From Parabacteroides goldsteinii (lineage in GTDB: Bacteria > Bacteroidota > Bacteroidia > Bacteroidales > Tannerellaceae): DNA of 64,000 nt. The notes below the pieces were generated by a model. The model was not told the DNA's origin. It made no database searches and saw nothing but the letters and a program-made list of their open reading frames with translations. The translations under genes were made by a program, and so were the position numbers. Below are positions 1-64,000 of the stretch, one piece after another; the stretch's first letter is position 1; each line of letters opens with the position of its first letter. The DNA lies in NCBI RefSeq assembly GCF_015550595.1, contig NZ_JADNBB010000001.1:322473-386472 (forward strand), given 5' to 3'.

Positions 1-1780
1 AGATTCATACGATTGAATTCTTTACTTCTCAAGGCATAATGTTCAGCCTTTGCCCAGTTTTTATCGAGCAGGAACATTTCTGCTAATTTCTCATAGGCTG
101 CACTACGTACTCCCGGAGAATAGGAAGCTACCGAAAAACCGTCTTTGGCATCCGTATGATTTCCCAATGCCATGTTGCATAAACCATACAGATAGTTGAC
201 ATCTCCATCGTACGTGTTAATGCTTAATGCTGTTTTACAACGGGCTAGCGCTTCGTCATAACGTCCCTGACGATAATAAAGGGAAGCAAGATCAGTCAGT
301 GCAGGCACGAAATAAGGATCTTTTTCGAGGGAAGCCTGTAAAAACGTTTCTGCCTTGTCGAGTACTTTCTGATTCATCCATTGCTCTCCCTGTGTATAAA
401 GACCATATACCGAGTTCCAGTCAAAATCGGCAGGCAGTTGTTTCGGGCGACTGGTGATGTTATCCGAAGGTACTTCCGAATACACCAGCAAGTCTTCGCC
501 TACCACGACTTTCAGTTTACCGGCGGCAACAGCCTTATTCAATGGGATAGAATCTTTCCAGGTTTCCAGTACACCGCAGTTCAACGGGATGGAGTTCACT
601 TCCTTTTCTCCTTCATACAGCTTTATGGTTGTAGATAATTTCTGCAAAGGAGAGAAATACAACTTCAGAAAACCGTCTTCCCTCAACACGTTAAGCGCTC
701 CGATACGGCTCGCCTTTGAGACTCCTTTTATTCCTTTTACCGGGAACCAGTACTCGGTCCATCGATCCGTTGCCTGCGGACCGAATGCCGTATGTTTATA
801 AGGAGTTAAGCTACTGTTGGAAGCAGGTTGGTTGTACATGCGACCCGATTGCAGTTCGATATACTGCCCGTCGGTATCCGTCAATAAATCTTCCCAGATA
901 CCTCCCTCACGGGAAAGGCCCCACAAGAAAATCTTCATTCCCAGTTTCTCGTCATAACCGGCATGATGGATGGAGCCGAAATCGTTGTCATGCCAGTAAG
1001 CACCATAGAAATCGTTATACTTTCCTACTATATGATACGATTTTGAATTGCCGAAGTCATTCTTTTCATACCAGGAGATATCACGCCCCTGTTCATCCAG
1101 AGGGAAAGAATGGAGTTCGCCGCCATGTCCGATGTAGTTCGTTCCAGGATAGCAGAACTCGGCATTTCCCGCTGCCGGATAGCCTGCGTTCATCCACTGA
1201 TAGTAAGGCTGGTCGATGGATGAACTGTTATGCCAGGTCGTTGTTGTCGTAAAGTAAGCCTTATCTTTCGGCAGATTCACTTCCACGGTCCACAGCGTCC
1301 GGGTTACCAGTTCATAAGAAGAGACATAACAACTCACACTTCCGTCCGGTTTCTGCCGGGTCACATAGTCGACCGGCGTACTGGAAGTCGGTGCATGACC
1401 GATAATACCGAAGTTGAACTCGATACCGCCTGATGTCCACGGACCGCGCATGGCTATATCACGGAACTTCACGACGTGGTTATTGTAGATAAACTCCTTA
1501 CCGGTCGTTTTATCTACAGCTCCCCATATTTTTCCACCTATCTCAGGAAAGAGAGTCAGTTTGATATAATCATTTTCAAGAGAGACTACTTTCCATTGCC
1601 GGTCGGTTCCTTTAGCAGAAAAACCATCAAAACGGAAATAAGGATAAAACAGATCGGAGGGATCTGCCACCGGATCCGGATCGGAGAAAGGATACGTTTT
1701 AACTGTTTGTACATTTTCGGAGACTGTCGCCTGTTGCTGTGCGGACAATGGTTGCAATAGTGCGGTGGCACAAAGAAGGA
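1..1780. repeat. Direct repeat copy 1 (about 1.78 kb, pairs with 41982-43761)
   Basis: Base-by-base reading shows the same sequence as 41982-43761 at a constant offset of 41981, with one visible mismatch (1518/43499). Identity stops at 1780/43761, inside the signal-peptide codons; the left limit lies outside the window. Both copies have the same orientation. Confidence 0.95.
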
Positions 1781-1796
1781 TGAGAATCTTTTTCAT
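1..1796 (-). CDS. DUF5107/TPR protein, copy 1 (3' end outside window)
   Basis: Last visible gene of PUL-A. The window holds the first 598 codons, beginning at ATG 1796; the C-terminal half lies beyond position 1. A signal peptide ending near LSAQQQ is followed by a DUF5107-type beta-sandwich resembling galactose-mutarotase-like folds (about residues 35-360, with RDIAMRGPWTSGGIEFN and HIVGKYNDFYGAYW), then tetratricopeptide repeats from about residue 460. The family has no firm biochemical role; a periplasmic carbohydrate-binding or processing role is inferred from the PUL setting. From residue 6 on, the DNA is almost identical to the complete copy at 40634-43777: I see one substitution (A at 1518, G at 43499; silent, Ala codon). 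Only the first few codons differ (MKKILIL versus MKKSILL). It lies 103 bp downstream of the DUF6067 gene. Confidence 0.85.
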   Translation of the reverse strand, partial: MKKILILLCATALLQPLSAQQQATVSENVQTVKTYPFSDPDPVADPSDLFYPYFRFDGFSAKGTDRQWKVVSLENDYIKLTLFPEIGGKIWGAVDKTTGKEFIYNNHVVKFRDIAMRGPWTSGGIEFNFGIIGHAPTSSTPVDYVTRQKPDGSVSCYVSSYELVTRTLWTVEVNLPKDKAYFTTTTTWHNSSSIDQPYYQWMNAGYPAAGNAEFCYPGTNYIGHGGELHSFPLDEQGRDISWYEKNDFGNSKSYHIVGKYNDFYGAYWHDNDFGSIHHAGYDEKLGMKIFLWGLSREGGIWEDLLTDTDGQYIELQSGRMYNQPASNSSLTPYKHTAFGPQATDRWTEYWFPVKGIKGVSKASRIGALNVLREDGFLKLYFSPLQKLSTTIKLYEGEKEVNSIPLNCGVLETWKDSIPLNKAVAAGKLKVVVGEDLLVYSEVPSDNITSRPKQLPADFDWNSVYGLYTQGEQWMNQKVLDKAETFLQASLEKDPYFVPALTDLASLYYRQGRYDEALARCKTALSINTYDGDVNYLYGLCNMALGNHTDAKDGFSVASYSPGVRSAAYEKLAEMFLLDKNWAKAEHYALRSKEFNRMN

Positions 1797-1819
1797 GGTA
1801 ATTTCTTTAAATAATAAAC

Positions 1820-1858
1820 AATTGTATATAAGGGGAATAATTCCCCTTATATACAATT
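1820..1858 (-). promoter_or_regulatory. Perfect 18-bp hairpin between DUF6067 and DUF5107 genes
   Basis: Arms 1820-1837 and 1841-1858 are perfectly complementary around a TAA loop. The stem is AT-rich with a central GGGGAA/TTCCCC block. No uridine tract follows on the minus strand, so it is more likely an mRNA stability or attenuation element than a strong intrinsic terminator. It lies in the 103-bp gap between the last two visible PUL-A genes. Confidence 0.6.
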
Positions 1859-1899
1859 AAGGAGTACATTTTCTGTAAACTATACTATACCAGCTTCTA

Positions 1900-4884
1900 T
1901 TATTTTGCAATAATTAACAAGCCTTTCCCCTTCGGAACCGTGATCTCATCACCCGGTTTCCAGGTTGCTTCCGTTTGGAAATTTTCGATAGCCGGAGCAT
2001 ACAATGTTACTTTTGCCGGATCAAGCCCCAGTTTGGCCCAATCGATAGAAAGTTTAACCTTCGCATCGGCATCTTCCCAGGTCGCGAGCGAGATCAATGT
2101 CTTATCTCCCATACGGCGATAAATGGTAGACAGCGTCTTATCGCTACCCGTCTTCACCGGATTATCTTTCACCCAATAGCCGACCATCTCGCTGCCCTGC
2201 ATGCCGAACGAATCCCACAGTTTCCACAAGGGTGCGTTGTCTACCCGCGGACTACGACCGGTCATACCATACAGCATTCCGCGCCAAGGATTACCTCCAC
2301 CTTCCAGCATTTCACCCATCAGACCATACGGAATACCGGAAACTTCAACCAGCCAGAACTCCGGCGGAAAATCATAATTGAAGTATTCACCGAACCACAG
2401 ACGGTCGAGGTAGGGGAAATGTTCCAGATACAAATTGGCACTATTGGCAAAACCGTCTTTCGGGTTATACTGATTGGCAGAATGCAGGTCGATCATAGCA
2501 CCCGGATTCGTACGGTTCATCACTTTGCGGATACGCTTCATCGTCATCCGGTCGAAAGCCAAGTCATCGATATATAACCCGTCGATACCGACGTTCTTCA
2601 TCAGCCAGTCGAGACCTTCCAGATAATAATTATGCCAACGGGAAACGCCACTGTTCACAATCGCCGCATCTTTCAGGTGAGGAACAAACCAGGCACCGAT
2701 ATAGTTCTGATCCAAATGTTCCTGTAACCAGGAGAAACCGCCGCCGGGACCTTCCGAGAATATCTCGTTCCCCAGACTACGCAAAGCAAACATTTCCACA
2801 CAGCTGTTGGACAACTCACGAACGGTATTGTAAATTTTCACCTTCATATCGCGAGCGTGAGCACCGTCGATGTACGCTTTCATCTCTTTGGTCCGCAGGA
2901 ACGGATAGTTGATAAACGGATTGATAGCATTCGCATGATGGATATTGATGACATTGGCACCTCGCTTTTGTATGCCATCCAGGAACTCATAGTTATGATG
3001 ATAACGTTCACGCCATTGTTTATCCGTATCGATCGGGCGGAACGGAGTCAACGCCAGGTTGAAATAATAATACAACCGGTCTCCTTTCTTCACGCTGCGT
3101 TTACCGGAATAAGCATTAATACGTGTTCCATCGGCTGCATTATGGATATCGATACCTCCATTTCCGGCATTACACCAGGATACCGGCATGTGCAACGGTT
3201 TCTGATGATAGAAATTGGTATTCAGCGGACGTTCGTATTTATTATCATACAGGCGGATCTGGATACCGGCATTGACATCACCTATCCAAACAGCATCCTG
3301 GTTTTTCTCTACATCCCATTTCCAGCGAAGATCATTCGGACAGTAACCGCCTTTCTCTCCCAGGCCCATCATATAACGTCCGACACCGGATACTAAATGT
3401 GTCCGCAACGCAACATCCTCCACAGAAGCATCTTCGCGGGCGACCAATGTCACTTTATATTCTATATTTCCATCCGACTCCATCTCTCCTTCCAGGTCCA
3501 TCAGGAAACGGCTGTTCTGGTTAAGGGCTTTCCAGGCGATTGCACCTTGTTTATGTTTGGTGATTTCGAAGTTCAGGTTTTCCCATGCACCGCCATCGGC
3601 AGCCAGTTCCATAGGAGCAGCCAATACACTACGGCCATTCGTACCGATGCCCGTCATAGTCTCTTTGAAATAACTGATAATATGTTCCGGCAAACCTAAG
3701 TCAGAGAGTTTAACCTCACGTCCCAAACAGCTGATCGTCTTATCCTTCATCACCAGCGGCGTATAAGGAGCAATCACCTCATCATCAAAACCGATCTGCG
3801 AGTTCAGCCAGCGCAGACGGGAATGACGCCAGGGTTCGTTATCTCCATGATTGGCAATTACATTTTCCGAAACATTCAGAGAGACCTGTACGTTCTTGCT
3901 TTCGGCATTGGCGGCAGAGACAGTCACTGTTCCCTGATAAGTGCCTGCAGAAAGATGCTCCGGCAATTGGGTTCCAACCCATAATGCCTGTACTTTACCC
4001 TTATCCACAGAGCAATTCTTTTCAAAAACGGTACCGGTCACATCCGTCCCTTCCGTATTGAAACAGGTAAACGAAGAAGCCGGTATCTGCTCGCCGGTCG
4101 CTTTATTCGTAAGGGCGGAGAAATCGACATGCAGATTCTCAACATTCGAACGTGCCGCCCACACACCTAACTGGAAGACATAATACTCTCCCTTATCCGC
4201 CTGCCCGTTAAAGAAATCATGCCGATTATCGGCAATCCATTTATAAGGAATATCCGTAGTCATGCGAATAGGGAATTTGCGGTCTTCCGTAAAGAGAATA
4301 TATTTCTCTCCGGGACGTTCTTTTAATAATCGGGCAGTCTCGTTCGATGTAGCGATCACTTCCATCGGATAGAAGCTGTTCAGCTCATTGATTGCCTGGA
4401 ACTGTACGACTTTAGCAGCCGGAAGGGCAGGTGCTTTCTTCCCGGACAATTTATTTTTCTTTACCCAGTCAGCCGAAGCCGTATTTTCAAAAGCCGGGTA
4501 ATTGACGGTAGGATAATAAGGGCTGCCGCTCATTACATTCTTCAGATAATAGATATAATATTCTCCCGGTACAGTCTGTGGCTGAAAAGCGACCTCTCCC
4601 CGCTCCCGGTCGATAGCAAAACGACATACATTCGTAATACGTTCACCAGTTGCAGCATCCACAACGATCAGATTCTTTGCTTCCGGGGTCAGATCGCGAC
4701 GACGCCATTCGATCGTAGCCAATACGGCATCGGCCGGTTTATCTACAGCGACAACTACCCGATGGTTTCCCAGGGAATCGGCATTCCATGTACCCACCCC
4801 ATAAAGTTCGTCCGTGGGTACAGACTGTGCTTGCAAACTACTATAGGCAAACAGGCAAAAAAGTGTAAATAGTAATTGTTTCAT
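1900..4884 (-). CDS. Putative secreted glycoside hydrolase, DUF6067/GH123-like
   Basis: 994-residue protein with a signal peptide (MKQLLFTLFCLFAYSSLQAQ). The N-terminal half (about 25-360) is beta-rich, like the domain preceding GH123-type barrels. The C-terminal half carries a TIM-barrel-like block with NVINIHHANAINPF, KIYNTVRELSN and GLYIDDLAFDR (residues 769-779; D773/D774 are candidate catalytic acids), followed by MIDLHSAN and LDRLWFGE, then a short beta-sandwich tail. The same motifs recur in the paralogue at 43968-46958 (GIYMDDVSFDR), which supports functional importance. The family assignment is from recognition of the pattern; the substrate is unknown. It lies 18 bp after the sulfotransferase gene and is followed by a DUF5107 gene, the same pair as in PUL-D. 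Confidence 0.7.
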   Translation of the reverse strand: MKQLLFTLFCLFAYSSLQAQSVPTDELYGVGTWNADSLGNHRVVVAVDKPADAVLATIEWRRRDLTPEAKNLIVVDAATGERITNVCRFAIDRERGEVAFQPQTVPGEYYIYYLKNVMSGSPYYPTVNYPAFENTASADWVKKNKLSGKKAPALPAAKVVQFQAINELNSFYPMEVIATSNETARLLKERPGEKYILFTEDRKFPIRMTTDIPYKWIADNRHDFFNGQADKGEYYVFQLGVWAARSNVENLHVDFSALTNKATGEQIPASSFTCFNTEGTDVTGTVFEKNCSVDKGKVQALWVGTQLPEHLSAGTYQGTVTVSAANAESKNVQVSLNVSENVIANHGDNEPWRHSRLRWLNSQIGFDDEVIAPYTPLVMKDKTISCLGREVKLSDLGLPEHIISYFKETMTGIGTNGRSVLAAPMELAADGGAWENLNFEITKHKQGAIAWKALNQNSRFLMDLEGEMESDGNIEYKVTLVAREDASVEDVALRTHLVSGVGRYMMGLGEKGGYCPNDLRWKWDVEKNQDAVWIGDVNAGIQIRLYDNKYERPLNTNFYHQKPLHMPVSWCNAGNGGIDIHNAADGTRINAYSGKRSVKKGDRLYYYFNLALTPFRPIDTDKQWRERYHHNYEFLDGIQKRGANVINIHHANAINPFINYPFLRTKEMKAYIDGAHARDMKVKIYNTVRELSNSCVEMFALRSLGNEIFSEGPGGGFSWLQEHLDQNYIGAWFVPHLKDAAIVNSGVSRWHNYYLEGLDWLMKNVGIDGLYIDDLAFDRMTMKRIRKVMNRTNPGAMIDLHSANQYNPKDGFANSANLYLEHFPYLDRLWFGEYFNYDFPPEFWLVEVSGIPYGLMGEMLEGGGNPWRGMLYGMTGRSPRVDNAPLWKLWDSFGMQGSEMVGYWVKDNPVKTGSDKTLSTIYRRMGDKTLISLATWEDADAKVKLSIDWAKLGLDPAKVTLYAPAIENFQTEATWKPGDEITVPKGKGLLIIAK

Positions 4885-4902
4885 GTGTACTAGTATTTAT
4901 CT

Positions 4903-5910
4903 TTAATATTGCTTTATACGATTGATCAATTCATCCTGCGGACGTCTTTTAGCCAGATCGGCGGGATCAGCCTGCTGGATAAAGAGATTCTTCAAACGTA
5001 TGTTTTCTTCATTAAAAAACACTATTTCCTTGTCAGAGAAACTATCTTTTAACAGATCAAGAGGAGTACATAAGGAATACCCCAGTTGCTGCAATATATC
5101 TCCGGCTACGGATTCAAAGATAGCAATATCTTCGGAAGATAATTCACGCAAAAACTTTTTTGTATTGTCTTTCAGGATCGGTTTGGTTACATTTGCCCAC
5201 ATTTTGCCTGCTACCGCTGTATTTTCAGACTCCCGGCTCTTATAATAATCCATCACCCTATCAGAATAAGGAAGGTGCAGGAAATCGCAAAGCTGCCGCA
5301 TAATTTTTTCCGGACTGGCAATAAGCGTTTCGTAATTCAGCATAAAGAAATGATCGGCTGCCGTCCTGTCTTTCAAACGGAGAGCAGCTTCCTGGTCTTT
5401 CTTCCAATTTTCAGCCAGTGCATAAATATGTTTCTCTCCGACAATAGCCTTTTTAAACGAAAGGGCGACATCACGACCGTCCCGATATAGATAGATATAA
5501 TAAGGAGAAATCCCGGTAGATTCAATGCCTTCTGCATACAGCATATTTTTCATGCTTTTACACAGCCAGAAAGAAGCTCCGGTCTGACGGGCCGCCGATT
5601 CATAAATCACCCGGAACAATTCATACAACGTTTGTTGCCTGCAGGCTGCTACCACTTCATCTGCACGAATAGTAATACCTTCCCAGGGAACCGGATTCAC
5701 TGTGACCAACTCGCACACATCCTGTGCCAACCGATAAAAATTAGACTGATCCGTCAAATCGCCATATTTGGGAAGCAACGGTAAGAAACGCTGAAGAATA
5801 TGCGGAGGATGGGGAGCAGCGATCTCCCGGATTCCGTCCAGCATGACACGCAACAGATTGGAACCGGACCGCTGAGTTCCAATCATTTGTATTCCTTGTA
5901 TTGTATTCAT
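4903..5910 (-). CDS. PAPS-dependent sulfotransferase family protein
   Basis: 335 residues without a signal peptide, so cytosolic. The N-terminus has a P-loop-like 5'-phosphosulfate-binding motif (G11-TQRSGSN-18, variant of the RSGTT motif), and residues 140-152 (YLYRDGRDVALSF) match the 3'-phosphate-binding motif with the conserved Arg-Asp-x-Arg-Asp. This is the Sulfotransfer fold, which moves a sulfuryl group from PAPS to a hydroxyl or amine acceptor. The acceptor cannot be predicted from sequence. The gene begins 4 nt after chrA and is 18 nt before the DUF6067 gene, so it is co-transcribed with both. A PAPS sulfotransferase inside a SusCD locus that has no visible sulfatase is unusual. Confidence 0.85.
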   Translation of the reverse strand: MNTIQGIQMIGTQRSGSNLLRVMLDGIREIAAPHPPHILQRFLPLLPKYGDLTDQSNFYRLAQDVCELVTVNPVPWEGITIRADEVVAACRQQTLYELFRVIYESAARQTGASFWLCKSMKNMLYAEGIESTGISPYYIYLYRDGRDVALSFKKAIVGEKHIYALAENWKKDQEAALRLKDRTAADHFFMLNYETLIASPEKIMRQLCDFLHLPYSDRVMDYYKSRESENTAVAGKMWANVTKPILKDNTKKFLRELSSEDIAIFESVAGDILQQLGYSLCTPLDLLKDSFSDKEIVFFNEENIRLKNLFIQQADPADLAKRRPQDELINRIKQY

Positions 5911-5914
5911 AGAA

Positions 5915-7093
5915 TTAGAATAAGATAAAGCCCGCCACGCCTGCTCCGATGATCAGGTAAACCGGACTGATTGTGTATTTTAGTGAAATAAAAAATGTAA
6001 CCAGGAAGATGATAACCGAAACAACCGACAGCGTAATCGTCTGTCCGATCGTAACGGCTGAAGCAAAGATCATTCCGATAACAGCCGCCCGTACACCTTT
6101 CATGGCTGCTTTTACAACGGATGACTGATTCAGTATCTTTACAAAACGGGATAATAAGACGGTTAATACAGCCGGCGGAGTGAACATCGCCAACGTTGCC
6201 AGCAACGCCCCCGTGATACCTGCCACTTTATACCCGATAAAGGTCGCTGTAATAAATATCGGTCCCGGAGTGATCTGTCCGATCGCTATCCCGTCGGCAA
6301 ACTCAGCCGAGGTCAGCCAGCTCAAATTCTCCACGAACAACTCATGCAAAGCCGGGATAACGACATATCCCCCTCCGAACAAAGTCAAGCTGATACCGGA
6401 GAAGGTCGATACGATCTGAATACTTTCCGGAGCACCCGGATATTGTCCTCCCCAAAGTAATGTACAGAGTAATAGCAAAAGAACAACCCCGGAAGTCATC
6501 AGCTGCCTGCTACCCGTCCGCTTCTCCCCATCTGATATCAACTCTTGTCCCACAGGCTGGCGAAACAGGAAACCGCCGGCTATCCCGCTACCGATGATCA
6601 ACAGAAAAGTAACCGTAAAACCACCGATAAAAATCAGCAACAAAGCCGCCAGCAGGCAAACAACCCATTGGGCTGGCAATTTGATCGTCTTACGTGCCAT
6701 CCCGATAGCCACCGTAACGATCAAAGCAGTAATAGCCGGAGTGATTCCGCTGAACACATTCTTTACCGCAGGTATATTTCCGTAGGAGAAATACAACCAC
6801 GAAAGAAATATAACCAGTAAGAACGAGGGAATAATGATCCCGGCAAAAGCTACAACCGCCCCCGGTATCCCCCTTAGATGGTACCCGACATAGGCTATCG
6901 TATTTACGGCTACAGGTCCTGGCAGTACGGAGGTCAGGGAAATCCCATCCAGCAAATCTTCTTCTTTCAGTCTCTTGTCTACCTCCACTAACTGCTTCTG
7001 TACGATAGCCACTAACGACATATAGCCGCCGAATGCAGTAGCTCCTAGTTTCAGGAACGTAAAGAAAATATAGGAAAGTGATGTACGTTCCAT
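5915..7093 (-). CDS. chrA: Two-domain ChrA-family (CHR) anion transporter
   Basis: 392-residue inner-membrane protein with about ten to twelve hydrophobic segments. It has two homologous CHR halves. The first has FFTFLKLGATAFGG and SVLPGPVAVNTIAYVGY; the second has GISLTLFGGGYVVIPAL and GQITPGPIFITATFIGY. Long-chain ChrA proteins export chromate, a sulfate analogue, and some CHR proteins have been linked to sulfate. Here the start codon lies 1 bp after the stop of the ASST-like gene, and the stop lies 4 bp before the PAPS sulfotransferase. Movement of sulfate or a sulfated product is therefore a reasonable inference, while chromate resistance remains possible. The gene symbol reflects family membership, not tested function. 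Confidence 0.85.
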   Translation of the reverse strand: MERTSLSYIFFTFLKLGATAFGGYMSLVAIVQKQLVEVDKRLKEEDLLDGISLTSVLPGPVAVNTIAYVGYHLRGIPGAVVAFAGIIIPSFLLVIFLSWLYFSYGNIPAVKNVFSGITPAITALIVTVAIGMARKTIKLPAQWVVCLLAALLLIFIGGFTVTFLLIIGSGIAGGFLFRQPVGQELISDGEKRTGSRQLMTSGVVLLLLLCTLLWGGQYPGAPESIQIVSTFSGISLTLFGGGYVVIPALHELFVENLSWLTSAEFADGIAIGQITPGPIFITATFIGYKVAGITGALLATLAMFTPPAVLTVLLSRFVKILNQSSVVKAAMKGVRAAVIGMIFASAVTIGQTITLSVVSVIIFLVTFFISLKYTISPVYLIIGAGVAGFILF

Positions 7094-7094
7094 A

Positions 7095-8582
7095 TCACTT
7101 GATTTCTTTAAAATATTTATCCCAGGTTTCTACCGGAACATACACTGCCCGATAGGGGGCATATAGCATCGTACTTTCCCAAAGAACATTACCTGATTGA
7201 TCGGTCACCACCACTGAACCAGTCTTCGAACTACATTGCAACAGATTTCCATTAGGAAGCTGAAACGCATTTCCCATGCGGGATGTATACAAATTAGGAG
7301 GTAACATCGCATTGACTGTTGTCTCAGCAGTACGTGACTTTTCATCCAACCGGAAAGCTTTTGCTCCGGAACGCTGGTTGTATAAGCCATTATCAAAAAG
7401 CATTAAATCTCCATTCTCCATGACATAGGGTGAATGCTGGAATGAGAAATAAGCTGTTGTATCCATTTTAAAATCACCGGCACGCCCGAAGCGCCAAACC
7501 AGTTCGCCACTTTTGGCGTTCACTTTCCAAATCTGATCTTCAATCGGAGTCGACAACAAATAATTACTATCCTTATCGAAACAAAGTCCATTGATATGAA
7601 AACGGTCATAACGGTACCTGCCGATATAGGGATCTTTCTCTATGTCCCATACATCCCAGGCAGACCAGGTATTCAATACATTACCCAACGTATCGATCAC
7701 CATAATCCCATCGCCCCCCAATGTATCCGTCACCATTTTGCCATCAACCGGAATCGTCGCCACTTTCGTAGGACGATATAAAGTATGTATATGATGATTT
7801 TCATCCATTAATATATCATGATGAATCACCTGATAATCCTTTTCTTCATGTATTTTATTTAAGTCTACACGCCACATCGTTTCACCTGTCAGCGACACTT
7901 CCGCCAATCCGGTTCCACCGGCAAAGCCAATCGATCCCCGTCGCATCGGTTTCTTATGTTCATCATTACGGACTTGCTCAGGTGTCATTGTATAATCATC
8001 CACAAAGTCTTTGACGAACGGACGCAACATAGCCAGGAATGTTCCTTGTGGCGTAATAGAAACTGCACGCACGCCAATATCATCTACTTGCCAATACCAA
8101 CGTACTTCGCCTTCATTGTCAATCAGCACCATATAACCGGGCAGTCGGCCAAAACACAATAATATCATTCCATCCCCTAAAGCAGTCGTATCATGAGGTC
8201 GTTTATCTGTAAACCAATGGTTGACCAGCCAGGATGACTGTTCACGGGTTTTAAAGGTCAGTTCTTTGGATTTTTGTTTAAAGAAGTTGTCAATAATCAC
8301 ATTATACGAATATTCCGTATTCGCTTTCAAAAGCAATAAGTCAATATGATGAAGCGTATCGGCAGAGGATATCCGGGTTCGATACGATTTTCCGGAACTC
8401 TTGTCTGTATATTCCACATACACCGGTGCAGGTTTGGCTAATGATACATCCACCCTGTTATACATAGCCGTATTACGTGGCGAAGTTAAAGTAATAGAAA
8501 CCAATGCATTTCTTTCTGTCCAATACAAATAAGCCAATGCACAGCAAATAATAACAACAACGATTCCAATCAAACGCTTCAT
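7095..8582 (-). CDS. Arylsulfotransferase (ASST)-like beta-propeller protein
   Basis: ATG at 8582 (MKRLIGIVVV) gives 495 residues. An upstream ATG at 8630 lies inside a terminator stem and is rejected. The N-terminal hydrophobic segment (ALAYLYW) anchors or exports the protein. A small N-terminal beta domain, expected in ASST enzymes, precedes a propeller. Candidate active-site motifs, numbered from the ATG at 8582: HHDILMDE (His254/His255), FHINGLCFD (His329), VWRFGR (Arg364), QHSPYVMENGDLMLFDNG (His383). Bacterial ASST enzymes use histidine as a transient sulfate carrier and transfer sulfuryl groups from aryl sulfates to phenols in the periplasm without PAPS. The match is to the divergent branch, so activity is inferred. 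The stop sits 1 bp before chrA, implying translational coupling. Confidence 0.75.
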   Translation of the reverse strand: MKRLIGIVVVIICCALAYLYWTERNALVSITLTSPRNTAMYNRVDVSLAKPAPVYVEYTDKSSGKSYRTRISSADTLHHIDLLLLKANTEYSYNVIIDNFFKQKSKELTFKTREQSSWLVNHWFTDKRPHDTTALGDGMILLCFGRLPGYMVLIDNEGEVRWYWQVDDIGVRAVSITPQGTFLAMLRPFVKDFVDDYTMTPEQVRNDEHKKPMRRGSIGFAGGTGLAEVSLTGETMWRVDLNKIHEEKDYQVIHHDILMDENHHIHTLYRPTKVATIPVDGKMVTDTLGGDGIMVIDTLGNVLNTWSAWDVWDIEKDPYIGRYRYDRFHINGLCFDKDSNYLLSTPIEDQIWKVNAKSGELVWRFGRAGDFKMDTTAYFSFQHSPYVMENGDLMLFDNGLYNQRSGAKAFRLDEKSRTAETTVNAMLPPNLYTSRMGNAFQLPNGNLLQCSSKTGSVVVTDQSGNVLWESTMLYAPYRAVYVPVETWDKYFKEIK

Positions 8583-8610
8583 GTCAATCTGGGTATTTAT
8601 TATAAAAGAG

Positions 8611-8645
8611 AAAAAGCTAACTCTTCTCATAAGAAAAGAGTTAGC
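8611..8645 (-). terminator. Intrinsic terminator between SusD and ASST-like gene (PUL-A)
   Basis: Stem arms 8616-8628 and 8633-8645 (GCTAACTCTT paired with AAGAGTTAGC, one mismatch further in) with a 4-nt loop, followed on the minus strand by TTTTT (8611-8615). It lies 9 bp past the susD stop and probably lowers, rather than abolishes, expression of the downstream enzyme genes, since I see no other promoter in the remaining 28 bp. Confidence 0.8.
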
Positions 8646-8654
8646 CTTGAATAA

Positions 8655-10196
8655 TTATTTCGGCAAACGAGACGGATTCTCAGCTTCCAAATTCGGATTC
8701 AATTGAGCATCATTCAACGGATACGGGAAGTAACGCAACGCAGATGTTACATTTGTCGGTTTTGAAATACCCAATTTCTTTAAATGAGCATTTACGATAT
8801 CTTCATATTTCCCGAAACGGATCAAGTCGGCACGACGCTGGAATTCAAATGCCAATTCATAACCACGTTCCTTCAAAATAGCCAAATTCATATCTTCTAC
8901 AGAAGAAGGAGCAGGAAAACGATCATGTTTACCATATTCCGGAGCACCGGCACGAGCACGAATCTGATTCAAATAAGGGAGAGCAGCAGCCGGACCATTC
9001 AAATTATTCTCAATTTCAGCTTTACACAAAATGACATCAGCCAAACGGAAAATACAGATTGTACGACCATCATAATAAGCATCTGAAATCATATCATACG
9101 AATATTTCATTGTAGCTATGTTCTGTAGATATTTAGTCGTGTCATTCGGAACTTCCACAATTCCTTCTTCCGGAACCATATAATGGAAACCATATTTAGA
9201 CTTATCATCACGATTAGCTCCTCCAGTATAATCATAGTAATAAAATTCACGACGCGGATCTTCCTTATCATAGCTGCGCCAGAACGGAAGAGATACACCG
9301 TAATACTGCCAACGACCCGGTACATCCGGATGGTCATTCGGACCGAAATGGTTCGTGATTTCACCACCATTCTGGGAAGATTCATGCAGAATAGCAAAGA
9401 TCATTTCCTTTCCGTATTTATTGTTTTCAGACCAAACATATTTAAAGTCATTTTCCAGTTCATAATTACCACTATTCAATACCATATCGATATAGGTCTT
9501 TGCATTTGTGTAATCATGATTACGTAAATAGATCTTACCCAATAAAGTAGCAGCGGCACCACTGGTTGCTCGAGCCAAATCCTGACCATCCCAACTTGCC
9601 GGCAAAAGATTGATACACTCCTTTAAATCAGCAATTAAAGTCCCTTCTATTTCCGATACTGGTGTCAGAGTTGCATTACTCATACTAAACGGATCATCGA
9701 TCAGCGTTGTAAAGAAAGGAACCGGACCAAAAGCATCCGTCAAATCACGATAACACAATGCACGCAAGAATTTAGCCTGTCCTTTTACCAGATTCTTGTT
9801 TTCTTCAGACATATCGACGGCATCGACTTTGTCCAGAATCACATTGGCATTTGAAATGACCTTATACATATCTTTCCAGTTACTGCTGAAATAGCGGTTA
9901 TTGGAATCGTATGTCATTGTACTCATCTTAGTTGGGTCACCGGCTGCCGTTGAATATCCCATATCAGTAGCATAGTCCGTAATCATGACTATATAACCGC
10001 CATAATACATATAAGCATCACCCGGCCCCGGGGTCATATCAGAGTATAACCCAACAAGAGCAGCCTGAATATCAGACTCTGTTCCGTATGCGTTGGCTGT
10101 CGTCAAATTACTATATATTTCCGGTTCCAGGTCGGTACAAGCTGTAAACAAGCCTGCTGTCACAACCAGTCCTAACAGACATTTTTTTATCTTCAT
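8655..10196 (-). CDS. SusD/RagB-family outer-membrane glycan-binding lipoprotein (PUL-A)
   Basis: 513 residues with a lipoprotein signal ending GLFTAC (lipidated Cys20) and acidic residues after the Cys, typical of surface-exposed Bacteroidetes lipoproteins. SusD hallmarks are ANVILDKVD, KFLRALCYRDLTDAFGPVPFF, a TPR-like helical region (DLARATSGAAATLLGKIYLRNHDYTNAKTYID) and a C-terminal RRADLIRFGKYED block ending in YFPYPLNDAQLNPNL. It captures the ligand over the SusC pore. Its start is 19 bp after susC. The length fits the family. Confidence 0.95.
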   Translation of the reverse strand: MKIKKCLLGLVVTAGLFTACTDLEPEIYSNLTTANAYGTESDIQAALVGLYSDMTPGPGDAYMYYGGYIVMITDYATDMGYSTAAGDPTKMSTMTYDSNNRYFSSNWKDMYKVISNANVILDKVDAVDMSEENKNLVKGQAKFLRALCYRDLTDAFGPVPFFTTLIDDPFSMSNATLTPVSEIEGTLIADLKECINLLPASWDGQDLARATSGAAATLLGKIYLRNHDYTNAKTYIDMVLNSGNYELENDFKYVWSENNKYGKEMIFAILHESSQNGGEITNHFGPNDHPDVPGRWQYYGVSLPFWRSYDKEDPRREFYYYDYTGGANRDDKSKYGFHYMVPEEGIVEVPNDTTKYLQNIATMKYSYDMISDAYYDGRTICIFRLADVILCKAEIENNLNGPAAALPYLNQIRARAGAPEYGKHDRFPAPSSVEDMNLAILKERGYELAFEFQRRADLIRFGKYEDIVNAHLKKLGISKPTNVTSALRYFPYPLNDAQLNPNLEAENPSRLPK

Positions 10197-10215
10197 ATTT
10201 AAAATCTCCTATTTA

Positions 10216-13200
10216 TTAGAATGTAATGTTCAAACCTACAGTATAGGTACGAGTAGCCGGATAAGCGTTAAAGTCCAAACCTGCACCGGCATTTGCAGTC
10301 TGCTGGCTACCGCCATCCTGACTTGCTTCATTTGCTTTGGTATCCACTTCAGAATCCCATCCGGAATAACCGGTGATAGTGAATAAGTTTTCAGCAGAGA
10401 AGTAAACCCTACAAGAACTAACCACCTTCTTGAACGGAATTGTATAACCTAATGTCAGATTTTTCAGACGCAGGAATGAAGCATTTTCAATAAAGTGGTC
10501 GTTGATATAACCTCCGTACTGTGAATAGTAAAAGCCGTTACGCGGAATATCCGTATTCGTATTCGTCGGAGTCCAACGGTTCAATGCATCCGGTGTACGT
10601 TCCCATTCCAGGTTCATACGGGTCATATTCAACAAATCATTACCGATCGAACCCTGGAAGAATATGGACAGATCGAACCCTTTCCATGTAAAGTCGTTAG
10701 TCAAACCGAAGATCACATCCGGATTGGCATTACCAATAATTGTACGGTCGCTTGAATCAATCTTACCATCACCGTTTACATCTTCAAACTTCGGGTCACC
10801 CGGTTTAGCATTAGGCTGCGGAGCGTATGTTTCCCCCTGCTGCATCACACCGATATATTTGTAACCGAACAAAGAGCCCAGTGCTTCCCCTTCACGAACA
10901 ATCGCATAAGATTCTTCCGATACAGAACCCATTGGCTTGGAAGAAGTAATATAAATATCGCTATTACCCCCCAGATCCGTTACTTTGTTACGGTTAACTG
11001 CCAAATTGAATTTCGTATTCCAGGTGAAATCTCCTGTTAAGTTATGAGAAGTTACATCGATCTCAAAACCACGGTTCTGAATAGCACCGATATTACGCTG
11101 TCCGGATGTAAAACCTGTATAATAAGGCAATGGAACTTTCAGCAACAAATCTTTCGTTTTTTTCCAATAACCATCCAATGTAACAGATAAACGGTTATCC
11201 AGGAATCCCATATCGACACCCACATTGTACTGAGAAGTCGTTTCCCATTTCAGACTTGCATTTTCAGGGCTTGTCGGATCCAAATGAGTACCCGATGCAT
11301 TGCTGGAGCCGTCTAATGTAATATGGTTATTAGTAATCAAGGCATAAGAAGCATAATCACCAATACGTTCATTACCCGTTACACCATATCCGGCACGAAC
11401 TTTCAAATTACTAAAGAGATTCAGATTTTTAACAAAATCCTCTTCACTGGCACGCCATGCCAAAGATCCTGAAGGGAAAGTTCCCCAATGGTTATCGGCA
11501 CCGAAACGGGAAGATCCGTCCCGACGGACTGTCACAGTAGCCAAATATTTGTCGTTGAACGTATAGTTCACACGTCCGAAAAATGAAGCCAGAATATTTT
11601 CCGTTTTATTGGATTGTACAGACTCCTTTATAGACGCAGCATTCAGATTATTCCATCCAAACAGGTCTGTCGAAAAACCCTTAGCCTTCACATAACGGTA
11701 CTCGGCATCATACTTTTCATATGAGTAACCTAACATAACATTAAGGTCATGTACTTTATTAAAGGTCTTCACATAGTTCAATATACCTTCAAATACCTGG
11801 CGGGTAGCCCTGAAATCACGTGTAGTTGCCACCCCCCCCTCAATCTCTCCCTGATAAGTAGTCGATTTCGGCAAATAAGTACCCTTGAAGTTATGTAACA
11901 ATTCTACACCACCTGTAGCTTTGGCACTAAAACCTTCGAACGGATGAATCTCCAGAAAAGCAGTTCCGTTAAACTTATCGTTCGTCATATCATTCTTACG
12001 TTCCAACAAGTTTGCCAATGGGTTATCGCCACGACCACCAGGAACACGACCATAAGTACCATCATCATTATAGGGTTTCACAGTCGGGTCATATTGCATC
12101 ACACTCAACAAAACATTTGAGTTGACAATATTACCACTATACATCTGGAAATTAGACTGTTCACGATGAGCATACATCGTTGCTCCCGCCTTGATATAAT
12201 CATTAATCGTTTGGTCTACATTGATACGTCCCGAAATACGGTTAAAGTCAGTATTCTTCAAAACACCTTCCTGTTTATAGAAACCCAGACTGGTCAATAC
12301 CTTTGTCTTTTCCGAACCACCGCGGAACTGAATATTATGGTCTTGTACCAAACCGACGCGCGTTGTTTCTTTCAACCAGTCCGTATCTACATCAGACTGC
12401 AACTGAGACGGTGTATAGGCACCATTCGGATTACCCTCTTGACCTTCAATTTCCTGATACAGTGCATTCTTCAGATTCATATAATCCTTCGCATTGATAA
12501 ATGTAAACGGATTATTTATTTTTTGGGCACCAAGATAACCATTGTAAGAAATCTTATTTTCACCAGCCTTACCGCGTTTCGTAGTGATCAATACAACACC
12601 ATTTGCACCACGAGCACCATAAATAGCCGTTGCGGAAGCATCCTTCAATATCTGCATTGATTCAATATCATTCGGATTGATATTCAAACCTTCCGAAGAG
12701 GGGAAACCATCTACAACATATAATGGTTCATTCGTAGAAGAGATAGAGTTGCTACCACGAACACGAACTGTAATTGTACCACCCGGTGCTTTAGAACTCT
12801 GCTGTACCTGCACACCGGCAGTCTTACCTTGTAAAGCCTGAGCCGCATTACTAACGGTACCACCCGATACCATATCATCCGCCGATACAGTAGAAACTGC
12901 ACCTGTCAGGTCTTTCTTCTTTACATAACCATAACCAATAGCAACAACCTCATTCAAACCAATGGCCTCTTCAGCCAAACTGGCATTCACCACAGCCTGA
13001 CTGCCTACTTTAATTTCTTTCGTAGTATATCCTATAAAAGAAACTACCAAGGTTGCATTATTAGGAACGCTTAAGGTATATTTACCGTCTATATCAGTAA
13101 CCGTACCATTTGTAGTTCCTTTTTCAACAACATTTGCCCCTGGTATTGGCTCACCAGCATTGTCGGTTACTACACCCGACACCTTTTTGGCCTGTTGAGT

Positions 13201-13377
13201 GATCATAACACTTTCATTCTTTGCTTTCGCTGCATCCATTCCGGTCGGAACAGCATACGAAGAGACGAGGGAAGAGATACATAATCCAGCTATAAGACCG
13301 GATCTTGATAACACCTTCCGCGTTTGAGAATCCGCTGCCCTTGCAGCAAGACTGTCTTTTAGTAAAGCGTTGTTCAT
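10216..13377 (-). CDS. SusC/RagA-family TonB-dependent transporter without STN domain (PUL-A)
   Basis: 1053 residues. An unusually hydrophilic N-terminal stretch precedes the signal-like segment (SGLIAGLCISSLVSSYA). Then come a carboxypeptidase-regulatory-like domain (VSGVVTDNAGEPIPGANV, about 66-135), a plug with VDGFPSSEGL and SATAIYGARGANGVVLITTKRGK, and a C-terminal beta-barrel ending in aromatic TVGLNITF. It imports ligand through the outer membrane using TonB energy. Unlike the other three SusC proteins in the window it lacks the STN signalling domain, and no sigma/FecR pair precedes it, so control must work differently. A candidate invertible promoter lies 85-277 bp upstream. Confidence 0.95.
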   Translation of the reverse strand: MNNALLKDSLAARAADSQTRKVLSRSGLIAGLCISSLVSSYAVPTGMDAAKAKNESVMITQQAKKVSGVVTDNAGEPIPGANVVEKGTTNGTVTDIDGKYTLSVPNNATLVVSFIGYTTKEIKVGSQAVVNASLAEEAIGLNEVVAIGYGYVKKKDLTGAVSTVSADDMVSGGTVSNAAQALQGKTAGVQVQQSSKAPGGTITVRVRGSNSISSTNEPLYVVDGFPSSEGLNINPNDIESMQILKDASATAIYGARGANGVVLITTKRGKAGENKISYNGYLGAQKINNPFTFINAKDYMNLKNALYQEIEGQEGNPNGAYTPSQLQSDVDTDWLKETTRVGLVQDHNIQFRGGSEKTKVLTSLGFYKQEGVLKNTDFNRISGRINVDQTINDYIKAGATMYAHREQSNFQMYSGNIVNSNVLLSVMQYDPTVKPYNDDGTYGRVPGGRGDNPLANLLERKNDMTNDKFNGTAFLEIHPFEGFSAKATGGVELLHNFKGTYLPKSTTYQGEIEGGVATTRDFRATRQVFEGILNYVKTFNKVHDLNVMLGYSYEKYDAEYRYVKAKGFSTDLFGWNNLNAASIKESVQSNKTENILASFFGRVNYTFNDKYLATVTVRRDGSSRFGADNHWGTFPSGSLAWRASEEDFVKNLNLFSNLKVRAGYGVTGNERIGDYASYALITNNHITLDGSSNASGTHLDPTSPENASLKWETTSQYNVGVDMGFLDNRLSVTLDGYWKKTKDLLLKVPLPYYTGFTSGQRNIGAIQNRGFEIDVTSHNLTGDFTWNTKFNLAVNRNKVTDLGGNSDIYITSSKPMGSVSEESYAIVREGEALGSLFGYKYIGVMQQGETYAPQPNAKPGDPKFEDVNGDGKIDSSDRTIIGNANPDVIFGLTNDFTWKGFDLSIFFQGSIGNDLLNMTRMNLEWERTPDALNRWTPTNTNTDIPRNGFYYSQYGGYINDHFIENASFLRLKNLTLGYTIPFKKVVSSCRVYFSAENLFTITGYSGWDSEVDTKANEASQDGGSQQTANAGAGLDFNAYPATRTYTVGLNITF

Positions 13378-13461
13378 AAATTAGAATTATTAGATTTATA
13401 TCTGCATTACAATAGCATCACCCTTTACAGTAAACTTGTCAGAATACCAACAATTGACCAG

Positions 13462-13654
13462 AGTCCAATAAGAACTCGTTCAAAACAGACCAAACCAGAA
13501 ATGAATAATATACAAAAATGACTTTAGAGAGGTCCTATTCATAAATATCTAAATAGTCAAAGTGTTAAATCCTTATTATTTTTAATAAAACGAACTGATA
13601 TTAGCGTATTTTTTATATATTTGGCAAAAAAATTGAACGAGTTCTTATTGGACT
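13462..13654. promoter_or_regulatory. Candidate invertible promoter segment of PUL-A, apparently OFF
   Basis: Arms 13462-13483 and 13633-13654 are perfect 22-bp inverted repeats (the left arm begins AGTCCAATAAGAAC, the right ends GTTCTTATTGGACT) around 149 bp. Each arm has a palindromic GAAC-TC-GTTC core. The segment contains TATATTTG at 13616-13623 on the plus strand, matching the -7 consensus, directed away from susC. I see no TAnnTTTG facing susC between the segment and its start codon. Inversion would place the box at 13493-13500 facing susC with a leader of about 110 nt. The -33 element is weak. Recombination itself is inferred. Confidence 0.7.
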
Positions 13655-13904
13655 AAATCAACTAATTAAGAAAGATCGCATCAAAAGAAACATTGATATT
13701 CATGGTAAACGGTTGGGACAAAGTGAATTCTACACAAATAAGACATTTATGTATTTAACCAAATAGTGTTTTTATTGATCTATTTTACACAAAGCAGGGC
13801 GCTTTCCTTTAAAATCCAAAGGACTATCATTATTCGTGCAAACAAGCCTGTCAATTCATTATATCTATCAGAAAGGAAGAAAAATTAAAGTATTTTCGAA
13901 ATTA

Positions 13905-14397
13905 ACCATCATACTATCATCTTATCAATAAGATCCTTGAATATCAATCGATATATAAATGATAGTTATTTATTTCAACCATCATTCAACTAACATAAAC
14001 TATCATAAAACGACCTATTCAAGGTAAAGCATCATAAAAATGGACATAAAAAACGATCAGACACAGACCATTTTCTTCATAGCACCCTATATTTTTTGCT
14101 CAACTATACCTACTTTTTTCACGAAAACTACTAATGCTTCCTCTTCAGCCCCCCATTTTATACCCTTTTACACCCGGGTTTGAACGATGCTAAGACCCGG
14201 GTCCCGACACCCTTTACACCCGGGTCTCAAAAAAAATAATTAGTTACTTTGCTGAAAATAAGCCCTGTAGACTGGAAGTTTTGTCAGGCTGTTTTATGAT
14301 AGTATGATAGTAGAAAATGGAACTATCACACCAACCATCATGATCTTTACATATTGATATTCATCATATATAAAGCCATAAATGATAGTATGACAGT
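13905..14397. promoter_or_regulatory. Array of about eleven ATGATAGT-like octamers
   Basis: Copies of ATGATAGT or close variants occur as tandem pairs at 13905-13920 (reverse), 14296-14311 and 14382-14397 (both forward), and singly at 13959-13966, 13978-13985, 13999-14006, 14322-14329 and 14334-14341. The tandem pairs and mixed orientation look like a regulator binding array. The regulator is not identified. Confidence 0.55.
14172..14225. promoter_or_regulatory. Three ACCCGGGT palindromes with exact 23-bp spacing
   Basis: The 8-bp palindrome ACCCGGGT occurs at 14172-14179, 14195-14202 and 14218-14225, in otherwise AT-rich DNA. The first and third share the upstream context CCCTTTnACACCCGGGT. 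The sites could be operators or form alternative RNA hairpins. Confidence 0.5.
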
Positions 14398-14430
14398 TAT
14401 ATTAAACAATATTGAAATAGAAGAACCTTT

Positions 14431-17262
14431 TCATTTCTCTATCACCAGCCAGGTATTCCCACGGGCAGGAATAGTCACCGCAATATCTACCGTATAATCG
14501 CGATTCAGCTTATAGGTAACCGGAGCATTCTCTTTCTCCCTGATCTTCGCTACATCGGAGATACCAGTGTAATAAAGCGGAAGCCGTATCGTACGGGTGA
14601 TAACCTGGTCGGTCGGGTTGAACAACAGGGCAAAGCCTTTCTCCTTCCCTTCCGGATCGACATGCATAAAACCATCCCAGTCACGTCCGTCGGCACGGCG
14701 CAGGTGGATCAGTTCGCTGTTCAGGATATTCCGGTACTTCTTATACCAGTCGATCACTTCAACGACAGCCGCTTTGGTCTCCGGCGTGTCATATAGACGA
14801 GGACCACGGTAACAAGCCTGCACACCGGCTCCATAGTTCTGGATCATGTGCGCTTTATAGTCAGGGATGTGATCTTTTAGAGGCTCCAGCGTGGCAGCAG
14901 CTCCACCACCATGATACTGTGTGAGCGGAACGAATGTCCAGCACATACCCGGCAAACGTTCCCACAGGCCGTCATACATTACCTGACGTCCCAACACAAA
15001 CTGGCGTTCACGCGGAAGCGACCAGTTCACTTCACGGTAACCGATACCGACCTTCGATCCGCCATTCAACATATAACCGCAATCGGGAATATTGGTATAA
15101 ATACCTGTTTCACACATCCATTGGTACAGATCGACTATTTGTTTACGCTGCTTCCATTGAGAGTCTTTCAGCCCTTTGTGATATGCATGAGTCGTAGAAG
15201 CACAAACATTTCCCGGATAAGAACCATCGTTTTCAAAAACAGTCATTCCGGTCTTTTCAAAGAAGCCTCGTACTTTGCGGAAATAATCGTTTCCCCATTC
15301 GCTGGACAAGCAAGGGGAACTGCCGAAGATCATACCTCCTCGTTTTCCTGTCTCGGGGTTGATAACGTCCACCTCATCACTGATCCAACGGCTGGACAGC
15401 AAGGAATAACCGCCAAGTTCTATCCCTTTGGAATTAGCATACTCTGTAAATTCTTTGAATTTGGCGATGTTCGCCTCACTTTCATCCTCCATATTCAATC
15501 CCGAACCGAAACTCAGGATAACCATTTCATATCCCGTCTCGGCACATTGATCGATCGCTGTTTTCACCACCTCCGGATCAGAGGAGACACAATGCAGGAA
15601 GATCGGATTTTCGGTTGTCCAGGGAGCGATCTTACGATACATCCGTTTCTGGAAAAGACCTTTCCGTTCACGGTCGTCGCTGTCGAATGGCATCAGCCAG
15701 GTACGGAAACTCTGGAACTTACCACCGGCGGGGATATCTTCATCCGGTCCCATCGGTAGTTTTACCTCCAGCAGGCAAGGGGTCAGCAACGGATAGTTAC
15801 ATTGAGAAGTATATCGCGGGTCGGTATTCCAGAATTCGGTGCGGTCGGCTTCCCGTTCGGTGAATCCCAGAAACGCCCAGTCGCTTTCGACATGGATATT
15901 GGGTTTCAGGAATTGTTCGGGGCGCTTGGCTTCCACCGGAGATTCGGGTTCTGCCATAGCCAACTGTTCAAGCGTAAACTCATCCAATGTTATCTCCATT
16001 CCGGTTTGGTTATCAATTTCAAACCATTTGCTGATACAAGGGATACCGTCATAGAGGGCATAATTCAGTTTCACCTTTACACCTTTCAGGTAATCCGGCC
16101 CTTCCAGATAGAAAGAGAGCACCTTACCTGAAGTCTCACCCGGCTTCACAAGCGACCAGCGTTTGTTTGCCCACTCGATACGAGGAGTGAGTTCCGTAAC
16201 GTCGAATCCGGTTACACGGAATGAGTTCGGCAGGATGGTCAGGCTGTCAATCCACTTATATTGCGTATAGCCATACTCGAACTGACCGTCGAGACCGCCC
16301 AATGTATAGATTTTATCGTCAATCTTTAAAACACCTTCATTACTAACGGCACGAAGCATACTCTCGCCGGTCATCTGATTGATCAGATCGACTGTGGCAA
16401 GATTCGGATAGATACGGAATACACGGCTCACCAGTCCATTGGACAGCACAATGTCTTTTCCGTTATGTGTCTGATAAACGCCGGCTTTCACTCCTTTTGC
16501 ATCCAGCAACCAATCAGACAGGGGACGTGCCACCGGCAGGTCGATAGTGGGCAGAGTGGCTATGTTTCTACGCAACGTTTTTTCTACCTCTGCAGGCATT
16601 GTCTCGATAGCTCCCTTATAATCTGCATTAACCAGTGAAGGTTTGATTTCATTATAGGAGAAAACGGGGTCGATCCAGTTTGCATGGTCGCCGCTCATGC
16701 CGTCGCCACCATCATCCACGATCAGTTCCAGGACATCTATCCCCGACATATCGAGCGATACTTCACGGGCTTTTTCTCCACCGCGAACCATTCCGCTGTT
16801 ATACAGTTCTTTCCCGTCACCAACCAGGCGAAAGACGACACTTCCTTTATCCAGAGAACCATCCCCGGAACCTACTCCGACAAACTGCTTTTTCCCTCCG
16901 GTACCGTCAGTACGATAAAACAGCATTGTCCCGTCTGTCATCGGTATCTTACTGAAATCTTCTTTTTTGTAATCCAATGAATGGTCGTTTACCCCGACCT
17001 TACAGGTAAATTGTTTGGTATTATTCCGCAGACTCAGTTTAATCTTACTGTTGGCCTGTACGCCTATTCCCTGTACGAACTGCTCGCCGGCTATCGTCAG
17101 CTTCTCACCGGTAACGGCTGTGTTCTTCATGGGTGAACCATACTGCTGATAGGCCAGAGACAGATCCATATCAGGTAGAAAAATTGTATTCTGGGCACTG
17201 ACATCCCAACCTGTAAAGAAAAATCCTCCCATAAGGAGAAATAAAGAAATAGTCTTTTTCAT
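14431..17262 (-). CDS. NPCBM-domain putative alpha-glycosidase (GH27/GH36-like)
   Basis: 943 residues with a signal peptide (FFFTGWDVSAQ). Residues about 28-205 form an NPCBM/NEW2 carbohydrate-binding domain (FVQGIGVQANSKIKLSL, VNDHSLDY, LELIVDDGGDGMSGDHANWIDP). A beta-sandwich follows, then a TIM-barrel-like region with MVILSFGSGLNMEDE, KGIELGGYSLLSS, MTVFENDGSYPG (Asp679 is a candidate catalytic residue) and YTNIPDCGYMLNGG. The NPCBM-plus-barrel layout recalls alpha-galactosidases and alpha-N-acetylgalactosaminidases of clan GH-D, but assignment to a numbered family is uncertain. It is the last PUL-B gene, 82 bp after the GH92 gene, and probably acts in the periplasm or on the cell surface. 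Confidence 0.65.
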   Translation of the reverse strand: MKKTISLFLLMGGFFFTGWDVSAQNTIFLPDMDLSLAYQQYGSPMKNTAVTGEKLTIAGEQFVQGIGVQANSKIKLSLRNNTKQFTCKVGVNDHSLDYKKEDFSKIPMTDGTMLFYRTDGTGGKKQFVGVGSGDGSLDKGSVVFRLVGDGKELYNSGMVRGGEKAREVSLDMSGIDVLELIVDDGGDGMSGDHANWIDPVFSYNEIKPSLVNADYKGAIETMPAEVEKTLRRNIATLPTIDLPVARPLSDWLLDAKGVKAGVYQTHNGKDIVLSNGLVSRVFRIYPNLATVDLINQMTGESMLRAVSNEGVLKIDDKIYTLGGLDGQFEYGYTQYKWIDSLTILPNSFRVTGFDVTELTPRIEWANKRWSLVKPGETSGKVLSFYLEGPDYLKGVKVKLNYALYDGIPCISKWFEIDNQTGMEITLDEFTLEQLAMAEPESPVEAKRPEQFLKPNIHVESDWAFLGFTEREADRTEFWNTDPRYTSQCNYPLLTPCLLEVKLPMGPDEDIPAGGKFQSFRTWLMPFDSDDRERKGLFQKRMYRKIAPWTTENPIFLHCVSSDPEVVKTAIDQCAETGYEMVILSFGSGLNMEDESEANIAKFKEFTEYANSKGIELGGYSLLSSRWISDEVDVINPETGKRGGMIFGSSPCLSSEWGNDYFRKVRGFFEKTGMTVFENDGSYPGNVCASTTHAYHKGLKDSQWKQRKQIVDLYQWMCETGIYTNIPDCGYMLNGGSKVGIGYREVNWSLPRERQFVLGRQVMYDGLWERLPGMCWTFVPLTQYHGGGAAATLEPLKDHIPDYKAHMIQNYGAGVQACYRGPRLYDTPETKAAVVEVIDWYKKYRNILNSELIHLRRADGRDWDGFMHVDPEGKEKGFALLFNPTDQVITRTIRLPLYYTGISDVAKIREKENAPVTYKLNRDYTVDIAVTIPARGNTWLVIEK

Positions 17263-17344
17263 GCTAGCTAAAAGTTAGAATATATATAAGTTCCCAAAGA
17301 TACTTAAAATATCTCCGTGGACTACATTCGTATCAAATAACATC

Positions 17345-20104
17345 TTATTTACCCCAGCCTTCATTCGGGGTATCACCGAGCCACAACTCCAGTACTCCCC
17401 CTTCCGAAAAGGCGGCATGAGAAATCCGGAAAGAATTATACTCTTTTCCGTTAAGTCGTGCACGTTGGATATAACAATTGGAGGCCGAATTATTGTAAGT
17501 CTTTATTTTAAAAGACCCTCCTTTATAATAATCAGTATCCAGCGAAATAGTCACCTCATCAAACACAGGACTTGTTATATCATATTGCGGATCGCGGGAA
17601 GAACCACCATCCAGCGCAAACAATCCGATTGCCATCAAGGAACTCACACCACCCATTTGTCCCTGATCCTCATCATGTCCGCCATACCCTCTGTCGGGAG
17701 TAACTGCTCCATAAGCCTGTTCTTTCACGCGACGTACCCAGTATTGGGTCAGCCAGGGTTTTCCGGCATGCGAGAAGACGTGAGCATTCGAACAGCCCGG
17801 CTGATTAGCATAGCTGACATAGCCGCTGCCGTATCCATAGACAAAATCAGTTTCTTCCGATTGGCGGAAAGCAAAATCCAGCTTACTGCAAAGACTGTCG
17901 TTACCTCCCATCAGCTTTGCTAATACAGGAATATCATGCGAAAGTCCGAACGTTGCCTGCCAGGCGTTAGCCTCCACATATCCGTTTCCGCTCAAAGGGT
18001 CGGTATGCAGCCATTCACCATTGGCTTTCTTCGGCAGGATCAGCCCCAGCTCCTTATTGAAAGAAGCCGGCCAGCCTGTAGCCCGTTTATGGAAATAGTC
18101 ATAATCGCCTTTCTTTCCCATTTTAGCTGCCATTTCAGCCAAAGCCCAGTCCTCGAAGGCCCACTGGATGGTCAGACCGGCATTACCGGGACAATAGCCG
18201 TTACGGACATAGAAGTCCAGCTCCTTATCCATTCCCAATGCCAGCATTCCTCCTTTGGAATGATTTCGTTTCATAGCCTTGAAAGCCTTTTGCGGATCCC
18301 ATTTCCGGACAAGTCCTTTCTGGAAAGCACTCGTGATAAGAGAGGTGGCAGGACATCCGGACATGATATAGGAATATCCGCCGGCACAAGGTCCGCGGGG
18401 AAGCAGGTTTCCATTCACGTCATACTCCAGCAGAGAAGCCGCAAAGTCATCCAGCACGGACGGATAAGCCAGTCCCCAAAGCGTATTCAGATTCCACTGT
18501 GTCAACCAAAATGCATCCGAGTTGTACATATGATGTTTCACCTTTCCCTGTCCGTCTTTCTCCAACTGGCGCACATGAAAACGGATATTTTTCGTCTCAG
18601 CCCCTCTCCGGGTTCCATCCGTATAATCCGGATATTCGCCGTTGGCGTCATCCAGTTTATGTCTTCCCAATAATGAGTGCCATAAGTCGGTATAGAACTT
18701 CATCTGCTGGTTATGGCTACCTCCCTTTACATTAATCTTACCCAGCCATTCATTCCATTCCTGCTGAGATGCTTGCCGTACCTGGTCAAAGTCCCAGTGG
18801 TCGCAATCCTGCTTCAGGTTATCCCAAGCATTCTCCGTGCTTACATAGGAAATGGCGACTTTCATCTGTAACTGTTCGCCAGGCTTTACCTGGTAATTAG
18901 CCTTCACCCCGGAAGTAGGGGCATCATGATAACTCATTCCCTGATTTCTCGGAGTACTCTCCTTCGCTCCCTGCAACTCATCGATATCTTTGAACTGTTC
19001 CGGGCCAACCCAACCGTCCAGTGATTGGAAAGGTGTATCGAATGTAACGGCAAAATAGATTCTGACTACATCAGGTCCTCCCCACAATCGTCCGGTCGTA
19101 TCAAAATAACCTTCCACGCCTTCATTTCCCTTTTTATAGACATGGGCATTTACCATCGTCGAAGTGCCGACATACCCACCCAGATTCAATAATATATCCG
19201 CCAGATTCTCTTCCGTATAAGTGAAGCGGTAAAAGCTGACACGATCGGTAGCCGTCTGTTCCACCCAGACTTTGTATTTATCCAGAAACAGCCTGTGATA
19301 ACCCGGTTGAACAATCTCTCCCTGATGCAGGAAAGAAGATTTCCAAAGTTGTTCCCCACCTGTCGGATCCACATTCCCTGTCACCGGCATCATTGTTAAG
19401 CCGGAAAGCATCCAACAATGGATCTGTGGAAAACCCAGAACCTCCGAAGAGTTATAATTGTACCCGCCTCCATATTGATTTTTATTTCTTGTCAGAGGTG
19501 CTGCACCAATCATTCCATAGGGTTGATTTCCTGTAATAAAGAAAAAGTAACGCCCACGGGCTGTCTCGATATAAGGATTGACCCACGATACGTGATCCGT
19601 ATAATCCTCAGGAGAAGGAAAGACCTCGATCTCCGAAAGGCCAACCTGCGTACCAGCGGCATCCGTGACTTCGAAGCGTACCCATTCTACCTTTCGTGAT
19701 TCAAACTCAATTTCTTTAGGACTTCCATCGTTGGCAATACTCCACACATTAATCTTACTGCCGTCACTGAAATGCAATACACCTCCGGCTATATGGGATT
19801 CTTTATCCGGGCGATCATACAAAATGATTTTATTGATATTGACAGGACGTTCCCAATCCAGTTGTATCCAGGGATAATCGATCTGTCCCCAGAATGTTTC
19901 AGTACTGGCAGACACCCACTCTCCTTTTCCCTGTACCCGAATCATTCCATCGATTGCCTTAGTCGCATCATGACCGGCATCAATCGAAGAAGAAGCCGAT
20001 GCCTGTGCTTGCGGGGCAATGTTATAGGGAGTCGCCCGGCCTATAACCGGACAACAACTCAAAAACATGATAAATAGTGAAAAGAAATATATCTTTTTCT
20101 TCAT
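17345..20104 (-). CDS. GH92 family alpha-mannosidase-like enzyme with N-terminal F5/8C-like domain
   Basis: 919 residues; signal sequence at the N-terminus (FIMFLSCCPVIGRA). Residues about 28-165 form a discoidin/F5-8 type C-like module (ASSSIDAGHDATKAIDG, WIQLDWERPVNINKIILYD, VGLSEIEVFPS). The GH92 fold follows: VNPYIETARGRYFF, YTDGTRRG, MYNSDAFWLTQWNLNTLWGLAYPS, and the C-terminal GGHDEDQGQM (808-817), a variant of the usual GNDDxGQMS motif. GH92 enzymes are calcium-dependent inverting exo-alpha-mannosidases acting on N-glycans, yeast mannan and related glycans. The altered C-terminal motif makes exact linkage specificity uncertain. It starts 22 bp after the GH97 gene. Confidence 0.85.
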   Translation of the reverse strand: MKKKIYFFSLFIMFLSCCPVIGRATPYNIAPQAQASASSSIDAGHDATKAIDGMIRVQGKGEWVSASTETFWGQIDYPWIQLDWERPVNINKIILYDRPDKESHIAGGVLHFSDGSKINVWSIANDGSPKEIEFESRKVEWVRFEVTDAAGTQVGLSEIEVFPSPEDYTDHVSWVNPYIETARGRYFFFITGNQPYGMIGAAPLTRNKNQYGGGYNYNSSEVLGFPQIHCWMLSGLTMMPVTGNVDPTGGEQLWKSSFLHQGEIVQPGYHRLFLDKYKVWVEQTATDRVSFYRFTYTEENLADILLNLGGYVGTSTMVNAHVYKKGNEGVEGYFDTTGRLWGGPDVVRIYFAVTFDTPFQSLDGWVGPEQFKDIDELQGAKESTPRNQGMSYHDAPTSGVKANYQVKPGEQLQMKVAISYVSTENAWDNLKQDCDHWDFDQVRQASQQEWNEWLGKINVKGGSHNQQMKFYTDLWHSLLGRHKLDDANGEYPDYTDGTRRGAETKNIRFHVRQLEKDGQGKVKHHMYNSDAFWLTQWNLNTLWGLAYPSVLDDFAASLLEYDVNGNLLPRGPCAGGYSYIMSGCPATSLITSAFQKGLVRKWDPQKAFKAMKRNHSKGGMLALGMDKELDFYVRNGYCPGNAGLTIQWAFEDWALAEMAAKMGKKGDYDYFHKRATGWPASFNKELGLILPKKANGEWLHTDPLSGNGYVEANAWQATFGLSHDIPVLAKLMGGNDSLCSKLDFAFRQSEETDFVYGYGSGYVSYANQPGCSNAHVFSHAGKPWLTQYWVRRVKEQAYGAVTPDRGYGGHDEDQGQMGGVSSLMAIGLFALDGGSSRDPQYDITSPVFDEVTISLDTDYYKGGSFKIKTYNNSASNCYIQRARLNGKEYNSFRISHAAFSEGGVLELWLGDTPNEGWGK

Positions 20105-20126
20105 ATATTACCTATTCCGTGGATTA

Positions 20127-22094
20127 TTATTGCTTATTGCTTACGGATATGCGCGCCACAAAGCCTCCTCCTGACATCAATTCCTCTTTAATCCTCTGTC
20201 CGGAGCGTATTTTACTTTTCTTTACTTCAATCAACTTCCGGTTTTCGGGAGTATCCGAAGCTATCTCCATATGATATTTCCCTTTAGGCAAGAAATCCAA
20301 CTTTACATCAAACGTCCTGGGTGTTTCTCCGTTTAATACCGTCAAATACCAGACATCCCCTTTTCTCCTTGCCAAAGCAGCCAACTTTCCAATCTCACTT
20401 TCCGGTAAGACTATCGTTTCATCCCAGGTAACCGGAACACTTTCTATAAACGATCTTCCCGGACATGACAGCATATCTTCCATATCTGCCGCAAAGATCA
20501 ACATCGGGGATGTGAACATATAGATCGATGATAACTGATGTCCAAAGGTCACAGACGGATGACAAAAATTACGAAAGTTCAACGGTGTATAATCCGCAGG
20601 TCCTGCCAGCCAGCGAGTAAACGGCAACACCGTGTTATGATAAGGCCAGGGTGGACCCGGAGCCCAACTATTCTCTCCGCCAACACATTCCAGACCTCGC
20701 ACGGCCTCTTTTGCCAACAAGTTCGGATAGGTATACGAATCACCTGTCGGTTTATTAACGCCATGAAAGATTACCATCAGTTTCTCTTTCGCTGCAGCCT
20801 TGAGAATATTCTCCATCAGATCGACCGTAAAGGCATTCTCCGTATGAAAGAAATCTATTTTCAGACCTCTCACCCCTACTTCCGCACACTTCTTCATAAA
20901 ATCTGCACGTTCTTCTGCGTCAACTAACCCCACATCAGATTTATTTCCAAACCGGGGAGATGAAGAACGCCATACCCAGATATCCACATTCTTCGCTTTG
21001 GCATAATCCACCAAATCCTTCAACATTTCCCATTTGGTCCGTCCGTTTGCCTCTTTTTCCGTTTGCTGCCACAGTTCCCAGCCATCGTCAACCACCACAG
21101 ACTCAATACCCAGTTCGGCACATCCGTCCACATATTTTTTATGATTGGCTACACTCAGCCGGTCATTGCCTTCCACCAACCAGGTGAACGTTGCTCTTCC
21201 CGGCTTAATCCAATCTGTTTCAGCCCCTTTCGGGAAAAGAGTTTTATCAGGTTGATCGGATACTTGAGCTATAATCCCGTTATTCACCAATCCATTCAAG
21301 TCTTTAGCCAGCATAAGAACACGCCAGGGAGTAACAATTTCATGACTCTGCTCTTTAGGAGATATGATCCATGGTACATTACGTACTGCTTCATGCCAAT
21401 ATTTAGTAGGTGGAAGACCGGTTATTGTTCCTGTCTCCAGATGTCCTTTATTTTCCACATAACCGAATTGTACCCGGTTCGGAGCTGTACCGAACAGTAC
21501 TGCTCCATGATAATTGAACAGATTTGCTTCCGTGATTGCTGCATAAATCCCATTCGGCAGATGAAAAGTGGCAGGCGGAGCCAGTAACTCACCTTCTATA
21601 CGATCGGTCTCCCGCTCCTGATACTGCTGCAACCAGCCATATTGGAAAGGACCGCTGGCATACCAGACTTTCGTCTGTGACGGAAAGATAAATGATGTTT
21701 CCTCTCCGTAAATACAGACTGGTCCCTCTGCCGGGATACGGTAACGCAAGGCAATCCCGTCCGGAAATATTCGGATATCCATATAAAAACGACTTCCGTC
21801 GGGTTGCTGTAACTCATAGACAAGCGTATTATTTTCCTTTTTCTCTTTGTTAAGCAGCTGAACGTCTTTTCCCAGTTGACGGTGGTCGACATTCAAACCC
21901 AAAGGGGCTTCCCGGATAACTGAGTTTTCCTCATAAGAGACATCCAGCACCAATTGTTTATCGGCATTTGCCTCTACTTTCAACTTTACCGGGGTAGCAC
22001 CAGACACGGCGTCAACTTCTTCTCCTTTTACGATCTGATTTACACTCAATAAAAGCAGTGCTATCGCTAAAATCTTCGATATATGATTATTCAT
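20127..22094 (-). CDS. GH97 family glycoside hydrolase, probably retaining alpha-galactosidase type
   Basis: 655 residues with a signal peptide (ALLLLSVNQIVKG). An N-terminal supersandwich (about 30-280: GIALRYRIP, PWRVLMLAKDLNGLV) precedes the barrel with ESVVVDDGWELW, NVDIWVW, GLKIDFFHTEN (Asp414), VIFHGVNKPTG and RGLECVGGENSW (Glu469). GH97 contains inverting alpha-glucosidases (SusB type) and retaining alpha-galactosidases. The Asp in KIDF and the later Glu sit where the retaining type has nucleophile and acid/base, so alpha-galactosidase is the better guess. It follows GH31 after a 165-bp gap containing a hairpin. Confidence 0.85.
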   Translation of the reverse strand: MNNHISKILAIALLLLSVNQIVKGEEVDAVSGATPVKLKVEANADKQLVLDVSYEENSVIREAPLGLNVDHRQLGKDVQLLNKEKKENNTLVYELQQPDGSRFYMDIRIFPDGIALRYRIPAEGPVCIYGEETSFIFPSQTKVWYASGPFQYGWLQQYQERETDRIEGELLAPPATFHLPNGIYAAITEANLFNYHGAVLFGTAPNRVQFGYVENKGHLETGTITGLPPTKYWHEAVRNVPWIISPKEQSHEIVTPWRVLMLAKDLNGLVNNGIIAQVSDQPDKTLFPKGAETDWIKPGRATFTWLVEGNDRLSVANHKKYVDGCAELGIESVVVDDGWELWQQTEKEANGRTKWEMLKDLVDYAKAKNVDIWVWRSSSPRFGNKSDVGLVDAEERADFMKKCAEVGVRGLKIDFFHTENAFTVDLMENILKAAAKEKLMVIFHGVNKPTGDSYTYPNLLAKEAVRGLECVGGENSWAPGPPWPYHNTVLPFTRWLAGPADYTPLNFRNFCHPSVTFGHQLSSIYMFTSPMLIFAADMEDMLSCPGRSFIESVPVTWDETIVLPESEIGKLAALARRKGDVWYLTVLNGETPRTFDVKLDFLPKGKYHMEIASDTPENRKLIEVKKSKIRSGQRIKEELMSGGGFVARISVSNKQ

Positions 22095-22187
22095 CTTTAG
22101 TTATATTAGGGTTCCAAACTTTGAAATGGTAAAAATAAGAAAAATTCCAGTCGAGACTTTTATAAAATACGAGCATTATTTTGCATA

Positions 22188-22233
22188 ATCCGAGATTAGG
22201 GAAACAGGTTTAACCGTATCCCCAGTCTCGGAT
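22188..22233 (-). promoter_or_regulatory. Hairpin in GH31-GH97 intergenic gap
   Basis: Arms 22188-22201 and 22220-22233 (ATCCGAGATTAGGG against CCCCAGTCTCGGAT, two mismatches) with an 18-nt loop lie in the 165-bp gap between GH31 and GH97. There is no strong U-tract on the minus strand. It is probably an intercistronic processing or attenuation structure. Confidence 0.45.
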
Positions 22234-22259
22234 ATAACTATTTTGACTTTACTCTTGGA

Positions 22260-24410
22260 TTATTTCTTTGTCATAAACCGGAAATTATAATCACTGAAGG
22301 ACCAGACTTTCGCTCCTTCAGAAATAATAACTTTACCTGTTTTATTCCCATTCGCATCCACCTCAACTTTCAGTACAATGCGAGAGAAATCACCCTTCTC
22401 ATAATCAAAGCTCTTCCCATCATCATCATACAAATTATAAGAAGAAGAGACTTTGCCATAGTGACGTACTTCCAGAGGAAGTTTCTCGTCTTTCACCTTT
22501 GTCACAGCAGGCCATAAAGGAATGATACCACCTTCTTTCACATATACCGGGATCTTCGACAACCCTGGAGAAACTGTTATCACCTCTCCTTCTCCTGCAA
22601 ACTCTCCGGTATAGAAATCATACCATTTACCCTGAGGTAGAATCACCTGACGATCTTTTTCTCCAGCAAATAACGGAGCGACAAGCAAACTGGGACCTAC
22701 CATAAACTGATCTTTTACTTCCTTTTTTACAGCCATCGCATAAGGATTGTCAGTTGCATCCAACACCCCTTTTTCTGTTTTGGTGTCCGCCTGATAACCT
22801 TCTTCCAGATTCATTGCACGAATCGGAGGAGTTCCTTCAAAAGTATAATCAGCAAAAGCCGTATAGAGGTAAGGGATCAGCTGCATACGCAACTGAGCAA
22901 TCTCACGTACTTCTTTTTCCACTTCAGGGAAACTCCAGGGTTTCGTTCCGTCCGCCCAGGCATCCAATTGAGCCACAGGAGAAAAACAAACTGTCTGCAT
23001 CCGCCTTAACCATTCTTCTCCCGTTCCGGAAGATCTTACCTCGGGCGTCCAAAGGACACCGATAAAAGAACTGTTTATCAAAGCTGTTATAAAATCACGA
23101 TGGGCATAATAATCATTATAGATAACATAAGGATATGAACTTGTCCCTGCATTCCCGGCACGAACCAATCCGTAAGTTCGGGTATTACGTTTACGGAACA
23201 TATTCATCGTCACACTCTGCATCATAGAACCATATATCTGACGCATCTGTTCCGCAGGTATTTTGGAAGGAAAAGAAGCGACATCGGGCCAAAGCCAGGA
23301 ATCATAACCATCATTTTCATCCATCTTATATCCACTAACACCTTTATCCAATTGATGTTTTTCAAAATGTTCCACCATGATCTTCTGCGCTGCAGGCATT
23401 GAATAATCGGGAACAGTTCCACACCATACCGTATGTGACCCGGTATAAGGTTCTATTTTATCGTATAGTTCGCCATCCGGTGACACATAAGGATTGATCC
23501 ATACATTCGTTTTTATATATTGGTCATTCAAGCTTTTAACAAAATTATCCGGATCAGGAAAACGGGTTTTATCCCATTCGTAAGTACACGGGTAAGAACG
23601 GCTCATCCAACCGGGTTCAAGTCCGACCACGCTCAAAGGAAAACCTCGCTTTTCAAACTGGATAACTTCTTCATTGACTTCTTTATCGGAGAATAAAGAG
23701 GGCACACGATGCCAGAAACCAAGCCCCCATCTCGGAGGCAATGCTCCACCACCGTTATACAAATTAAAACGGCGAACAACGTCTAGCATGGTCGGTCCCG
23801 CAAACAGGACAACCTCAACACCCTCTGCCGGGATCAGAAACTCCAGATTATCCGAATAAGGTTGAGCTTCCCAATGCTTATCCGTATTTCTATCTCTTAC
23901 GACAGGCGGATTCTTACTATCTTTCCGTACACTCGTACCGACCCATGTATCAATATACCGGGCTGAATTTATAAATGCTCCATATCCTTTTGAAGATACA
24001 AAGAAAGGTACCGGTGTATGTGTACGCCCATCGTCTTTTCCTGTATAATGATCTACATGCAAACGCATGATCCGCCCTCTCTGTTCAACCGTCTTAAAGT
24101 TCAACCCCAAACCGAATATCTTTTCATCCTTTTCAAGAGGAAAACGAATATAGGTCTTTCCATCGACCACTTCAAAGCTGATATCTTCCCGAGATACAGG
24201 CAGTGAAACTGCCCCCATTTTCTCGATAGCATCAAGTTTGGGAGTAATATTCAATTCACTCAGTAGATTTACCTTCTCGGGAGTTCCTACAGAGACATTC
24301 CACACGCCTGCTGTCTCTTCTTTCCACTTGATTACCCCTTTACTTCGGGATGAATTATTACATGCACTCAAAATACAAAGAGTACAGATTGTCACAAAAT
24401 ATCTTCTCAT
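22260..24410 (-). CDS. GH31 family glycoside hydrolase (lipoprotein)
   Basis: 716 residues with a lipoprotein signal (LCILSAC, Cys17). N-terminal beta-sandwich (KIFGLGLNFKTVEQRG, YGAFINSARYIDTW), then the GH31 barrel: LPPRWGLGFWHRVP, SVVGLEPGWM, GVSGYKMDENDGYD with Asp364 as candidate nucleophile, and YNDYYAHRDF with Asp433 as candidate acid/base. The C-terminal part (VGPSLLVAPLF, GKWYDFYTGE) is typical. GH31 enzymes are retaining alpha-glycosidases (glucose, xylose, galactose, GalNAc or sulfoquinovose). The KMDEND nucleophile motif is not the WxDM form of common alpha-glucosidases, so substrate is left open. First enzyme gene of PUL-B, separated from susD by a terminator. Confidence 0.85.
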   Translation of the reverse strand: MRRYFVTICTLCILSACNNSSRSKGVIKWKEETAGVWNVSVGTPEKVNLLSELNITPKLDAIEKMGAVSLPVSREDISFEVVDGKTYIRFPLEKDEKIFGLGLNFKTVEQRGRIMRLHVDHYTGKDDGRTHTPVPFFVSSKGYGAFINSARYIDTWVGTSVRKDSKNPPVVRDRNTDKHWEAQPYSDNLEFLIPAEGVEVVLFAGPTMLDVVRRFNLYNGGGALPPRWGLGFWHRVPSLFSDKEVNEEVIQFEKRGFPLSVVGLEPGWMSRSYPCTYEWDKTRFPDPDNFVKSLNDQYIKTNVWINPYVSPDGELYDKIEPYTGSHTVWCGTVPDYSMPAAQKIMVEHFEKHQLDKGVSGYKMDENDGYDSWLWPDVASFPSKIPAEQMRQIYGSMMQSVTMNMFRKRNTRTYGLVRAGNAGTSSYPYVIYNDYYAHRDFITALINSSFIGVLWTPEVRSSGTGEEWLRRMQTVCFSPVAQLDAWADGTKPWSFPEVEKEVREIAQLRMQLIPYLYTAFADYTFEGTPPIRAMNLEEGYQADTKTEKGVLDATDNPYAMAVKKEVKDQFMVGPSLLVAPLFAGEKDRQVILPQGKWYDFYTGEFAGEGEVITVSPGLSKIPVYVKEGGIIPLWPAVTKVKDEKLPLEVRHYGKVSSSYNLYDDDGKSFDYEKGDFSRIVLKVEVDANGNKTGKVIISEGAKVWSFSDYNFRFMTKK

Positions 24411-24421
24411 ATATCCTACTT

Positions 24422-24452
24422 AAAAAAAGGCAGAAACACGGGTCTCTGCCTT
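24422..24452 (-). terminator. Intrinsic terminator between SusD and GH31 (PUL-B)
   Basis: AAGGCAGA (24427-24434 on plus) pairs perfectly with TCTGCCTT (24445-24452) over a 10-nt loop. The minus-strand RNA ends in a run of U (plus-strand A at 24422-24428). It occupies the same place relative to susD as the PUL-A terminator. Confidence 0.8.
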
Positions 24453-24469
24453 CTGTTATTATAAAAAAA

Positions 24470-26182
24470 TCAATCTAACGGGTTGAATGTTCCACCACTC
24501 CAACCTTGAGTCTGTTCCATCTTGGAATTTGTTTCCAGATACTTGTTAGGTATCGCATAGAAATAGTAGTTATCCTTAAAATCAATAGCAAAATTCTTAT
24601 CCAGAATAACTAGCGAGTCTCTGAAATAAGTAGCATAATTATTCTCAAAATCAGCCGTATCCTTTATCTTATTAAATTCCTCTTCCGGTATATTCAGTTT
24701 AGGCAAAATTCCATGACGGACTTTCCCGTTCAATTCAGTTTCAAACAGACGCCAACGGCGTAAATCCCAATAACGTTTACCCTCAAAAGACAATTCCAGT
24801 TTTCTTTCCAACATAATTGCTTCAATCATTTGTCCTGACGACATGCCAGCCTTCAGTCCATACATACCATTATTACCTGCAAGTATACCGGCTCTTGCCC
24901 TGATCGCTTTCAATACATCATAAGCCTCATCTATTTTACCCACCATAGCTGCACATTCCGCATAGTTCAACAATACCTCTGCATGGCGGATTTCAATCCA
25001 GTCTGTACTACTCCTTTCCGTGTAATAAGATGTATAGCTAGGATCGACAGCCTTTCTACAATAAAAACCAGTTGCTGTAGGACCATTCAATTCAGCCCCC
25101 ACATACGTCCATTGTTTTCTACCGGCTTTGCCGCTCAACTCCCATGTACAGCTATTGTAAGCGATAGTCATATTGAAGCGGGGATCTCTATTCTTCCAAT
25201 ACAGAACAGGATCATACTCCTTAGATTCAGTAATAGGAACACCCGTCACCATGGGATATGACTCAACCATTTCCAAGGTAGGATGATTAGCACCTGTATA
25301 ATTCTGTGCCTCTGACAATGGACGAGTCGCCGCATTCCATTTGTTTGTAGTTCCCGGCTCCTGATATCTACGCCCCCAGACAACTTCCCGATTCATCTCA
25401 TCATACCATATCTTTTCATAACTGGCATACAATCCATAGCCATTTGCTTCCAACTCCTCTTTCGCCTGTTTATTCACTTTATATGCAGCTTCCCAACGAT
25501 CCATCCGATTATCAGGATTGAACTGAGGACTGGCATAAAACAGTAGAACACGCCCTTTCAAAGCCAATGCAGCAGCTTTTGTTGCCCGTCCCAGATCATC
25601 ACCAGTCCAGCTCCAGGGGAGATTTTCATAAGCATAATCCAGATCCTTGATGATGATATCGATACACTCAGACGTTTTATTACGTGACACTAACAAGTCA
25701 TCCGTAAGTTTTTGAGGTAACAGCAGCATCGGAACACCACCATAGACACGTACCATGCAAAAATACCTCCAGGCGCGAAGGATAGAAGCCTGAGCCTTTA
25801 AACTTGTACAAGTCTCCGTATCTATCGCCTCATTATTCTCGAGTTTCTCAAATAACATATTTATATTACGAATATCTTCATAATACCAATAATCGCAGGA
25901 AGCCGTCGTCAACTGACCATACATCACACTGCCGCCGCCATCAGCCTCATCCGAGTAGGAGGAATAAAAAATAGAATTCGCACCATCTCCATCCCTGTCT
26001 TGTTCCCCTTCCCATTTAGGCAGGTTCTTTTCATACAGTCTGTTCAGGTAAGCTGTTGCATATTTGGCGTCTCCCCAAACCTGGTCGTCTGTCACGGCTG
26101 ATAAATCCTTTTTATTCAGTATATCCGAACAACTCACACTCATAGCCAACAATGAGCCGTATAATAAATATTTGATAGTCAT
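24470..26182 (-). CDS. SusD/RagB-family lipoprotein (PUL-B)
   Basis: 570 residues; lipoprotein signal ending AMSVSC (Cys18). Family features are TDDQVWGDAKYATAYLNRLYE, LKAQASILRAWRYFCMVRVYGGVPML, the TPR-like segment DDLGRATKAAALALKGRVLLFYASP and the C-terminal ERKLELSFEGKRYWDLRRW. It is the glycan-binding partner of the SusC encoded 18 bp upstream. The ligand is not predictable, though the linked GH31/GH97/GH92 enzymes point to an alpha-linked galactose- and mannose-containing glycan. Confidence 0.95.
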   Translation of the reverse strand: MTIKYLLYGSLLAMSVSCSDILNKKDLSAVTDDQVWGDAKYATAYLNRLYEKNLPKWEGEQDRDGDGANSIFYSSYSDEADGGGSVMYGQLTTASCDYWYYEDIRNINMLFEKLENNEAIDTETCTSLKAQASILRAWRYFCMVRVYGGVPMLLLPQKLTDDLLVSRNKTSECIDIIIKDLDYAYENLPWSWTGDDLGRATKAAALALKGRVLLFYASPQFNPDNRMDRWEAAYKVNKQAKEELEANGYGLYASYEKIWYDEMNREVVWGRRYQEPGTTNKWNAATRPLSEAQNYTGANHPTLEMVESYPMVTGVPITESKEYDPVLYWKNRDPRFNMTIAYNSCTWELSGKAGRKQWTYVGAELNGPTATGFYCRKAVDPSYTSYYTERSSTDWIEIRHAEVLLNYAECAAMVGKIDEAYDVLKAIRARAGILAGNNGMYGLKAGMSSGQMIEAIMLERKLELSFEGKRYWDLRRWRLFETELNGKVRHGILPKLNIPEEEFNKIKDTADFENNYATYFRDSLVILDKNFAIDFKDNYYFYAIPNKYLETNSKMEQTQGWSGGTFNPLD

Positions 26183-26200
26183 AATGCTTTAATTTTATTA

Positions 26201-29200
26201 TTAAAAACTAAGGTTCACACCAAAAGAATAACTCTTCATCATAGGATAATCGAATATCGTTGAACTTTCCGGATCATAATATTTCACCTTGTTCTGAAGT
26301 AAACACAAGTTATTTCCTGTCAGGAAGAATTTCAACTGGGCAATTCCCAACTTGGTCAATACAGATTTAGGCAATGCATAAGAAAGGTTCACATTTTTCA
26401 GACGCAGGAAGGAACCGTTACGCATCCAGAATGTCGATTCTTCACCAGCTGCATTACGGGATGCACGCGGAAAGGCAGCATTCACATTCTCCGGTGTCCA
26501 GTGGTCAGTCCAGAAATCGAAGTTCGTTTCCTGCGGACGTGCTTGGGCACCTCTCATAGCGATCATAACGTCATGTCCGGCTACTCCCTGTAAGAATATA
26601 TCCAAAGAAAGACCTTTCCATGAACCACCCAAAGAAAGACCGTAATTCAAAGGAGGTGTCGTATGGTTCATAATCCAGTCTTTATCATTATCATCGATTA
26701 CACCATCCGGTTCATCACTGTTCGCTCCACGCAAGTCTTTATAGTTCAACATTCCCAACTCAGGTTTCTGTCCAAAGATCGTATATCCTTCCGGCAGTGC
26801 ATCCAAATCCGCTTGTGTACGGATAATATCTGTTGCGATATACCCCATTTTACGATCTGTACTATACCCTATCTCAGACTTATAAGAACGAAGGTTCTCC
26901 GCTTCATCTTTTGTGATCACTTTATTCACGGCATATCCCAGATTCCCTTTTACATAATACTTGAAATCATCACCGATCTTGTCATTATAGCCTAACTCCA
27001 CTTCAAACCCTTTAGCATCGATCACACCATAGTTTTCAGAAGGCATCTTCGCACCGAAAGTTGCAGGAATACTGGCTGCCCGGTCTCCCAGAATATCATA
27101 TGTATGCCTGTAGAAAGCATCTACATTCATTGACAACTTGTTGTTCAAAAAAGTGGCATCAAGACCGAAGTTATATGTCAAAGACTTTTCCCATGTTATA
27201 TCGATATTGGGAATTACATCTGCCGTAACACCGCTGCTCAACGAGCCGAAATAAGCACCATTCACTAGATTATAACGTTGCATCCATTGCCATCCACTAA
27301 TTGCATTCTTATCTTTCAGGACAATACCGTCATTACCCAGCAATCCGATAGAGGTTCTTAATTTCAGATAGTTGATAAACTTAACATTCTCTTTGAAGAA
27401 TTTTTCTTCCGATACTCTCCACGCCAATGAAGCAGACGGGAAAAATCCCCAACGGTTCTTAGGAGCAAAATTGACGGAACCGTCATAACGGAAAGAGGCT
27501 TCCACCAGATACCTGTCATCATAACCATAATTCAAACGACCGATGTAAGATATACGTCCTGTTTCTTCCCCTTTTCCATCCACTGTAGAGTTTTTCGAAT
27601 CAGAACTACCGGCAAACAATTGGTCGACTGCAGAAGAAATGAAATAATTTCTCACCCCGTTAAACCAATCGACCGTTCCTTCCGATTGCTCATAAACAAA
27701 CAATGCCCCAACATCATGCTTCCCAAACTTATTGGCATAAGTAACATAACCGTTCAACTGATAACTGTCTCGGGCGTCATATTTTTCTTCCAGAAAGTCA
27801 CCGTCAGATCTTACTTTGACACGGTCTATCACATCTGTTATAATATGATTATGACCACCGGTCATTTTATATTCATACAATGAATAAGGGCGGTTAAACT
27901 GTTTTATAAAAGTATGCCTGTCGTATTTATTAAATAATAATTTAAGACTTAAACCTTTGACAAACGGAACATTATATTGTAATGAAATATTCGCGTCATA
28001 ATTAGAATATTTTTTTCTGTTATAGCCGGTATTACCTCCCAGCAACTCAATCGGATGCCATTCCACAAAACTTCCGGTCGGCTTCCCGTCAATATACGGA
28101 GGTACTTGTCCTGTCCGGAAAAGCAGGCCCCTATACAGGTTATCCATCTTATCAGAATCATTGTCATACCTCCAATATGGTTTATCATCATTTCTAGTAT
28201 CCATATTCAGATTCAGAGAAACGATTAAATCTTTTGTGATGTTTGCCTCCAGATTACTTCTCAGGTTGTATTTCTTGAAACTCAGATTATTGAAAGAACC
28301 TGTTTCATAATAATAGTTACCACCAATAAAATAACGGACACGTTCGTTACCTCCGCTAACATTCAGAGAATGCCTGGTTACCAGCGGTTGCTTCCAGGCT
28401 TCATCCAGCCAGTTATAATTGTTCTTTTTGAAGTACTCCAACTCGTCATCCGTATAATAACTCAAATCCGTCGGGTCTACATTTTCCACAATTCTATTGT
28501 CATTGATAAAAACTGCCTGATTGTAAGCATTCTGTGTTTCCGGGATCATAGTAGCATCGGATAAACCGATGGAACCGGTATAAGCGATAGTCGGCTTTCC
28601 TATTTTGCCTTTCTTGGTCGTAACCAATACTACACCATTAGCTGCACGTGCTCCATAAATAGCAGCAGATGCCCCATCTTTCAGCACAGACAAATTTTCC
28701 ACTTCACTTGCATCCAAACCGTCAAAAGCAAATTTATCTCTGACAATACCGTCGATTATATATAAAGGAGCCGAGTCATTCCAGGTTCCTTTAGAACGTA
28801 CCGTCATATCCGCACCGGCACCGGGCTTACCTCCTGATTGCGTCAACAATACTCCTGCCATTTTACCGACGAGCGCACTGGATAAACTACCCGCCGGAGA
28901 ATCCTGTATATCTTCCGCACTAACAGAAGAGACGGATCCGGTCAGATTCACTTTTTTCTGGATACCATACCCTACAATTACCACTTCCTCCAGTTTCTGG
29001 GTATCTTCCTGCAATTTTACATTGACGGAAGTTCCATCGTGTACAGCCACTTCCTGGCTGATATAACCAATGTAGGAGATCAGGAGAGTTTTTCCGGATA
29101 CATTATCCAAGGTATATTTACCATCGATATCTGTAATTGTTCCGTTCGTAGTTCCTTTCTCCACCACATTGGCACCGATAATCGGCTCACCGTTAGCATC

Positions 29201-29635
29201 TGTAACTATACCTGTAACATTCCCTTTTTTCGCCTGTGCCACAACCGGAATAACCGAATTATTAATCTTTTCCATCGGGTTGATCAAAATAAGGTTGTTC
29301 TCTGTGATTTCATATCTGATTCCTTCTTTAGCAAACAAACGGTTCAAGATCGTTTCAACACTCTGCTCTTTCTCACGTACAGACACTTTCTTATCCAGGT
29401 TTATCTTTCCACTTTCATAAATAAAGCGAAATTCGGACTGATTCTCAATCAGAAAAAGGATTTCTTTGATAGACTGGTTGCTTACGTCCAACGACAACTT
29501 CGTCTTTTGGGAATAAACGGTAGCCGAGATATTGAGCGAGAAAACAATTAAAGCTAAAGCTGTTAATCTCATAATAGCGTATATCTTTTTAAGGACCGGA
29601 TATGATTCCGGCCTTGACCAATTAAAAAATTTCAT
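26201..29635 (-). CDS. SusC/RagA-family TonB-dependent transducer with STN domain (PUL-B)
   Basis: 1144 residues. A long N-terminus leads into the signal sequence (MRLTALALIVFSLNISA). An STN domain follows (LSLDVSNQSIKEILFLIENQSEFRFIY to about residue 120), then a CarboxypepD_reg-like domain (GIVTDANGEPIIGANVV), a TonB plug (YIIDGIVRDK, GASAAIYGARAANGVVLVTTKKG) and a beta-barrel ending SFGVNLSF. The STN domain is the periplasmic contact for a FecR-type anti-sigma factor, encoded just upstream, so ligand binding should signal induction. A terminator-like hairpin separates it from fecR. Confidence 0.95.
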   Translation of the reverse strand: MKFFNWSRPESYPVLKKIYAIMRLTALALIVFSLNISATVYSQKTKLSLDVSNQSIKEILFLIENQSEFRFIYESGKINLDKKVSVREKEQSVETILNRLFAKEGIRYEITENNLILINPMEKINNSVIPVVAQAKKGNVTGIVTDANGEPIIGANVVEKGTTNGTITDIDGKYTLDNVSGKTLLISYIGYISQEVAVHDGTSVNVKLQEDTQKLEEVVIVGYGIQKKVNLTGSVSSVSAEDIQDSPAGSLSSALVGKMAGVLLTQSGGKPGAGADMTVRSKGTWNDSAPLYIIDGIVRDKFAFDGLDASEVENLSVLKDGASAAIYGARAANGVVLVTTKKGKIGKPTIAYTGSIGLSDATMIPETQNAYNQAVFINDNRIVENVDPTDLSYYTDDELEYFKKNNYNWLDEAWKQPLVTRHSLNVSGGNERVRYFIGGNYYYETGSFNNLSFKKYNLRSNLEANITKDLIVSLNLNMDTRNDDKPYWRYDNDSDKMDNLYRGLLFRTGQVPPYIDGKPTGSFVEWHPIELLGGNTGYNRKKYSNYDANISLQYNVPFVKGLSLKLLFNKYDRHTFIKQFNRPYSLYEYKMTGGHNHIITDVIDRVKVRSDGDFLEEKYDARDSYQLNGYVTYANKFGKHDVGALFVYEQSEGTVDWFNGVRNYFISSAVDQLFAGSSDSKNSTVDGKGEETGRISYIGRLNYGYDDRYLVEASFRYDGSVNFAPKNRWGFFPSASLAWRVSEEKFFKENVKFINYLKLRTSIGLLGNDGIVLKDKNAISGWQWMQRYNLVNGAYFGSLSSGVTADVIPNIDITWEKSLTYNFGLDATFLNNKLSMNVDAFYRHTYDILGDRAASIPATFGAKMPSENYGVIDAKGFEVELGYNDKIGDDFKYYVKGNLGYAVNKVITKDEAENLRSYKSEIGYSTDRKMGYIATDIIRTQADLDALPEGYTIFGQKPELGMLNYKDLRGANSDEPDGVIDDNDKDWIMNHTTPPLNYGLSLGGSWKGLSLDIFLQGVAGHDVMIAMRGAQARPQETNFDFWTDHWTPENVNAAFPRASRNAAGEESTFWMRNGSFLRLKNVNLSYALPKSVLTKLGIAQLKFFLTGNNLCLLQNKVKYYDPESSTIFDYPMMKSYSFGVNLSF

Positions 29636-29690
29636 ATATTTGTAATTTGATAGTTAGTTAACAATAGTGCTGGAAACACTGTGAATTAAT

Positions 29691-29731
29691 GATCAAAAAA
29701 TAGGACGGGAAGTGGTTGCAACATTTCCCGT
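29691..29731 (-). terminator. Attenuator-like terminator between FecR and SusC (PUL-B)
   Basis: ACGGGAA (29705-29711) pairs with TTCCCGT (29725-29731) over 13 nt; the minus-strand RNA then runs into a U-rich stretch (plus A-run 29695-29700). It probably uncouples low regulatory-gene expression from susC expression. Confidence 0.7.
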
Positions 29732-29766
29732 TTTTCGTGCTTCATGGTTGTTTCTTCATAGGCAAA

Positions 29767-30747
29767 TTATTTAGGGGTTATACTTATATTTTTTCCTTTC
29801 ACGTGATAAGCTATATTACTTAAATGGGATAAGGCCTCCAATACATCCGTAATTGTTTCTTCCTGTATTACACCATTGTAATGTATGTTTTTACCTAAAC
29901 CTTCCTGAATATGAATATCGACATTATACCATCTTTCCAAATATTTACAAACATCAGTCAATGACATATCATCCATATAAAGCTTATTATTCAGCCATCC
30001 ATAAGAATGGGACAAATCACCGCTAAGCTGTTTCAATGTACTAGTCCGCTTATTGAACTCTGCCATATCACCTGCTTTCATCTTCAGTTTGTCGTTATTA
30101 TGTCCCAATTCAATGTGTCCCTCCACCAACGAAGCTTGTACAGTCGGGTCGTCTGCATAAGCTCTCAGGTTAAAAGATGTACCTAATACTTTCACCTCTA
30201 CTCCATCAGTCATTTTCACAATAAAAGGGGTTTTACTTTTCGATACATCAAAATATCCTTCCCCCTGGAAACGGACCTCCCGAATTTTCTTCTTCGAGTT
30301 ATATACATAAGTAATATCCGACCCTGAATTCAACTTTACAACAGACCCGTCAGGCAACGCTATTTCCGAACGGTTCCCGTAATCGGCGGTCAAGCTGACA
30401 GAGATATCCTGCTCCTTATCAAATACTCCGGTAACAGAAAGAATGACCATCAATAAAACAGAGGCTGCGACACCCGATAAAGTATAATAAATATTATTCA
30501 CACGTTTCCGGAGAAGAGTCTTCTGCCTATTGGATGTATCCACTTTTTCCCAGGCACGATCCACATTGAAAATACCGGGATCCATATAATGTCCGGATTC
30601 CTCCCAAATTCTGCGGTATCGCTCCAGCTCCTGCCGGTTCTCCTCATTTCGATCCAGCCATTCCTGTAGGACCGGGTCGGTGACCTCTTTTTCACCGCTG
30701 AATAGGTAATCTATTATATGATCACTTATATGTTCTTTTTCTTCCAT
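29767..30747 (-). CDS. FecR-family anti-sigma factor (PUL-B)
   Basis: ATG 30747 (MEEKEHISDH) is chosen because AAGGAAGA lies just upstream as a ribosome-binding site; 326 residues. A cytoplasmic N-terminal region binds sigma; one membrane segment lies near residues 80-105 (YTLSGVAASVLLMVILSVTGVF). The periplasmic FecR domain follows (YGNRSEIALPDGSVVKLNSGSDITY, VRFQGEGYFDVSK, FIVKMTDGVEVKVLGTSFNLRAY), with a C-terminal STN-like/DUF4974 region (NIHYNGVIQEETITDVLEAL). It keeps the adjacent ECF sigma factor inactive until SusC signals. Confidence 0.93.
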   Translation of the reverse strand: MEEKEHISDHIIDYLFSGEKEVTDPVLQEWLDRNEENRQELERYRRIWEESGHYMDPGIFNVDRAWEKVDTSNRQKTLLRKRVNNIYYTLSGVAASVLLMVILSVTGVFDKEQDISVSLTADYGNRSEIALPDGSVVKLNSGSDITYVYNSKKKIREVRFQGEGYFDVSKSKTPFIVKMTDGVEVKVLGTSFNLRAYADDPTVQASLVEGHIELGHNNDKLKMKAGDMAEFNKRTSTLKQLSGDLSHSYGWLNNKLYMDDMSLTDVCKYLERWYNVDIHIQEGLGKNIHYNGVIQEETITDVLEALSHLSNIAYHVKGKNISITPK

Positions 30748-30811
30748 GAATCTTCCTTTTATAATTAAGACACAGTAAAACAAAAAAGGTCCTATACGGA
30801 CCTAAAAAAAT

Positions 30812-31354
30812 TTATATACCTTTTACCTCCAGGCACTTTTTCAACCTCTGAAGGGATGCCCAAATCTGATTTTTAATTGTTTTGACTGAAATAGATAACT
30901 GCTCTGCAATCTCTTTCTGCTTCAGTCCTTTGACGCGGTGAAGGAGTAACACCTCTTTACACCTGCCAGGCAGCAGGTTGATACAATCGTAAAGGGCCAT
31001 GCGGAATTCTTCAGTCTCAAGCGGATTTTCTTCGTAATAAGGAAGTTGTTTTTCCCGGTTCTCTAAAACTGTTTTGTAATTCGTTTGTGTACGGATATGA
31101 TTCAATGCCAGATTTCTCGCCATCTTATACAGGTAACCGGAAACATTCTCACCAATTGCTAGCCTCTTCCGGTTGTTCCAAAGGGTAAGGAATAGTTCCT
31201 GCACAACATCCTCAGCATCCTCTTTCTCTCCTAACAGACGATAGACATAACAACACAGACGGCTGTAATATCGTATAAACAGCTTATTGTAACTGGTGTA
31301 ATCATCATTTGTGATTGCAGCAATTAGTTTTTCATCTGTAATAGAGACATTCAA
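30812..31354 (-). CDS. ECF-type RNA polymerase sigma factor (PUL-B)
   Basis: 180 residues. Region 2 spans about 22-90 (YYSRLCCYVYRLLGEKEDAEDVVQELFLTLWNNR) and region 4 about 120-175 (LPGRCKEVLLLHRVKGLKQKEIAEQLSISVKTIKNQI, a helix-turn-helix). The first codon is TTG at 31354; the upstream in-frame codons are ATA, TAT and then a TAA stop, and no in-frame ATG is near, so TTG is the most plausible start. It should direct polymerase to the PUL-B promoter when released by FecR, whose start lies about 65 bp downstream. Confidence 0.92.
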   Translation of the reverse strand: MNVSITDEKLIAAITNDDYTSYNKLFIRYYSRLCCYVYRLLGEKEDAEDVVQELFLTLWNNRKRLAIGENVSGYLYKMARNLALNHIRTQTNYKTVLENREKQLPYYEENPLETEEFRMALYDCINLLPGRCKEVLLLHRVKGLKQKEIAEQLSISVKTIKNQIWASLQRLKKCLEVKGI

Positions 31355-31475
31355 TATATATTAATTAAATATTAGATAAATATCACTCTGCAATTATCAC
31401 GACTGCTTCTTAATGACGTGGTTGTATGAAGTAATTAAAATCTTTTTCTATATAATTACACGCTATAACCCAATG

Positions 31476-31483
31476 CAAATGTA
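31476..31483 (-). promoter_or_regulatory. -7 box (TACATTTG) upstream of PUL-B sigma gene
   Basis: Matches the Bacteroidetes TAnnTTTG -7 consensus on the minus strand, 122 bp before the TTG start. No clear -33 TTTG is seen. Confidence 0.4.
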
Positions 31484-31800
31484 AACTTATTTTTGTTATA
31501 AAAATAGTATAAAACTATTTATTTGATGGACTATTCTCTGATTCGCCAATCACCTCTTACCGGAAACTGTCACATATCGTAAAAGTTCGCAATGCCCGTC
31601 AATATCCATTACTCCTTTTTTATCAATTCACTTTCACGATACCTTTACAAAGAAAAGCAGTATATCTTCATGCCCCAATATTCATGCTTAGGTAAAATAC
31701 ACAAAACGGCTAGGTTTTTTACATCGCATGCAGGAAAAGAAAAAAGCAAGGTAGATTGTTATTTCCCATATGACAAGCAAAGACTTTATCGTTTTGTCCT

Positions 31801-31808
31801 TATATTTG
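31801..31808 (+). promoter_or_regulatory. -7 box (TATATTTG) of XRE-family gene
   Basis: Exact TAnnTTTG match ending 22 bp before the ATG at 31831, predicting a leader of about 15 nt. The -33 element is not clear. Confidence 0.55.
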
Positions 31809-31830
31809 TCTCAAATAAAATAAGTTCGAT

Positions 31831-32289
31831 ATGGAAAAAGAAACAGAAGAGAAAACTCAAAAGAACGTTCACCAGGGTGCAAACGTCCGCAGATTACGTA
31901 ATATAATGGGTGTCAAACAGAGCTCATTAGCGAAAGATCTCGGCACTACGCAGCAAATGGTTTCACGCATCGAAAGCCAGCGGGTGATCGAAAAAGATAC
32001 GTTGATCCAAATCGCGAACATCCTAAATGTTTCCCCCAAGATCATTGAAGAACTGGATGAAAATCCGCTATCAGTCATTATTGAAAATAATAATTTTGAA
32101 AGTGGAAGCTATAATACAGGAATTGATAACTCAAATGTTGGAGAAGAAAATCATCACAATACAATCCATCATCCCCTGGATAAAATCATGGAATTGAACA
32201 AACAAGCCACCGACCTTTTTGAACGCATGCTGGCCGTTGAAAAAGAGAAGTCCGCCTTGCTGGAACAATTATTGAAGGAGAAAGGGTAA
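31831..32289 (+). CDS. XRE-family HTH transcriptional regulator with C-terminal coiled coil
   Basis: 152 residues, no signal peptide. Residues about 17-72 form a Cro/CI-type helix-turn-helix (NVRRLRNIMGVKQSSLAKDLG, TTQQMVSRIESQRVIEKDTL, QIANILNVSPKIIEEL). A low-complexity Asn/Gly/His linker (SVIIENNNFESGSYNTGIDN) joins it to a C-terminal helix (LDKIMELNKQATDLFERMLAVEKEKSALLEQLL) likely to form a coiled coil. The linker resembles those of many small Bacteroidetes XRE proteins. It is the only plus-strand gene in the PUL stack. Its target is unknown; the dyad repeats starting 71 bp past its stop are a candidate. Regulation of neighbouring PULs is inference only. Confidence 0.85.
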   Translation: MEKETEEKTQKNVHQGANVRRLRNIMGVKQSSLAKDLGTTQQMVSRIESQRVIEKDTLIQIANILNVSPKIIEELDENPLSVIIENNNFESGSYNTGIDNSNVGEENHHNTIHHPLDKIMELNKQATDLFERMLAVEKEKSALLEQLLKEKG

Positions 32290-32360
32290 TATTCATGGTT
32301 ACTACCCGATATAACCTGAATTTCATCCCAAAGTGAAGATAAGATCCCGTCGTAGTAATT

Positions 32361-32448
32361 GCTTGTCGACAATTATAAACAAATTTGCCGATAATTGTGA
32401 GCAAGCTTGCCGATAACTATCAACAAGCTTGCCGACAATTATCGACAG
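32361..32448. repeat. Four tandem 22-bp dyad-symmetric repeats
   Basis: Units at 32361-32382, 32383-32404, 32405-32426 and 32427-32448 follow the consensus GCTTGCCGAtAATTATcaaCA plus A. Each unit is quasi-palindromic around TTG-N2-GATA-N2-TATC-N2-CAA; the third unit fits exactly. They lie between the convergent XRE gene and PUL-C. They resemble an operator array, or could form RNA hairpins. Confidence 0.65.
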
Positions 32449-32473
32449 TAAAATAGTACAACAGAACAACAGC

Positions 32474-32512
32474 ATATTGTTACCGTTCTAATCAGATACC
32501 GGTAAACAATAT
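32474..32512. terminator. Hairpin between convergent XRE gene and PUL-C
   Basis: ATATTGTTACCG (32474-32485) pairs with CGGTAAACAATAT (32500-32512) with one bulged A and a 14-nt loop. Its place between convergent genes suggests a bidirectional terminator, but it lacks a clear U-run on either strand. Confidence 0.4.
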
Positions 32513-32539
32513 TCCTTGCTTCCTGCCCATTATTATCTA

Positions 32540-33604
32540 TCATTCTCCGGTAACAACCTTAAATGTTGCCAGATTACCTTTATGGTCTGTCGGCCAAATT
32601 CCTTTCGGAGTGAAGAACTTGTCCCGGGAATCACTTTCTTCTACCTTTCCACGGATAACAGTTTCAGACGGTCCGACCAGAATACTTTTTTCTAGTGAAA
32701 CTGAAGCATTGGTCGGATAATAATAAATAAAATCGATCCTATCCCTTTCGTCCACATCCGGAGCCCATGCTAACTTTTCCAGCTTGGCTTCTTCCGCCAA
32801 CTTATTTCCGGCCGGGAATGTAAACCCGGGATACAAGATCGGATCCGGATATTTCTCACGATAGGAATCTTTAAATCCAGCTTTTTGCAGCATCACAGAA
32901 CAATCCCAATTGATAATAGCTCCATTATGATCCCACAGATCTTTTGTATTAGCCTGCCAGTCCAGATGGGAAGGCTCGTTGAAGTCACCTCCCATTATCA
33001 CAGGGATCCCCTTGTCGATCTCCGCTTGTGCATCCCGGATAAAAGCAGAGATACTCTCATCCCGGTAAGCCAGTCGGTTCGCCTCCAAAACAATTTTCTC
33101 ATCCGTTACCGGAGAATCTATTTTATCCCAGCTCATACCGCTGTATCCACGAGGCATATAACATTCATAATGCAGGTAATCCAGATGGCAGGAATAGAAA
33201 GAAACAGGTTGCCCGGCTATCGTAACCGCAGCTTTCAACATTGCTCTGCCTTCATCACCAGGGACAATACAACATTTCACGAAACTATCCGGTTTGTACT
33301 TCGTCAAAAGACCGACAACCATTCCCAAAGTCTCCCCATAATAATGCTTCCCCCGCTTTTCCAGATCCTCCAAAATCCTGGGCATGAACATCTTCCCGTC
33401 GAAATCTCTGATTTCACATAAAAAAACGACATCGGCATCGACCTCATCCAATACATCAAGAATTCCCTGATAGCCATTCGGCACTTTCGATCCTTCATGC
33501 CATAAATTCATCTGGTAAACGGTAAAGGTATCGTTTGTCTTTTCTGCTTTTGCCCATACCGGCATACTTAACAGACAAAATAATAAGAATATTATCTTTT
33601 TCAT
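32540..33604 (-). CDS. Secreted endonuclease/exonuclease/phosphatase-fold enzyme (PUL-C)
   Basis: 354 residues with a signal peptide (IIFLLFCLLSMPVWAKA). The EEP/DNase I-like fold is shown by VYQMNLWHEG, VVFLCEIRDF (metal-binding Glu), SFYSCHLDYLHYE, IPVIMGGDFNEPSH (Asp-Phe-Asn), RDRIDFIYY and a terminal PTDHKGNLATF with the catalytic Asp-His pair. The fold covers nucleases, sphingomyelinases, inositol-phosphate and sugar-phosphate phosphatases; the substrate cannot be fixed. It lies 24 bp after susD and is the only enzyme gene in PUL-C, so it likely acts on the imported or bound ligand, perhaps a phosphodiester-containing one. Confidence 0.85.
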   Translation of the reverse strand: MKKIIFLLFCLLSMPVWAKAEKTNDTFTVYQMNLWHEGSKVPNGYQGILDVLDEVDADVVFLCEIRDFDGKMFMPRILEDLEKRGKHYYGETLGMVVGLLTKYKPDSFVKCCIVPGDEGRAMLKAAVTIAGQPVSFYSCHLDYLHYECYMPRGYSGMSWDKIDSPVTDEKIVLEANRLAYRDESISAFIRDAQAEIDKGIPVIMGGDFNEPSHLDWQANTKDLWDHNGAIINWDCSVMLQKAGFKDSYREKYPDPILYPGFTFPAGNKLAEEAKLEKLAWAPDVDERDRIDFIYYYPTNASVSLEKSILVGPSETVIRGKVEESDSRDKFFTPKGIWPTDHKGNLATFKVVTGE

Positions 33605-33628
33605 ATCATCATCTCTTTATTATAAAAA

Positions 33629-35173
33629 CTATTTCAACAACCACATCACGTTATTTACATTATCTGTGCCTCCCCATTGACGATCGAGTGCTGCAAGATA
33701 CTGTTCCTTATTATACAATAATTCGTTCTCCGGATACTGCCAGCGCACTGGGATCTTCGTCTTGTCATCGTTCAGGTTTGTATTCGGGTTAATGGGAAAC
33801 TCCGGATACATGTTACGACGGTAATCGTAGTAATCATCATATTGCATATGATAATAACGAGCAATATAGACTTGGATCCAGATCTGTTTTAAACGGTCTT
33901 TCTGCGTACCTTTTGTATTATAAACCACATAAGAGCCTTTTAAATAATTATCGATGTACTCATCCGTAATTTCTCTTCCATTCTGATATTCCGCAGGAAC
34001 AGTAGAACGAACGAACCGAAAAGAAGCACGGATACCATCCTCATAGTATTTTTGGGCATCTCCTTTTATCCAACCCCGTTCGATAGCCTCAGCAATCGTA
34101 AAATTCATATCCGCATATCCTAAACGAATATATGGAACTCCTGCATAACTCAAACGGTATACCCCATTCGGGCGCGAATGCATCTTGTTAGCAATCTTTT
34201 TGGACTCTTCCCCGAATACGGCAGCAACATCCAATCCCTGATAAGCATTCCAGTCACTCGGTTCCAACAGTTTTTGTCCCGGAGCCAGATATAGCTCATC
34301 TGTCATGGCCTGGGCCGGAGAAAAATAATAGAACAAACGATAATCCTCAAACTTCTTCAACGGATCGATCAATAGGGCAGAACCGGCATATTCGTTAATA
34401 CTCTTCACAAAACTATTATGGAACGGATTCTGCTGGCCTTGCTTATCTGAATAAACAACCTGCAAATTATCGTCATTGCTCTGGAACAGGTTACCCTCCG
34501 CTACTATCCTGGCAAATGTCTCCTTTATATTCAACTCGGGCGTATCATCCACACGCTTAGACAAAGAAATCAACACCTTCAACCGCAGAACATTCGTCGC
34601 TTTTCTCCACTTCACCGGATCTCCTTTATAAAACGGATCACCTTCGAATGTATTAGCTGTAGCAAAGAATTTATCTGCTTTTTCCAGGTCGGACAAAACA
34701 CCTATAAAAACATCTTTCTGACTGTCGTAAACCGGATAACGGTACTCTTCTATATCCAGGGCCTGCGAATAAGGGATATCTCCCATACTCATCGTACAAC
34801 GCCAGAAATTCCAACCTTTCATAAAGTAGAATAATCCGGAATAGGCATCTTTATCTTCCTCGGAAGCCAGTTCCATCATTTGTTTCGCATTCGTCAGTAT
34901 CCGGATATAAGAAAAACTATCTGTTCCGAAACGGTTGTATTGGGCATTATTAATCTGTTCCCCCCAAAACATCCTCCGACTCAGAAACTCATTATACTCC
35001 CATATCTTCGTAACCATGTCCTTTATTACGGTGGTAGCCAACATGGACGATTTAACCTGGGTGGTTGCATCCGGGTTCGTATTCATTTCATCAAAAGTCG
35101 ATGTACAAGCTGAAAACGAAAGAACATACGCCAGTAAACAGCTAACTATTTTTATATTTTTCATATTTCTCAT
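33629..35173 (-). CDS. SusD-like lipoprotein, SusD-like_2 type (PUL-C)
   Basis: 514 residues; lipoprotein signal ending YVLSFSAC (Cys22). The start TFDEMNTNPDATTQV and the segments GLFYFMKGWNFWRCTMSMGDIPYSQAL, WRKATNVLRLKVLISLSKRV and LGYADMNFTIAEAIERGW are typical of the SusD-like_2 branch, which has the motif MNxNP near the N-terminus. A second Met at codon 4 could also start the protein. It pairs with the SusC encoded 12 bp upstream. Confidence 0.92.
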   Translation of the reverse strand: MRNMKNIKIVSCLLAYVLSFSACTSTFDEMNTNPDATTQVKSSMLATTVIKDMVTKIWEYNEFLSRRMFWGEQINNAQYNRFGTDSFSYIRILTNAKQMMELASEEDKDAYSGLFYFMKGWNFWRCTMSMGDIPYSQALDIEEYRYPVYDSQKDVFIGVLSDLEKADKFFATANTFEGDPFYKGDPVKWRKATNVLRLKVLISLSKRVDDTPELNIKETFARIVAEGNLFQSNDDNLQVVYSDKQGQQNPFHNSFVKSINEYAGSALLIDPLKKFEDYRLFYYFSPAQAMTDELYLAPGQKLLEPSDWNAYQGLDVAAVFGEESKKIANKMHSRPNGVYRLSYAGVPYIRLGYADMNFTIAEAIERGWIKGDAQKYYEDGIRASFRFVRSTVPAEYQNGREITDEYIDNYLKGSYVVYNTKGTQKDRLKQIWIQVYIARYYHMQYDDYYDYRRNMYPEFPINPNTNLNDDKTKIPVRWQYPENELLYNKEQYLAALDRQWGGTDNVNNVMWLLK

Positions 35174-35185
35174 TTGTATACTTTA

Positions 35186-38100
35186 TTAGAAATCAACTTT
35201 AATATTAAAACCCATATAACGCTGAGACGGTGCATTCAACTCTTCTGTTTCACCACCTCTTTCCGGGTCTGCATATTTAAAATCTTTCGCCCACAGAAGC
35301 AGGTTCTGACCGGTAAAACTAACAGAAGCATTTTTCATCCCGACTTTCTTACAGGCCGACGACGGTATATCATAAGTCAGGGAGAGATTCCGAAGCTTAA
35401 AGAAAGTCTGGCTCAGCATATTCTGCCAGCTCGGGCTTGCATGAGAGTCATGATACTTAGTAATATAACTTTCATAAGATACCACGATATCATTAGGTGC
35501 AAAAACCCGTGTATCTTCCAGGACATTGCCATCCGGATCTCTTTTTACCGCACCGGAAACAACCTTTACTCCTTCTCCGACATAAGAAATATTCCCATTT
35601 ACAACTTCATCATAACGGAATTGGTTATCTGAGTCCACATGTGTCCCTGAATTCCAAAGCATCTGATGCGTTTTAGAATAAGAGATACCACCGACACGCC
35701 CGTCAAACGTAAAACTTAATGTCCAATTCTTATATCGTAATGTATTGGTTATACCCCACACCAGATCAGGAACATATTTACCGACTTTCTTCTGGAACGT
35801 CTGTCGTACAGGAATACCTCCGTTGTGAACAATGTTTCCGTCAGGGTCACGTTCCCAGTCATTAATAGCAATCCAGTCCCAGTCGGCTCCTTCCTTGATC
35901 CAGGGACGTTTCGTGGAATAATCAGGATCCAATTTATGATAAGTATAGTTATCGTGTGACCAGTTGGTCAGAATATGCCAGTTGAAGTCTTTCGTTTGGA
36001 TGGGTGTTCCTCCTACTACCAGTTCTACACCGGTACGTAAACGCTGCTCTTTACTATTCGTCTGAATGGATTTATATCCGGTAGACTCACTTACCCCTCC
36101 ATTAATAATAAAATCAGACTCCAACTTATGATAATAGGCAAAGTCGATATTTAACCGTTTCTGTAAAAAGGTTTGAGCCAGACCGGCTTCCCAGGTTTCG
36201 GATTTCTGAGGAAGAACAATTCCTCCGATCAGAGCTTCAGGATAGGAAGCTGTAGACAAACCATCCCAAACATTTGTTGTAACTTCGTATACATTATTAT
36301 TGGCGTATATATCTGCGTCTTGCTTTGTGGTAGTCCATGACCCTCTCACTTTCAAGAAATTCCACCAGGAAGGTAACGGTAATATTTCCGACAATATTAC
36401 ACTACCTGCCACCGAAGGATAAAAATAAGAGCGCTCGTCGGAGCGTAAAGTTGAAGACCAGTCATTACGTCCGGTAATATCCAAATAATAGGTACTGTTC
36501 CAGGAAACAGAAGCTTTTCCATAGATACTGTTTACCCGTTTTTGCTTCAGACTGCTTGTCGCACTAACAGGGTCGGAAGATGACTTCAACGAATAATATC
36601 CGGGAATCGAAAGTCCTCCCTGTGTTTTACTCAGCATATCATCGTCATGCCGATAGAAAATATTACCTCCAAACATTCCATTTAAGTTAAACTTGCCCCA
36701 AGTTTTATCGGCCATCAACATAGCGTCGGCATTGACACTAAATTTAGTATCTTTATTTATACTGTAATATCCTTTCTTATCCCATGCTCCGTTTGCACTG
36801 ATCGCATTTCTGGATTCTTCCCGCTTGTTATAAATATCAGCACCGGCACGAGCCATCGCCTTCAACCAGGGAGTAATCTCATAACTGGTGTTGACAGAGG
36901 TATTGAACACATCAGTATCATACGAAGTGATCTGTTCATAAGCTTTAAACCAGGGATTATCATACCAACTCTTATCATACCAGTTCTGCATTTCATTTTC
37001 TTTTCCTTTCACCCAGTAGTCTCTATAATCGCGAACATCATATTCGGTACCGCCCCAGATCACCATATTATAGATGTAACTGCTACTATACCCCGAACCT
37101 ACCGTATTCGACGATACACGTTTATTGTAGGCCGCCGTTGCATCCATCGAAAATTTCTGCCATTTCATTTCACCGCCTACGGAGAAAGTCATTTTATTCA
37201 ATTTCTGATTAGGATATTCCCCCTTATGGTAAACTTGTGTGGCGGAAGCTCTGAAAGAACCATATTTTCCTTTCTGGGTAACACTTACGTTGTTATTTGT
37301 TACCATACTAAACTGAAGGAAGTTATTGAAATTATCTTTTCCTTTGGAAGTAAGTTCCATTTCTCTGAATTCGTACGTTTTCGGATCCCATTGCACGGCA
37401 GTACGTCCAATATCCAACTTATCGCCCCACACCGAATTATTATTATATTTACCACCTGTACCGGCACTGTATGAATGTTGTGTTTCAGGAAAAGCCAGAT
37501 AACCGGAGAAAAACATAGTATTACTATTGACATTGATGTTCAATCCTTCCTTATCCGATCCTTTCTTTGTTGTAATCATGATTGCACCGCTGGAACCTCT
37601 TGCTCCATACAACGCTGAAGCGGTTGCTCCTTTCAATACATCGACAGATTCAATATCATCGGCTGCAATTTCATTGATCGATAAATTTGCATAAGGGATA
37701 CCATCCACAATCAATAGAGGAGTAGAACCACGTAATGAGATCGTTGCATCCTGATCAAATTCGGTATTATTCTGAATATTCAGTCCGGCAATTTTACCTG
37801 TCAATGAAGTAGTTATATCAACAGATTTAGCCATCGGCATATCGTCACCACTCATCTTCTGGACAGAGTAGCCCAATGCTTTCTCTTCTCTCTTAATACC
37901 TAAAGCGGTAACAACCACTTCCCCGAGCGCTTGTGAATCCTCCTTCAAATGAACAACCAGTGTGCTTTTATTCTTAACAGGTAAATCCTGAGTAATATAA
38001 CCGACATACGAAACGACCAGAATCGCTCCTTCTTTCACTGTCAATGAAAAGTTACCATCCATATCGGTAATCGTTCCGTTGACTGTTCCTTTTTCCATAA

Positions 38101-38497
38101 TATTCGCCCCGATAATAGGTTCTCCGTTCGCATCGGTTACCGTTCCCTTCACCGATTTAGTAAGGTTAATATTCGAGTTTTGAAGTTCGGGCTCAGTAAG
38201 TACCACCTGAGTTTCTCCTTTTATAGCATAAGAAACAGGTATCTGCTGAACGATCTGCCCCAACACGGATTCAATACTTTGATCATTTGCTTCAACAGTA
38301 ATCGGGGTACTCATACCGGGAAGGCCTTTCTTATAAAAAAAACGATATTTGCTTACTTTTTCAATTTGCTTCACCACCTCCGAAGCGGGTTTGTCTTTCA
38401 TATTGATGGTTATCTGAGCGTGGATTTCCAATAGTGGAAAGGTTAACAATAGTGTCAGAATAACCATTTGTTTAAATAAATGCTTCATGTTACTCAT
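35186..38497 (-). CDS. SusC/RagA-family TonB-dependent transducer with STN domain (PUL-C)
   Basis: 1103 residues with a signal peptide (ILTLLLTFPLLEIHA). STN domain about 28-100 (ITINMKDKPASEVVKQIEKVSKYRFFY), CarboxypepD_reg-like domain (GTVTDANGEPIIGANIMEKG), the plug motif VVVTALGIKREEKALGYSVQ characteristic of this SusC branch, PLLIVDGIPYANLS, SALYGARGSSGAIMITTKKG, and a C-terminal barrel ending RYMGFNIKVDF. Met4 is an alternative start. With FecR and the ECF sigma upstream it should form a cell-surface signalling chain. The ligand is unknown; the accompanying EEP-fold enzyme rather than a glycosidase sets this locus apart. Confidence 0.95.
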   Translation of the reverse strand: MSNMKHLFKQMVILTLLLTFPLLEIHAQITINMKDKPASEVVKQIEKVSKYRFFYKKGLPGMSTPITVEANDQSIESVLGQIVQQIPVSYAIKGETQVVLTEPELQNSNINLTKSVKGTVTDANGEPIIGANIMEKGTVNGTITDMDGNFSLTVKEGAILVVSYVGYITQDLPVKNKSTLVVHLKEDSQALGEVVVTALGIKREEKALGYSVQKMSGDDMPMAKSVDITTSLTGKIAGLNIQNNTEFDQDATISLRGSTPLLIVDGIPYANLSINEIAADDIESVDVLKGATASALYGARGSSGAIMITTKKGSDKEGLNINVNSNTMFFSGYLAFPETQHSYSAGTGGKYNNNSVWGDKLDIGRTAVQWDPKTYEFREMELTSKGKDNFNNFLQFSMVTNNNVSVTQKGKYGSFRASATQVYHKGEYPNQKLNKMTFSVGGEMKWQKFSMDATAAYNKRVSSNTVGSGYSSSYIYNMVIWGGTEYDVRDYRDYWVKGKENEMQNWYDKSWYDNPWFKAYEQITSYDTDVFNTSVNTSYEITPWLKAMARAGADIYNKREESRNAISANGAWDKKGYYSINKDTKFSVNADAMLMADKTWGKFNLNGMFGGNIFYRHDDDMLSKTQGGLSIPGYYSLKSSSDPVSATSSLKQKRVNSIYGKASVSWNSTYYLDITGRNDWSSTLRSDERSYFYPSVAGSVILSEILPLPSWWNFLKVRGSWTTTKQDADIYANNNVYEVTTNVWDGLSTASYPEALIGGIVLPQKSETWEAGLAQTFLQKRLNIDFAYYHKLESDFIINGGVSESTGYKSIQTNSKEQRLRTGVELVVGGTPIQTKDFNWHILTNWSHDNYTYHKLDPDYSTKRPWIKEGADWDWIAINDWERDPDGNIVHNGGIPVRQTFQKKVGKYVPDLVWGITNTLRYKNWTLSFTFDGRVGGISYSKTHQMLWNSGTHVDSDNQFRYDEVVNGNISYVGEGVKVVSGAVKRDPDGNVLEDTRVFAPNDIVVSYESYITKYHDSHASPSWQNMLSQTFFKLRNLSLTYDIPSSACKKVGMKNASVSFTGQNLLLWAKDFKYADPERGGETEELNAPSQRYMGFNIKVDF

Positions 38498-38633
38498 TTT
38501 TCTTTTAATTAGAAATAAGATGTAGATAAAATAAATGTTTGTAACTTTGTAAGCAGAAGAGTCCCGTTAATAACAGCCGGTCTCCTACATCGGCTATATC
38601 AACTTAAGGGATATCTGCAAAAATTGTATTGAC

Positions 38634-38659
38634 GAGGTAGCTCTGTAAAGGGTTACCTC
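38634..38659 (-). terminator. Hairpin in the FecR-SusC gap (PUL-C)
   Basis: GAGGTA (38634-38639) pairs with TACCTC (38654-38659) in the 242-bp gap between fecR and susC. A T-rich tract follows on the plus strand (38660-38669); on the minus strand the U-rich stretch is about 10 nt further on. It occupies the same position as the PUL-B attenuator. Confidence 0.45.
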
Positions 38660-38739
38660 TTTTCTTTTTATTCCTTCCTCATAGGCATTCTGTTAGATTA
38701 GACATTAGATTTATTTCAATATATGGTTAACAGGCCCTG

Positions 38740-39732
38740 TTAAGGATCCCTTCTTTTCAGGAATACGGTATCACCTTTATTCTCATATACCACGGGAGTA
38801 GTCAGGTTGATGATGTCGATAAAGTTTTCAAGACTGTTATTACGAACAGTTCCTATATAACATTCTTTCTTTAACGATTCGTCTTCTATATATATGGTCG
38901 TATTGTACAGACGGTTTATGATACCTGCAATCTCTTCCAAGGATTCACCGTCGAATGTGATTTCATTCTCCCGCCAAAGGGCTATATCCTTGAGGTTATT
39001 ATCTTCGTACTGCAGGAAGTTGCGGGTCAACAGGTCGACTTTTACTGATTCGTGCGGTTTGAGGATCGCTACATGGTCTTCATAACTCACTCGTACGGAA
39101 CCGGAAAACAGCGATGCAATAATTTTATTATCATTTTTGTATGAATTTATATTAAATGCAGTCCCCAGAGCTTCCACCTGCATACCTTTGGTTTCCACAA
39201 CAAAACGTTTGGCCGGATTTTTAGCAACTTCAAAATAAGCTTCCCCCACCAATGCCACATTCCGTTCTTTCATACCATAGTCTGCCGGATAGCTGATCTT
39301 CGTATCAGAGTTCAACCACACTTTCGTACTATCAGGCAAAGTAACGAAAGCCCGTTGTCCCTTCTCTGCCGATACCATGAAATTCTGTGTCGATAATTGT
39401 TTCTGCTTATGATACATATTGTAATTGACCAAGCTTAAAACAACGATTATGCAAGCCACCGCAACCCGTTGACAGATTTTCCAGGAAAAACGCGAAAGCA
39501 ACGGAATGACTTTAGCTTGTTTTTTCTCTTCATCCAAACCACGACTTAACCGACGATACATACGTTCCTGTACATCTCTGGGCATTTCATCCGGACTCTC
39601 TTTCCATGCGCTCTCGAAAAGTTTAAAAAACTCTTCCCGGGATGCACACTGCCGGAACCATTCCATCAACTGCCGATTTTCTTCTTCAGTAGTGGAACCT
39701 GCTATCAGACGGTGAAGTAATTCTATTCTCAT
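38740..39732 (-). CDS. FecR-family anti-sigma factor (PUL-C)
   Basis: ATG 39732 (MRIELLHRLI) is preferred over an upstream in-frame start at 39765; 330 residues. N-terminal cytoplasmic sigma-binding part, one membrane segment (RVAVACIIVVLSLVNYNMY, about 85-105), FecR domain (EKGQRAFVTLPDSTKVWLNSDTKISYP, VALVGEAYFEVAKNPAKRFVVETKGMQVEALGTAFNI) and C-terminal DUF4974-like region (DGESLEEIAGIINRLYNTTIYI). It should hold the PUL-C sigma factor inactive. Confidence 0.92.
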   Translation of the reverse strand: MRIELLHRLIAGSTTEEENRQLMEWFRQCASREEFFKLFESAWKESPDEMPRDVQERMYRRLSRGLDEEKKQAKVIPLLSRFSWKICQRVAVACIIVVLSLVNYNMYHKQKQLSTQNFMVSAEKGQRAFVTLPDSTKVWLNSDTKISYPADYGMKERNVALVGEAYFEVAKNPAKRFVVETKGMQVEALGTAFNINSYKNDNKIIASLFSGSVRVSYEDHVAILKPHESVKVDLLTRNFLQYEDNNLKDIALWRENEITFDGESLEEIAGIINRLYNTTIYIEDESLKKECYIGTVRNNSLENFIDIINLTTPVVYENKGDTVFLKRRDP

Positions 39733-39868
39733 TATAGATTCGTTTATATATAATAGTCTTCCCAATGTATCTACTACTTAGTCGAAAGATAAAAAACATT
39801 TGTATTTAACTTTAATTTACATACTAGTCATAAATCAAAGAATGCATTTAGAAAAGAAATATTTGCTT

Positions 39869-40429
39869 TTACAAGGAAAGATAAATAAGAAGGAAAGCCA
39901 CAGCCTTATTACCCAACACTTTACGGAGTTCTTTCAAAGCCTGGTAGATATGGGCTTCTACCGTACGTTCAGATAAAGCTAGTTTTTCTGCTATTTCGGC
40001 ATGCGACAGATTTTCAAAACGGCTCATGATAAATACTTTCCGACGCATTTCCGGGAATGACGAAATGACATTAAAAATATACTCCCGCAATGAATCGGCT
40101 TCAATGGCATCTTCTTCTGAACTGGATATCAGTTTTATATCATTGAGCTCTTCGAGCGGTTGATTTTTACGAAGAGCTTCTTCTATGTATTTATAAGCTA
40201 AATTACGGGCGATAATTGAAATATAAGCTTCAAAATTAAGCTCAGGTTGAATGTTCTCGCGTTTTTCCCAAATAGTCAGGAAGAGTTCCTGCACCACATC
40301 TTCAGCTATATCAGAATCATTCAATAAATATAGAACGGTATTGTATACTTTCGGACTATACCGCCAATAGACGGAATTAAAAGCATCCCTGTCCCCTTCC
40401 TTAAGACGATATAAAAGTTCATTATCCAT
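39869..40429 (-). CDS. ECF-type RNA polymerase sigma factor (PUL-C)
   Basis: 186 residues from ATG 40429. Region 2 (YWRYSPKVYNTVLYLLNDSDIAEDVVQELFLTIWEKREN) and region 4 (FPEMRRKVFIMSRFENLSHAEIAEKLALSERTVEAHIYQALKELRKVL) are intact. The C-terminus (AFLLIYLSL) is hydrophobic. It lies 136 bp upstream of the FecR start and is preceded by a 5'-leader hairpin and a -7 box. It is predicted to drive PUL-C on a signal from its SusC. Confidence 0.93.
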   Translation of the reverse strand: MDNELLYRLKEGDRDAFNSVYWRYSPKVYNTVLYLLNDSDIAEDVVQELFLTIWEKRENIQPELNFEAYISIIARNLAYKYIEEALRKNQPLEELNDIKLISSSEEDAIEADSLREYIFNVISSFPEMRRKVFIMSRFENLSHAEIAEKLALSERTVEAHIYQALKELRKVLGNKAVAFLLIYLSL

Positions 40430-40452
40430 ACTTATCGCAATCTCCCTCCATT

Positions 40453-40472
40453 AAACATAAGTTCTTATGTTT
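40453..40472 (-). promoter_or_regulatory. Perfect 9-bp hairpin in PUL-C sigma leader
   Basis: AAACATAAG (40453-40461) and CTTATGTTT (40464-40472) are perfectly complementary with a 2-bp centre. It lies between the -7 box and the ATG, so it could be an operator or a leader hairpin affecting translation. Confidence 0.5.
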
Positions 40473-40490
40473 CTTCCTGAAATAAAGCAT

Positions 40491-40498
40491 CAAAGATA
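40491..40498 (-). promoter_or_regulatory. -7 box (TATCTTTG) of PUL-C sigma gene
   Basis: Exact TAnnTTTG match on the minus strand, 61 bp before the ATG. TTTG-like sequences further upstream are at 14- and 25-bp spacing, so the -33 element is uncertain. Confidence 0.55.
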
Positions 40499-40633
40499 AT
40501 AATTTTATCCACCAAAGAAAAATACAAAACCCAAGAAACATATTACAACCCGAAGCAACAATAAGTGTGTCACTCCGGGTCGATATACACTTACAGTCAA
40601 TTCATACAAACAGGCAGTAATAACTCATAAAAA

Positions 40634-43600
40634 TCAAAACAAACGGACGATCAGCTCAAAATTAGAATCACGGAAAGAAGATTCCCATGGCGTCGTATCC
40701 GTCTGTTCCTTCCGTGACTTGAGCATTTCTGCAGCTTTCTCTTTTTCACTACGGTAGATAGAGGTACACCACTCTGCTATACGATTTCCCGGGAACTCCG
40801 TACTCCAGGAAGTAACCATACGACTAGCCTCCGACTCTTTACCCAACTCACGTAAAGCCAAAGCACTTAACAGGTTTCCAGAATCGAAATAAGAATGGGA
40901 TGTCTGATAACCGACAACGGCAGATAACAGCGCAGATGCCTTCTGCCCATCTCCTTGCCCGGCAGCCGCCTTTGCTTCCAGATAATCTTCCAGACGGCTG
41001 TCGATCATATTATCGTAAGGTTTACCTACACCTAAGTTCTCCGGCCATTCTTTCGATGCTTCTACACTTTTCATCACTTGTTTATAATTCTTGCTCCTCA
41101 GTTGTTCCATCGCCCGGTACAAATTGGCCTCACGATAAACTGCACGTCCTGCATATGAACCTTCATTCGGTAACACCTGTATTCTACTTAACAAAGAGAT
41201 ACATGGCTGATATTGGCCCGTTTCACATAATGCTTTTGCATACTTCAAGCCAATATAATAGTTCGAAGGATATTTTTTAATATATTTCTTTCCGATTTCA
41301 ACAGCCTGTTGCCATTGATTATTGGAGATATAATAGTTGATCAAAGTAAATCCGGTGCGCCACGACATCTCTATCTGCTCTGCCTTTAACAAATCTCTCA
41401 ACCGGGATTCACCCTCTTTTAAAGAAGCACGACTCAGATAAAACGGTGCATAATTCGCTTCACTACACCCCTCAAACAATGCCAATGCTTTCGCTTTATC
41501 CTGATTAGCCCAATAAATCAAACCTTCATAATAGCTGATTTTCCAGTCTGGCCGAATCATCTTTGCCCACTCCAACGCTTTTAAAGAAGTGGGACGGAAA
41601 GGATATACGGCTTCCGGAAACTGAGCGTTTGCCTTTTCTAACGCAACCATACTTCCGGCCTCATCTCCACTCTTATGCAATAGCCAAGCTTTTTTATAAC
41701 CTGCAATCGGATAATTTTCTGCAAAAGAGAATAAGGTCAGGGCCTCTTCATTACAACCTACTGCTTCATACCATTCTGCCAATTCCATATAAGTCTCAAA
41801 AGGAAGCTCGTTACGAATCAGAGATCCGAAGTCTTTTTCATCCATTCTGTTCAGCAGGTAATTCTCAAAACGTGCCGCATGATACAGCGGAAGATCTTCC
41901 AGCAACGGATCGATAAGCGCTTTGGCTTTCTCCGGCTGGTTCGTCTTCCGATAAACCACCATTAAAACATGGTCAGCACTTAGATTCATACGATTGAATT
42001 CTTTACTTCTCAAGGCATAATGTTCAGCCTTTGCCCAGTTTTTATCGAGCAGGAACATTTCTGCTAATTTCTCATAGGCTGCACTACGTACTCCCGGAGA
42101 ATAGGAAGCTACCGAAAAACCGTCTTTGGCATCCGTATGATTTCCCAATGCCATGTTGCATAAACCATACAGATAGTTGACATCTCCATCGTACGTGTTA
42201 ATGCTTAATGCTGTTTTACAACGGGCTAGCGCTTCGTCATAACGTCCCTGACGATAATAAAGGGAAGCAAGATCAGTCAGTGCAGGCACGAAATAAGGAT
42301 CTTTTTCGAGGGAAGCCTGTAAAAACGTTTCTGCCTTGTCGAGTACTTTCTGATTCATCCATTGCTCTCCCTGTGTATAAAGACCATATACCGAGTTCCA
42401 GTCAAAATCGGCAGGCAGTTGTTTCGGGCGACTGGTGATGTTATCCGAAGGTACTTCCGAATACACCAGCAAGTCTTCGCCTACCACGACTTTCAGTTTA
42501 CCGGCGGCAACAGCCTTATTCAATGGGATAGAATCTTTCCAGGTTTCCAGTACACCGCAGTTCAACGGGATGGAGTTCACTTCCTTTTCTCCTTCATACA
42601 GCTTTATGGTTGTAGATAATTTCTGCAAAGGAGAGAAATACAACTTCAGAAAACCGTCTTCCCTCAACACGTTAAGCGCTCCGATACGGCTCGCCTTTGA
42701 GACTCCTTTTATTCCTTTTACCGGGAACCAGTACTCGGTCCATCGATCCGTTGCCTGCGGACCGAATGCCGTATGTTTATAAGGAGTTAAGCTACTGTTG
42801 GAAGCAGGTTGGTTGTACATGCGACCCGATTGCAGTTCGATATACTGCCCGTCGGTATCCGTCAATAAATCTTCCCAGATACCTCCCTCACGGGAAAGGC
42901 CCCACAAGAAAATCTTCATTCCCAGTTTCTCGTCATAACCGGCATGATGGATGGAGCCGAAATCGTTGTCATGCCAGTAAGCACCATAGAAATCGTTATA
43001 CTTTCCTACTATATGATACGATTTTGAATTGCCGAAGTCATTCTTTTCATACCAGGAGATATCACGCCCCTGTTCATCCAGAGGGAAAGAATGGAGTTCG
43101 CCGCCATGTCCGATGTAGTTCGTTCCAGGATAGCAGAACTCGGCATTTCCCGCTGCCGGATAGCCTGCGTTCATCCACTGATAGTAAGGCTGGTCGATGG
43201 ATGAACTGTTATGCCAGGTCGTTGTTGTCGTAAAGTAAGCCTTATCTTTCGGCAGATTCACTTCCACGGTCCACAGCGTCCGGGTTACCAGTTCATAAGA
43301 AGAGACATAACAACTCACACTTCCGTCCGGTTTCTGCCGGGTCACATAGTCGACCGGCGTACTGGAAGTCGGTGCATGACCGATAATACCGAAGTTGAAC
43401 TCGATACCGCCTGATGTCCACGGACCGCGCATGGCTATATCACGGAACTTCACGACGTGGTTATTGTAGATAAACTCCTTACCGGTCGTTTTATCTACGG
43501 CTCCCCATATTTTTCCACCTATCTCAGGAAAGAGAGTCAGTTTGATATAATCATTTTCAAGAGAGACTACTTTCCATTGCCGGTCGGTTCCTTTAGCAGA

Positions 43601-43777
43601 AAAACCATCAAAACGGAAATAAGGATAAAACAGATCGGAGGGATCTGCCACCGGATCCGGATCGGAGAAAGGATACGTTTTAACTGTTTGTACATTTTCG
43701 GAGACTGTCGCCTGTTGCTGTGCGGACAATGGTTGCAATAGTGCGGTGGCACAAAGAAGGAGTATACTTTTTTTCAT
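40634..43777 (-). CDS. DUF5107/TPR protein, complete copy (PUL-D)
   Basis: 1047 residues with a signal peptide (SILLLCATALLQPLSAQ). The N-terminal DUF5107 beta-sandwich (about 35-360) has FPEIGGKIWGAVDKTTGKE, RGPWTSGGIEFNFGIIGHAP and HDNDFGSIHHAGYDEKLG; a short linker domain follows, then about 580 residues of tetratricopeptide repeats (VPALTDLASLYYRQGRYDEA, DVNYLYGLCNMALGNHTDAK, and later degenerate units). It likely works in the periplasm as a binding or processing partner of the DUF6067 hydrolase encoded upstream, since the two genes are paired in PUL-A and PUL-D. No enzymatic activity is assigned. Codons 6-598 are almost identical in DNA to the partial copy at the left window edge. Confidence 0.88.
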   Translation of the reverse strand: MKKSILLLCATALLQPLSAQQQATVSENVQTVKTYPFSDPDPVADPSDLFYPYFRFDGFSAKGTDRQWKVVSLENDYIKLTLFPEIGGKIWGAVDKTTGKEFIYNNHVVKFRDIAMRGPWTSGGIEFNFGIIGHAPTSSTPVDYVTRQKPDGSVSCYVSSYELVTRTLWTVEVNLPKDKAYFTTTTTWHNSSSIDQPYYQWMNAGYPAAGNAEFCYPGTNYIGHGGELHSFPLDEQGRDISWYEKNDFGNSKSYHIVGKYNDFYGAYWHDNDFGSIHHAGYDEKLGMKIFLWGLSREGGIWEDLLTDTDGQYIELQSGRMYNQPASNSSLTPYKHTAFGPQATDRWTEYWFPVKGIKGVSKASRIGALNVLREDGFLKLYFSPLQKLSTTIKLYEGEKEVNSIPLNCGVLETWKDSIPLNKAVAAGKLKVVVGEDLLVYSEVPSDNITSRPKQLPADFDWNSVYGLYTQGEQWMNQKVLDKAETFLQASLEKDPYFVPALTDLASLYYRQGRYDEALARCKTALSINTYDGDVNYLYGLCNMALGNHTDAKDGFSVASYSPGVRSAAYEKLAEMFLLDKNWAKAEHYALRSKEFNRMNLSADHVLMVVYRKTNQPEKAKALIDPLLEDLPLYHAARFENYLLNRMDEKDFGSLIRNELPFETYMELAEWYEAVGCNEEALTLFSFAENYPIAGYKKAWLLHKSGDEAGSMVALEKANAQFPEAVYPFRPTSLKALEWAKMIRPDWKISYYEGLIYWANQDKAKALALFEGCSEANYAPFYLSRASLKEGESRLRDLLKAEQIEMSWRTGFTLINYYISNNQWQQAVEIGKKYIKKYPSNYYIGLKYAKALCETGQYQPCISLLSRIQVLPNEGSYAGRAVYREANLYRAMEQLRSKNYKQVMKSVEASKEWPENLGVGKPYDNMIDSRLEDYLEAKAAAGQGDGQKASALLSAVVGYQTSHSYFDSGNLLSALALRELGKESEASRMVTSWSTEFPGNRIAEWCTSIYRSEKEKAAEMLKSRKEQTDTTPWESSFRDSNFELIVRLF
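41982..43761. repeat. Direct repeat copy 2 (pairs with 1-1780)
   Basis: Same sequence and orientation as 1-1780 except G at 43499. The right boundary (43761) falls in the signal-peptide codons. The first copy is cut by the window edge, so the true length may be greater than 1.78 kb. Confidence 0.95.
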
Positions 43778-43826
43778 GGTAATCTATTTATATAAATCAA
43801 AACTTTTAAGAAGATCTATAAAGACA

Positions 43827-43886
43827 GAAAAGGAAGTTCTTCTCTAATATCCCACAAACAGGATTAGAATAAAGATCTTCCTTTTC
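43827..43886 (-). promoter_or_regulatory. Hairpin between DUF6067 and DUF5107 genes (PUL-D)
   Basis: Arms 43827-43841 and 43872-43886 (15 bp, one mismatch) with a 30-nt loop lie in the 190-bp gap. The sequence is unrelated to the hairpin at 1820-1858, but the position is equivalent. Confidence 0.5.
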
Positions 43887-43967
43887 CTTTCTTTTCATAG
43901 TATTCTTGATGAAGATCCAAACAAGGTTATCATCACTCTACTGCTGGATTGATTAGGCTGGAGGCTA

Positions 43968-46958
43968 TTACCTTTTTGATAAAACCAGCAACCAACCCTC
44001 TTTACTTTTTACAGGAATCCTGTCATTCAGTTTAAAAGTAGAAGCCTGCTGAAAATCTTTTACAAACGGAGCTTCTAATGAAACGGTTGCTTCATTCATA
44101 CCTAAAGCCTTCCAATCAAAAGTCAGATAAATACTTTTTTCCTGATTTGAGAAGTTTCCAATCGATATCAGAACCTTATCAGACTTTACATAAGCCGTAG
44201 CTTTCACTTCCGGATCCGAAGTCCTGACAGGACAAACTTCATCCCAGTAACCAAGCATCTTTGCATCTTCTATACCAAACGATTTCCACAAATCCCAAAC
44301 CGGAGCCGGTGAATATTTTCCGTAAGAATGACGTGCAGTTGTTCCGTACACCATACCCAAGAAACGGTTACCACCATCCTGTAACATCTCACTCATTACA
44401 CCGAACGGAATACCGGAGAAAGTTACAAACCATTCATCCGAATGCATTTCGTTGTACTTGAAGCTCTCGCCAAACCACAACCGATCTACATATGGGAAAA
44501 AGCCTGTATACTGATTTGCGGGGCCAACGGAATACCATGTATTGGAATGTAAATCTATCAAAGCCCCCGGATGATATTGATTCATAATCTTCCGCATACG
44601 CTTCATCACCGGACGGTCGAATGAAACGTCATCCATATAAATTCCATCCAGATCATAATTCTCAAACATCCAACGCAGCCCCTCCAGATAATAGTTGATC
44701 CAGCGGGAAAAACCATTCAATACCAAAGCTGCATCTGAAGTCTCATTAGGCATTTCCGAATACCAGGCTGCCCGATAATCATCGATCAAATGTTCACAGT
44801 GCCAAGGTAAACCATATCCCGGACCAGAAACAAATATCTCATGTTTCAAACTTTTCAGGGCATAGATCTCCTGTACATAATTCGTCAATTCACGAATGGT
44901 ATAATATAATTTGACCTTTCGTCCGAACTCATGCTCGTGTTTGATAAATCCAATCAACGAATCTCGTACGATAAACGGATAATTAATAACCGGATTCAAA
45001 GGTTTTGCATGATGAATATTAATGATATTCGCACCCTCCTCGGCCGCTTTATCAAATCCCGTATGTTCCGCATGATAATAGCGTTCAGAAAAATGCTTCG
45101 CAGGTTCCAATGGTTTAAGTGGTGTAATCAATAAGGCAAACTCGTAACTCCGAGGTTGTTCCGACAAAGTATCTACACCTGTACTTGCCACAACCTTAGC
45201 ACTTTGCCCTTTAGCTCCTGATATCTGAACCGTACCTTTTCCATGGTTCGACCAAGCTCTGGGTGCTGCTGGTTTGTAGTCATTCAACAGAGGACCATGA
45301 TAACTCCCCCCTCTATACTCTACGTGTAAACCTGCTTTTGCATTTCCCATCCAATAGCTATCCCATGGACCTTCCCAGTTCCATTGATAGGAGACTGGCC
45401 GGAAGCCTCCGCCAAAACCTGTACCCATGAAATACTCCGAAGCATAACGTGTATAGTCGGTTTCCAAACGTACATCCTTCACTACCATATCCTGTTCTGC
45501 AGAAACTTGTAAATCATAATGGACATATCCGTCATACTCCATAAAAGCATGGTTCGTAAAATAGATACCGTCTTTAGAATAAGAGGACTTCCAGGAAACC
45601 AGGCCATTTGCTTCTTTCTTCAAAACAGCGTCCGTCGCATCAAAAGAAACAGATCCTTTATTTGTAACGATAACGAAACGGAATGGCTTTGCCAGAACCT
45701 GTTCGCCATTGATTTGGATAGAAGCAGGCAATCCGTTAGATGCTATCTGTAACGTTTTATCTGTGGCCTGAATTCTGTCGCCATCAACCTTCATTGCCTG
45801 ATAAGGAGTAACCGGTTCGTTATCTTCACCAATCCTGGAATTCAGCCATCTCAACCTAGCATGTCTCCAAAGATCACCATCTCCTTTATCTGCCAGGATC
45901 TCTCCCTTAACAGTTATCTCAACCGGAATTACTTTTGAAGCAACCCCTTTGGCTGAAAAATCGACAGTCCCACGATAAACCCCGGCTTTTGCATCTTCAG
46001 GAATCTGAACTCCACACCAAAGAGCCTGAATATTTCCCTTTGGCACATGAATATTAAAAGTGATCGGTTTCCCATCCCAGTTAATACCTTCTTGGTTAAA
46101 GCAAGTAATCTCTTCTTTAGCAATCGTGGCAGAACCATTTGTCAAATCGCTGAATGAAAGCCTGACGTCATTCAATTCTTCTCGAGCTGCCCAAACTCCA
46201 ATCTGCCAGACATAATATTCATTTCGTAAAGCAACACCTGCAAATGATCCGGCAGGTCCATTTTTCACCCAACGAACAGGTAGCTGGTGAGGTAAACGAA
46301 TCGGAAAAGCCCTGTCTTCCGGAAACAGGATCGGAGTTTCCGGATGCTGTTTCAATAAACTATCCGTTTCAGCGACCGTTGCAATAATTCCCATTGGAGT
46401 AAAAGCATCGAATTTAGAACGGCTTTCAAAACGAAGTACCTCTGCTTCAGGCAGATCTACCGATAATGCAGACTTCCAGGTATCATCCGCCTCATAAACC
46501 GGAGGCAGATAGTCATTCCAAGGTTTACCATAACGGGCATCTCCCCATCCTTTTCTATATTTATAAGGCAAATAATAAATATAATAAAGTCCTTTTCCCG
46601 ATACAGGCTCGAAAGTAACCGTACCAGACTCCAAAGAAAAGTCCGACACTTCTACATTCTTGATCTCCTGACCGGTCTGCGCATCAACAACTATAATCTT
46701 TTTGGTTTCAGGACGTAAATCCGGACGACGCCATGGTAATACAGCCTTAACAGCTGTATTACCATTTATATCGGAAACCTGCACTACTGCTCTGTGATTA
46801 CCTTGCATATCAGCTCTCCACATAGTATCTGCTACCGTGAAAGGTATTCCATCCGGGGCAAACGGAAGATACTGATTATCTCCATTCAGAGTTTCCGTTT
46901 TTGGGGAACAAGACAACAAACATAAGAACAGTCCTACATATCCTATATATTTTTTCAT
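43968..46958 (-). CDS. Putative glycoside hydrolase lipoprotein, DUF6067/GH123-like (PUL-D)
   Basis: 996 residues; lipoprotein signal (LFLCLLSC, Cys17), unlike the PUL-A paralogue, which has a cleavable signal. The layout is the same: N-terminal beta-sandwich modules, NIINIHHAKPLNPVINYPF, KLYYTIRELTNY, GIYMDDVSFDR (772-782; Asp776/Asp777 candidates), ALIDLHSN, VDRLWFGES and a beta tail. Motif-level similarity to the 1900-4884 protein is clear over the whole length, but the DNA has diverged widely, in sharp contrast to the DUF5107 genes next to them. It starts 21 bp after susD and probably acts at the cell surface. The substrate is unknown. Confidence 0.72.
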   Translation of the reverse strand: MKKYIGYVGLFLCLLSCSPKTETLNGDNQYLPFAPDGIPFTVADTMWRADMQGNHRAVVQVSDINGNTAVKAVLPWRRPDLRPETKKIIVVDAQTGQEIKNVEVSDFSLESGTVTFEPVSGKGLYYIYYLPYKYRKGWGDARYGKPWNDYLPPVYEADDTWKSALSVDLPEAEVLRFESRSKFDAFTPMGIIATVAETDSLLKQHPETPILFPEDRAFPIRLPHQLPVRWVKNGPAGSFAGVALRNEYYVWQIGVWAAREELNDVRLSFSDLTNGSATIAKEEITCFNQEGINWDGKPITFNIHVPKGNIQALWCGVQIPEDAKAGVYRGTVDFSAKGVASKVIPVEITVKGEILADKGDGDLWRHARLRWLNSRIGEDNEPVTPYQAMKVDGDRIQATDKTLQIASNGLPASIQINGEQVLAKPFRFVIVTNKGSVSFDATDAVLKKEANGLVSWKSSYSKDGIYFTNHAFMEYDGYVHYDLQVSAEQDMVVKDVRLETDYTRYASEYFMGTGFGGGFRPVSYQWNWEGPWDSYWMGNAKAGLHVEYRGGSYHGPLLNDYKPAAPRAWSNHGKGTVQISGAKGQSAKVVASTGVDTLSEQPRSYEFALLITPLKPLEPAKHFSERYYHAEHTGFDKAAEEGANIINIHHAKPLNPVINYPFIVRDSLIGFIKHEHEFGRKVKLYYTIRELTNYVQEIYALKSLKHEIFVSGPGYGLPWHCEHLIDDYRAAWYSEMPNETSDAALVLNGFSRWINYYLEGLRWMFENYDLDGIYMDDVSFDRPVMKRMRKIMNQYHPGALIDLHSNTWYSVGPANQYTGFFPYVDRLWFGESFKYNEMHSDEWFVTFSGIPFGVMSEMLQDGGNRFLGMVYGTTARHSYGKYSPAPVWDLWKSFGIEDAKMLGYWDEVCPVRTSDPEVKATAYVKSDKVLISIGNFSNQEKSIYLTFDWKALGMNEATVSLEAPFVKDFQQASTFKLNDRIPVKSKEGWLLVLSKR

Positions 46959-46979
46959 CGATTCATCATTGATTGTAAA

Positions 46980-48743
46980 TTAATAACCCGGATTCTGATC
47001 ATCCTTCAACAATGGATTCACATCTATGGCAGTAGTTGGGATCGGCATCAACATCAAACGATCATCCCATTTCTTATCAATTACCACATAACCGTTTGGA
47101 GCAGTTGACGGGCCATTCAGGTACTTATTACAATATTCGCTTCCATAGCGCCTTACATCATCGTAACGATGACCTTCTACAGCCAACTCGACACGTCTTT
47201 CGTTACGTAAAAAATCGATTGCTTCCTGTGCACCCAAAGAAACCGGAACATCCGGCATACCGCAACGATCACGCAGCAGATTCAAAGCAGAACGAACCTG
47301 ATCATCATAACCGGCTGTCATTAAATGAGCTTCGGCAAATGTCAGCAAAACTTCGGCATAACGGATAGTCGGATAATCTTCGGCTGCACCATACGGACTG
47401 GCAACATAAGGATTCCAGGACACCATCTTACGATAACTGAATCCTGTCCACGATTCATTACCATTCTTGTTGATCACATCCGGATCCCATTTGTAATAAA
47501 ATTCACCAACAGCTGTTTCATGCCATCCCTTAAACGGAAACATCAACGTCACATACAAACGACTGTCACGATTCTTGAACTCCTTCATATAATCATAGGT
47601 CATCAGATTGGAACTGGTAGCAAAAGCTTTATAATCTCCTGCACTTAGATTTTTCGCATAGTTCCATATCTTATCATAATTAGCCTTACGAGTATCTACT
47701 GAAATCTTCTCCGGAAGAGTCTTTCCATCTATATTCCAATAAGCATCTACCAAATCCTGCATCGGTTCAAAAGATGAATAACCATGCTGAATAGACATTG
47801 ACAATGGAATAAAATAAGTATAACGGTATTGATCGTAAGCATACGGATCTTCCATATATTCATGAGTCAACACATATTCCGGATTAGCCGGTGTTGCATT
47901 CGCTCCTTGCCAAAGGGCCTCATAGCTAAACATACCTTTCACATATTTATCCTTATCAATTCCCAATCCGGCAAAATCTATATACAAATCCATTTCTTTG
48001 GCCTCCTGTTCCTGGGCTGCACTTAATGACGTCAGTTTAAATAATGAATATTTACCACTCTCCATTACTGCTTTAGCCGATTTCTCTGCTTCTGCATAAT
48101 TGCCGAAATATAAGGCAGCACGAGCACGTAGAGATAAAGCGGCATAGCGCGTCACACGACCTGTTTCATTCATGAAACCACCACTATAACTCTCCGGCAA
48201 TATAGCTGCAGCCTCAGCCAGTTCCGTCAGGATGAAATCACGAACTTCTTCCACAGAATTACGGGTAACAGTCGGTGCATCATAAGGGAGTTCGTCTGTA
48301 ACAATAGCGACTTTACCAAAATACTGGGTCAGATTCAAATAAGCAAAAGCCCTGAAAAAACGAGCTTCAGCCTTTGTCCTTTCTTTAAGTTCTTCACTCA
48401 TATCACAACCATCAACACGAGCTATATATGAGTTGGCTGTCCGGATTGCATTAAATTTATAATCCCCATAAGTGGCAGCAGTATTGATACCGTTTTGCTG
48501 AACCATCTCCATATTACCTTCCCATGGCTTATGGCTGTGTGCATTATCCGTACACATTTCATCCCAGATATCCAGTCCCGGCATCGATTGATAACAGCCG
48601 TTCAAAGCATACCAGGCATCCTTTTCCGTCTGCCAGAAATTTTCAGCAGAGATCTCTGCCGGTGGAACCACATCCATATCACAAGAGGTTAATACACCTG
48701 TCAATGCGCAAAATAGAACTAAACTTTTTATATGTAATTTCAT
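46980..48743 (-). CDS. SusD/RagB-family lipoprotein (PUL-D)
   Basis: ATG 48743 (MKLHIKSLV) is preferred to a TTG two codons upstream; 587 residues. Lipoprotein signal LTGVLTSC. SusD hallmarks: ISAENFWQTEKDAWYALNGCYQ, KAEARFFRAFAYLNLTQYFGKVAIV, GRVTRYAALSLRARAALYFGNYAEAEKSAKAV, RYAEVLLTFAEAHLMTAG and ERRVELAVEGHRYDDVRRYG. It partners with the SusC encoded directly upstream. The ligand is unknown. Confidence 0.95.
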   Translation of the reverse strand: MKLHIKSLVLFCALTGVLTSCDMDVVPPAEISAENFWQTEKDAWYALNGCYQSMPGLDIWDEMCTDNAHSHKPWEGNMEMVQQNGINTAATYGDYKFNAIRTANSYIARVDGCDMSEELKERTKAEARFFRAFAYLNLTQYFGKVAIVTDELPYDAPTVTRNSVEEVRDFILTELAEAAAILPESYSGGFMNETGRVTRYAALSLRARAALYFGNYAEAEKSAKAVMESGKYSLFKLTSLSAAQEQEAKEMDLYIDFAGLGIDKDKYVKGMFSYEALWQGANATPANPEYVLTHEYMEDPYAYDQYRYTYFIPLSMSIQHGYSSFEPMQDLVDAYWNIDGKTLPEKISVDTRKANYDKIWNYAKNLSAGDYKAFATSSNLMTYDYMKEFKNRDSRLYVTLMFPFKGWHETAVGEFYYKWDPDVINKNGNESWTGFSYRKMVSWNPYVASPYGAAEDYPTIRYAEVLLTFAEAHLMTAGYDDQVRSALNLLRDRCGMPDVPVSLGAQEAIDFLRNERRVELAVEGHRYDDVRRYGSEYCNKYLNGPSTAPNGYVVIDKKWDDRLMLMPIPTTAIDVNPLLKDDQNPGY

Positions 48744-48760
48744 AAACAATTCTCCTTCAA

Positions 48761-51700
48761 TTAAAATGATACATTCACACCAAACGCTAAAGATTTACTA
48801 CCCAAAGCACGGACAGTACTACTGGTTGCTTCCGGATCAAAATCCTTCATTTTCTTGTCTGCACGAATAGTGAATAAATTCTCACCAGTCAGATATACCT
48901 TCAAAGAAGAGATACCTAAACGGGACACTACATTCTTCGGAACATTATAACCCAAAGTCATTGTCTTGAAACGGAAATAGTCGGCATCAAACAAGTGATA
49001 GTCATTAAATGCCCTGTTATAAGTTGTATGCGGGCTACTAGCCGTATAAATTCTCGGATAAATAGCATGAGGGTTGGGATTCGCTTCAGTCCATCTGCCC
49101 ATATGATATCTTCTAGGATTATCCTGACCATGGAAGAACGGATGTACCTGATAAACTTCAAAGGCCACATCTGCACCACTGATTCCTTGTCCGAAGATCG
49201 AGAATTCAAAGTTCTTGTAATTTACCGAAAAATTGATACCATAAGTAAAATCAGGAACTTCACAACCAATAATCGTACGGTCGTTATCCGTAATTTCTTC
49301 ACCCCAATTCAACTTGCGTTGAGGAATAAATTTAGTATCACCAGCATTCGGAGTGACCCCACCATAAGTATAATAATGTCCGGCGTCGATATCTTCCTGT
49401 GTATATAAACCATCACTCTTAAAACCGTAGAAAGAACCGATAGATTCACCTTCACGCAAAATATACTTAGCTACGCCATGACCATTTTCCAGATTCTTGA
49501 TAATATCGTTCGAAGAAGATAAATCAGTTATCTCATTATTGTTTGTTGCAATGTTTGCACTGATCATATAAGAGACATCTCCTATCGTATTACGGTGTGC
49601 CAATGCAAATTCAAACCCACGATTACGTACTTTCGCTACATTTTGTGAAGGTGCATTTGTAATACCTGTTTCCAAAGGCACATTGTAAGCCATCAGAATG
49701 TTGCTGGTATTTTTGATATAATAATCAGCCGTACCGCTCAATTTACCATTCCATAAATCAAAATCCAGACCAATATCAGTCAAAGCCACCTTTTCCCAGC
49801 TCAATGAGTGGTTAGCAGGCTTCGTTTCTTCAATCACTTTGGCTGGTGAGTCACCAAAAGAGTAATAAGCGTCTACATCTGAAATCTTACGGCTTCCATA
49901 ATTCTGAAAATAATCATAATTACCTACATTATTAATATTACCCAACGTTCCATAAGATGCTCTGAGTTTCAAATTATCAATAATGTTACGTGTACTTTCC
50001 ATAAAAGACTCTTCGCTGATTCTCCAGCCTGCTGAAAATGAAGGGAAATATCCCCAACGATTATCTGCATGGAAACGGGAAGAAGCATCTGCTCTAAAAT
50101 TTGCTTCAAGCATATACCGTTCCATTAATGTATAGTTGATACGACCGAAATAAGAAAACATCTTATATTCTTGCATACTGGAACCATTTTTATATAATGA
50201 ACCGGATGTTGCTCCTGCGGACAGATCGTCAAATGAATCAGCCGGGAAGTCCTGACGGGAAGCCATCAATGTTTCTTCCTGATAATGTTCATAAGATACA
50301 CCAGCCAAAGCTGAAAGCGAATGGATATCTTTTGTCCAATTATAACTAGCAGTACCTGTATAAGTCAGGAAATTATTTTTTTTCCAGTTTACCTCCATCG
50401 AATTAACCGTATTCCCCGTACCACCGATTACTGTACCTGGATTCAAGAAACTGGGTACATCATCTTTTAAACTAGTGTATGCCTTGTTTTTGTATTCATA
50501 CGATTTATAAGTACCCTGGCCTGTGATAACCAGACCTTTTATCGGCTTTAAATCGAATGCAAGTTCATACATTGAATTTTCAATCGTATTTTTAGTCCAG
50601 TCATTCGTACTGTAGGCACGTAACGGGTTACCACCGGCAAACGTACCACTGGCTTCATGACCCGACTCAACTGATCCCCATTCGCCGTTGGACTGACGGG
50701 CAACGAAGGTGCTCGGAACGATCAGCATATTATCAAACGAAGGTGTTCCTCCGTCAATATCTTTATTACGCTGGATATACTTCACACTTCCGCGAAATGT
50801 TAACCAGCCAGTTACATCCGATGATACATTCAAATTCAGATTATACCGTCGGGTATCCCGATTCCGGATATTCTCCGTATCATAGACATAACCCAATCCT
50901 GCAAAATAACGTAACTTCTTAGTTCCTCCCGAAAAGTTCAAAGAATGTTTGGTCGTAACGGTCCAATCATCGAATACTAGATCCACCCAATTCGTATTCG
51001 GATACAGATCAGGATCGGTTCCTTTTTTGAACAGCTCTATATCACTATCCGAATACCCCTGATTTTTCCCTGCAGAAGGATTCGTATTATACAATGCCTC
51101 ATTATATAATTCGGCATATTCCCATGAGTTGACAAGGTCCTGTGTATAGGTCGGTGCTTTCATCCCCACCATACCACTGTAAGAGACTTCCATTCGTCCG
51201 TCCTTGCCCTGCTTTGTTGTAACTAAGACAACACCATAGGCAGCACGTGAACCATAGATAGCTGAAGATGCAGCATCCTTCAGGAAAGAAATATTTTCAA
51301 TACTGTTCGGGTCCAGATTAGAAAAGAAAGTTGCATCGGCAATAGCCCCATCGATTACATAAAGAGGTTCGGAAGTTCCCAAATTACCCCGACCACGAAA
51401 GTTTATAGAAACATCTTTTCCTGGACGGGAAATAATAGTTACCCCCGGAACCGTTCCTTGAATGGAACTTAATACATCTGTCTGTACGCGATCTTTGATA
51501 TCTTCCGAACTGACAGAAGCAACAGAACCTGTCAGATTTACTTTCTTTTGTGTACCATAACCAACTACGACAATTTCATCAAGCGCTTTAAAGTCTTCAC
51601 TTAAAGTTACGTTTATGACTGTTCTTCCGGCAACATTAATCTCTTGTGTATTATAGCCTATATAAGAAATAACTAATTTGGCATTTGCAGGAACAGTTAA

Positions 51701-52231
51701 TGTGAACTGACCATCCATGTTAGTTACAGTCCCATTGGTTGCAGACTTCTCCAGAACATTTGCACCAACGATCGGTTCCCCATTCGAATCTTTTACAACC
51801 CCTGAGATAGTAATACCTTTTTGCTGATTGATATTTTCCAAAGCTGGAACGACTTCATCAGCTTTATATAAAACAATATGTTTATCGCTAATCAGATATT
51901 TTATACCTTCTTTTTCAAAAAGCTGGTTCAATACTTCTGTAACAGTTTTGTCTTCCACCGTTATAGAAACTTTACGTTGTGTATTAATCTGGTTAACATT
52001 ATAAGTAAAATAGAATGCACTTTTCTGTTCAATAATTGAAAGGACATCCTGCACCGAAGAGTTCTCTACATTCAGAGAGAATTTTACCGACTGCGAATAA
52101 GTCACACTTGCAGTAATTTGCATTGTACCCAATAGTAAGAACAACAAGATACATCTCATAATAAACAAAGTTTTTCGGAGCCATGGCGACTTCTTATTAT
52201 CGCATGACATGCTTTTCATAATAAATTTCAT
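48761..52231 (-). CDS. SusC/RagA-family TonB-dependent transducer with STN domain (PUL-D)
   Basis: 1156 residues with an extended N-terminus, then a signal sequence (MRCILLFLLLGTMQITASV). STN domain about 50-120 (FSLNVENSSVQDVLSIIEQKSAFYFTY), CarboxypepD_reg-like domain (GVVKDSNGEPIVGANVLEK), plug (YVIDGAIADATF, AASSAIYGSRAAYGVVLVTTKQGK) and beta-barrel ending AFGVNVSF. Internal Met5 and Met8 are possible alternative starts. It should both import ligand and pass the signal to the FecR encoded 135 bp upstream. Confidence 0.95.
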   Translation of the reverse strand: MKFIMKSMSCDNKKSPWLRKTLFIMRCILLFLLLGTMQITASVTYSQSVKFSLNVENSSVQDVLSIIEQKSAFYFTYNVNQINTQRKVSITVEDKTVTEVLNQLFEKEGIKYLISDKHIVLYKADEVVPALENINQQKGITISGVVKDSNGEPIVGANVLEKSATNGTVTNMDGQFTLTVPANAKLVISYIGYNTQEINVAGRTVINVTLSEDFKALDEIVVVGYGTQKKVNLTGSVASVSSEDIKDRVQTDVLSSIQGTVPGVTIISRPGKDVSINFRGRGNLGTSEPLYVIDGAIADATFFSNLDPNSIENISFLKDAASSAIYGSRAAYGVVLVTTKQGKDGRMEVSYSGMVGMKAPTYTQDLVNSWEYAELYNEALYNTNPSAGKNQGYSDSDIELFKKGTDPDLYPNTNWVDLVFDDWTVTTKHSLNFSGGTKKLRYFAGLGYVYDTENIRNRDTRRYNLNLNVSSDVTGWLTFRGSVKYIQRNKDIDGGTPSFDNMLIVPSTFVARQSNGEWGSVESGHEASGTFAGGNPLRAYSTNDWTKNTIENSMYELAFDLKPIKGLVITGQGTYKSYEYKNKAYTSLKDDVPSFLNPGTVIGGTGNTVNSMEVNWKKNNFLTYTGTASYNWTKDIHSLSALAGVSYEHYQEETLMASRQDFPADSFDDLSAGATSGSLYKNGSSMQEYKMFSYFGRINYTLMERYMLEANFRADASSRFHADNRWGYFPSFSAGWRISEESFMESTRNIIDNLKLRASYGTLGNINNVGNYDYFQNYGSRKISDVDAYYSFGDSPAKVIEETKPANHSLSWEKVALTDIGLDFDLWNGKLSGTADYYIKNTSNILMAYNVPLETGITNAPSQNVAKVRNRGFEFALAHRNTIGDVSYMISANIATNNNEITDLSSSNDIIKNLENGHGVAKYILREGESIGSFYGFKSDGLYTQEDIDAGHYYTYGGVTPNAGDTKFIPQRKLNWGEEITDNDRTIIGCEVPDFTYGINFSVNYKNFEFSIFGQGISGADVAFEVYQVHPFFHGQDNPRRYHMGRWTEANPNPHAIYPRIYTASSPHTTYNRAFNDYHLFDADYFRFKTMTLGYNVPKNVVSRLGISSLKVYLTGENLFTIRADKKMKDFDPEATSSTVRALGSKSLAFGVNVSF

Positions 52232-52296
52232 ACATTTGTAAATGATTAGTTAGTAATAAATTTAGGTTGTCTCTAATGCGTTACTTGCTTAATCCG

Positions 52297-52325
52297 AACC
52301 GGGGATGTTTGCGGCATCTTCGGTT
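52297..52325 (-). promoter_or_regulatory. Hairpin in the FecR-SusC gap (PUL-D)
   Basis: Arms 52297-52307 and 52315-52325 (AACCG...GATG against CATC...CGGTT, one mismatch) with a 7-nt loop. There is no strong U-run. It is the third FecR-SusC gap with such a structure. Confidence 0.5.
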
Positions 52326-52366
52326 CTTCATTTCTTATAACATCTAAGTTTTCTTCATAAGCATCC

Positions 52367-53353
52367 TCATTTTAAAGGTTTATAAATTTGTATCTGATCC
52401 CCCTGAATTTTATAATCCAGTTTGCGGGTATCTTTCAATAATGTCAATACCTGACTTATTTTAGCCGTTTCTTTAAAACGACAGGTAAACAATTCGGTAT
52501 CGAGTTCCTGGTCTTTCACAATGATATGAACATTGAAACGACGCTCCAAATCAGTCACAATATCAATCAACTGCTCATTCACATAAGCCGCTTCACCAAC
52601 CGTCCACGATCTGACTAAAGATGTATTGACCGACTTATTAACAGCCAAGCCATTTTCTCTTGAATAGGTAACCTGCTCATTAGGTCTTAAAGTGACTTTA
52701 TGCTCATTATCATTTGTAGCGACTTCTACTTTTCCCTCAGCCAACGTTATTGCAGAAGGTTCTTCATTGTATACTTTTACATTAAACTTAGTACCTAATA
52801 CTTTTACCTGAAGTAAATCGGCATGTACAACAAATGGGACTTTTTCGTTATGGGCTACCTCAAAAAAACCTTCACCTTCAAGTTCAACATCGCGGTTCTT
52901 AGAAGAAAACCGGGCAGGATAAGTAAATTTACTATGAGAATTCAGCCAGACTTTTGTACCGTCGGATAAGGTCAAAGAAACTCTTTGACCATTAGGAACT
53001 TCAACCATATTCATAGAAGATGGTTCTTCCTTCAATAGAAAATACAGATTAGTACTTAGTAATCCAATCAATATGACCGCTGCAGCATATTTCATCCAAA
53101 ATAGATAAGGACCTTTTCGGCCTGTCTCCATTTTTATATCCTTTTCCTGTAATCCGGACATAAAACGAGCATAGGCCATTTCAATCTCTTGTTTGTCAGA
53201 AAAACGCAGCTGATCTTTCAAACTCCAGATGCGTTCCATCTCAAACAACCAATCGGCATTAGCCTGATTGGCAGCAATCCATCTATCGACTTCTTCTATT
53301 TCCTCCGGTGTGCAACGGTGGGTTAAAAATCGTATTAATATTTCCTCATTCAT
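52367..53353 (-). CDS. FecR-family anti-sigma factor (PUL-D)
   Basis: 328 residues from ATG 53353. Short N-terminal sigma-binding part (LIRFLTHRCTPEEIEEVDRWI), membrane segment about 88-108 (MKYAAAVILIGLLSTNLYFLL), FecR domain (VPNGQRVSLTLSDGTKVWLNSHSKFTYP, VELEGEGFFEVAHNEKVPFVVHADLLQVKVLGTKFNVKVY) and DUF4974-like C-terminus (LIDIVTDLERRFNVHIIV, TLLKDTRKLDYKIQGDQI). It controls the sigma factor encoded 78 bp upstream. Confidence 0.93.
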   Translation of the reverse strand: MNEEILIRFLTHRCTPEEIEEVDRWIAANQANADWLFEMERIWSLKDQLRFSDKQEIEMAYARFMSGLQEKDIKMETGRKGPYLFWMKYAAAVILIGLLSTNLYFLLKEEPSSMNMVEVPNGQRVSLTLSDGTKVWLNSHSKFTYPARFSSKNRDVELEGEGFFEVAHNEKVPFVVHADLLQVKVLGTKFNVKVYNEEPSAITLAEGKVEVATNDNEHKVTLRPNEQVTYSRENGLAVNKSVNTSLVRSWTVGEAAYVNEQLIDIVTDLERRFNVHIIVKDQELDTELFTCRFKETAKISQVLTLLKDTRKLDYKIQGDQIQIYKPLK

Positions 53354-53431
53354 ACATCTTCCTTATCGTTTATATAAAGAAGACAACTGAAGCATTCAAA
53401 ACTACGTAGTCAAAAATGAAAAAAGTTCAAC

Positions 53432-54016
53432 TTAATTTATAATCCGGAAAAAGACGATATAAAGTATTAGTAAATCTTTTAAATCTTCCCGCAGAAAAAG
53501 TACTGCAGTCCGGATATGGCTCGCAACTGTGCGTACTGATATTTTAAGTTTATCAGCAATTTCTTTGTGTGGCATATCCTCATAATAACACAAACGGAAT
53601 ACTTCCGCTGCTTTTGGGGATAATTTTTTTACAGAAGCCTCAATCTGTTCACGGAGATCCCAATTAATTATTTGTTTCAAAACATCATTAGAATCAGTCC
53701 GATCATTCAGGAAAGCAATACGAGCTTCCGCTATTCGTATTTTAGCAGTATATTCTTCTATAACCATTTGATGTTTCAGATAATTCAAGCACCGGTTTTG
53801 AAGGACTTTGAAAAGATAAGATTGCACATTGTCTACATCTATTTGTTGTTTTTGTTCCCAGTAGAATACAAAAATATCCTGTACCAAATCTCTAGCGGCC
53901 TGATCATCTACAAAACGGCAAGCCAACGACATGAGCTTCGGATAAAAGTGAACAAAAAATCTTTTAAAAGCTTCCTGATCTCCTTCTTTTATTCTATATA
54001 CATCAATAGGCCCCAA
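53432..54016 (-). CDS. ECF-type RNA polymerase sigma factor (PUL-D)
   Basis: 194 residues. Region 2 (FFVHFYPKLMSLACRFVDDQAARDLVQDIFVFYWEQK) and region 4 (LSPKAAEVFRLCYYEDMPHKEIADKLKISVRTVASHI) are intact, with a hydrophobic C-terminal tail (LLILYIVFF). The reading frame opens with TTG at 54016; the four codons upstream lead to TAA without an ATG, so a non-ATG start is required. It lies 48 bp downstream of an inverted-site segment carrying a -7 box. Confidence 0.9.
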   Translation of the reverse strand: MGPIDVYRIKEGDQEAFKRFFVHFYPKLMSLACRFVDDQAARDLVQDIFVFYWEQKQQIDVDNVQSYLFKVLQNRCLNYLKHQMVIEEYTAKIRIAEARIAFLNDRTDSNDVLKQIINWDLREQIEASVKKLSPKAAEVFRLCYYEDMPHKEIADKLKISVRTVASHIRTAVLFLREDLKDLLILYIVFFRIIN

Positions 54017-54064
54017 GCTATGAATTTCTTAATTGTACAATAATCCTCATCAGTTATAATACGA

Positions 54065-54275
54065 AGTTCTTGAGGAACTAATGTCTTTCTTCAATGACAA
54101 ATATAAACTATTTATATTATAAATGGTTAATTTGAGCGTTCGAATCCGATGATTTCATTATAAATAAAGAAAGAGTCTTTAAAAAAGAATATATATGAGG
54201 CAATAATACTTTTTACATATATAACTAATTTACAGCTAATTGCTGTTCAATAATCACCATAGTTCCTCAAGAACT
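54065..54275. promoter_or_regulatory. Inverted 16-bp sites flanking PUL-D promoter region
   Basis: AGTTCTTGAGGAACTA at 54065-54080 and its exact reverse complement at 54260-54275 flank 179 bp. Each arm is itself AGTTC-N5-GAACT with an asymmetric centre, so the pair is oriented. The segment contains TATATTTG (minus strand, 54098-54105) facing the sigma gene. It could be an invertible promoter in the ON state or a duplicated operator. Confidence 0.5.
54098..54105 (-). promoter_or_regulatory. -7 box (TATATTTG) of PUL-D sigma gene
   Basis: Exact TAnnTTTG match, 81 bp before the TTG start; same octamer as in the PUL-A invertible segment. The -33 element is weak. Confidence 0.5.
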
Positions 54276-54404
54276 CGATTCTTTCATTTAAAACAAGACT
54301 CAAAATGAAAAATATCAATTCTGCTAATACAGGCACAATCCCTATTAACAGTTTCAATTCTTCCACTATTGCTAAAAATATTTGGTAAAAAGAAGAAGTA
54401 GTTT

Positions 54405-54440
54405 ATAAAAAAAGGTCTGAAACATACATTTCAGACCTTT
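54405..54440 (-). terminator. Intrinsic terminator of tRNA-Gln
   Basis: AGGTCTGAAA (54413-54422) pairs with TTTCAGACCT (54429-54438) over 6 nt; flanking A/T pairs extend the stem and the minus-strand RNA continues with a U-run. It lies just past the 3' end of the tRNA. Confidence 0.85.
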
Positions 54441-54451
54441 TCTTCTTTCTG

Positions 54452-54522
54452 TTGTCTCACGAGGATTCGAACCTCGACAGACAGAACCAAAAACTGTAGT
54501 GCTACCATTACACCATGAGACA
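54452..54522 (-). tRNA. tRNA-Gln (anticodon TTG)
   Basis: 71-nt cloverleaf on the minus strand. The acceptor stem is TGTCTCA paired with TGAGACA, discriminator A. The D arm contains AATGGTAGC, the anticodon loop TTTTGGT has anticodon UUG, and the T arm contains GGTTCGAATCC. CCA is not encoded. It has its own -7 box upstream and a strong terminator downstream. Confidence 0.93.
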
Positions 54523-54547
54523 ATCCGGCGCTTTATCTAAAGCGATG

Positions 54548-54555
54548 CAAAGGTA
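54548..54555 (-). promoter_or_regulatory. -7 box (TACCTTTG) of tRNA-Gln
   Basis: TAnnTTTG match 26 bp upstream of the tRNA 5' end. It overlaps a 9-bp inverted repeat (GGTAAGAAT/ATTCTTACC, 54552-54571) just past the tyrS stop, which may help end tyrS transcription. Confidence 0.5.
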
Positions 54556-54596
54556 AGAATAAATTCTTACCCTGCAAGCGTTTTTTCTTATTTTTC

Positions 54597-55889
54597 TTAC
54601 TTTACGATCAGCAGGTAATAGTTCTTCTTACCTCTCTGAACCAACAGATACTTTTCATCCAACAGAGAAGAACAATCGATAACAGCCTCTGCATCTGCAA
54701 GTTTTTCCTTATTTAGGCTTATACCTCCACTCTGTACCAGTTTACGCATTTCCCCTTTTGAAGCGAAAACAGCAGCCTTTTCCGTTAACAGATCAATGGC
54801 TTTAACACCGGCACTAAGTTCTTCACGGTTGATCTCAAACTGGGGTACACCATCAAATACAGCTAATAAAGTATCTTCATCCAGCTTCTTTAATGCCTCA
54901 GAAGTAGAGTTGCCAAATAAGATATTAGAAGCTTCTACAGCAGCTTCATAATCTTCCAAAGAGTGAACCATCACCGTGATCTCTTTCGCCAAACGTTTCT
55001 GTAAAGGACGAAGATGAGCAGCAGCAGCCTGTTCTTCTTCCAGTGCAGCTATCTCTTCTTTACTCAGGTCTGTGAAGATTTTGATATATCTGGCAGCGTC
55101 AGCATCACTTACATTCAACCAGAACTGATAGAACTTATAAGGAGAAGTATAACGGCGATCCAACCACACGTTCCCGGATTCAGTCTTACCGAATTTACCT
55201 CCGTCAGCTTTCGTGATCAATGGGCAAGTAAGAGCAAATGCTTCCCCACCTGTTTTACGACGGATCAATTCTGTTCCGGTAGTAATATTACCCCACTGAT
55301 CGGAACCACCCATCTGCAAACGACAACCTTCGTTCTGATACAGGAACAAATAATCATATCCCTGTAACAATTGATAAGAGAATTCAGTGAAGGACATACC
55401 TACGCTTGATTCAGAGCTAAGACGTTTCTTTACAGAATCCTTAGCCATCATATAATTAACAGTCAGATGTTTACCGATGTCACGGATAAAGTTCAGGAAT
55501 GAATAATCCTTCATCCAGTCATAATTGTTTACCAACTTGGCTGCATTAGGAGCATCTGAATCGAAATCCAGGAACTTAGCCAACTGCTTTTTAATACTGT
55601 CCTGATTATGACGAAGTGTTGCTTCATCCAACAGATTACGTTCTGCCGACTTCATTGAAGGGTCTCCGATCATACCGGTGGCACCACCGACCAGAGCGAT
55701 AGGACGGTGTCCGGCACGCTGCAAATGCTTCAGCATCATTACACTAACAAGGTGCCCGATATGTAATGAATCGGCCGTCGGGTCAATGCCAACGTAAGCA
55801 GAAGTCATTTCTTTCTGTAACTGCTCTTCTGTTCCGGGCATCATATCATGAATCATGCCCCTCCATCTTAATTCTTCAACAAAATTCAT
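54597..55889 (-). CDS. tyrS: Tyrosyl-tRNA synthetase
   Basis: 430 residues, usual bacterial length. Class I catalytic core: [21 protein letters not shown] (HIGH at 43-46), [11 protein letters not shown], the tyrosine-binding [14 protein letters not shown] and [13 protein letters not shown], and the KMSKS-type loop [17 protein letters not shown]-terminal S4 RNA-binding domain contains [17 protein letters not shown]. It charges tRNA-Tyr in the cytosol. It has its own promoter (55926-55955) and ends 74 bp upstream of the tRNA-Gln gene. Confidence 0.98.
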
Positions 55890-55925
55890 CGTTTTAATTA
55901 TTCATTATTATATAGTTAATGCGGA

Positions 55926-55955
55926 CAAAGATACGACTTTATGTAGACACACAAA
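55926..55955 (-). promoter_or_regulatory. tyrS promoter (-33 TTTG, -7 TATCTTTG)
   Basis: On the minus strand TTTG (55952-55955) and TATCTTTG (55926-55933) are 18 bp apart, close to the Bacteroidetes primary-sigma consensus, 37 bp before the ATG. Confidence 0.7.
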
Positions 55956-56014
55956 TCATAAAGTGAACACAAACGTAACAAAAGCGTAACATTTATTCAA
56001 CTTAGAAAGCTTTA

Positions 56015-56653
56015 TCATATGGCCGGAAACAAACGGCCTACCGTTTGATTAACCTGATAACCCAACTCATTAACAGAGATTTGGAGACCTGCAGCAAGAC
56101 GTTGATAAATATCTTGTATGGAACAGGACGATTCATCTGTTTCAATCAACAAACGTTCCGGCCAAGCTTTACATAAAGACGATATCTGAAAATGTTCTCC
56201 AAAAGACAGATAAAAACCTTGTAAAATCAATTGCTGTGCGAGTTCTCCGTTACCACGAAAGCCGTGAATGATCCAGGGGATATGAGGTTTCACTATTTTT
56301 CTGACAGCAATAAGTTCTCCCCAGGCTTTTACACAATGAATAATAAGTGGTTTATTCAACTTTTCAGCCAATACGGCTTGCCTTAAAAAAACATTCTTCT
56401 GAATATCTAAAGGCGTTTTCACCAGCTTGTCAAGTCCGGCTTCACCAATAGCGACAATAGCAGAGGAAGAAGCAACCGATTCAAGGCAGGAAATCTGCTT
56501 ATCTACATTATGTATATACCACGGATGAATACCGGCAGAGCACCATTGAGCAGGCATGGATAAATCACATTCCTCCCTTATAATCGTATTTACGATTGCG
56601 ATATCCTCCGGATGAACCGAGGGTTGATGAGTATGTATATCGTAGTAAATCAT
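56015..56653 (-). CDS. TatD-family metal-dependent hydrolase
   Basis: 212 residues with the metal-binding set of TatD-type amidohydrolase-fold enzymes: YYDIHTHQP (HxH), CSAGIHPWY, AIGEAGLDK (Glu), LIIHCVKAW (His), IIHGFRG (His) and LLIETDESS (Asp). Slightly shorter than classical TatD (about 260 residues), which is common in Bacteroidetes. It is a cytosolic DNase or phosphoesterase by family. It lies 2 bp after yidD at the end of the DUF4271-hemD-rnpA-yidD operon. Confidence 0.9.
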   Translation of the reverse strand: MIYYDIHTHQPSVHPEDIAIVNTIIREECDLSMPAQWCSAGIHPWYIHNVDKQISCLESVASSSAIVAIGEAGLDKLVKTPLDIQKNVFLRQAVLAEKLNKPLIIHCVKAWGELIAVRKIVKPHIPWIIHGFRGNGELAQQLILQGFYLSFGEHFQISSLCKAWPERLLIETDESSCSIQDIYQRLAAGLQISVNELGYQVNQTVGRLFPAI

Positions 56654-56655
56654 AT

Positions 56656-56877
56656 TTACGGCACCGGATCATACCCGCTTCCACCCCAGGGATGGCATCG
56701 GAGCAATCGTTTAACAGCGAGGTAAAGCCCTTTGATCGGACCATATTTCTTCAGGGCCTGCACAGCATATTCGGAACAGGTAGGTGTATACCTGCACGAT
56801 GCCGGTGTCATAGGAGAAATACAATATTTATAGAAATAAACCGGCAACAGGAGAAGTGTAGTAAAGAATTTCTTCAT
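56656..56877 (-). CDS. yidD: Membrane protein insertion efficiency factor YidD
   Basis: 73 residues matching the whole YidD/DUF37 family: an N-terminal amphipathic helix ([15 protein letters not shown]), the signature [19 protein letters not shown] with conserved cysteines, and the terminal [14 protein letters not shown]. It assists YidC-dependent membrane insertion. Its ATG overlaps the rnpA stop by 1 nt (TAATG), indicating translational coupling, and the rnpA-yidD pairing is conserved in many bacteria. Confidence 0.96.
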
Positions 56878-57263
56878 TATTCTTTGTCACGCAATACCTT
56901 GATTGCTTTTGCCATCGCTTTTTCCATATCCGCAAAAGGATGTATCTCTTTATCCAGATAAAGGAAAGCAACAAGCATACATTTATTTTTTTCTGCCAGC
57001 GGATCGATCAGATCATATTTACGTACCCGGTAGGCTTCACGCACCTGACGTTTGATCAGGTTTCGTTTTACGGCACGCTTAAATTTTTTCTTGGGAACGC
57101 TGATCAGGATAGAGACGGGAGCAGACATCTCCTCTTCCAGCGGTAAATAAACAACCCGCAGTGGAAACGCTACAAACGATTGCCCTTTTTCGAATAACAG
57201 GTCAATGTAACGCTTCCACGACAGGCGCTCTTCTTTAGAAAGGGTATACCTTTTATTTTCCAT
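56877..57263 (-). CDS. rnpA: Ribonuclease P protein component
   Basis: ATG 57263 ([14 protein letters not shown]) gives 128 residues; a GTG five codons upstream is less likely. The RnpA signature is [19 protein letters not shown], the basic RNA-binding helix of the protein subunit that matures tRNA 5' ends. The N-terminal [25 protein letters not shown] is typical. The gene overlaps the 3' end of hemD by 11 nt. Confidence 0.96.
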
Positions 57264-58026
57264 TCTTTTTATTTCCACCCAACTCTTTCTTCAGATATAG
57301 ATCCAAAGCAGCCGTCATTGAAGGTGCTTCGGGAGTAGGTGCTTCCACATCCAACCTGAGGCCGGCATCCTTTACCGCTTTCGCCGTTGTAGGACCAAAG
57401 CAACCGATCTTTATATCTTCCTGCTTGAAGTCGGGGAAGTTCTTCAATAATGAAGAAATACCTGAAGGACTGAAGAATACCAGCATATCGTAATCAAATT
57501 TCTCATCTTTAGCAAATTCGTTACTTACTGTTCTATACATTACAGCCTTTGTATAGTTGATCTTTTTTGCATCCAGCATAGCGGTCAGATCTTCTTTATG
57601 CACATCAGATACAGGCACAAGATATTTCTCCTTTGCATGCTTTGCAATAACGGTAACCAAATCTTCAGGCTTTCCGGTCTGGCCGAAAAAGATCTTACGC
57701 TTTCTATACACGATATACTTCTGAAGATAAACTGCAATAGCTTCTGTCATACAGAAATATTTCATTGTTTCCGGAATGGTGACACGTAGTTCTTCACATA
57801 AATGAAAAAAGTGGTCAATAGCTGTACGAGCAGTAAAAATTACTGCCGAATAGTCCAGAATAGAAATTCTCTGCTGTCTGAACTCTTTAGATGAAAGAGC
57901 TTCTACTTTGATAAAAGGACGGAAGTCGATTTCAACCCCATATTTCTCTGCAATGTCGAAATACGGAGACTTCTCGGATGCAGGCTTCGGTTGCGATACC
58001 AACAACTTTTTGATGTTCAATGCCAT
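57253..58026 (-). CDS. hemD: Uroporphyrinogen-III synthase
   Basis: 257 residues with the two-lobed HemD fold: KKLLVSQPKPASEKSPYFDIAEKYG, ISILDYSAVIFTARTAIDHFFHL, and in the second half DMLVFFSPSGISSLLKNFPDF and IGCFGPTTAKAVKDAGLRLDVEAPTPEAPSM, the usual C-terminal signature. It cyclises hydroxymethylbilane to uroporphyrinogen III for tetrapyrrole synthesis. HemD is poorly conserved in sequence, but these segments and the Bacteroidales gene order support the call. It overlaps the DUF4271 gene by 10 nt. Confidence 0.92.
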   Translation of the reverse strand: MALNIKKLLVSQPKPASEKSPYFDIAEKYGVEIDFRPFIKVEALSSKEFRQQRISILDYSAVIFTARTAIDHFFHLCEELRVTIPETMKYFCMTEAIAVYLQKYIVYRKRKIFFGQTGKPEDLVTVIAKHAKEKYLVPVSDVHKEDLTAMLDAKKINYTKAVMYRTVSNEFAKDEKFDYDMLVFFSPSGISSLLKNFPDFKQEDIKIGCFGPTTAKAVKDAGLRLDVEAPTPEAPSMTAALDLYLKKELGGNKKNGK

Positions 58027-58745
58027 AGAGTACTCGTCTCGATAAAGTTATACAAAAAAATCATACCTTCATACAAAAATATAAGAGGTAAAATTTCTTG
58101 GGTGCAAAGGTACAAACTAATATATAATAATCCGACATTATTCTTGTGAAATATCCGTATTGTCTTATAAATTATTACAAAACGACACAAAAAATAGAAA
58201 ATACAAAACAATATAACGGGAGCCAATGTTTTACTACCTACGAACAATAACCAAAGTACAGGAATGTATAATAAAATGCCCCAGCTCCCCATTATTGCGT
58301 TATAACTTTTTTTCCAGAATCTATACTTATCCGGAGAGGCAAAAACAAATCCCAAAAGAGAATTACAGAATTGCTTAAACTGGAAAAACAGGAGTAGCAC
58401 ACAAAAAATAAAAACAATTGTAAAAAGGACTTCTTTCTCTCCCAGGTGACTGACAGCTCCCTTTACCCGGGCAATAGTAAACAATGCTATACTACACAGG
58501 AAAAGTGCCTGAAAAATCATAAAATGGCGAAAGAAAGCCCCACTTTTCCCTACCGTTTCATCAAACAGATTCTGCCGTTCTTTCAAATATGCGACATCTT
58601 TCAACATCTTTATAAAATGCTGATAATTAGCACGGAATATAATCGCGAAAGCAACCAGCAAGGATAGCAGCAATGAAAATATCACATCATCTACCAACTG
58701 ACCGTCCCACAAACGAATACCCACATATCCTTCAAACATATTCAT
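58017..58745 (-). CDS. DUF4271 integral membrane protein
   Basis: ATG 58745 (MNMFEGYVG) is chosen over a TTG three codons upstream; 242 residues. About six to seven transmembrane helices (VIFSLLLSLLVAFAIIF, IFQALFLCSIALF, VLFTIVFIFCVLLLF, SWGILLYIPVLWLLFV, APVILFCIFYFLCRF, LYISLYLCTQEILPLIF). This conserved Bacteroidetes family has no known function and is regularly encoded next to hemD. It is the first gene of the operon, with a good promoter directly upstream and a leader of only about 10-15 nt. Confidence 0.88.
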   Translation of the reverse strand: MNMFEGYVGIRLWDGQLVDDVIFSLLLSLLVAFAIIFRANYQHFIKMLKDVAYLKERQNLFDETVGKSGAFFRHFMIFQALFLCSIALFTIARVKGAVSHLGEKEVLFTIVFIFCVLLLFFQFKQFCNSLLGFVFASPDKYRFWKKSYNAIMGSWGILLYIPVLWLLFVGSKTLAPVILFCIFYFLCRFVIIYKTIRIFHKNNVGLLYISLYLCTQEILPLIFLYEGMIFLYNFIETSTLWH

Positions 58746-58764
58746 GCATTGCAATTTAGCACTG

Positions 58765-58796
58765 CAAAGATAGGGAATTATATAAGGCTGAACAAA
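58765..58796 (-). promoter_or_regulatory. Promoter of DUF4271-hemD-rnpA-yidD-tatD operon
   Basis: TTTG (58793-58796) and TATCTTTG (58765-58772) on the minus strand with 20-bp spacing, an excellent Bacteroidetes promoter. Confidence 0.75.
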
Positions 58797-58837
58797 AAAT
58801 CAGCAAAACAGAAAATCCGGATGCTTTGCTGATTATA

Positions 58838-58899
58838 GTTTCACCTTAATGAAACACTTGTTTCTCCATGGTGAAACAGTTGTTTCATTAGGGTGAAAC
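58838..58899. terminator. Large hairpin with repeated GTTTCA motifs past lpdA
   Basis: Arms 58838-58864 and 58873-58899 (27 bp each, about three mismatches) around TCCATGGT. GTTTCA and its complement TGAAAC recur several times inside. TTTTT follows on the plus strand (58900-58904). It lies 17 bp past the lpdA stop and probably ends that transcript, or terminates antisense transcription. Confidence 0.6.
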
Positions 58900-58915
58900 T
58901 TTTTAAACCAAGTAA

Positions 58916-60268
58916 TTAAACGAGCAATGTTTCTTTAATAATCTCACCAACGGTGGGATGCGGGAAAACGATCGACTGCAACTCCCCGGCTTTCATTCCC
59001 TTTTCTATTGCCAGGCCTGCAACAACGATCAGTTCAGAAGCTGGATTACCTAACAGATGGGCACCGATCACCGTTTCATCTTTGGCCAGGATCAATTTAC
59101 ATACACCATTTCCCTGTTCGTTCTCTGCCACAAAACGGCCGGAGAAAGCCATCGGTAATTTCTTCACGACATAAGAGATTCCTTCTGCCTGAAGTTCTTC
59201 TTCAGTTTTGCCGACACCAGCAATCTCGGGATTAGTATATACGACACCCGGTATCGCTTTGTAACTCATGCCGGCTCCGGCTTTTCCACAGATATGTTTA
59301 ACGGCAACTTCTGCTTCACTTACTGCAGTATGGGCAAGTAAAGAAAAGGCTGTGATATCGCCGCAAGCATATACGTTCGGCAGGGAGGTCTGCATATATT
59401 CGTTGACTTTTATACCGTTCCGGAAAGACTCAACACCTAACGTCTCCAATCCGAAACCTTTGGTTACCGGGCGGCGGCCTACACTCAGCAACACTTTTTC
59501 ACCACTGATGACAAAGCTTTCTCCGTCTTTCTCAACGGTCACTTCACCTCCATGAACGGCAGTTACTTTATGGCTCAGATAAAATTTAATACCTCTTTTA
59601 GCATATTCAGCCTGGAGCATTTCAGAAAGTTCTTTATCCATCGGCCCCAGTATCTTATCCAGCATTTCCACCACATGAACTTCAGTCCCCATGCTGTTAA
59701 AGAAAGAAGCGAATTCCATACCGATCACTCCTCCACCGATAATGACGAGAGAAGCAGGAAGCTCTTTTGTCTGCAAGGCTTCACGGCTAGTCCAATAGTC
59801 TGTTTCCGCCAAACCGGGAATAGGAGGGATAACTGTTTCCGATCCCGTACACAGCAATAGGTTAGCAGCCTCATACATTTCTTCTCCACAAGCAATGGAG
59901 ATCGTACCGTCGGCAGCACGTCCTTTTATCTCTGCTTCACCACTTACAACAACGACACCATGTTCCGTCATCTTCATACGGATACCGGCGGTCAGTTTCT
60001 TTACGACCTTATTTTTACGGGCGATAATTTTAGGAAAGTCGAAAGCCGGATTTTCTGCTTTTACCGCATACTTAGACGCGTGTTTGATCGTATCATATAC
60101 TTTAGCTGAATAAAGTAAAGTTTTCGTTGGAACACAGCCTTCGTTCAGACAAACACCTCCTAAAGCGTTTTTCTCGAAAAGTACGGTAGAAAGTCCACCG
60201 GCAGCCGCTCTTTCAGCAGCAGTATAACCGGCAGGTCCTCCACCGATTATAGCAACATCGTATTTCAT
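58916..60268 (-). CDS. lpdA: Dihydrolipoyl dehydrogenase (E3)
   Basis: Start ATG 60268 (MKYDVAIIGGGPAG) rather than the longer frame from 60346; 450 residues, usual E3 length. Features: FAD-binding GGGPAGYTAAERAA, redox-active GGVCLNEGCVPTKT (Cys40/Cys45), NAD-binding VVIGGGVIGMEFASFFNSMG, VYACGDITAFSLLAHTA, and the C-terminal HPTVGE with catalytic His437 and Glu442. It reoxidises lipoyl groups of 2-oxo acid dehydrogenase or glycine-cleavage complexes. No E1/E2 genes are nearby. It follows two small membrane-protein genes with a 46-bp gap. Confidence 0.96.
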   Translation of the reverse strand: MKYDVAIIGGGPAGYTAAERAAAGGLSTVLFEKNALGGVCLNEGCVPTKTLLYSAKVYDTIKHASKYAVKAENPAFDFPKIIARKNKVVKKLTAGIRMKMTEHGVVVVSGEAEIKGRAADGTISIACGEEMYEAANLLLCTGSETVIPPIPGLAETDYWTSREALQTKELPASLVIIGGGVIGMEFASFFNSMGTEVHVVEMLDKILGPMDKELSEMLQAEYAKRGIKFYLSHKVTAVHGGEVTVEKDGESFVISGEKVLLSVGRRPVTKGFGLETLGVESFRNGIKVNEYMQTSLPNVYACGDITAFSLLAHTAVSEAEVAVKHICGKAGAGMSYKAIPGVVYTNPEIAGVGKTEEELQAEGISYVVKKLPMAFSGRFVAENEQGNGVCKLILAKDETVIGAHLLGNPASELIVVAGLAIEKGMKAGELQSIVFPHPTVGEIIKETLLV

Positions 60269-60314
60269 GTTATCAGATTTAATTAAGTTTGATATTGTGA
60301 TTCTATTTATCATT

Positions 60315-60737
60315 CTACAATAGTCCAGCATTACTTTTGATCTCAATATCCGGATTGAATTTCTTCAGTAACTTTACAAACTCTTTCTCGTTTTGCGGAG
60401 AAATAAGCATCCACATTTTACCTTCTTTCCAGATCACGATCCTATCTAACGATAAGGAGTAACTGAATACAGGCAGAATAGACGGTTGCAACGCCTCTAT
60501 ATCAGCAATAGCGATTTCCTTTTTAGGAAAGAAACTACAACGAAGCAACAACATACCGTCTGCCGTAACCACATAGTAAGTATTGAAAAACACATGCAAC
60601 GTCAAAGCACTGGCAACCAAAGAAGTAACAATCGCCGCTACATTCTGATGCAGTACGGATACGACACACAGGATTGCCAACACAATAATCAACAGATGGT
60701 ACCACCACCCGATCTTAGATTTAAAGACTCTATCCAT
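60315..60737 (-). CDS. Small membrane protein with bacterial PH-like domain
   Basis: 140 residues. Two adjacent N-terminal membrane helices (YHLLIIVLAILCVVSVL and AIVTSLVASALTLHVFF) are followed by a PH-like domain of the bPH_4/DUF1200 type (YYVVTADGMLLLRCSFFPKKEIAIADIEALQPS, LDRIVIWKEGKMWMLISPQNEKEFVKLLKKFNPDI). Function unknown; the domain faces the cytosol by the positive-inside rule. The ATG is 1 bp after the stop of the preceding membrane-protein gene, so the two are coupled. Confidence 0.8.
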   Translation of the reverse strand: MDRVFKSKIGWWYHLLIIVLAILCVVSVLHQNVAAIVTSLVASALTLHVFFNTYYVVTADGMLLLRCSFFPKKEIAIADIEALQPSILPVFSYSLSLDRIVIWKEGKMWMLISPQNEKEFVKLLKKFNPDIEIKSNAGLL

Positions 60738-60738
60738 T

Positions 60739-61122
60739 TTACGAATTTTCGCGCAAGATAGTCATTTCTTCACTTACTTGTTGTAAAGCATCCACAAATC
60801 CTTCCGTATCGACCGGATAGACAGTGTTTCTATATTCTTTATCCTTATAAGGCTTAGTGTAATATACGACTACACTACCCGATTCTTTTATAAACACTTT
60901 ATCGATCGCCTCAACAGGAATAGCCACAAAATTTCCCTGAGTTAAATACTTTCCGTCAATCTGATAAGGCCCGATCGCCCAAAGAGCCACAATCAAGATG
61001 ATTATATAAGCATACCAAGGTACCTCATTCAAATACAACAATCCGAAAATAATAAGCAAACAAACAGCGATCGACACATGTTTCGGAGTGATTACCCGTT
61101 TTCTAAATGCTTTCTTTTCCAT
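60739..61122 (-). CDS. Small membrane protein, PH-like, conserved hypothetical
   Basis: ATG 61122 (MEKKAFRKRV) gives 127 residues; a longer frame from 61152 is less likely. Two membrane helices (HVSIAVCLLIIFGLLYL and WYAYIIILIVALWAI) precede a beta-rich domain (YQIDGKYLTQGNFVAIPVEAIDKVFIKESGSVVVYYT) with the layout of a PH-like domain similar to its downstream neighbour. No function assigned. It is predicted to share a transcript with the neighbour and possibly lpdA. Confidence 0.75.
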   Translation of the reverse strand: MEKKAFRKRVITPKHVSIAVCLLIIFGLLYLNEVPWYAYIIILIVALWAIGPYQIDGKYLTQGNFVAIPVEAIDKVFIKESGSVVVYYTKPYKDKEYRNTVYPVDTEGFVDALQQVSEEMTILRENS

Positions 61123-61209
61123 AACTTTATGTATTAAGTTGGTAATAAGCAATATTAAGCATTTTTGTCTACATAATCAAGCAGATTCCATTATTTTTAT
61201 GGTGTAAAC

Positions 61210-61248
61210 AAAAAGAAAATACGCCGCCACTTCACAGTAACGACGTAT
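61210..61248 (-). terminator. Intrinsic terminator of the secreted protein gene
   Basis: Minus-strand stem ATACGTCG/CGGCGTAT (plus 61241-61248 and 61219-61226, one G-U pair) followed by TTTCTTTTT, 42 bp past the stop at 61290. Confidence 0.7.
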
Positions 61249-61289
61249 CCACTTAAACCGGTCAAACAATTCCAAAAGGAATATCTTTT

Positions 61290-61985
61290 TTACTTTACTT
61301 CTTCAAGTACAGAATATGACTGAAGAACGTTATTATTATTGTATTGTTCAGTACGAACAACCCCAATGTTAGGTGCATACCATTCATAACCGTAACCTTC
61401 GATCGTTTCTTTTGGAGAACGTGATTTGATTTTAAATTTTACTTTCGTACAATCGAATGTACCTGCCGGAGTGGTGATCTCTTCTGTTTTAACATATTCA
61501 CGATCGTAAATAGAAATATTCTTTCTGTCTTTCCGATTCTTCTTTGAATAAATGTTGATTACAGCGTCATCGAAATACACATCATCCGAAGAAGCGCCTT
61601 TCGATACGCTCGGATAATTGATAACGGCATCGGTAGCTGCCACTGCGGTATTCGTTGTAGTAACAAAAGACGGATTGGTAAGGACCTCTTTCATATCCAT
61701 AAAAAATTCGCCATCCTGGCAAAAAGCCTCCAATTCACCTTTGTCGACAACCGTACCGCTGTTGTTTGTGAATACGTAATCAGCTTCGACTTCCAGTCCG
61801 CCTTGTTTATTTTCTACCTCATCCACAACATAAGTCATTACACCTGACAGGTTGCCTTTGCCATCATAACTCTTTTTCACCAACTTTGTACCTTTTGTAG
61901 TAGGAAAAAAGAATGTACAATCTTGTGCCATAGCCCCGCCTGCCAACATGGAGGCTAAAGCTAACAGTAAAACTTTAGATTTCAT
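61290..61985 (-). CDS. Secreted beta-rich protein (DUF3108/TapB-like), function unknown
   Basis: 231 residues with a clear signal peptide (LLLALASMLAGGAMAQ). The mature part is rich in beta strands: CTFFFPTTKGTKLVKKSYDGKGN, GVMTYVVDEVEN, EITTPAGTFDCTKVKFKIKSR, GYGYEWYAPNIGVVRTEQYN. The last two segments recall DUF3108/TapB-like periplasmic proteins. No catalytic motif visible. It is monocistronic, with its own terminator downstream. Confidence 0.7.
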   Translation of the reverse strand: MKSKVLLLALASMLAGGAMAQDCTFFFPTTKGTKLVKKSYDGKGNLSGVMTYVVDEVENKQGGLEVEADYVFTNNSGTVVDKGELEAFCQDGEFFMDMKEVLTNPSFVTTTNTAVAATDAVINYPSVSKGASSDDVYFDDAVINIYSKKNRKDRKNISIYDREYVKTEEITTPAGTFDCTKVKFKIKSRSPKETIEGYGYEWYAPNIGVVRTEQYNNNNVLQSYSVLEEVK

Positions 61986-62186
61986 TTTTATAACGTTTAA
62001 GTATTAATAATAAGCCGGATATCCAATGCGTAGTTAAAACAGGGGAAGCCTTCGAATGTTTATAGCTTTTCTTTTAAAAATAGCAAAAGAATAAGTATTT
62101 CGGGAGTTTTTAACCGAAAGGCCGCCGGGAATGGTACAACCATAAAAGTTAATTCCTAACTTTGGCGCTCTAAACAGTAATGTCTT
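61986..62186. other. Divergent intergenic region upstream of nadB
   Basis: 201 bp between the secreted-protein gene and nadB. It contains the nadB -7 box (62157-62164); no clear promoter for the leftward gene was found. Confidence 0.6.
62157..62164 (+). promoter_or_regulatory. -7 box (TAACTTTG) of nadB
   Basis: TAnnTTTG match 22 bp upstream of the nadB ATG; no clear -33 element. Confidence 0.5.
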
Positions 62187-63758
62187 ATGGTACAAAGATT
62201 CGATTTCTTAGTGATAGGTTCCGGTATTGCAGGAATGAGTTTCGCTCTTAAAGTAGCCAATAAAGGGAAAGTAGCCCTTGTATGCAAAACTAATCTGGAA
62301 GAAGCCAACACCTATTTCGCACAGGGCGGTATCGCCTCGGTAACCAACCTGATTGTTGACAATTTCGACAAGCATATTGAAGATACAATGATTGCCGGCG
62401 ACTGGCTCAGCGACCGCGGCGCAGTAGAAAAAGTTGTGCGTGATGCCCCTCAGCAAATTAAAGAACTGATCAGTTGGGGAGTTGATTTTGATAAAGATGA
62501 AAAAGGGAACTTCGACTTACATCGCGAAGGCGGCCACTCCGAATTTCGTATCCTACACCATAAAGACAACACAGGTGCAGAAATACAGGACAGCTTAATT
62601 CAAGCCATCCAGAAACACCCCAATATCACCGTATTTGAAAATCATTTCGCCATAGAAATACTGACACAACACCATCTGGGTGTTACCGTCACCCGTCAGA
62701 CACCGGATATAGAGTGTTATGGTGCCTATATTATGGACCCGAACGGTCGGATCGATACTTTCCTGTCTAAAGTAACCCTTATCGCAACAGGTGGTGTCGG
62801 TGCCGTTTATCAGACAACCACCAACCCGTTGGTGGCTACCGGTGACGGAATTGCAATGGTTTACCGTGCCAAAGGGACTGTAAAAGATATGGAATTCGTA
62901 CAATTTCACCCAACCGCCTTGTTCCATCCGGGCGACCGCCCATCTTTCCTAATCACGGAGGCAATGCGCGGTTATGGTGGTGTGCTCCGTACGAAAGACG
63001 GCAAAGAATTCATGCAGAAATACGACAAACGCCTCTCACTGGCTCCGCGTGATATTGTAGCACGTGCCATAAAGAACGAAATGGATACTCGGGGGGATGA
63101 TCATGTTTATCTGGATGTCACTCACAAAGATCCGGAAGAAACAAAAAAACATTTCCCAAACATTTACGAAAAATGTCTGAGCCTGGGAATTGATATTACT
63201 AAAGATTATATTCCGGTCGCTCCTGCTGCCCATTATCTTTGCGGAGGTATTCAGGTCGATCTGAATGCCCGCTCTTCAATCGACCGCCTATATGCTGTTG
63301 GAGAATGTTCATGTACAGGCCTGCACGGAGGAAACCGCCTGGCATCCAACTCGCTGATCGAAGCGGTTGTTTATGCAGACGCTGCTGCTAAACACTGTCT
63401 CAATATCATCGACTCGTTAAAATATCAGGAGAATATCCCGGAATGGAATGACGAAGGTACCACTTCCCTGGAAGAAATGGTATTGATCACCCAGAGTGTC
63501 AAAGAGGTGGGACAGATTATGAGTACTTATGTCGGTATCGTTCGTTCCGACCTGCGCCTGAAACGTGCCTGGGACCGCCTGGATATCATCTATGAAGAAA
63601 CAGAAAGCCTCTTCAAACGGTCGGTTGCCTCAAAGGATATCTGCGAACTGCGTAATATGATCAATGTGGGGTATCTGATCATGCGACAGGCTATCGAACG
63701 AAAGGAAAGCCGAGGGTTACATTATACGCTGGATTATCCGCCTATTAAAAAGGAATAA
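62187..63758 (+). CDS. nadB: L-aspartate oxidase
   Basis: 523 residues, normal for NadB. FAD-binding FLVIGSGIAGMSFALKVA, TYFAQGGIASV, HREGGHSEFRILHHKDNTG (substrate loop), GATGGVG-type loop LIATGGVGAVYQTTTNP, EFVQFHPTALF, APRDIVARAI with the catalytic Arg, and GECSCTGLHGGNRLASNSLIEA near the C-terminal part; helical C-terminus. It oxidises L-aspartate to iminoaspartate, the first step of de novo NAD synthesis. The partner genes nadA and nadC are not in the window. Ends in a clear terminator. Confidence 0.97.
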   Translation: MVQRFDFLVIGSGIAGMSFALKVANKGKVALVCKTNLEEANTYFAQGGIASVTNLIVDNFDKHIEDTMIAGDWLSDRGAVEKVVRDAPQQIKELISWGVDFDKDEKGNFDLHREGGHSEFRILHHKDNTGAEIQDSLIQAIQKHPNITVFENHFAIEILTQHHLGVTVTRQTPDIECYGAYIMDPNGRIDTFLSKVTLIATGGVGAVYQTTTNPLVATGDGIAMVYRAKGTVKDMEFVQFHPTALFHPGDRPSFLITEAMRGYGGVLRTKDGKEFMQKYDKRLSLAPRDIVARAIKNEMDTRGDDHVYLDVTHKDPEETKKHFPNIYEKCLSLGIDITKDYIPVAPAAHYLCGGIQVDLNARSSIDRLYAVGECSCTGLHGGNRLASNSLIEAVVYADAAAKHCLNIIDSLKYQENIPEWNDEGTTSLEEMVLITQSVKEVGQIMSTYVGIVRSDLRLKRAWDRLDIIYEETESLFKRSVASKDICELRNMINVGYLIMRQAIERKESRGLHYTLDYPPIKKE

Positions 63759-63766
63759 AGATAAAA

Positions 63767-63806
63767 AGAAGGCCGCTTTTCAAAAAATAATGGCGGCCTT
63801 TCTCTT
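63767..63806 (+). terminator. Intrinsic terminator of nadB
   Basis: AAGGCCGC (63769-63776) pairs with GCGGCCTT (63793-63800) over 16 nt and is followed by TCTCTT on the plus strand, 10 bp after the nadB stop. Confidence 0.75.
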
Positions 63807-63809
63807 CCA

Positions 63810-63950
63810 TCACTTCACACGCTCTAATTTGAGTGTCCATGTATAATGGCATGGAAGTTCATCAAAAGCGAATACAGGCATTGTTACCAGAAGATCACGA
63901 CCTTCCTGTTTCCATTGTATTTCTTTATCACATCCTAACAGAATTTGATT
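63810..63950 (-). pseudogene. C-terminal remnant of a glycosidase (possibly GH29-like)
   Basis: A 46-codon minus-strand frame ends in TGA at 63810-63812; the codon upstream of its first residue is TAG (63951-63953). The peptide includes CDKEIQWKQEGRDLLV and LPCHYTWTLKLERVK, which resembles the C-terminal beta-sandwich end of secreted alpha-L-fucosidases. The rest is not in frame in this window. Either the gene was disrupted near 63955, or this is a degraded fragment. The assignment rests on a short peptide. Confidence 0.4.
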
Positions 63951-64000
63951 CTACTTTAGCAAAATGTGAAACCAAATGACAGGTTTTGTAGGGGCGAGGT

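Follow-up and report, generated by a model that had tools for sequence, protein, structure and literature searches.

Why would a SusCD import locus carry two genes for sulfate transfer and no sulfatase? Such loci are known for removing sulfate, so the addition of sulfate at one of them would be unusual. The locus in question lies in the window, i.e. the whole 64,000-nucleotide stretch of Parabacteroides goldsteinii DNA analysed here, and forms a minus-strand operon in the order SusC-SusD-ASST-ChrA-sulfotransferase (ST)-GH123 (Table 1). An initial annotation had suggested sulfation in the cytosol, export via ChrA and periplasmic re-transfer to another acceptor. The three genes concerned are real, at the coordinates and with the spacing that it gave, 1 bp (7094) and 4 bp (5911-5914), and their assignment to ASST-like, ChrA and PAPS sulfotransferase families is borne out by matches to PF05935, PF02417 and PF13469. 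It was also right about the missing sulfatase, as no match to PF00884 was found within the 64-kb window. Elsewhere in the genome there are 40, 38 of them over the cut-off and some being pieces of one gene, and the nearest of these lies ~10 kb beyond the window's end.

Table 1. Features of the locus, with positions in the window and the family matches that identify them.
Feature	Position	Strand	Family evidence
SusC/RagA TonB-dependent outer-membrane importer, 1053 aa	10216..13377	-	TIGR04056 1.2e-284; Plug + CarbopepD_reg_2
SusD-type surface lipoprotein, 513 aa	8655..10196	-	PF07980 1.5e-24; PF14322 2.3e-22
ASST-family sulfuryltransferase (ASST), apparent N-terminal membrane anchor	7095..8582 (ORF from 8630, 511 aa)	-	PF05935 1.8e-25; PF14269 1.6e-21
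Two-domain CHR-family anion transporter (ChrA-like), 392 aa	5915..7093	-	PF02417 5.5e-86, two stretches
Probable cytosolic PAPS-type sulfotransferase (ST), 335 aa	4903..5910	-	PF13469 4.1e-24
GH123_N-family protein, probable glycosidase, 994 aa	1900..4884	-	PF19543 over whole length, 1454.8 bits
DUF5107-TPR protein, cut by window edge	1..1856	-	99.67% identity to 40634-43777 over 1796 bp

With its SusC/SusD pair and a glycosidase-family gene linked to it, the locus is identified as a polysaccharide utilisation locus. It resembles other such loci in SusC, SusD and the GH123-type gene and differs from them in the presence of sulfotransferases and the absence of a sulfatase. An STN domain was not listed among the Pfam matches of SusC. 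The GH123-type protein, whose gene is present in 23 of the 26 loci described below, has a signal-peptide-like start as judged by eye, and a sequence search against solved structures yielded no good relative (best E 0.1). In many relatives the DUF5107-TPR gene is a downstream member of the locus, and many have a sigma/anti-sigma pair there; the segment of the window at 40634-43777 corresponds to PF17128.

The set is conserved across 26 genomes, in which ASST identity goes down to 47%; this rules out that the genes are neighbours in one strain only. ST is present in all 26 genomes found with a window-type ASST, in 25 of them on the same contig, and among 123 genomes of the family both proteins occur in the same 10. 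A strict pairing of window-type ASST with ST is nevertheless broken by four genomes (G430, G240, G129 and G559), which carry an ST of the clade and no close ASST; a diverged PF05935 protein is found 0 to 2.4 kb from ST, and ChrA adjoins ST in all four. In G240, BLAST with the window's proteins recognised no SusCD within 19.9 kb, although the same search also missed the ASST of G129. Likewise, no ChrA or ASST was seen adjoining four of 13 weaker ST matches (G425, G836, G157 and G855), an absence that is not firm because of the ASST missed in G129. Chitinophagaceae loci apparently devoid of ST and ChrA were rejected as exceptions, both genes lying just beyond the 10 kb flank. Two intact loci, G904 and G913, lack ChrA, and only a distant ChrA occurs elsewhere in these genomes. 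Among the matches listed in a literature search, no title or abstract opening named such a locus or gene set.

ST is probably a cytosolic PAPS-type sulfotransferase, its donor being predicted from fold, motifs and linked CysC/CysQ genes. The best structural matches, TPST1 (Z 21.0) and the CurM ST (Z 20.3), place it in the sulfotransferase fold. Residues 10-21, 32-37 and 143-146 are invariant in 24 sequences, and so are GTQRSGS (11-17), R143, R146 and S151; we take GTQRSGS to be the 5'-phosphosulfate-binding loop and the R143/R146/S151 region to contain the 3'-phosphate-binding Arg/Ser. The use of PAPS has a parallel in Bacteroidota with the Bacteroides steroid sulfotransferase BT0416, a different sulfotransferase at a different locus, for which we know of no ASST or SusCD partner. 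An APS kinase and/or a CysQ-type phosphatase adjoins the locus genes in eight of the 26 genomes, a linkage that is new here and makes it very probable that ST is PAPS-fed. CysC and CysQ are both linked in seven; in the eighth, CysQ alone lies next to ChrA-ST, on a contig separate from ASST. In five genomes (G029, G901, G902, G903 and G904) the only APS-kinase match sits inside the locus. No CysC/CysQ was visible in 18 of the 26 loci, including that of the window; at least five of the 18 have a contig end within ~300 bp of the last locus gene. The APS kinase and CysQ genes of the P. goldsteinii genome are located on another contig.

As a rival to a common task, ST and ASST could have two separate jobs, with ChrA-CysC-ST-CysQ sulfating a cytosolic product (detoxification or lipid) and ASST acting on imported aryl sulfates. 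Such a division would fit the pairwise distance correlations, which are best for ST-ChrA (0.946) and lower for ASST with ST (0.730) and ChrA (0.743), as well as five Chitinophagaceae-type loci in which ST and ASST belong to divergently oriented operons. The occurrence of ST in 26 of 26 ASST genomes, and of a diverged ASST nearby in four more ST genomes (4 of 13 weaker ST matches were examined), argues against it, and we regard it as unlikely.

The start of ASST is likely Met17 of the ORF at 8582, the end coordinate of the initial annotation. A hydropathy scan located Lys/Arg and a hydrophobic stretch at the N-terminus of all 26 ASSTs, and the structural model (pLDDT 86.9) contains a helix at 17-39, followed by strands. 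Hence, the protein looks anchored in the membrane by its N-terminus; the initial description of it as exported is partly right, as we read the stretch as an anchor in place of a cleaved signal. The match to PF05935 (90.2 bits, cut-off 24.2) is accompanied by a relationship to Cpz4, the nearest solved relative by sequence (E 2.1e-16; profile 1.6e-24) and the best structural match to the model (Foldseek ranks 1-2; Z 34.0 vs 22.2 for the first unrelated chain). The model also shows the EcAST fold, an N-terminal beta-sandwich and a propeller (3ets, Z 30.2, 401 aligned residues, model 43-505), and E. coli ASST was reached by this fold only and not by the sequence profile.

The active-site residues of EcAST, His436, His252, His356 and Asn358 (PMC13426309), correspond to H399, H270/H271, H345 and N347, respectively. 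All five residues of ASST are invariant in the 26 sequences and recur in the canonical paralogues found within the genus. The equivalent of Arg374, a further active-site residue of the E. coli enzyme, is at position 362 and is Ala in 14 and Pro in 12 of the 26; R343 and R451 are candidates to take its place. All six full-length canonical paralogues in the alignment have Arg there, but the shorter L086 does not, and the four diverged ASSTs have Arg, Arg, Lys and Tyr. The equivalent of Thr501 could not be placed in the alignments. The loss of the arginine would fit a propeller that has given up transfer activity and now binds a ligand or acts as a scaffold, a reading that the invariant histidines and asparagine, shared with the canonical paralogues, make most improbable. 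Of the key residues compared, the ASST histidines and the ST motifs are kept, while the Arg374 equivalent is not. The E. coli CFT073 ASST (3ELQ) is similar in fold (Z 30), active-site histidines and Asn358 and differs in Arg374, where window-type ASSTs have Pro/Ala. It is a periplasmic enzyme whose disulfide is formed by DsbL/DsbI, and we know of no PAPS-ST linked to it.

ChrA belongs to the CHR family, with two Chromate_transp domains and a TIGR00937 score of 253.2 bits (cut-off 171.7). CHR proteins have been associated with the transport of chromate and sulfate, so ChrA might equally carry inorganic sulfate or export a carrier. Unlike those transporters, it is linked here to a PAPS-type sulfotransferase and not to chromate resistance genes.

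Taken from sequences and models, the best reading, which on balance we consider probable, is a sulfate relay in two steps that is coupled to import by SusCD. Judged by gene content and family, APS kinase would make PAPS in the cytosol and the CysQ-type phosphatase would remove PAP. ST, from its fold, motifs and linkage, may pass the sulfate of PAPS to a putative small carrier. The sulfated carrier would reach the periplasm, with ChrA either exporting it or moving inorganic sulfate for the pathway. There, the membrane-anchored ASST is predicted from its family, histidines and similarity to Cpz4 to take the sulfuryl group on His399, and to pass it on to the SusCD-imported ligand, or to a fragment freed by the GH123-type enzyme, at a hydroxyl that is probably part of a sugar.

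The relay is supported by the joint occurrence of ASST and ST, the linked CysC/CysQ genes, the hydrophobic N-termini and a block difference between sister genomes (below), and also by caprazamycin sulfation in Streptomyces, in which the PAPS-ST Cpz8 acts first and then Cpz4, the nearest solved relative of ASST. The initial annotation knew of no described example; with caprazamycin there is one of a two-step PAPS-ST/ASST pathway, though without SusCD. Cpz4 is reported to favour sugar hydroxyls as acceptor, and the carrier there is a triketide pyrone made by a type III PKS. Among the locus neighbours scanned with Pfam, a part only, no carrier-making gene such as this PKS was recognised. The caprazamycin genes form an antibiotic cluster of an organism without a periplasm between two membranes, and to our knowledge this cluster lacks SusCD and ChrA as well as a linked APS kinase. 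The missing Arg374 equivalent in 26 of 26 ASSTs, the two intact loci without ChrA and the 18 of 26 loci without visible CysC/CysQ speak against the relay. Of the pathway in the initial annotation, cytosolic PAPS sulfation and extracytosolic re-transfer gain support from the linked APS kinase/CysQ genes and the similarity to Cpz4; carrier export by ChrA is unproven, given G904 and G913.

The same enzymes might also run in reverse, with ASST, in place of a sulfatase, stripping sulfate from an imported sulfated glycan onto a carrier and ST returning it to PAP or using it elsewhere. SusCD loci normally degrade, the window has no sulfatase, and aryl sulfates allow some PAPS-STs to rebuild PAPS from PAP (PMC13426309). 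The linked APS kinase, which makes PAPS with ATP, and CysQ, which destroys PAP, instead fit PAPS consumption; Cpz4 acts in the forward sense, and with 38 PF00884 matches over the cut-off the genome is hardly short of sulfatases. This direction appears quite unlikely.

If the forward relay is correct, SusCD loci are also used to add sulfate, and the two-step sulfation of Streptomyces antibiotic clusters extends to Bacteroidota. According to a 2026 review, the natural acceptors of most bacterial ASTs have not been identified and their physiological roles are poorly understood (PMC13426309). Here an ASST is tied to a probable sulfate supply and a probable ligand importer, which makes donor and acceptor directly searchable.

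Within the relay, SusC-SusD-ASST may form a specificity half and ChrA-ST a constant supply half. Between the window and the sister genome G069, DNA identity is 0.75 for SusC, 0.67 for SusD and 0.72 for ASST, compared with 0.96 for ChrA, 0.97 for ST and a baseline of 96.0% across 17.5 kb elsewhere. In this pair SusC, SusD and ASST are different as one block, unlike ChrA-ST-GH123. Between L035 and L005, ASST (88.7%) and GH123 (88.5%) are about equally close and SusC-SusD alone stand out, i.e. SusC-SusD were exchanged and ASST not clearly so. Against the two halves, ASST diverged alone in L013, and the SusC distances fit ST (0.874) as well as ASST (0.850). Only tentatively, as a possible and still doubtful elaboration, we suggest a 'reverse PUL': a PAPS-fed cytosolic ST would charge a diffusible sulfo-carrier, and ASST, anchored in the inner membrane and swapped along with SusCD as one specificity cassette, would place sulfate in the periplasm on an arriving glycan or glycoconjugate of the GalNAc type.

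Besides ST, the P. goldsteinii genome of the window contains a second Sulfotransfer_3 gene, located within its cys cluster.

Three consecutive genes, encoding an arylsulfate sulfotransferase-family protein (ASST), a CHR-family anion transporter (ChrA) and a PAPS-type sulfotransferase (ST), are separated by gaps of 1 and 4 bp. Their coordinates, spacing and Pfam and NCBIfam matches confirm the initial annotation, which had described a sulfuryl-transfer triad in a SusCD locus. No match to the sulfatase family PF00884 was obtained within the window; 40 are found elsewhere in the genome, 38 of them over the cut-off.

Genes of the SusCD locus and their family assignments (window positions)
Feature	Position	Strand	Assignment
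SusC	13377-10216	minus	Pfam and NCBIfam
SusD	10196-8655	minus	Pfam
ASST	8630-7095, likely start 8582	minus	Pfam; no NCBIfam match
ChrA	7093-5915	minus	Pfam and NCBIfam
ST	5910-4903	minus	Pfam; no NCBIfam match
GH123_N-family protein	4884-1900	minus	Pfam; no NCBIfam match

The arrangement was compared across 26 genomes, comprising 18 loci from a scan of named genomes, seven new ones from genome searches, and the window. The layout ASST-ChrA-ST occurs in 17 and ASST-ST in three, while five have an ST operon divergent from SusC-SusD-ASST, and one (G912) carries ASST and ST on two separate contigs. SusD adjoins ASST in 25/26, the exception being L037, a contig starting at ASST, and a GH123-type gene is present in 23. 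ChrA is found near ASST or ST in 23/26, ~9 kb away in Sunxiuqinia. The loci of G904 and G913 are intact but lack it, and it was not seen in L010, where the contig ends; a Terrimonas ChrA query against these three genomes gave no match (G909) or a distant ChrA only. In L008-L010, L013 and L015-L021, a longer SusC (~1120-1155 aa) is preceded by an anti-sigma-type gene and in most cases also by a sigma factor; in the window and its closer relatives (L005-L007, L035, L036 and L038-L041), SusC measures ~1000-1055 aa and has no adjoining sigma/anti-sigma pair, hence regulation differs between the two groups.

At E<=1e-30, ASST and ST were each found in 10 of 123 genomes of the family, and the ten are identical. 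ST was found in all 11 further genomes queried, the own genome apart, and the remaining five carry it inside the locus. With the own genome included in each count, ASST at E<=1e-60 occurs in 3/393 genomes of the order and 1/395 of the phylum, and ST at E<=1e-20 in 9/393 and 12/395. Four genomes (G430, G240, G129 and G559) carry ST at E<=1e-90 without a close ASST. In all four, ChrA adjoins ST, and a diverged PF05935 protein is encoded 0.55 kb (G430), 51 bp (G240) or 2.4 kb (G129) from ST or overlaps it (G559); ChrA, ST and ASST are therefore linked beyond the genomes whose ASSTs are closely similar. In G240, no SusCD pair could be recognised within the 19.9 kb retrieved around ST. Among 13 weaker ST matches, the four checked by BLAST, which diverged ASSTs can escape, showed no adjoining ChrA or ASST.

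The strongest argument for PAPS consumption by ST, and for a forward-running pathway, is the linkage of CysC (APS kinase) and CysQ (the phosphatase removing PAP), both in 7/26 loci and CysQ alone in one. Terrimonas (L050), G902 and Agriterribacter (G903) share a divergent operon of GH123, CysC, ChrA, ST and CysQ, which in G904 and G913 lacks ChrA. ChrA, CysC and CysQ come after the locus in Sunxiuqinia, a DUF5107 gene is followed by CysQ and CysC in G029, and the separate contig of G912 reads ChrA-ST-CysQ. An APS kinase also adjoins ST in G430, outside the 26-genome set. These genes were named by PF01583 and PF00459 for L050 and by BLAST or the APS-kinase genome search for the others. An APS-kinase match was present in 25/25 genomes tested, and in G029, G901, G902, G903 and G904 the locus copy is the sole one. 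In the other 18, neither CysC nor CysQ was seen in the locus; at least five of these (L010, L012, L014, L039 and L041) have a contig end <=~300 bp beyond the final locus gene. In the own genome, the cys cluster (L045:5013-12634, C33) is on a different contig and comprises CysQ, a permease, CysC, CysD, CysN, a Sulfotransfer_3 gene other than ST and a PCMD-domain protein; it resembles the BT0416 steroid sulfation region. The further proposal of the initial annotation, that the locus adds or moves sulfate, is partly supported.

The ST model (pLDDT 91.4) is nearest in fold to tyrosylprotein sulfotransferases (Z 21.0) and CurM/olefin-synthase sulfotransferases (Z 20.3 and 19.6), the next fold scoring 13.3; 75 alignment positions are invariant among 24 ST sequences. 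For ASST, the nearest solved chains are those of the Streptomyces caprazamycin ASST Cpz4 (9kf4 and 9kf6; phmmer 2.1e-16, profile 1.6e-24, Foldseek ranks 1-2). VIA-align gave Z 34.0 against Cpz4 (rmsd 2.9, 326 aligned), 30.2 against E. coli ASST (EcAST) and 22.2 for the first unrelated chain. Cpz4 is reported to take its sulfate from a pyrone that the PAPS-ST Cpz8 has sulfated (PMC6731281) and to prefer sugar hydroxyls (PMC13426309). The pairing of PAPS-ST and ASST has precedent in Streptomyces; titles and abstract openings of the literature searched name no such pairing together with SusCD.

The active-site histidines and Asn358 of EcAST, as listed in PMC13426309, have invariant equivalents in H270/H271, H345, N347 and H399; to Thr501 no equivalent could be assigned. 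The position of Arg374 is Pro or Ala in all 26 locus-type ASSTs and Arg, Arg, Lys and Tyr in the four diverged ones. R343, two residues N-terminal of H345, is invariant and a candidate stand-in. The own genome also has two canonical 600-aa ASSTs with Arg374 (C6:27189-28283 and C34:151-1281; PF05935 E ~2e-85). The model has an N-terminal helix at residues 17-39, and 26/26 sequences begin with Lys/Arg and a hydrophobic stretch, so that ASST probably sits on the periplasmic side of the inner membrane, held by an N-terminal anchor. In G430 and G559 the diverged ASSTs, judged by eye, are lipoprotein-like instead.

One clear block exchange and the distance correlations lead us to read ASST as paired with the ligand of SusCD, and ST with ChrA as a common supply. 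Against a baseline of 96.0% DNA identity to the sister genome G069 (17.5 kb of the cys region), identity falls to 0.75 in SusC, 0.67 in SusD and 0.72 in ASST, with block edges at ~13.2 kb and ~7.1 kb, compared with 0.92 upstream of SusC, 0.96 in ChrA, 0.97 in ST and 0.94 in GH123. An upstream NPCBM-domain gene (14431-17262), 0.84 identical to its counterpart in L036, the G069 locus, may also have been exchanged. Between L035 and L005, protein identity is 94.8% for SusC and 96.3% for SusD versus 83.4% for ChrA and 86.9% for ST; ASST (88.7%) is no nearer than GH123 (88.5%), so this pair says nothing for an exchange of ASST. For 21 genomes of the set (all but L020 and L021, and L010, L018 and L037, where genes are missing), distances correlate at 0.946 for ST-ChrA, 0.778 for ASST-SusD, 0.730 for ASST-ST and 0.394 for ST-SusD. 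Counting against a clean split, SusC correlates with both ASST (0.850) and ST (0.874), and in L013 ASST alone diverges.

A GH101 gene (endo-alpha-N-acetylgalactosaminidase) adjoins the locus of both L012 and G430, and the G129 neighbourhood holds GH20 and GH123_cat. By family assignment, the linked glycosidases (GH123-type, GH101, GH20/GH123_cat) converge on GalNAc. This recurrence makes a GalNAc-containing glycan, e.g. a mucin-type O-glycan, a reasonable first guess for the acceptor, and no more.

Upstream of SusC, ACCCGGGT occurs three times at exact 23-bp spacing (14172-14225). The array recurs in L036, the locus of G069, at 16092-16145, but a search of 112 other loci did not reveal it. In 4 of 100 window shuffles the motif by itself also reached three copies; the array is possibly an operator. 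A second locus in the window (43968-54016) consists of sigma, anti-sigma, SusC, SusD, GH123-type and DUF5107 genes, named partly by eye, with no sulfate genes, and perhaps represents the base type that later gained them. The DUF5107-TPR genes at 1-1856 and 40634-43777 both come after a GH123-type gene and share 99.67% identity over 1796 bp, which points to recent exchange between the two SusCD loci, by duplication or gene conversion.
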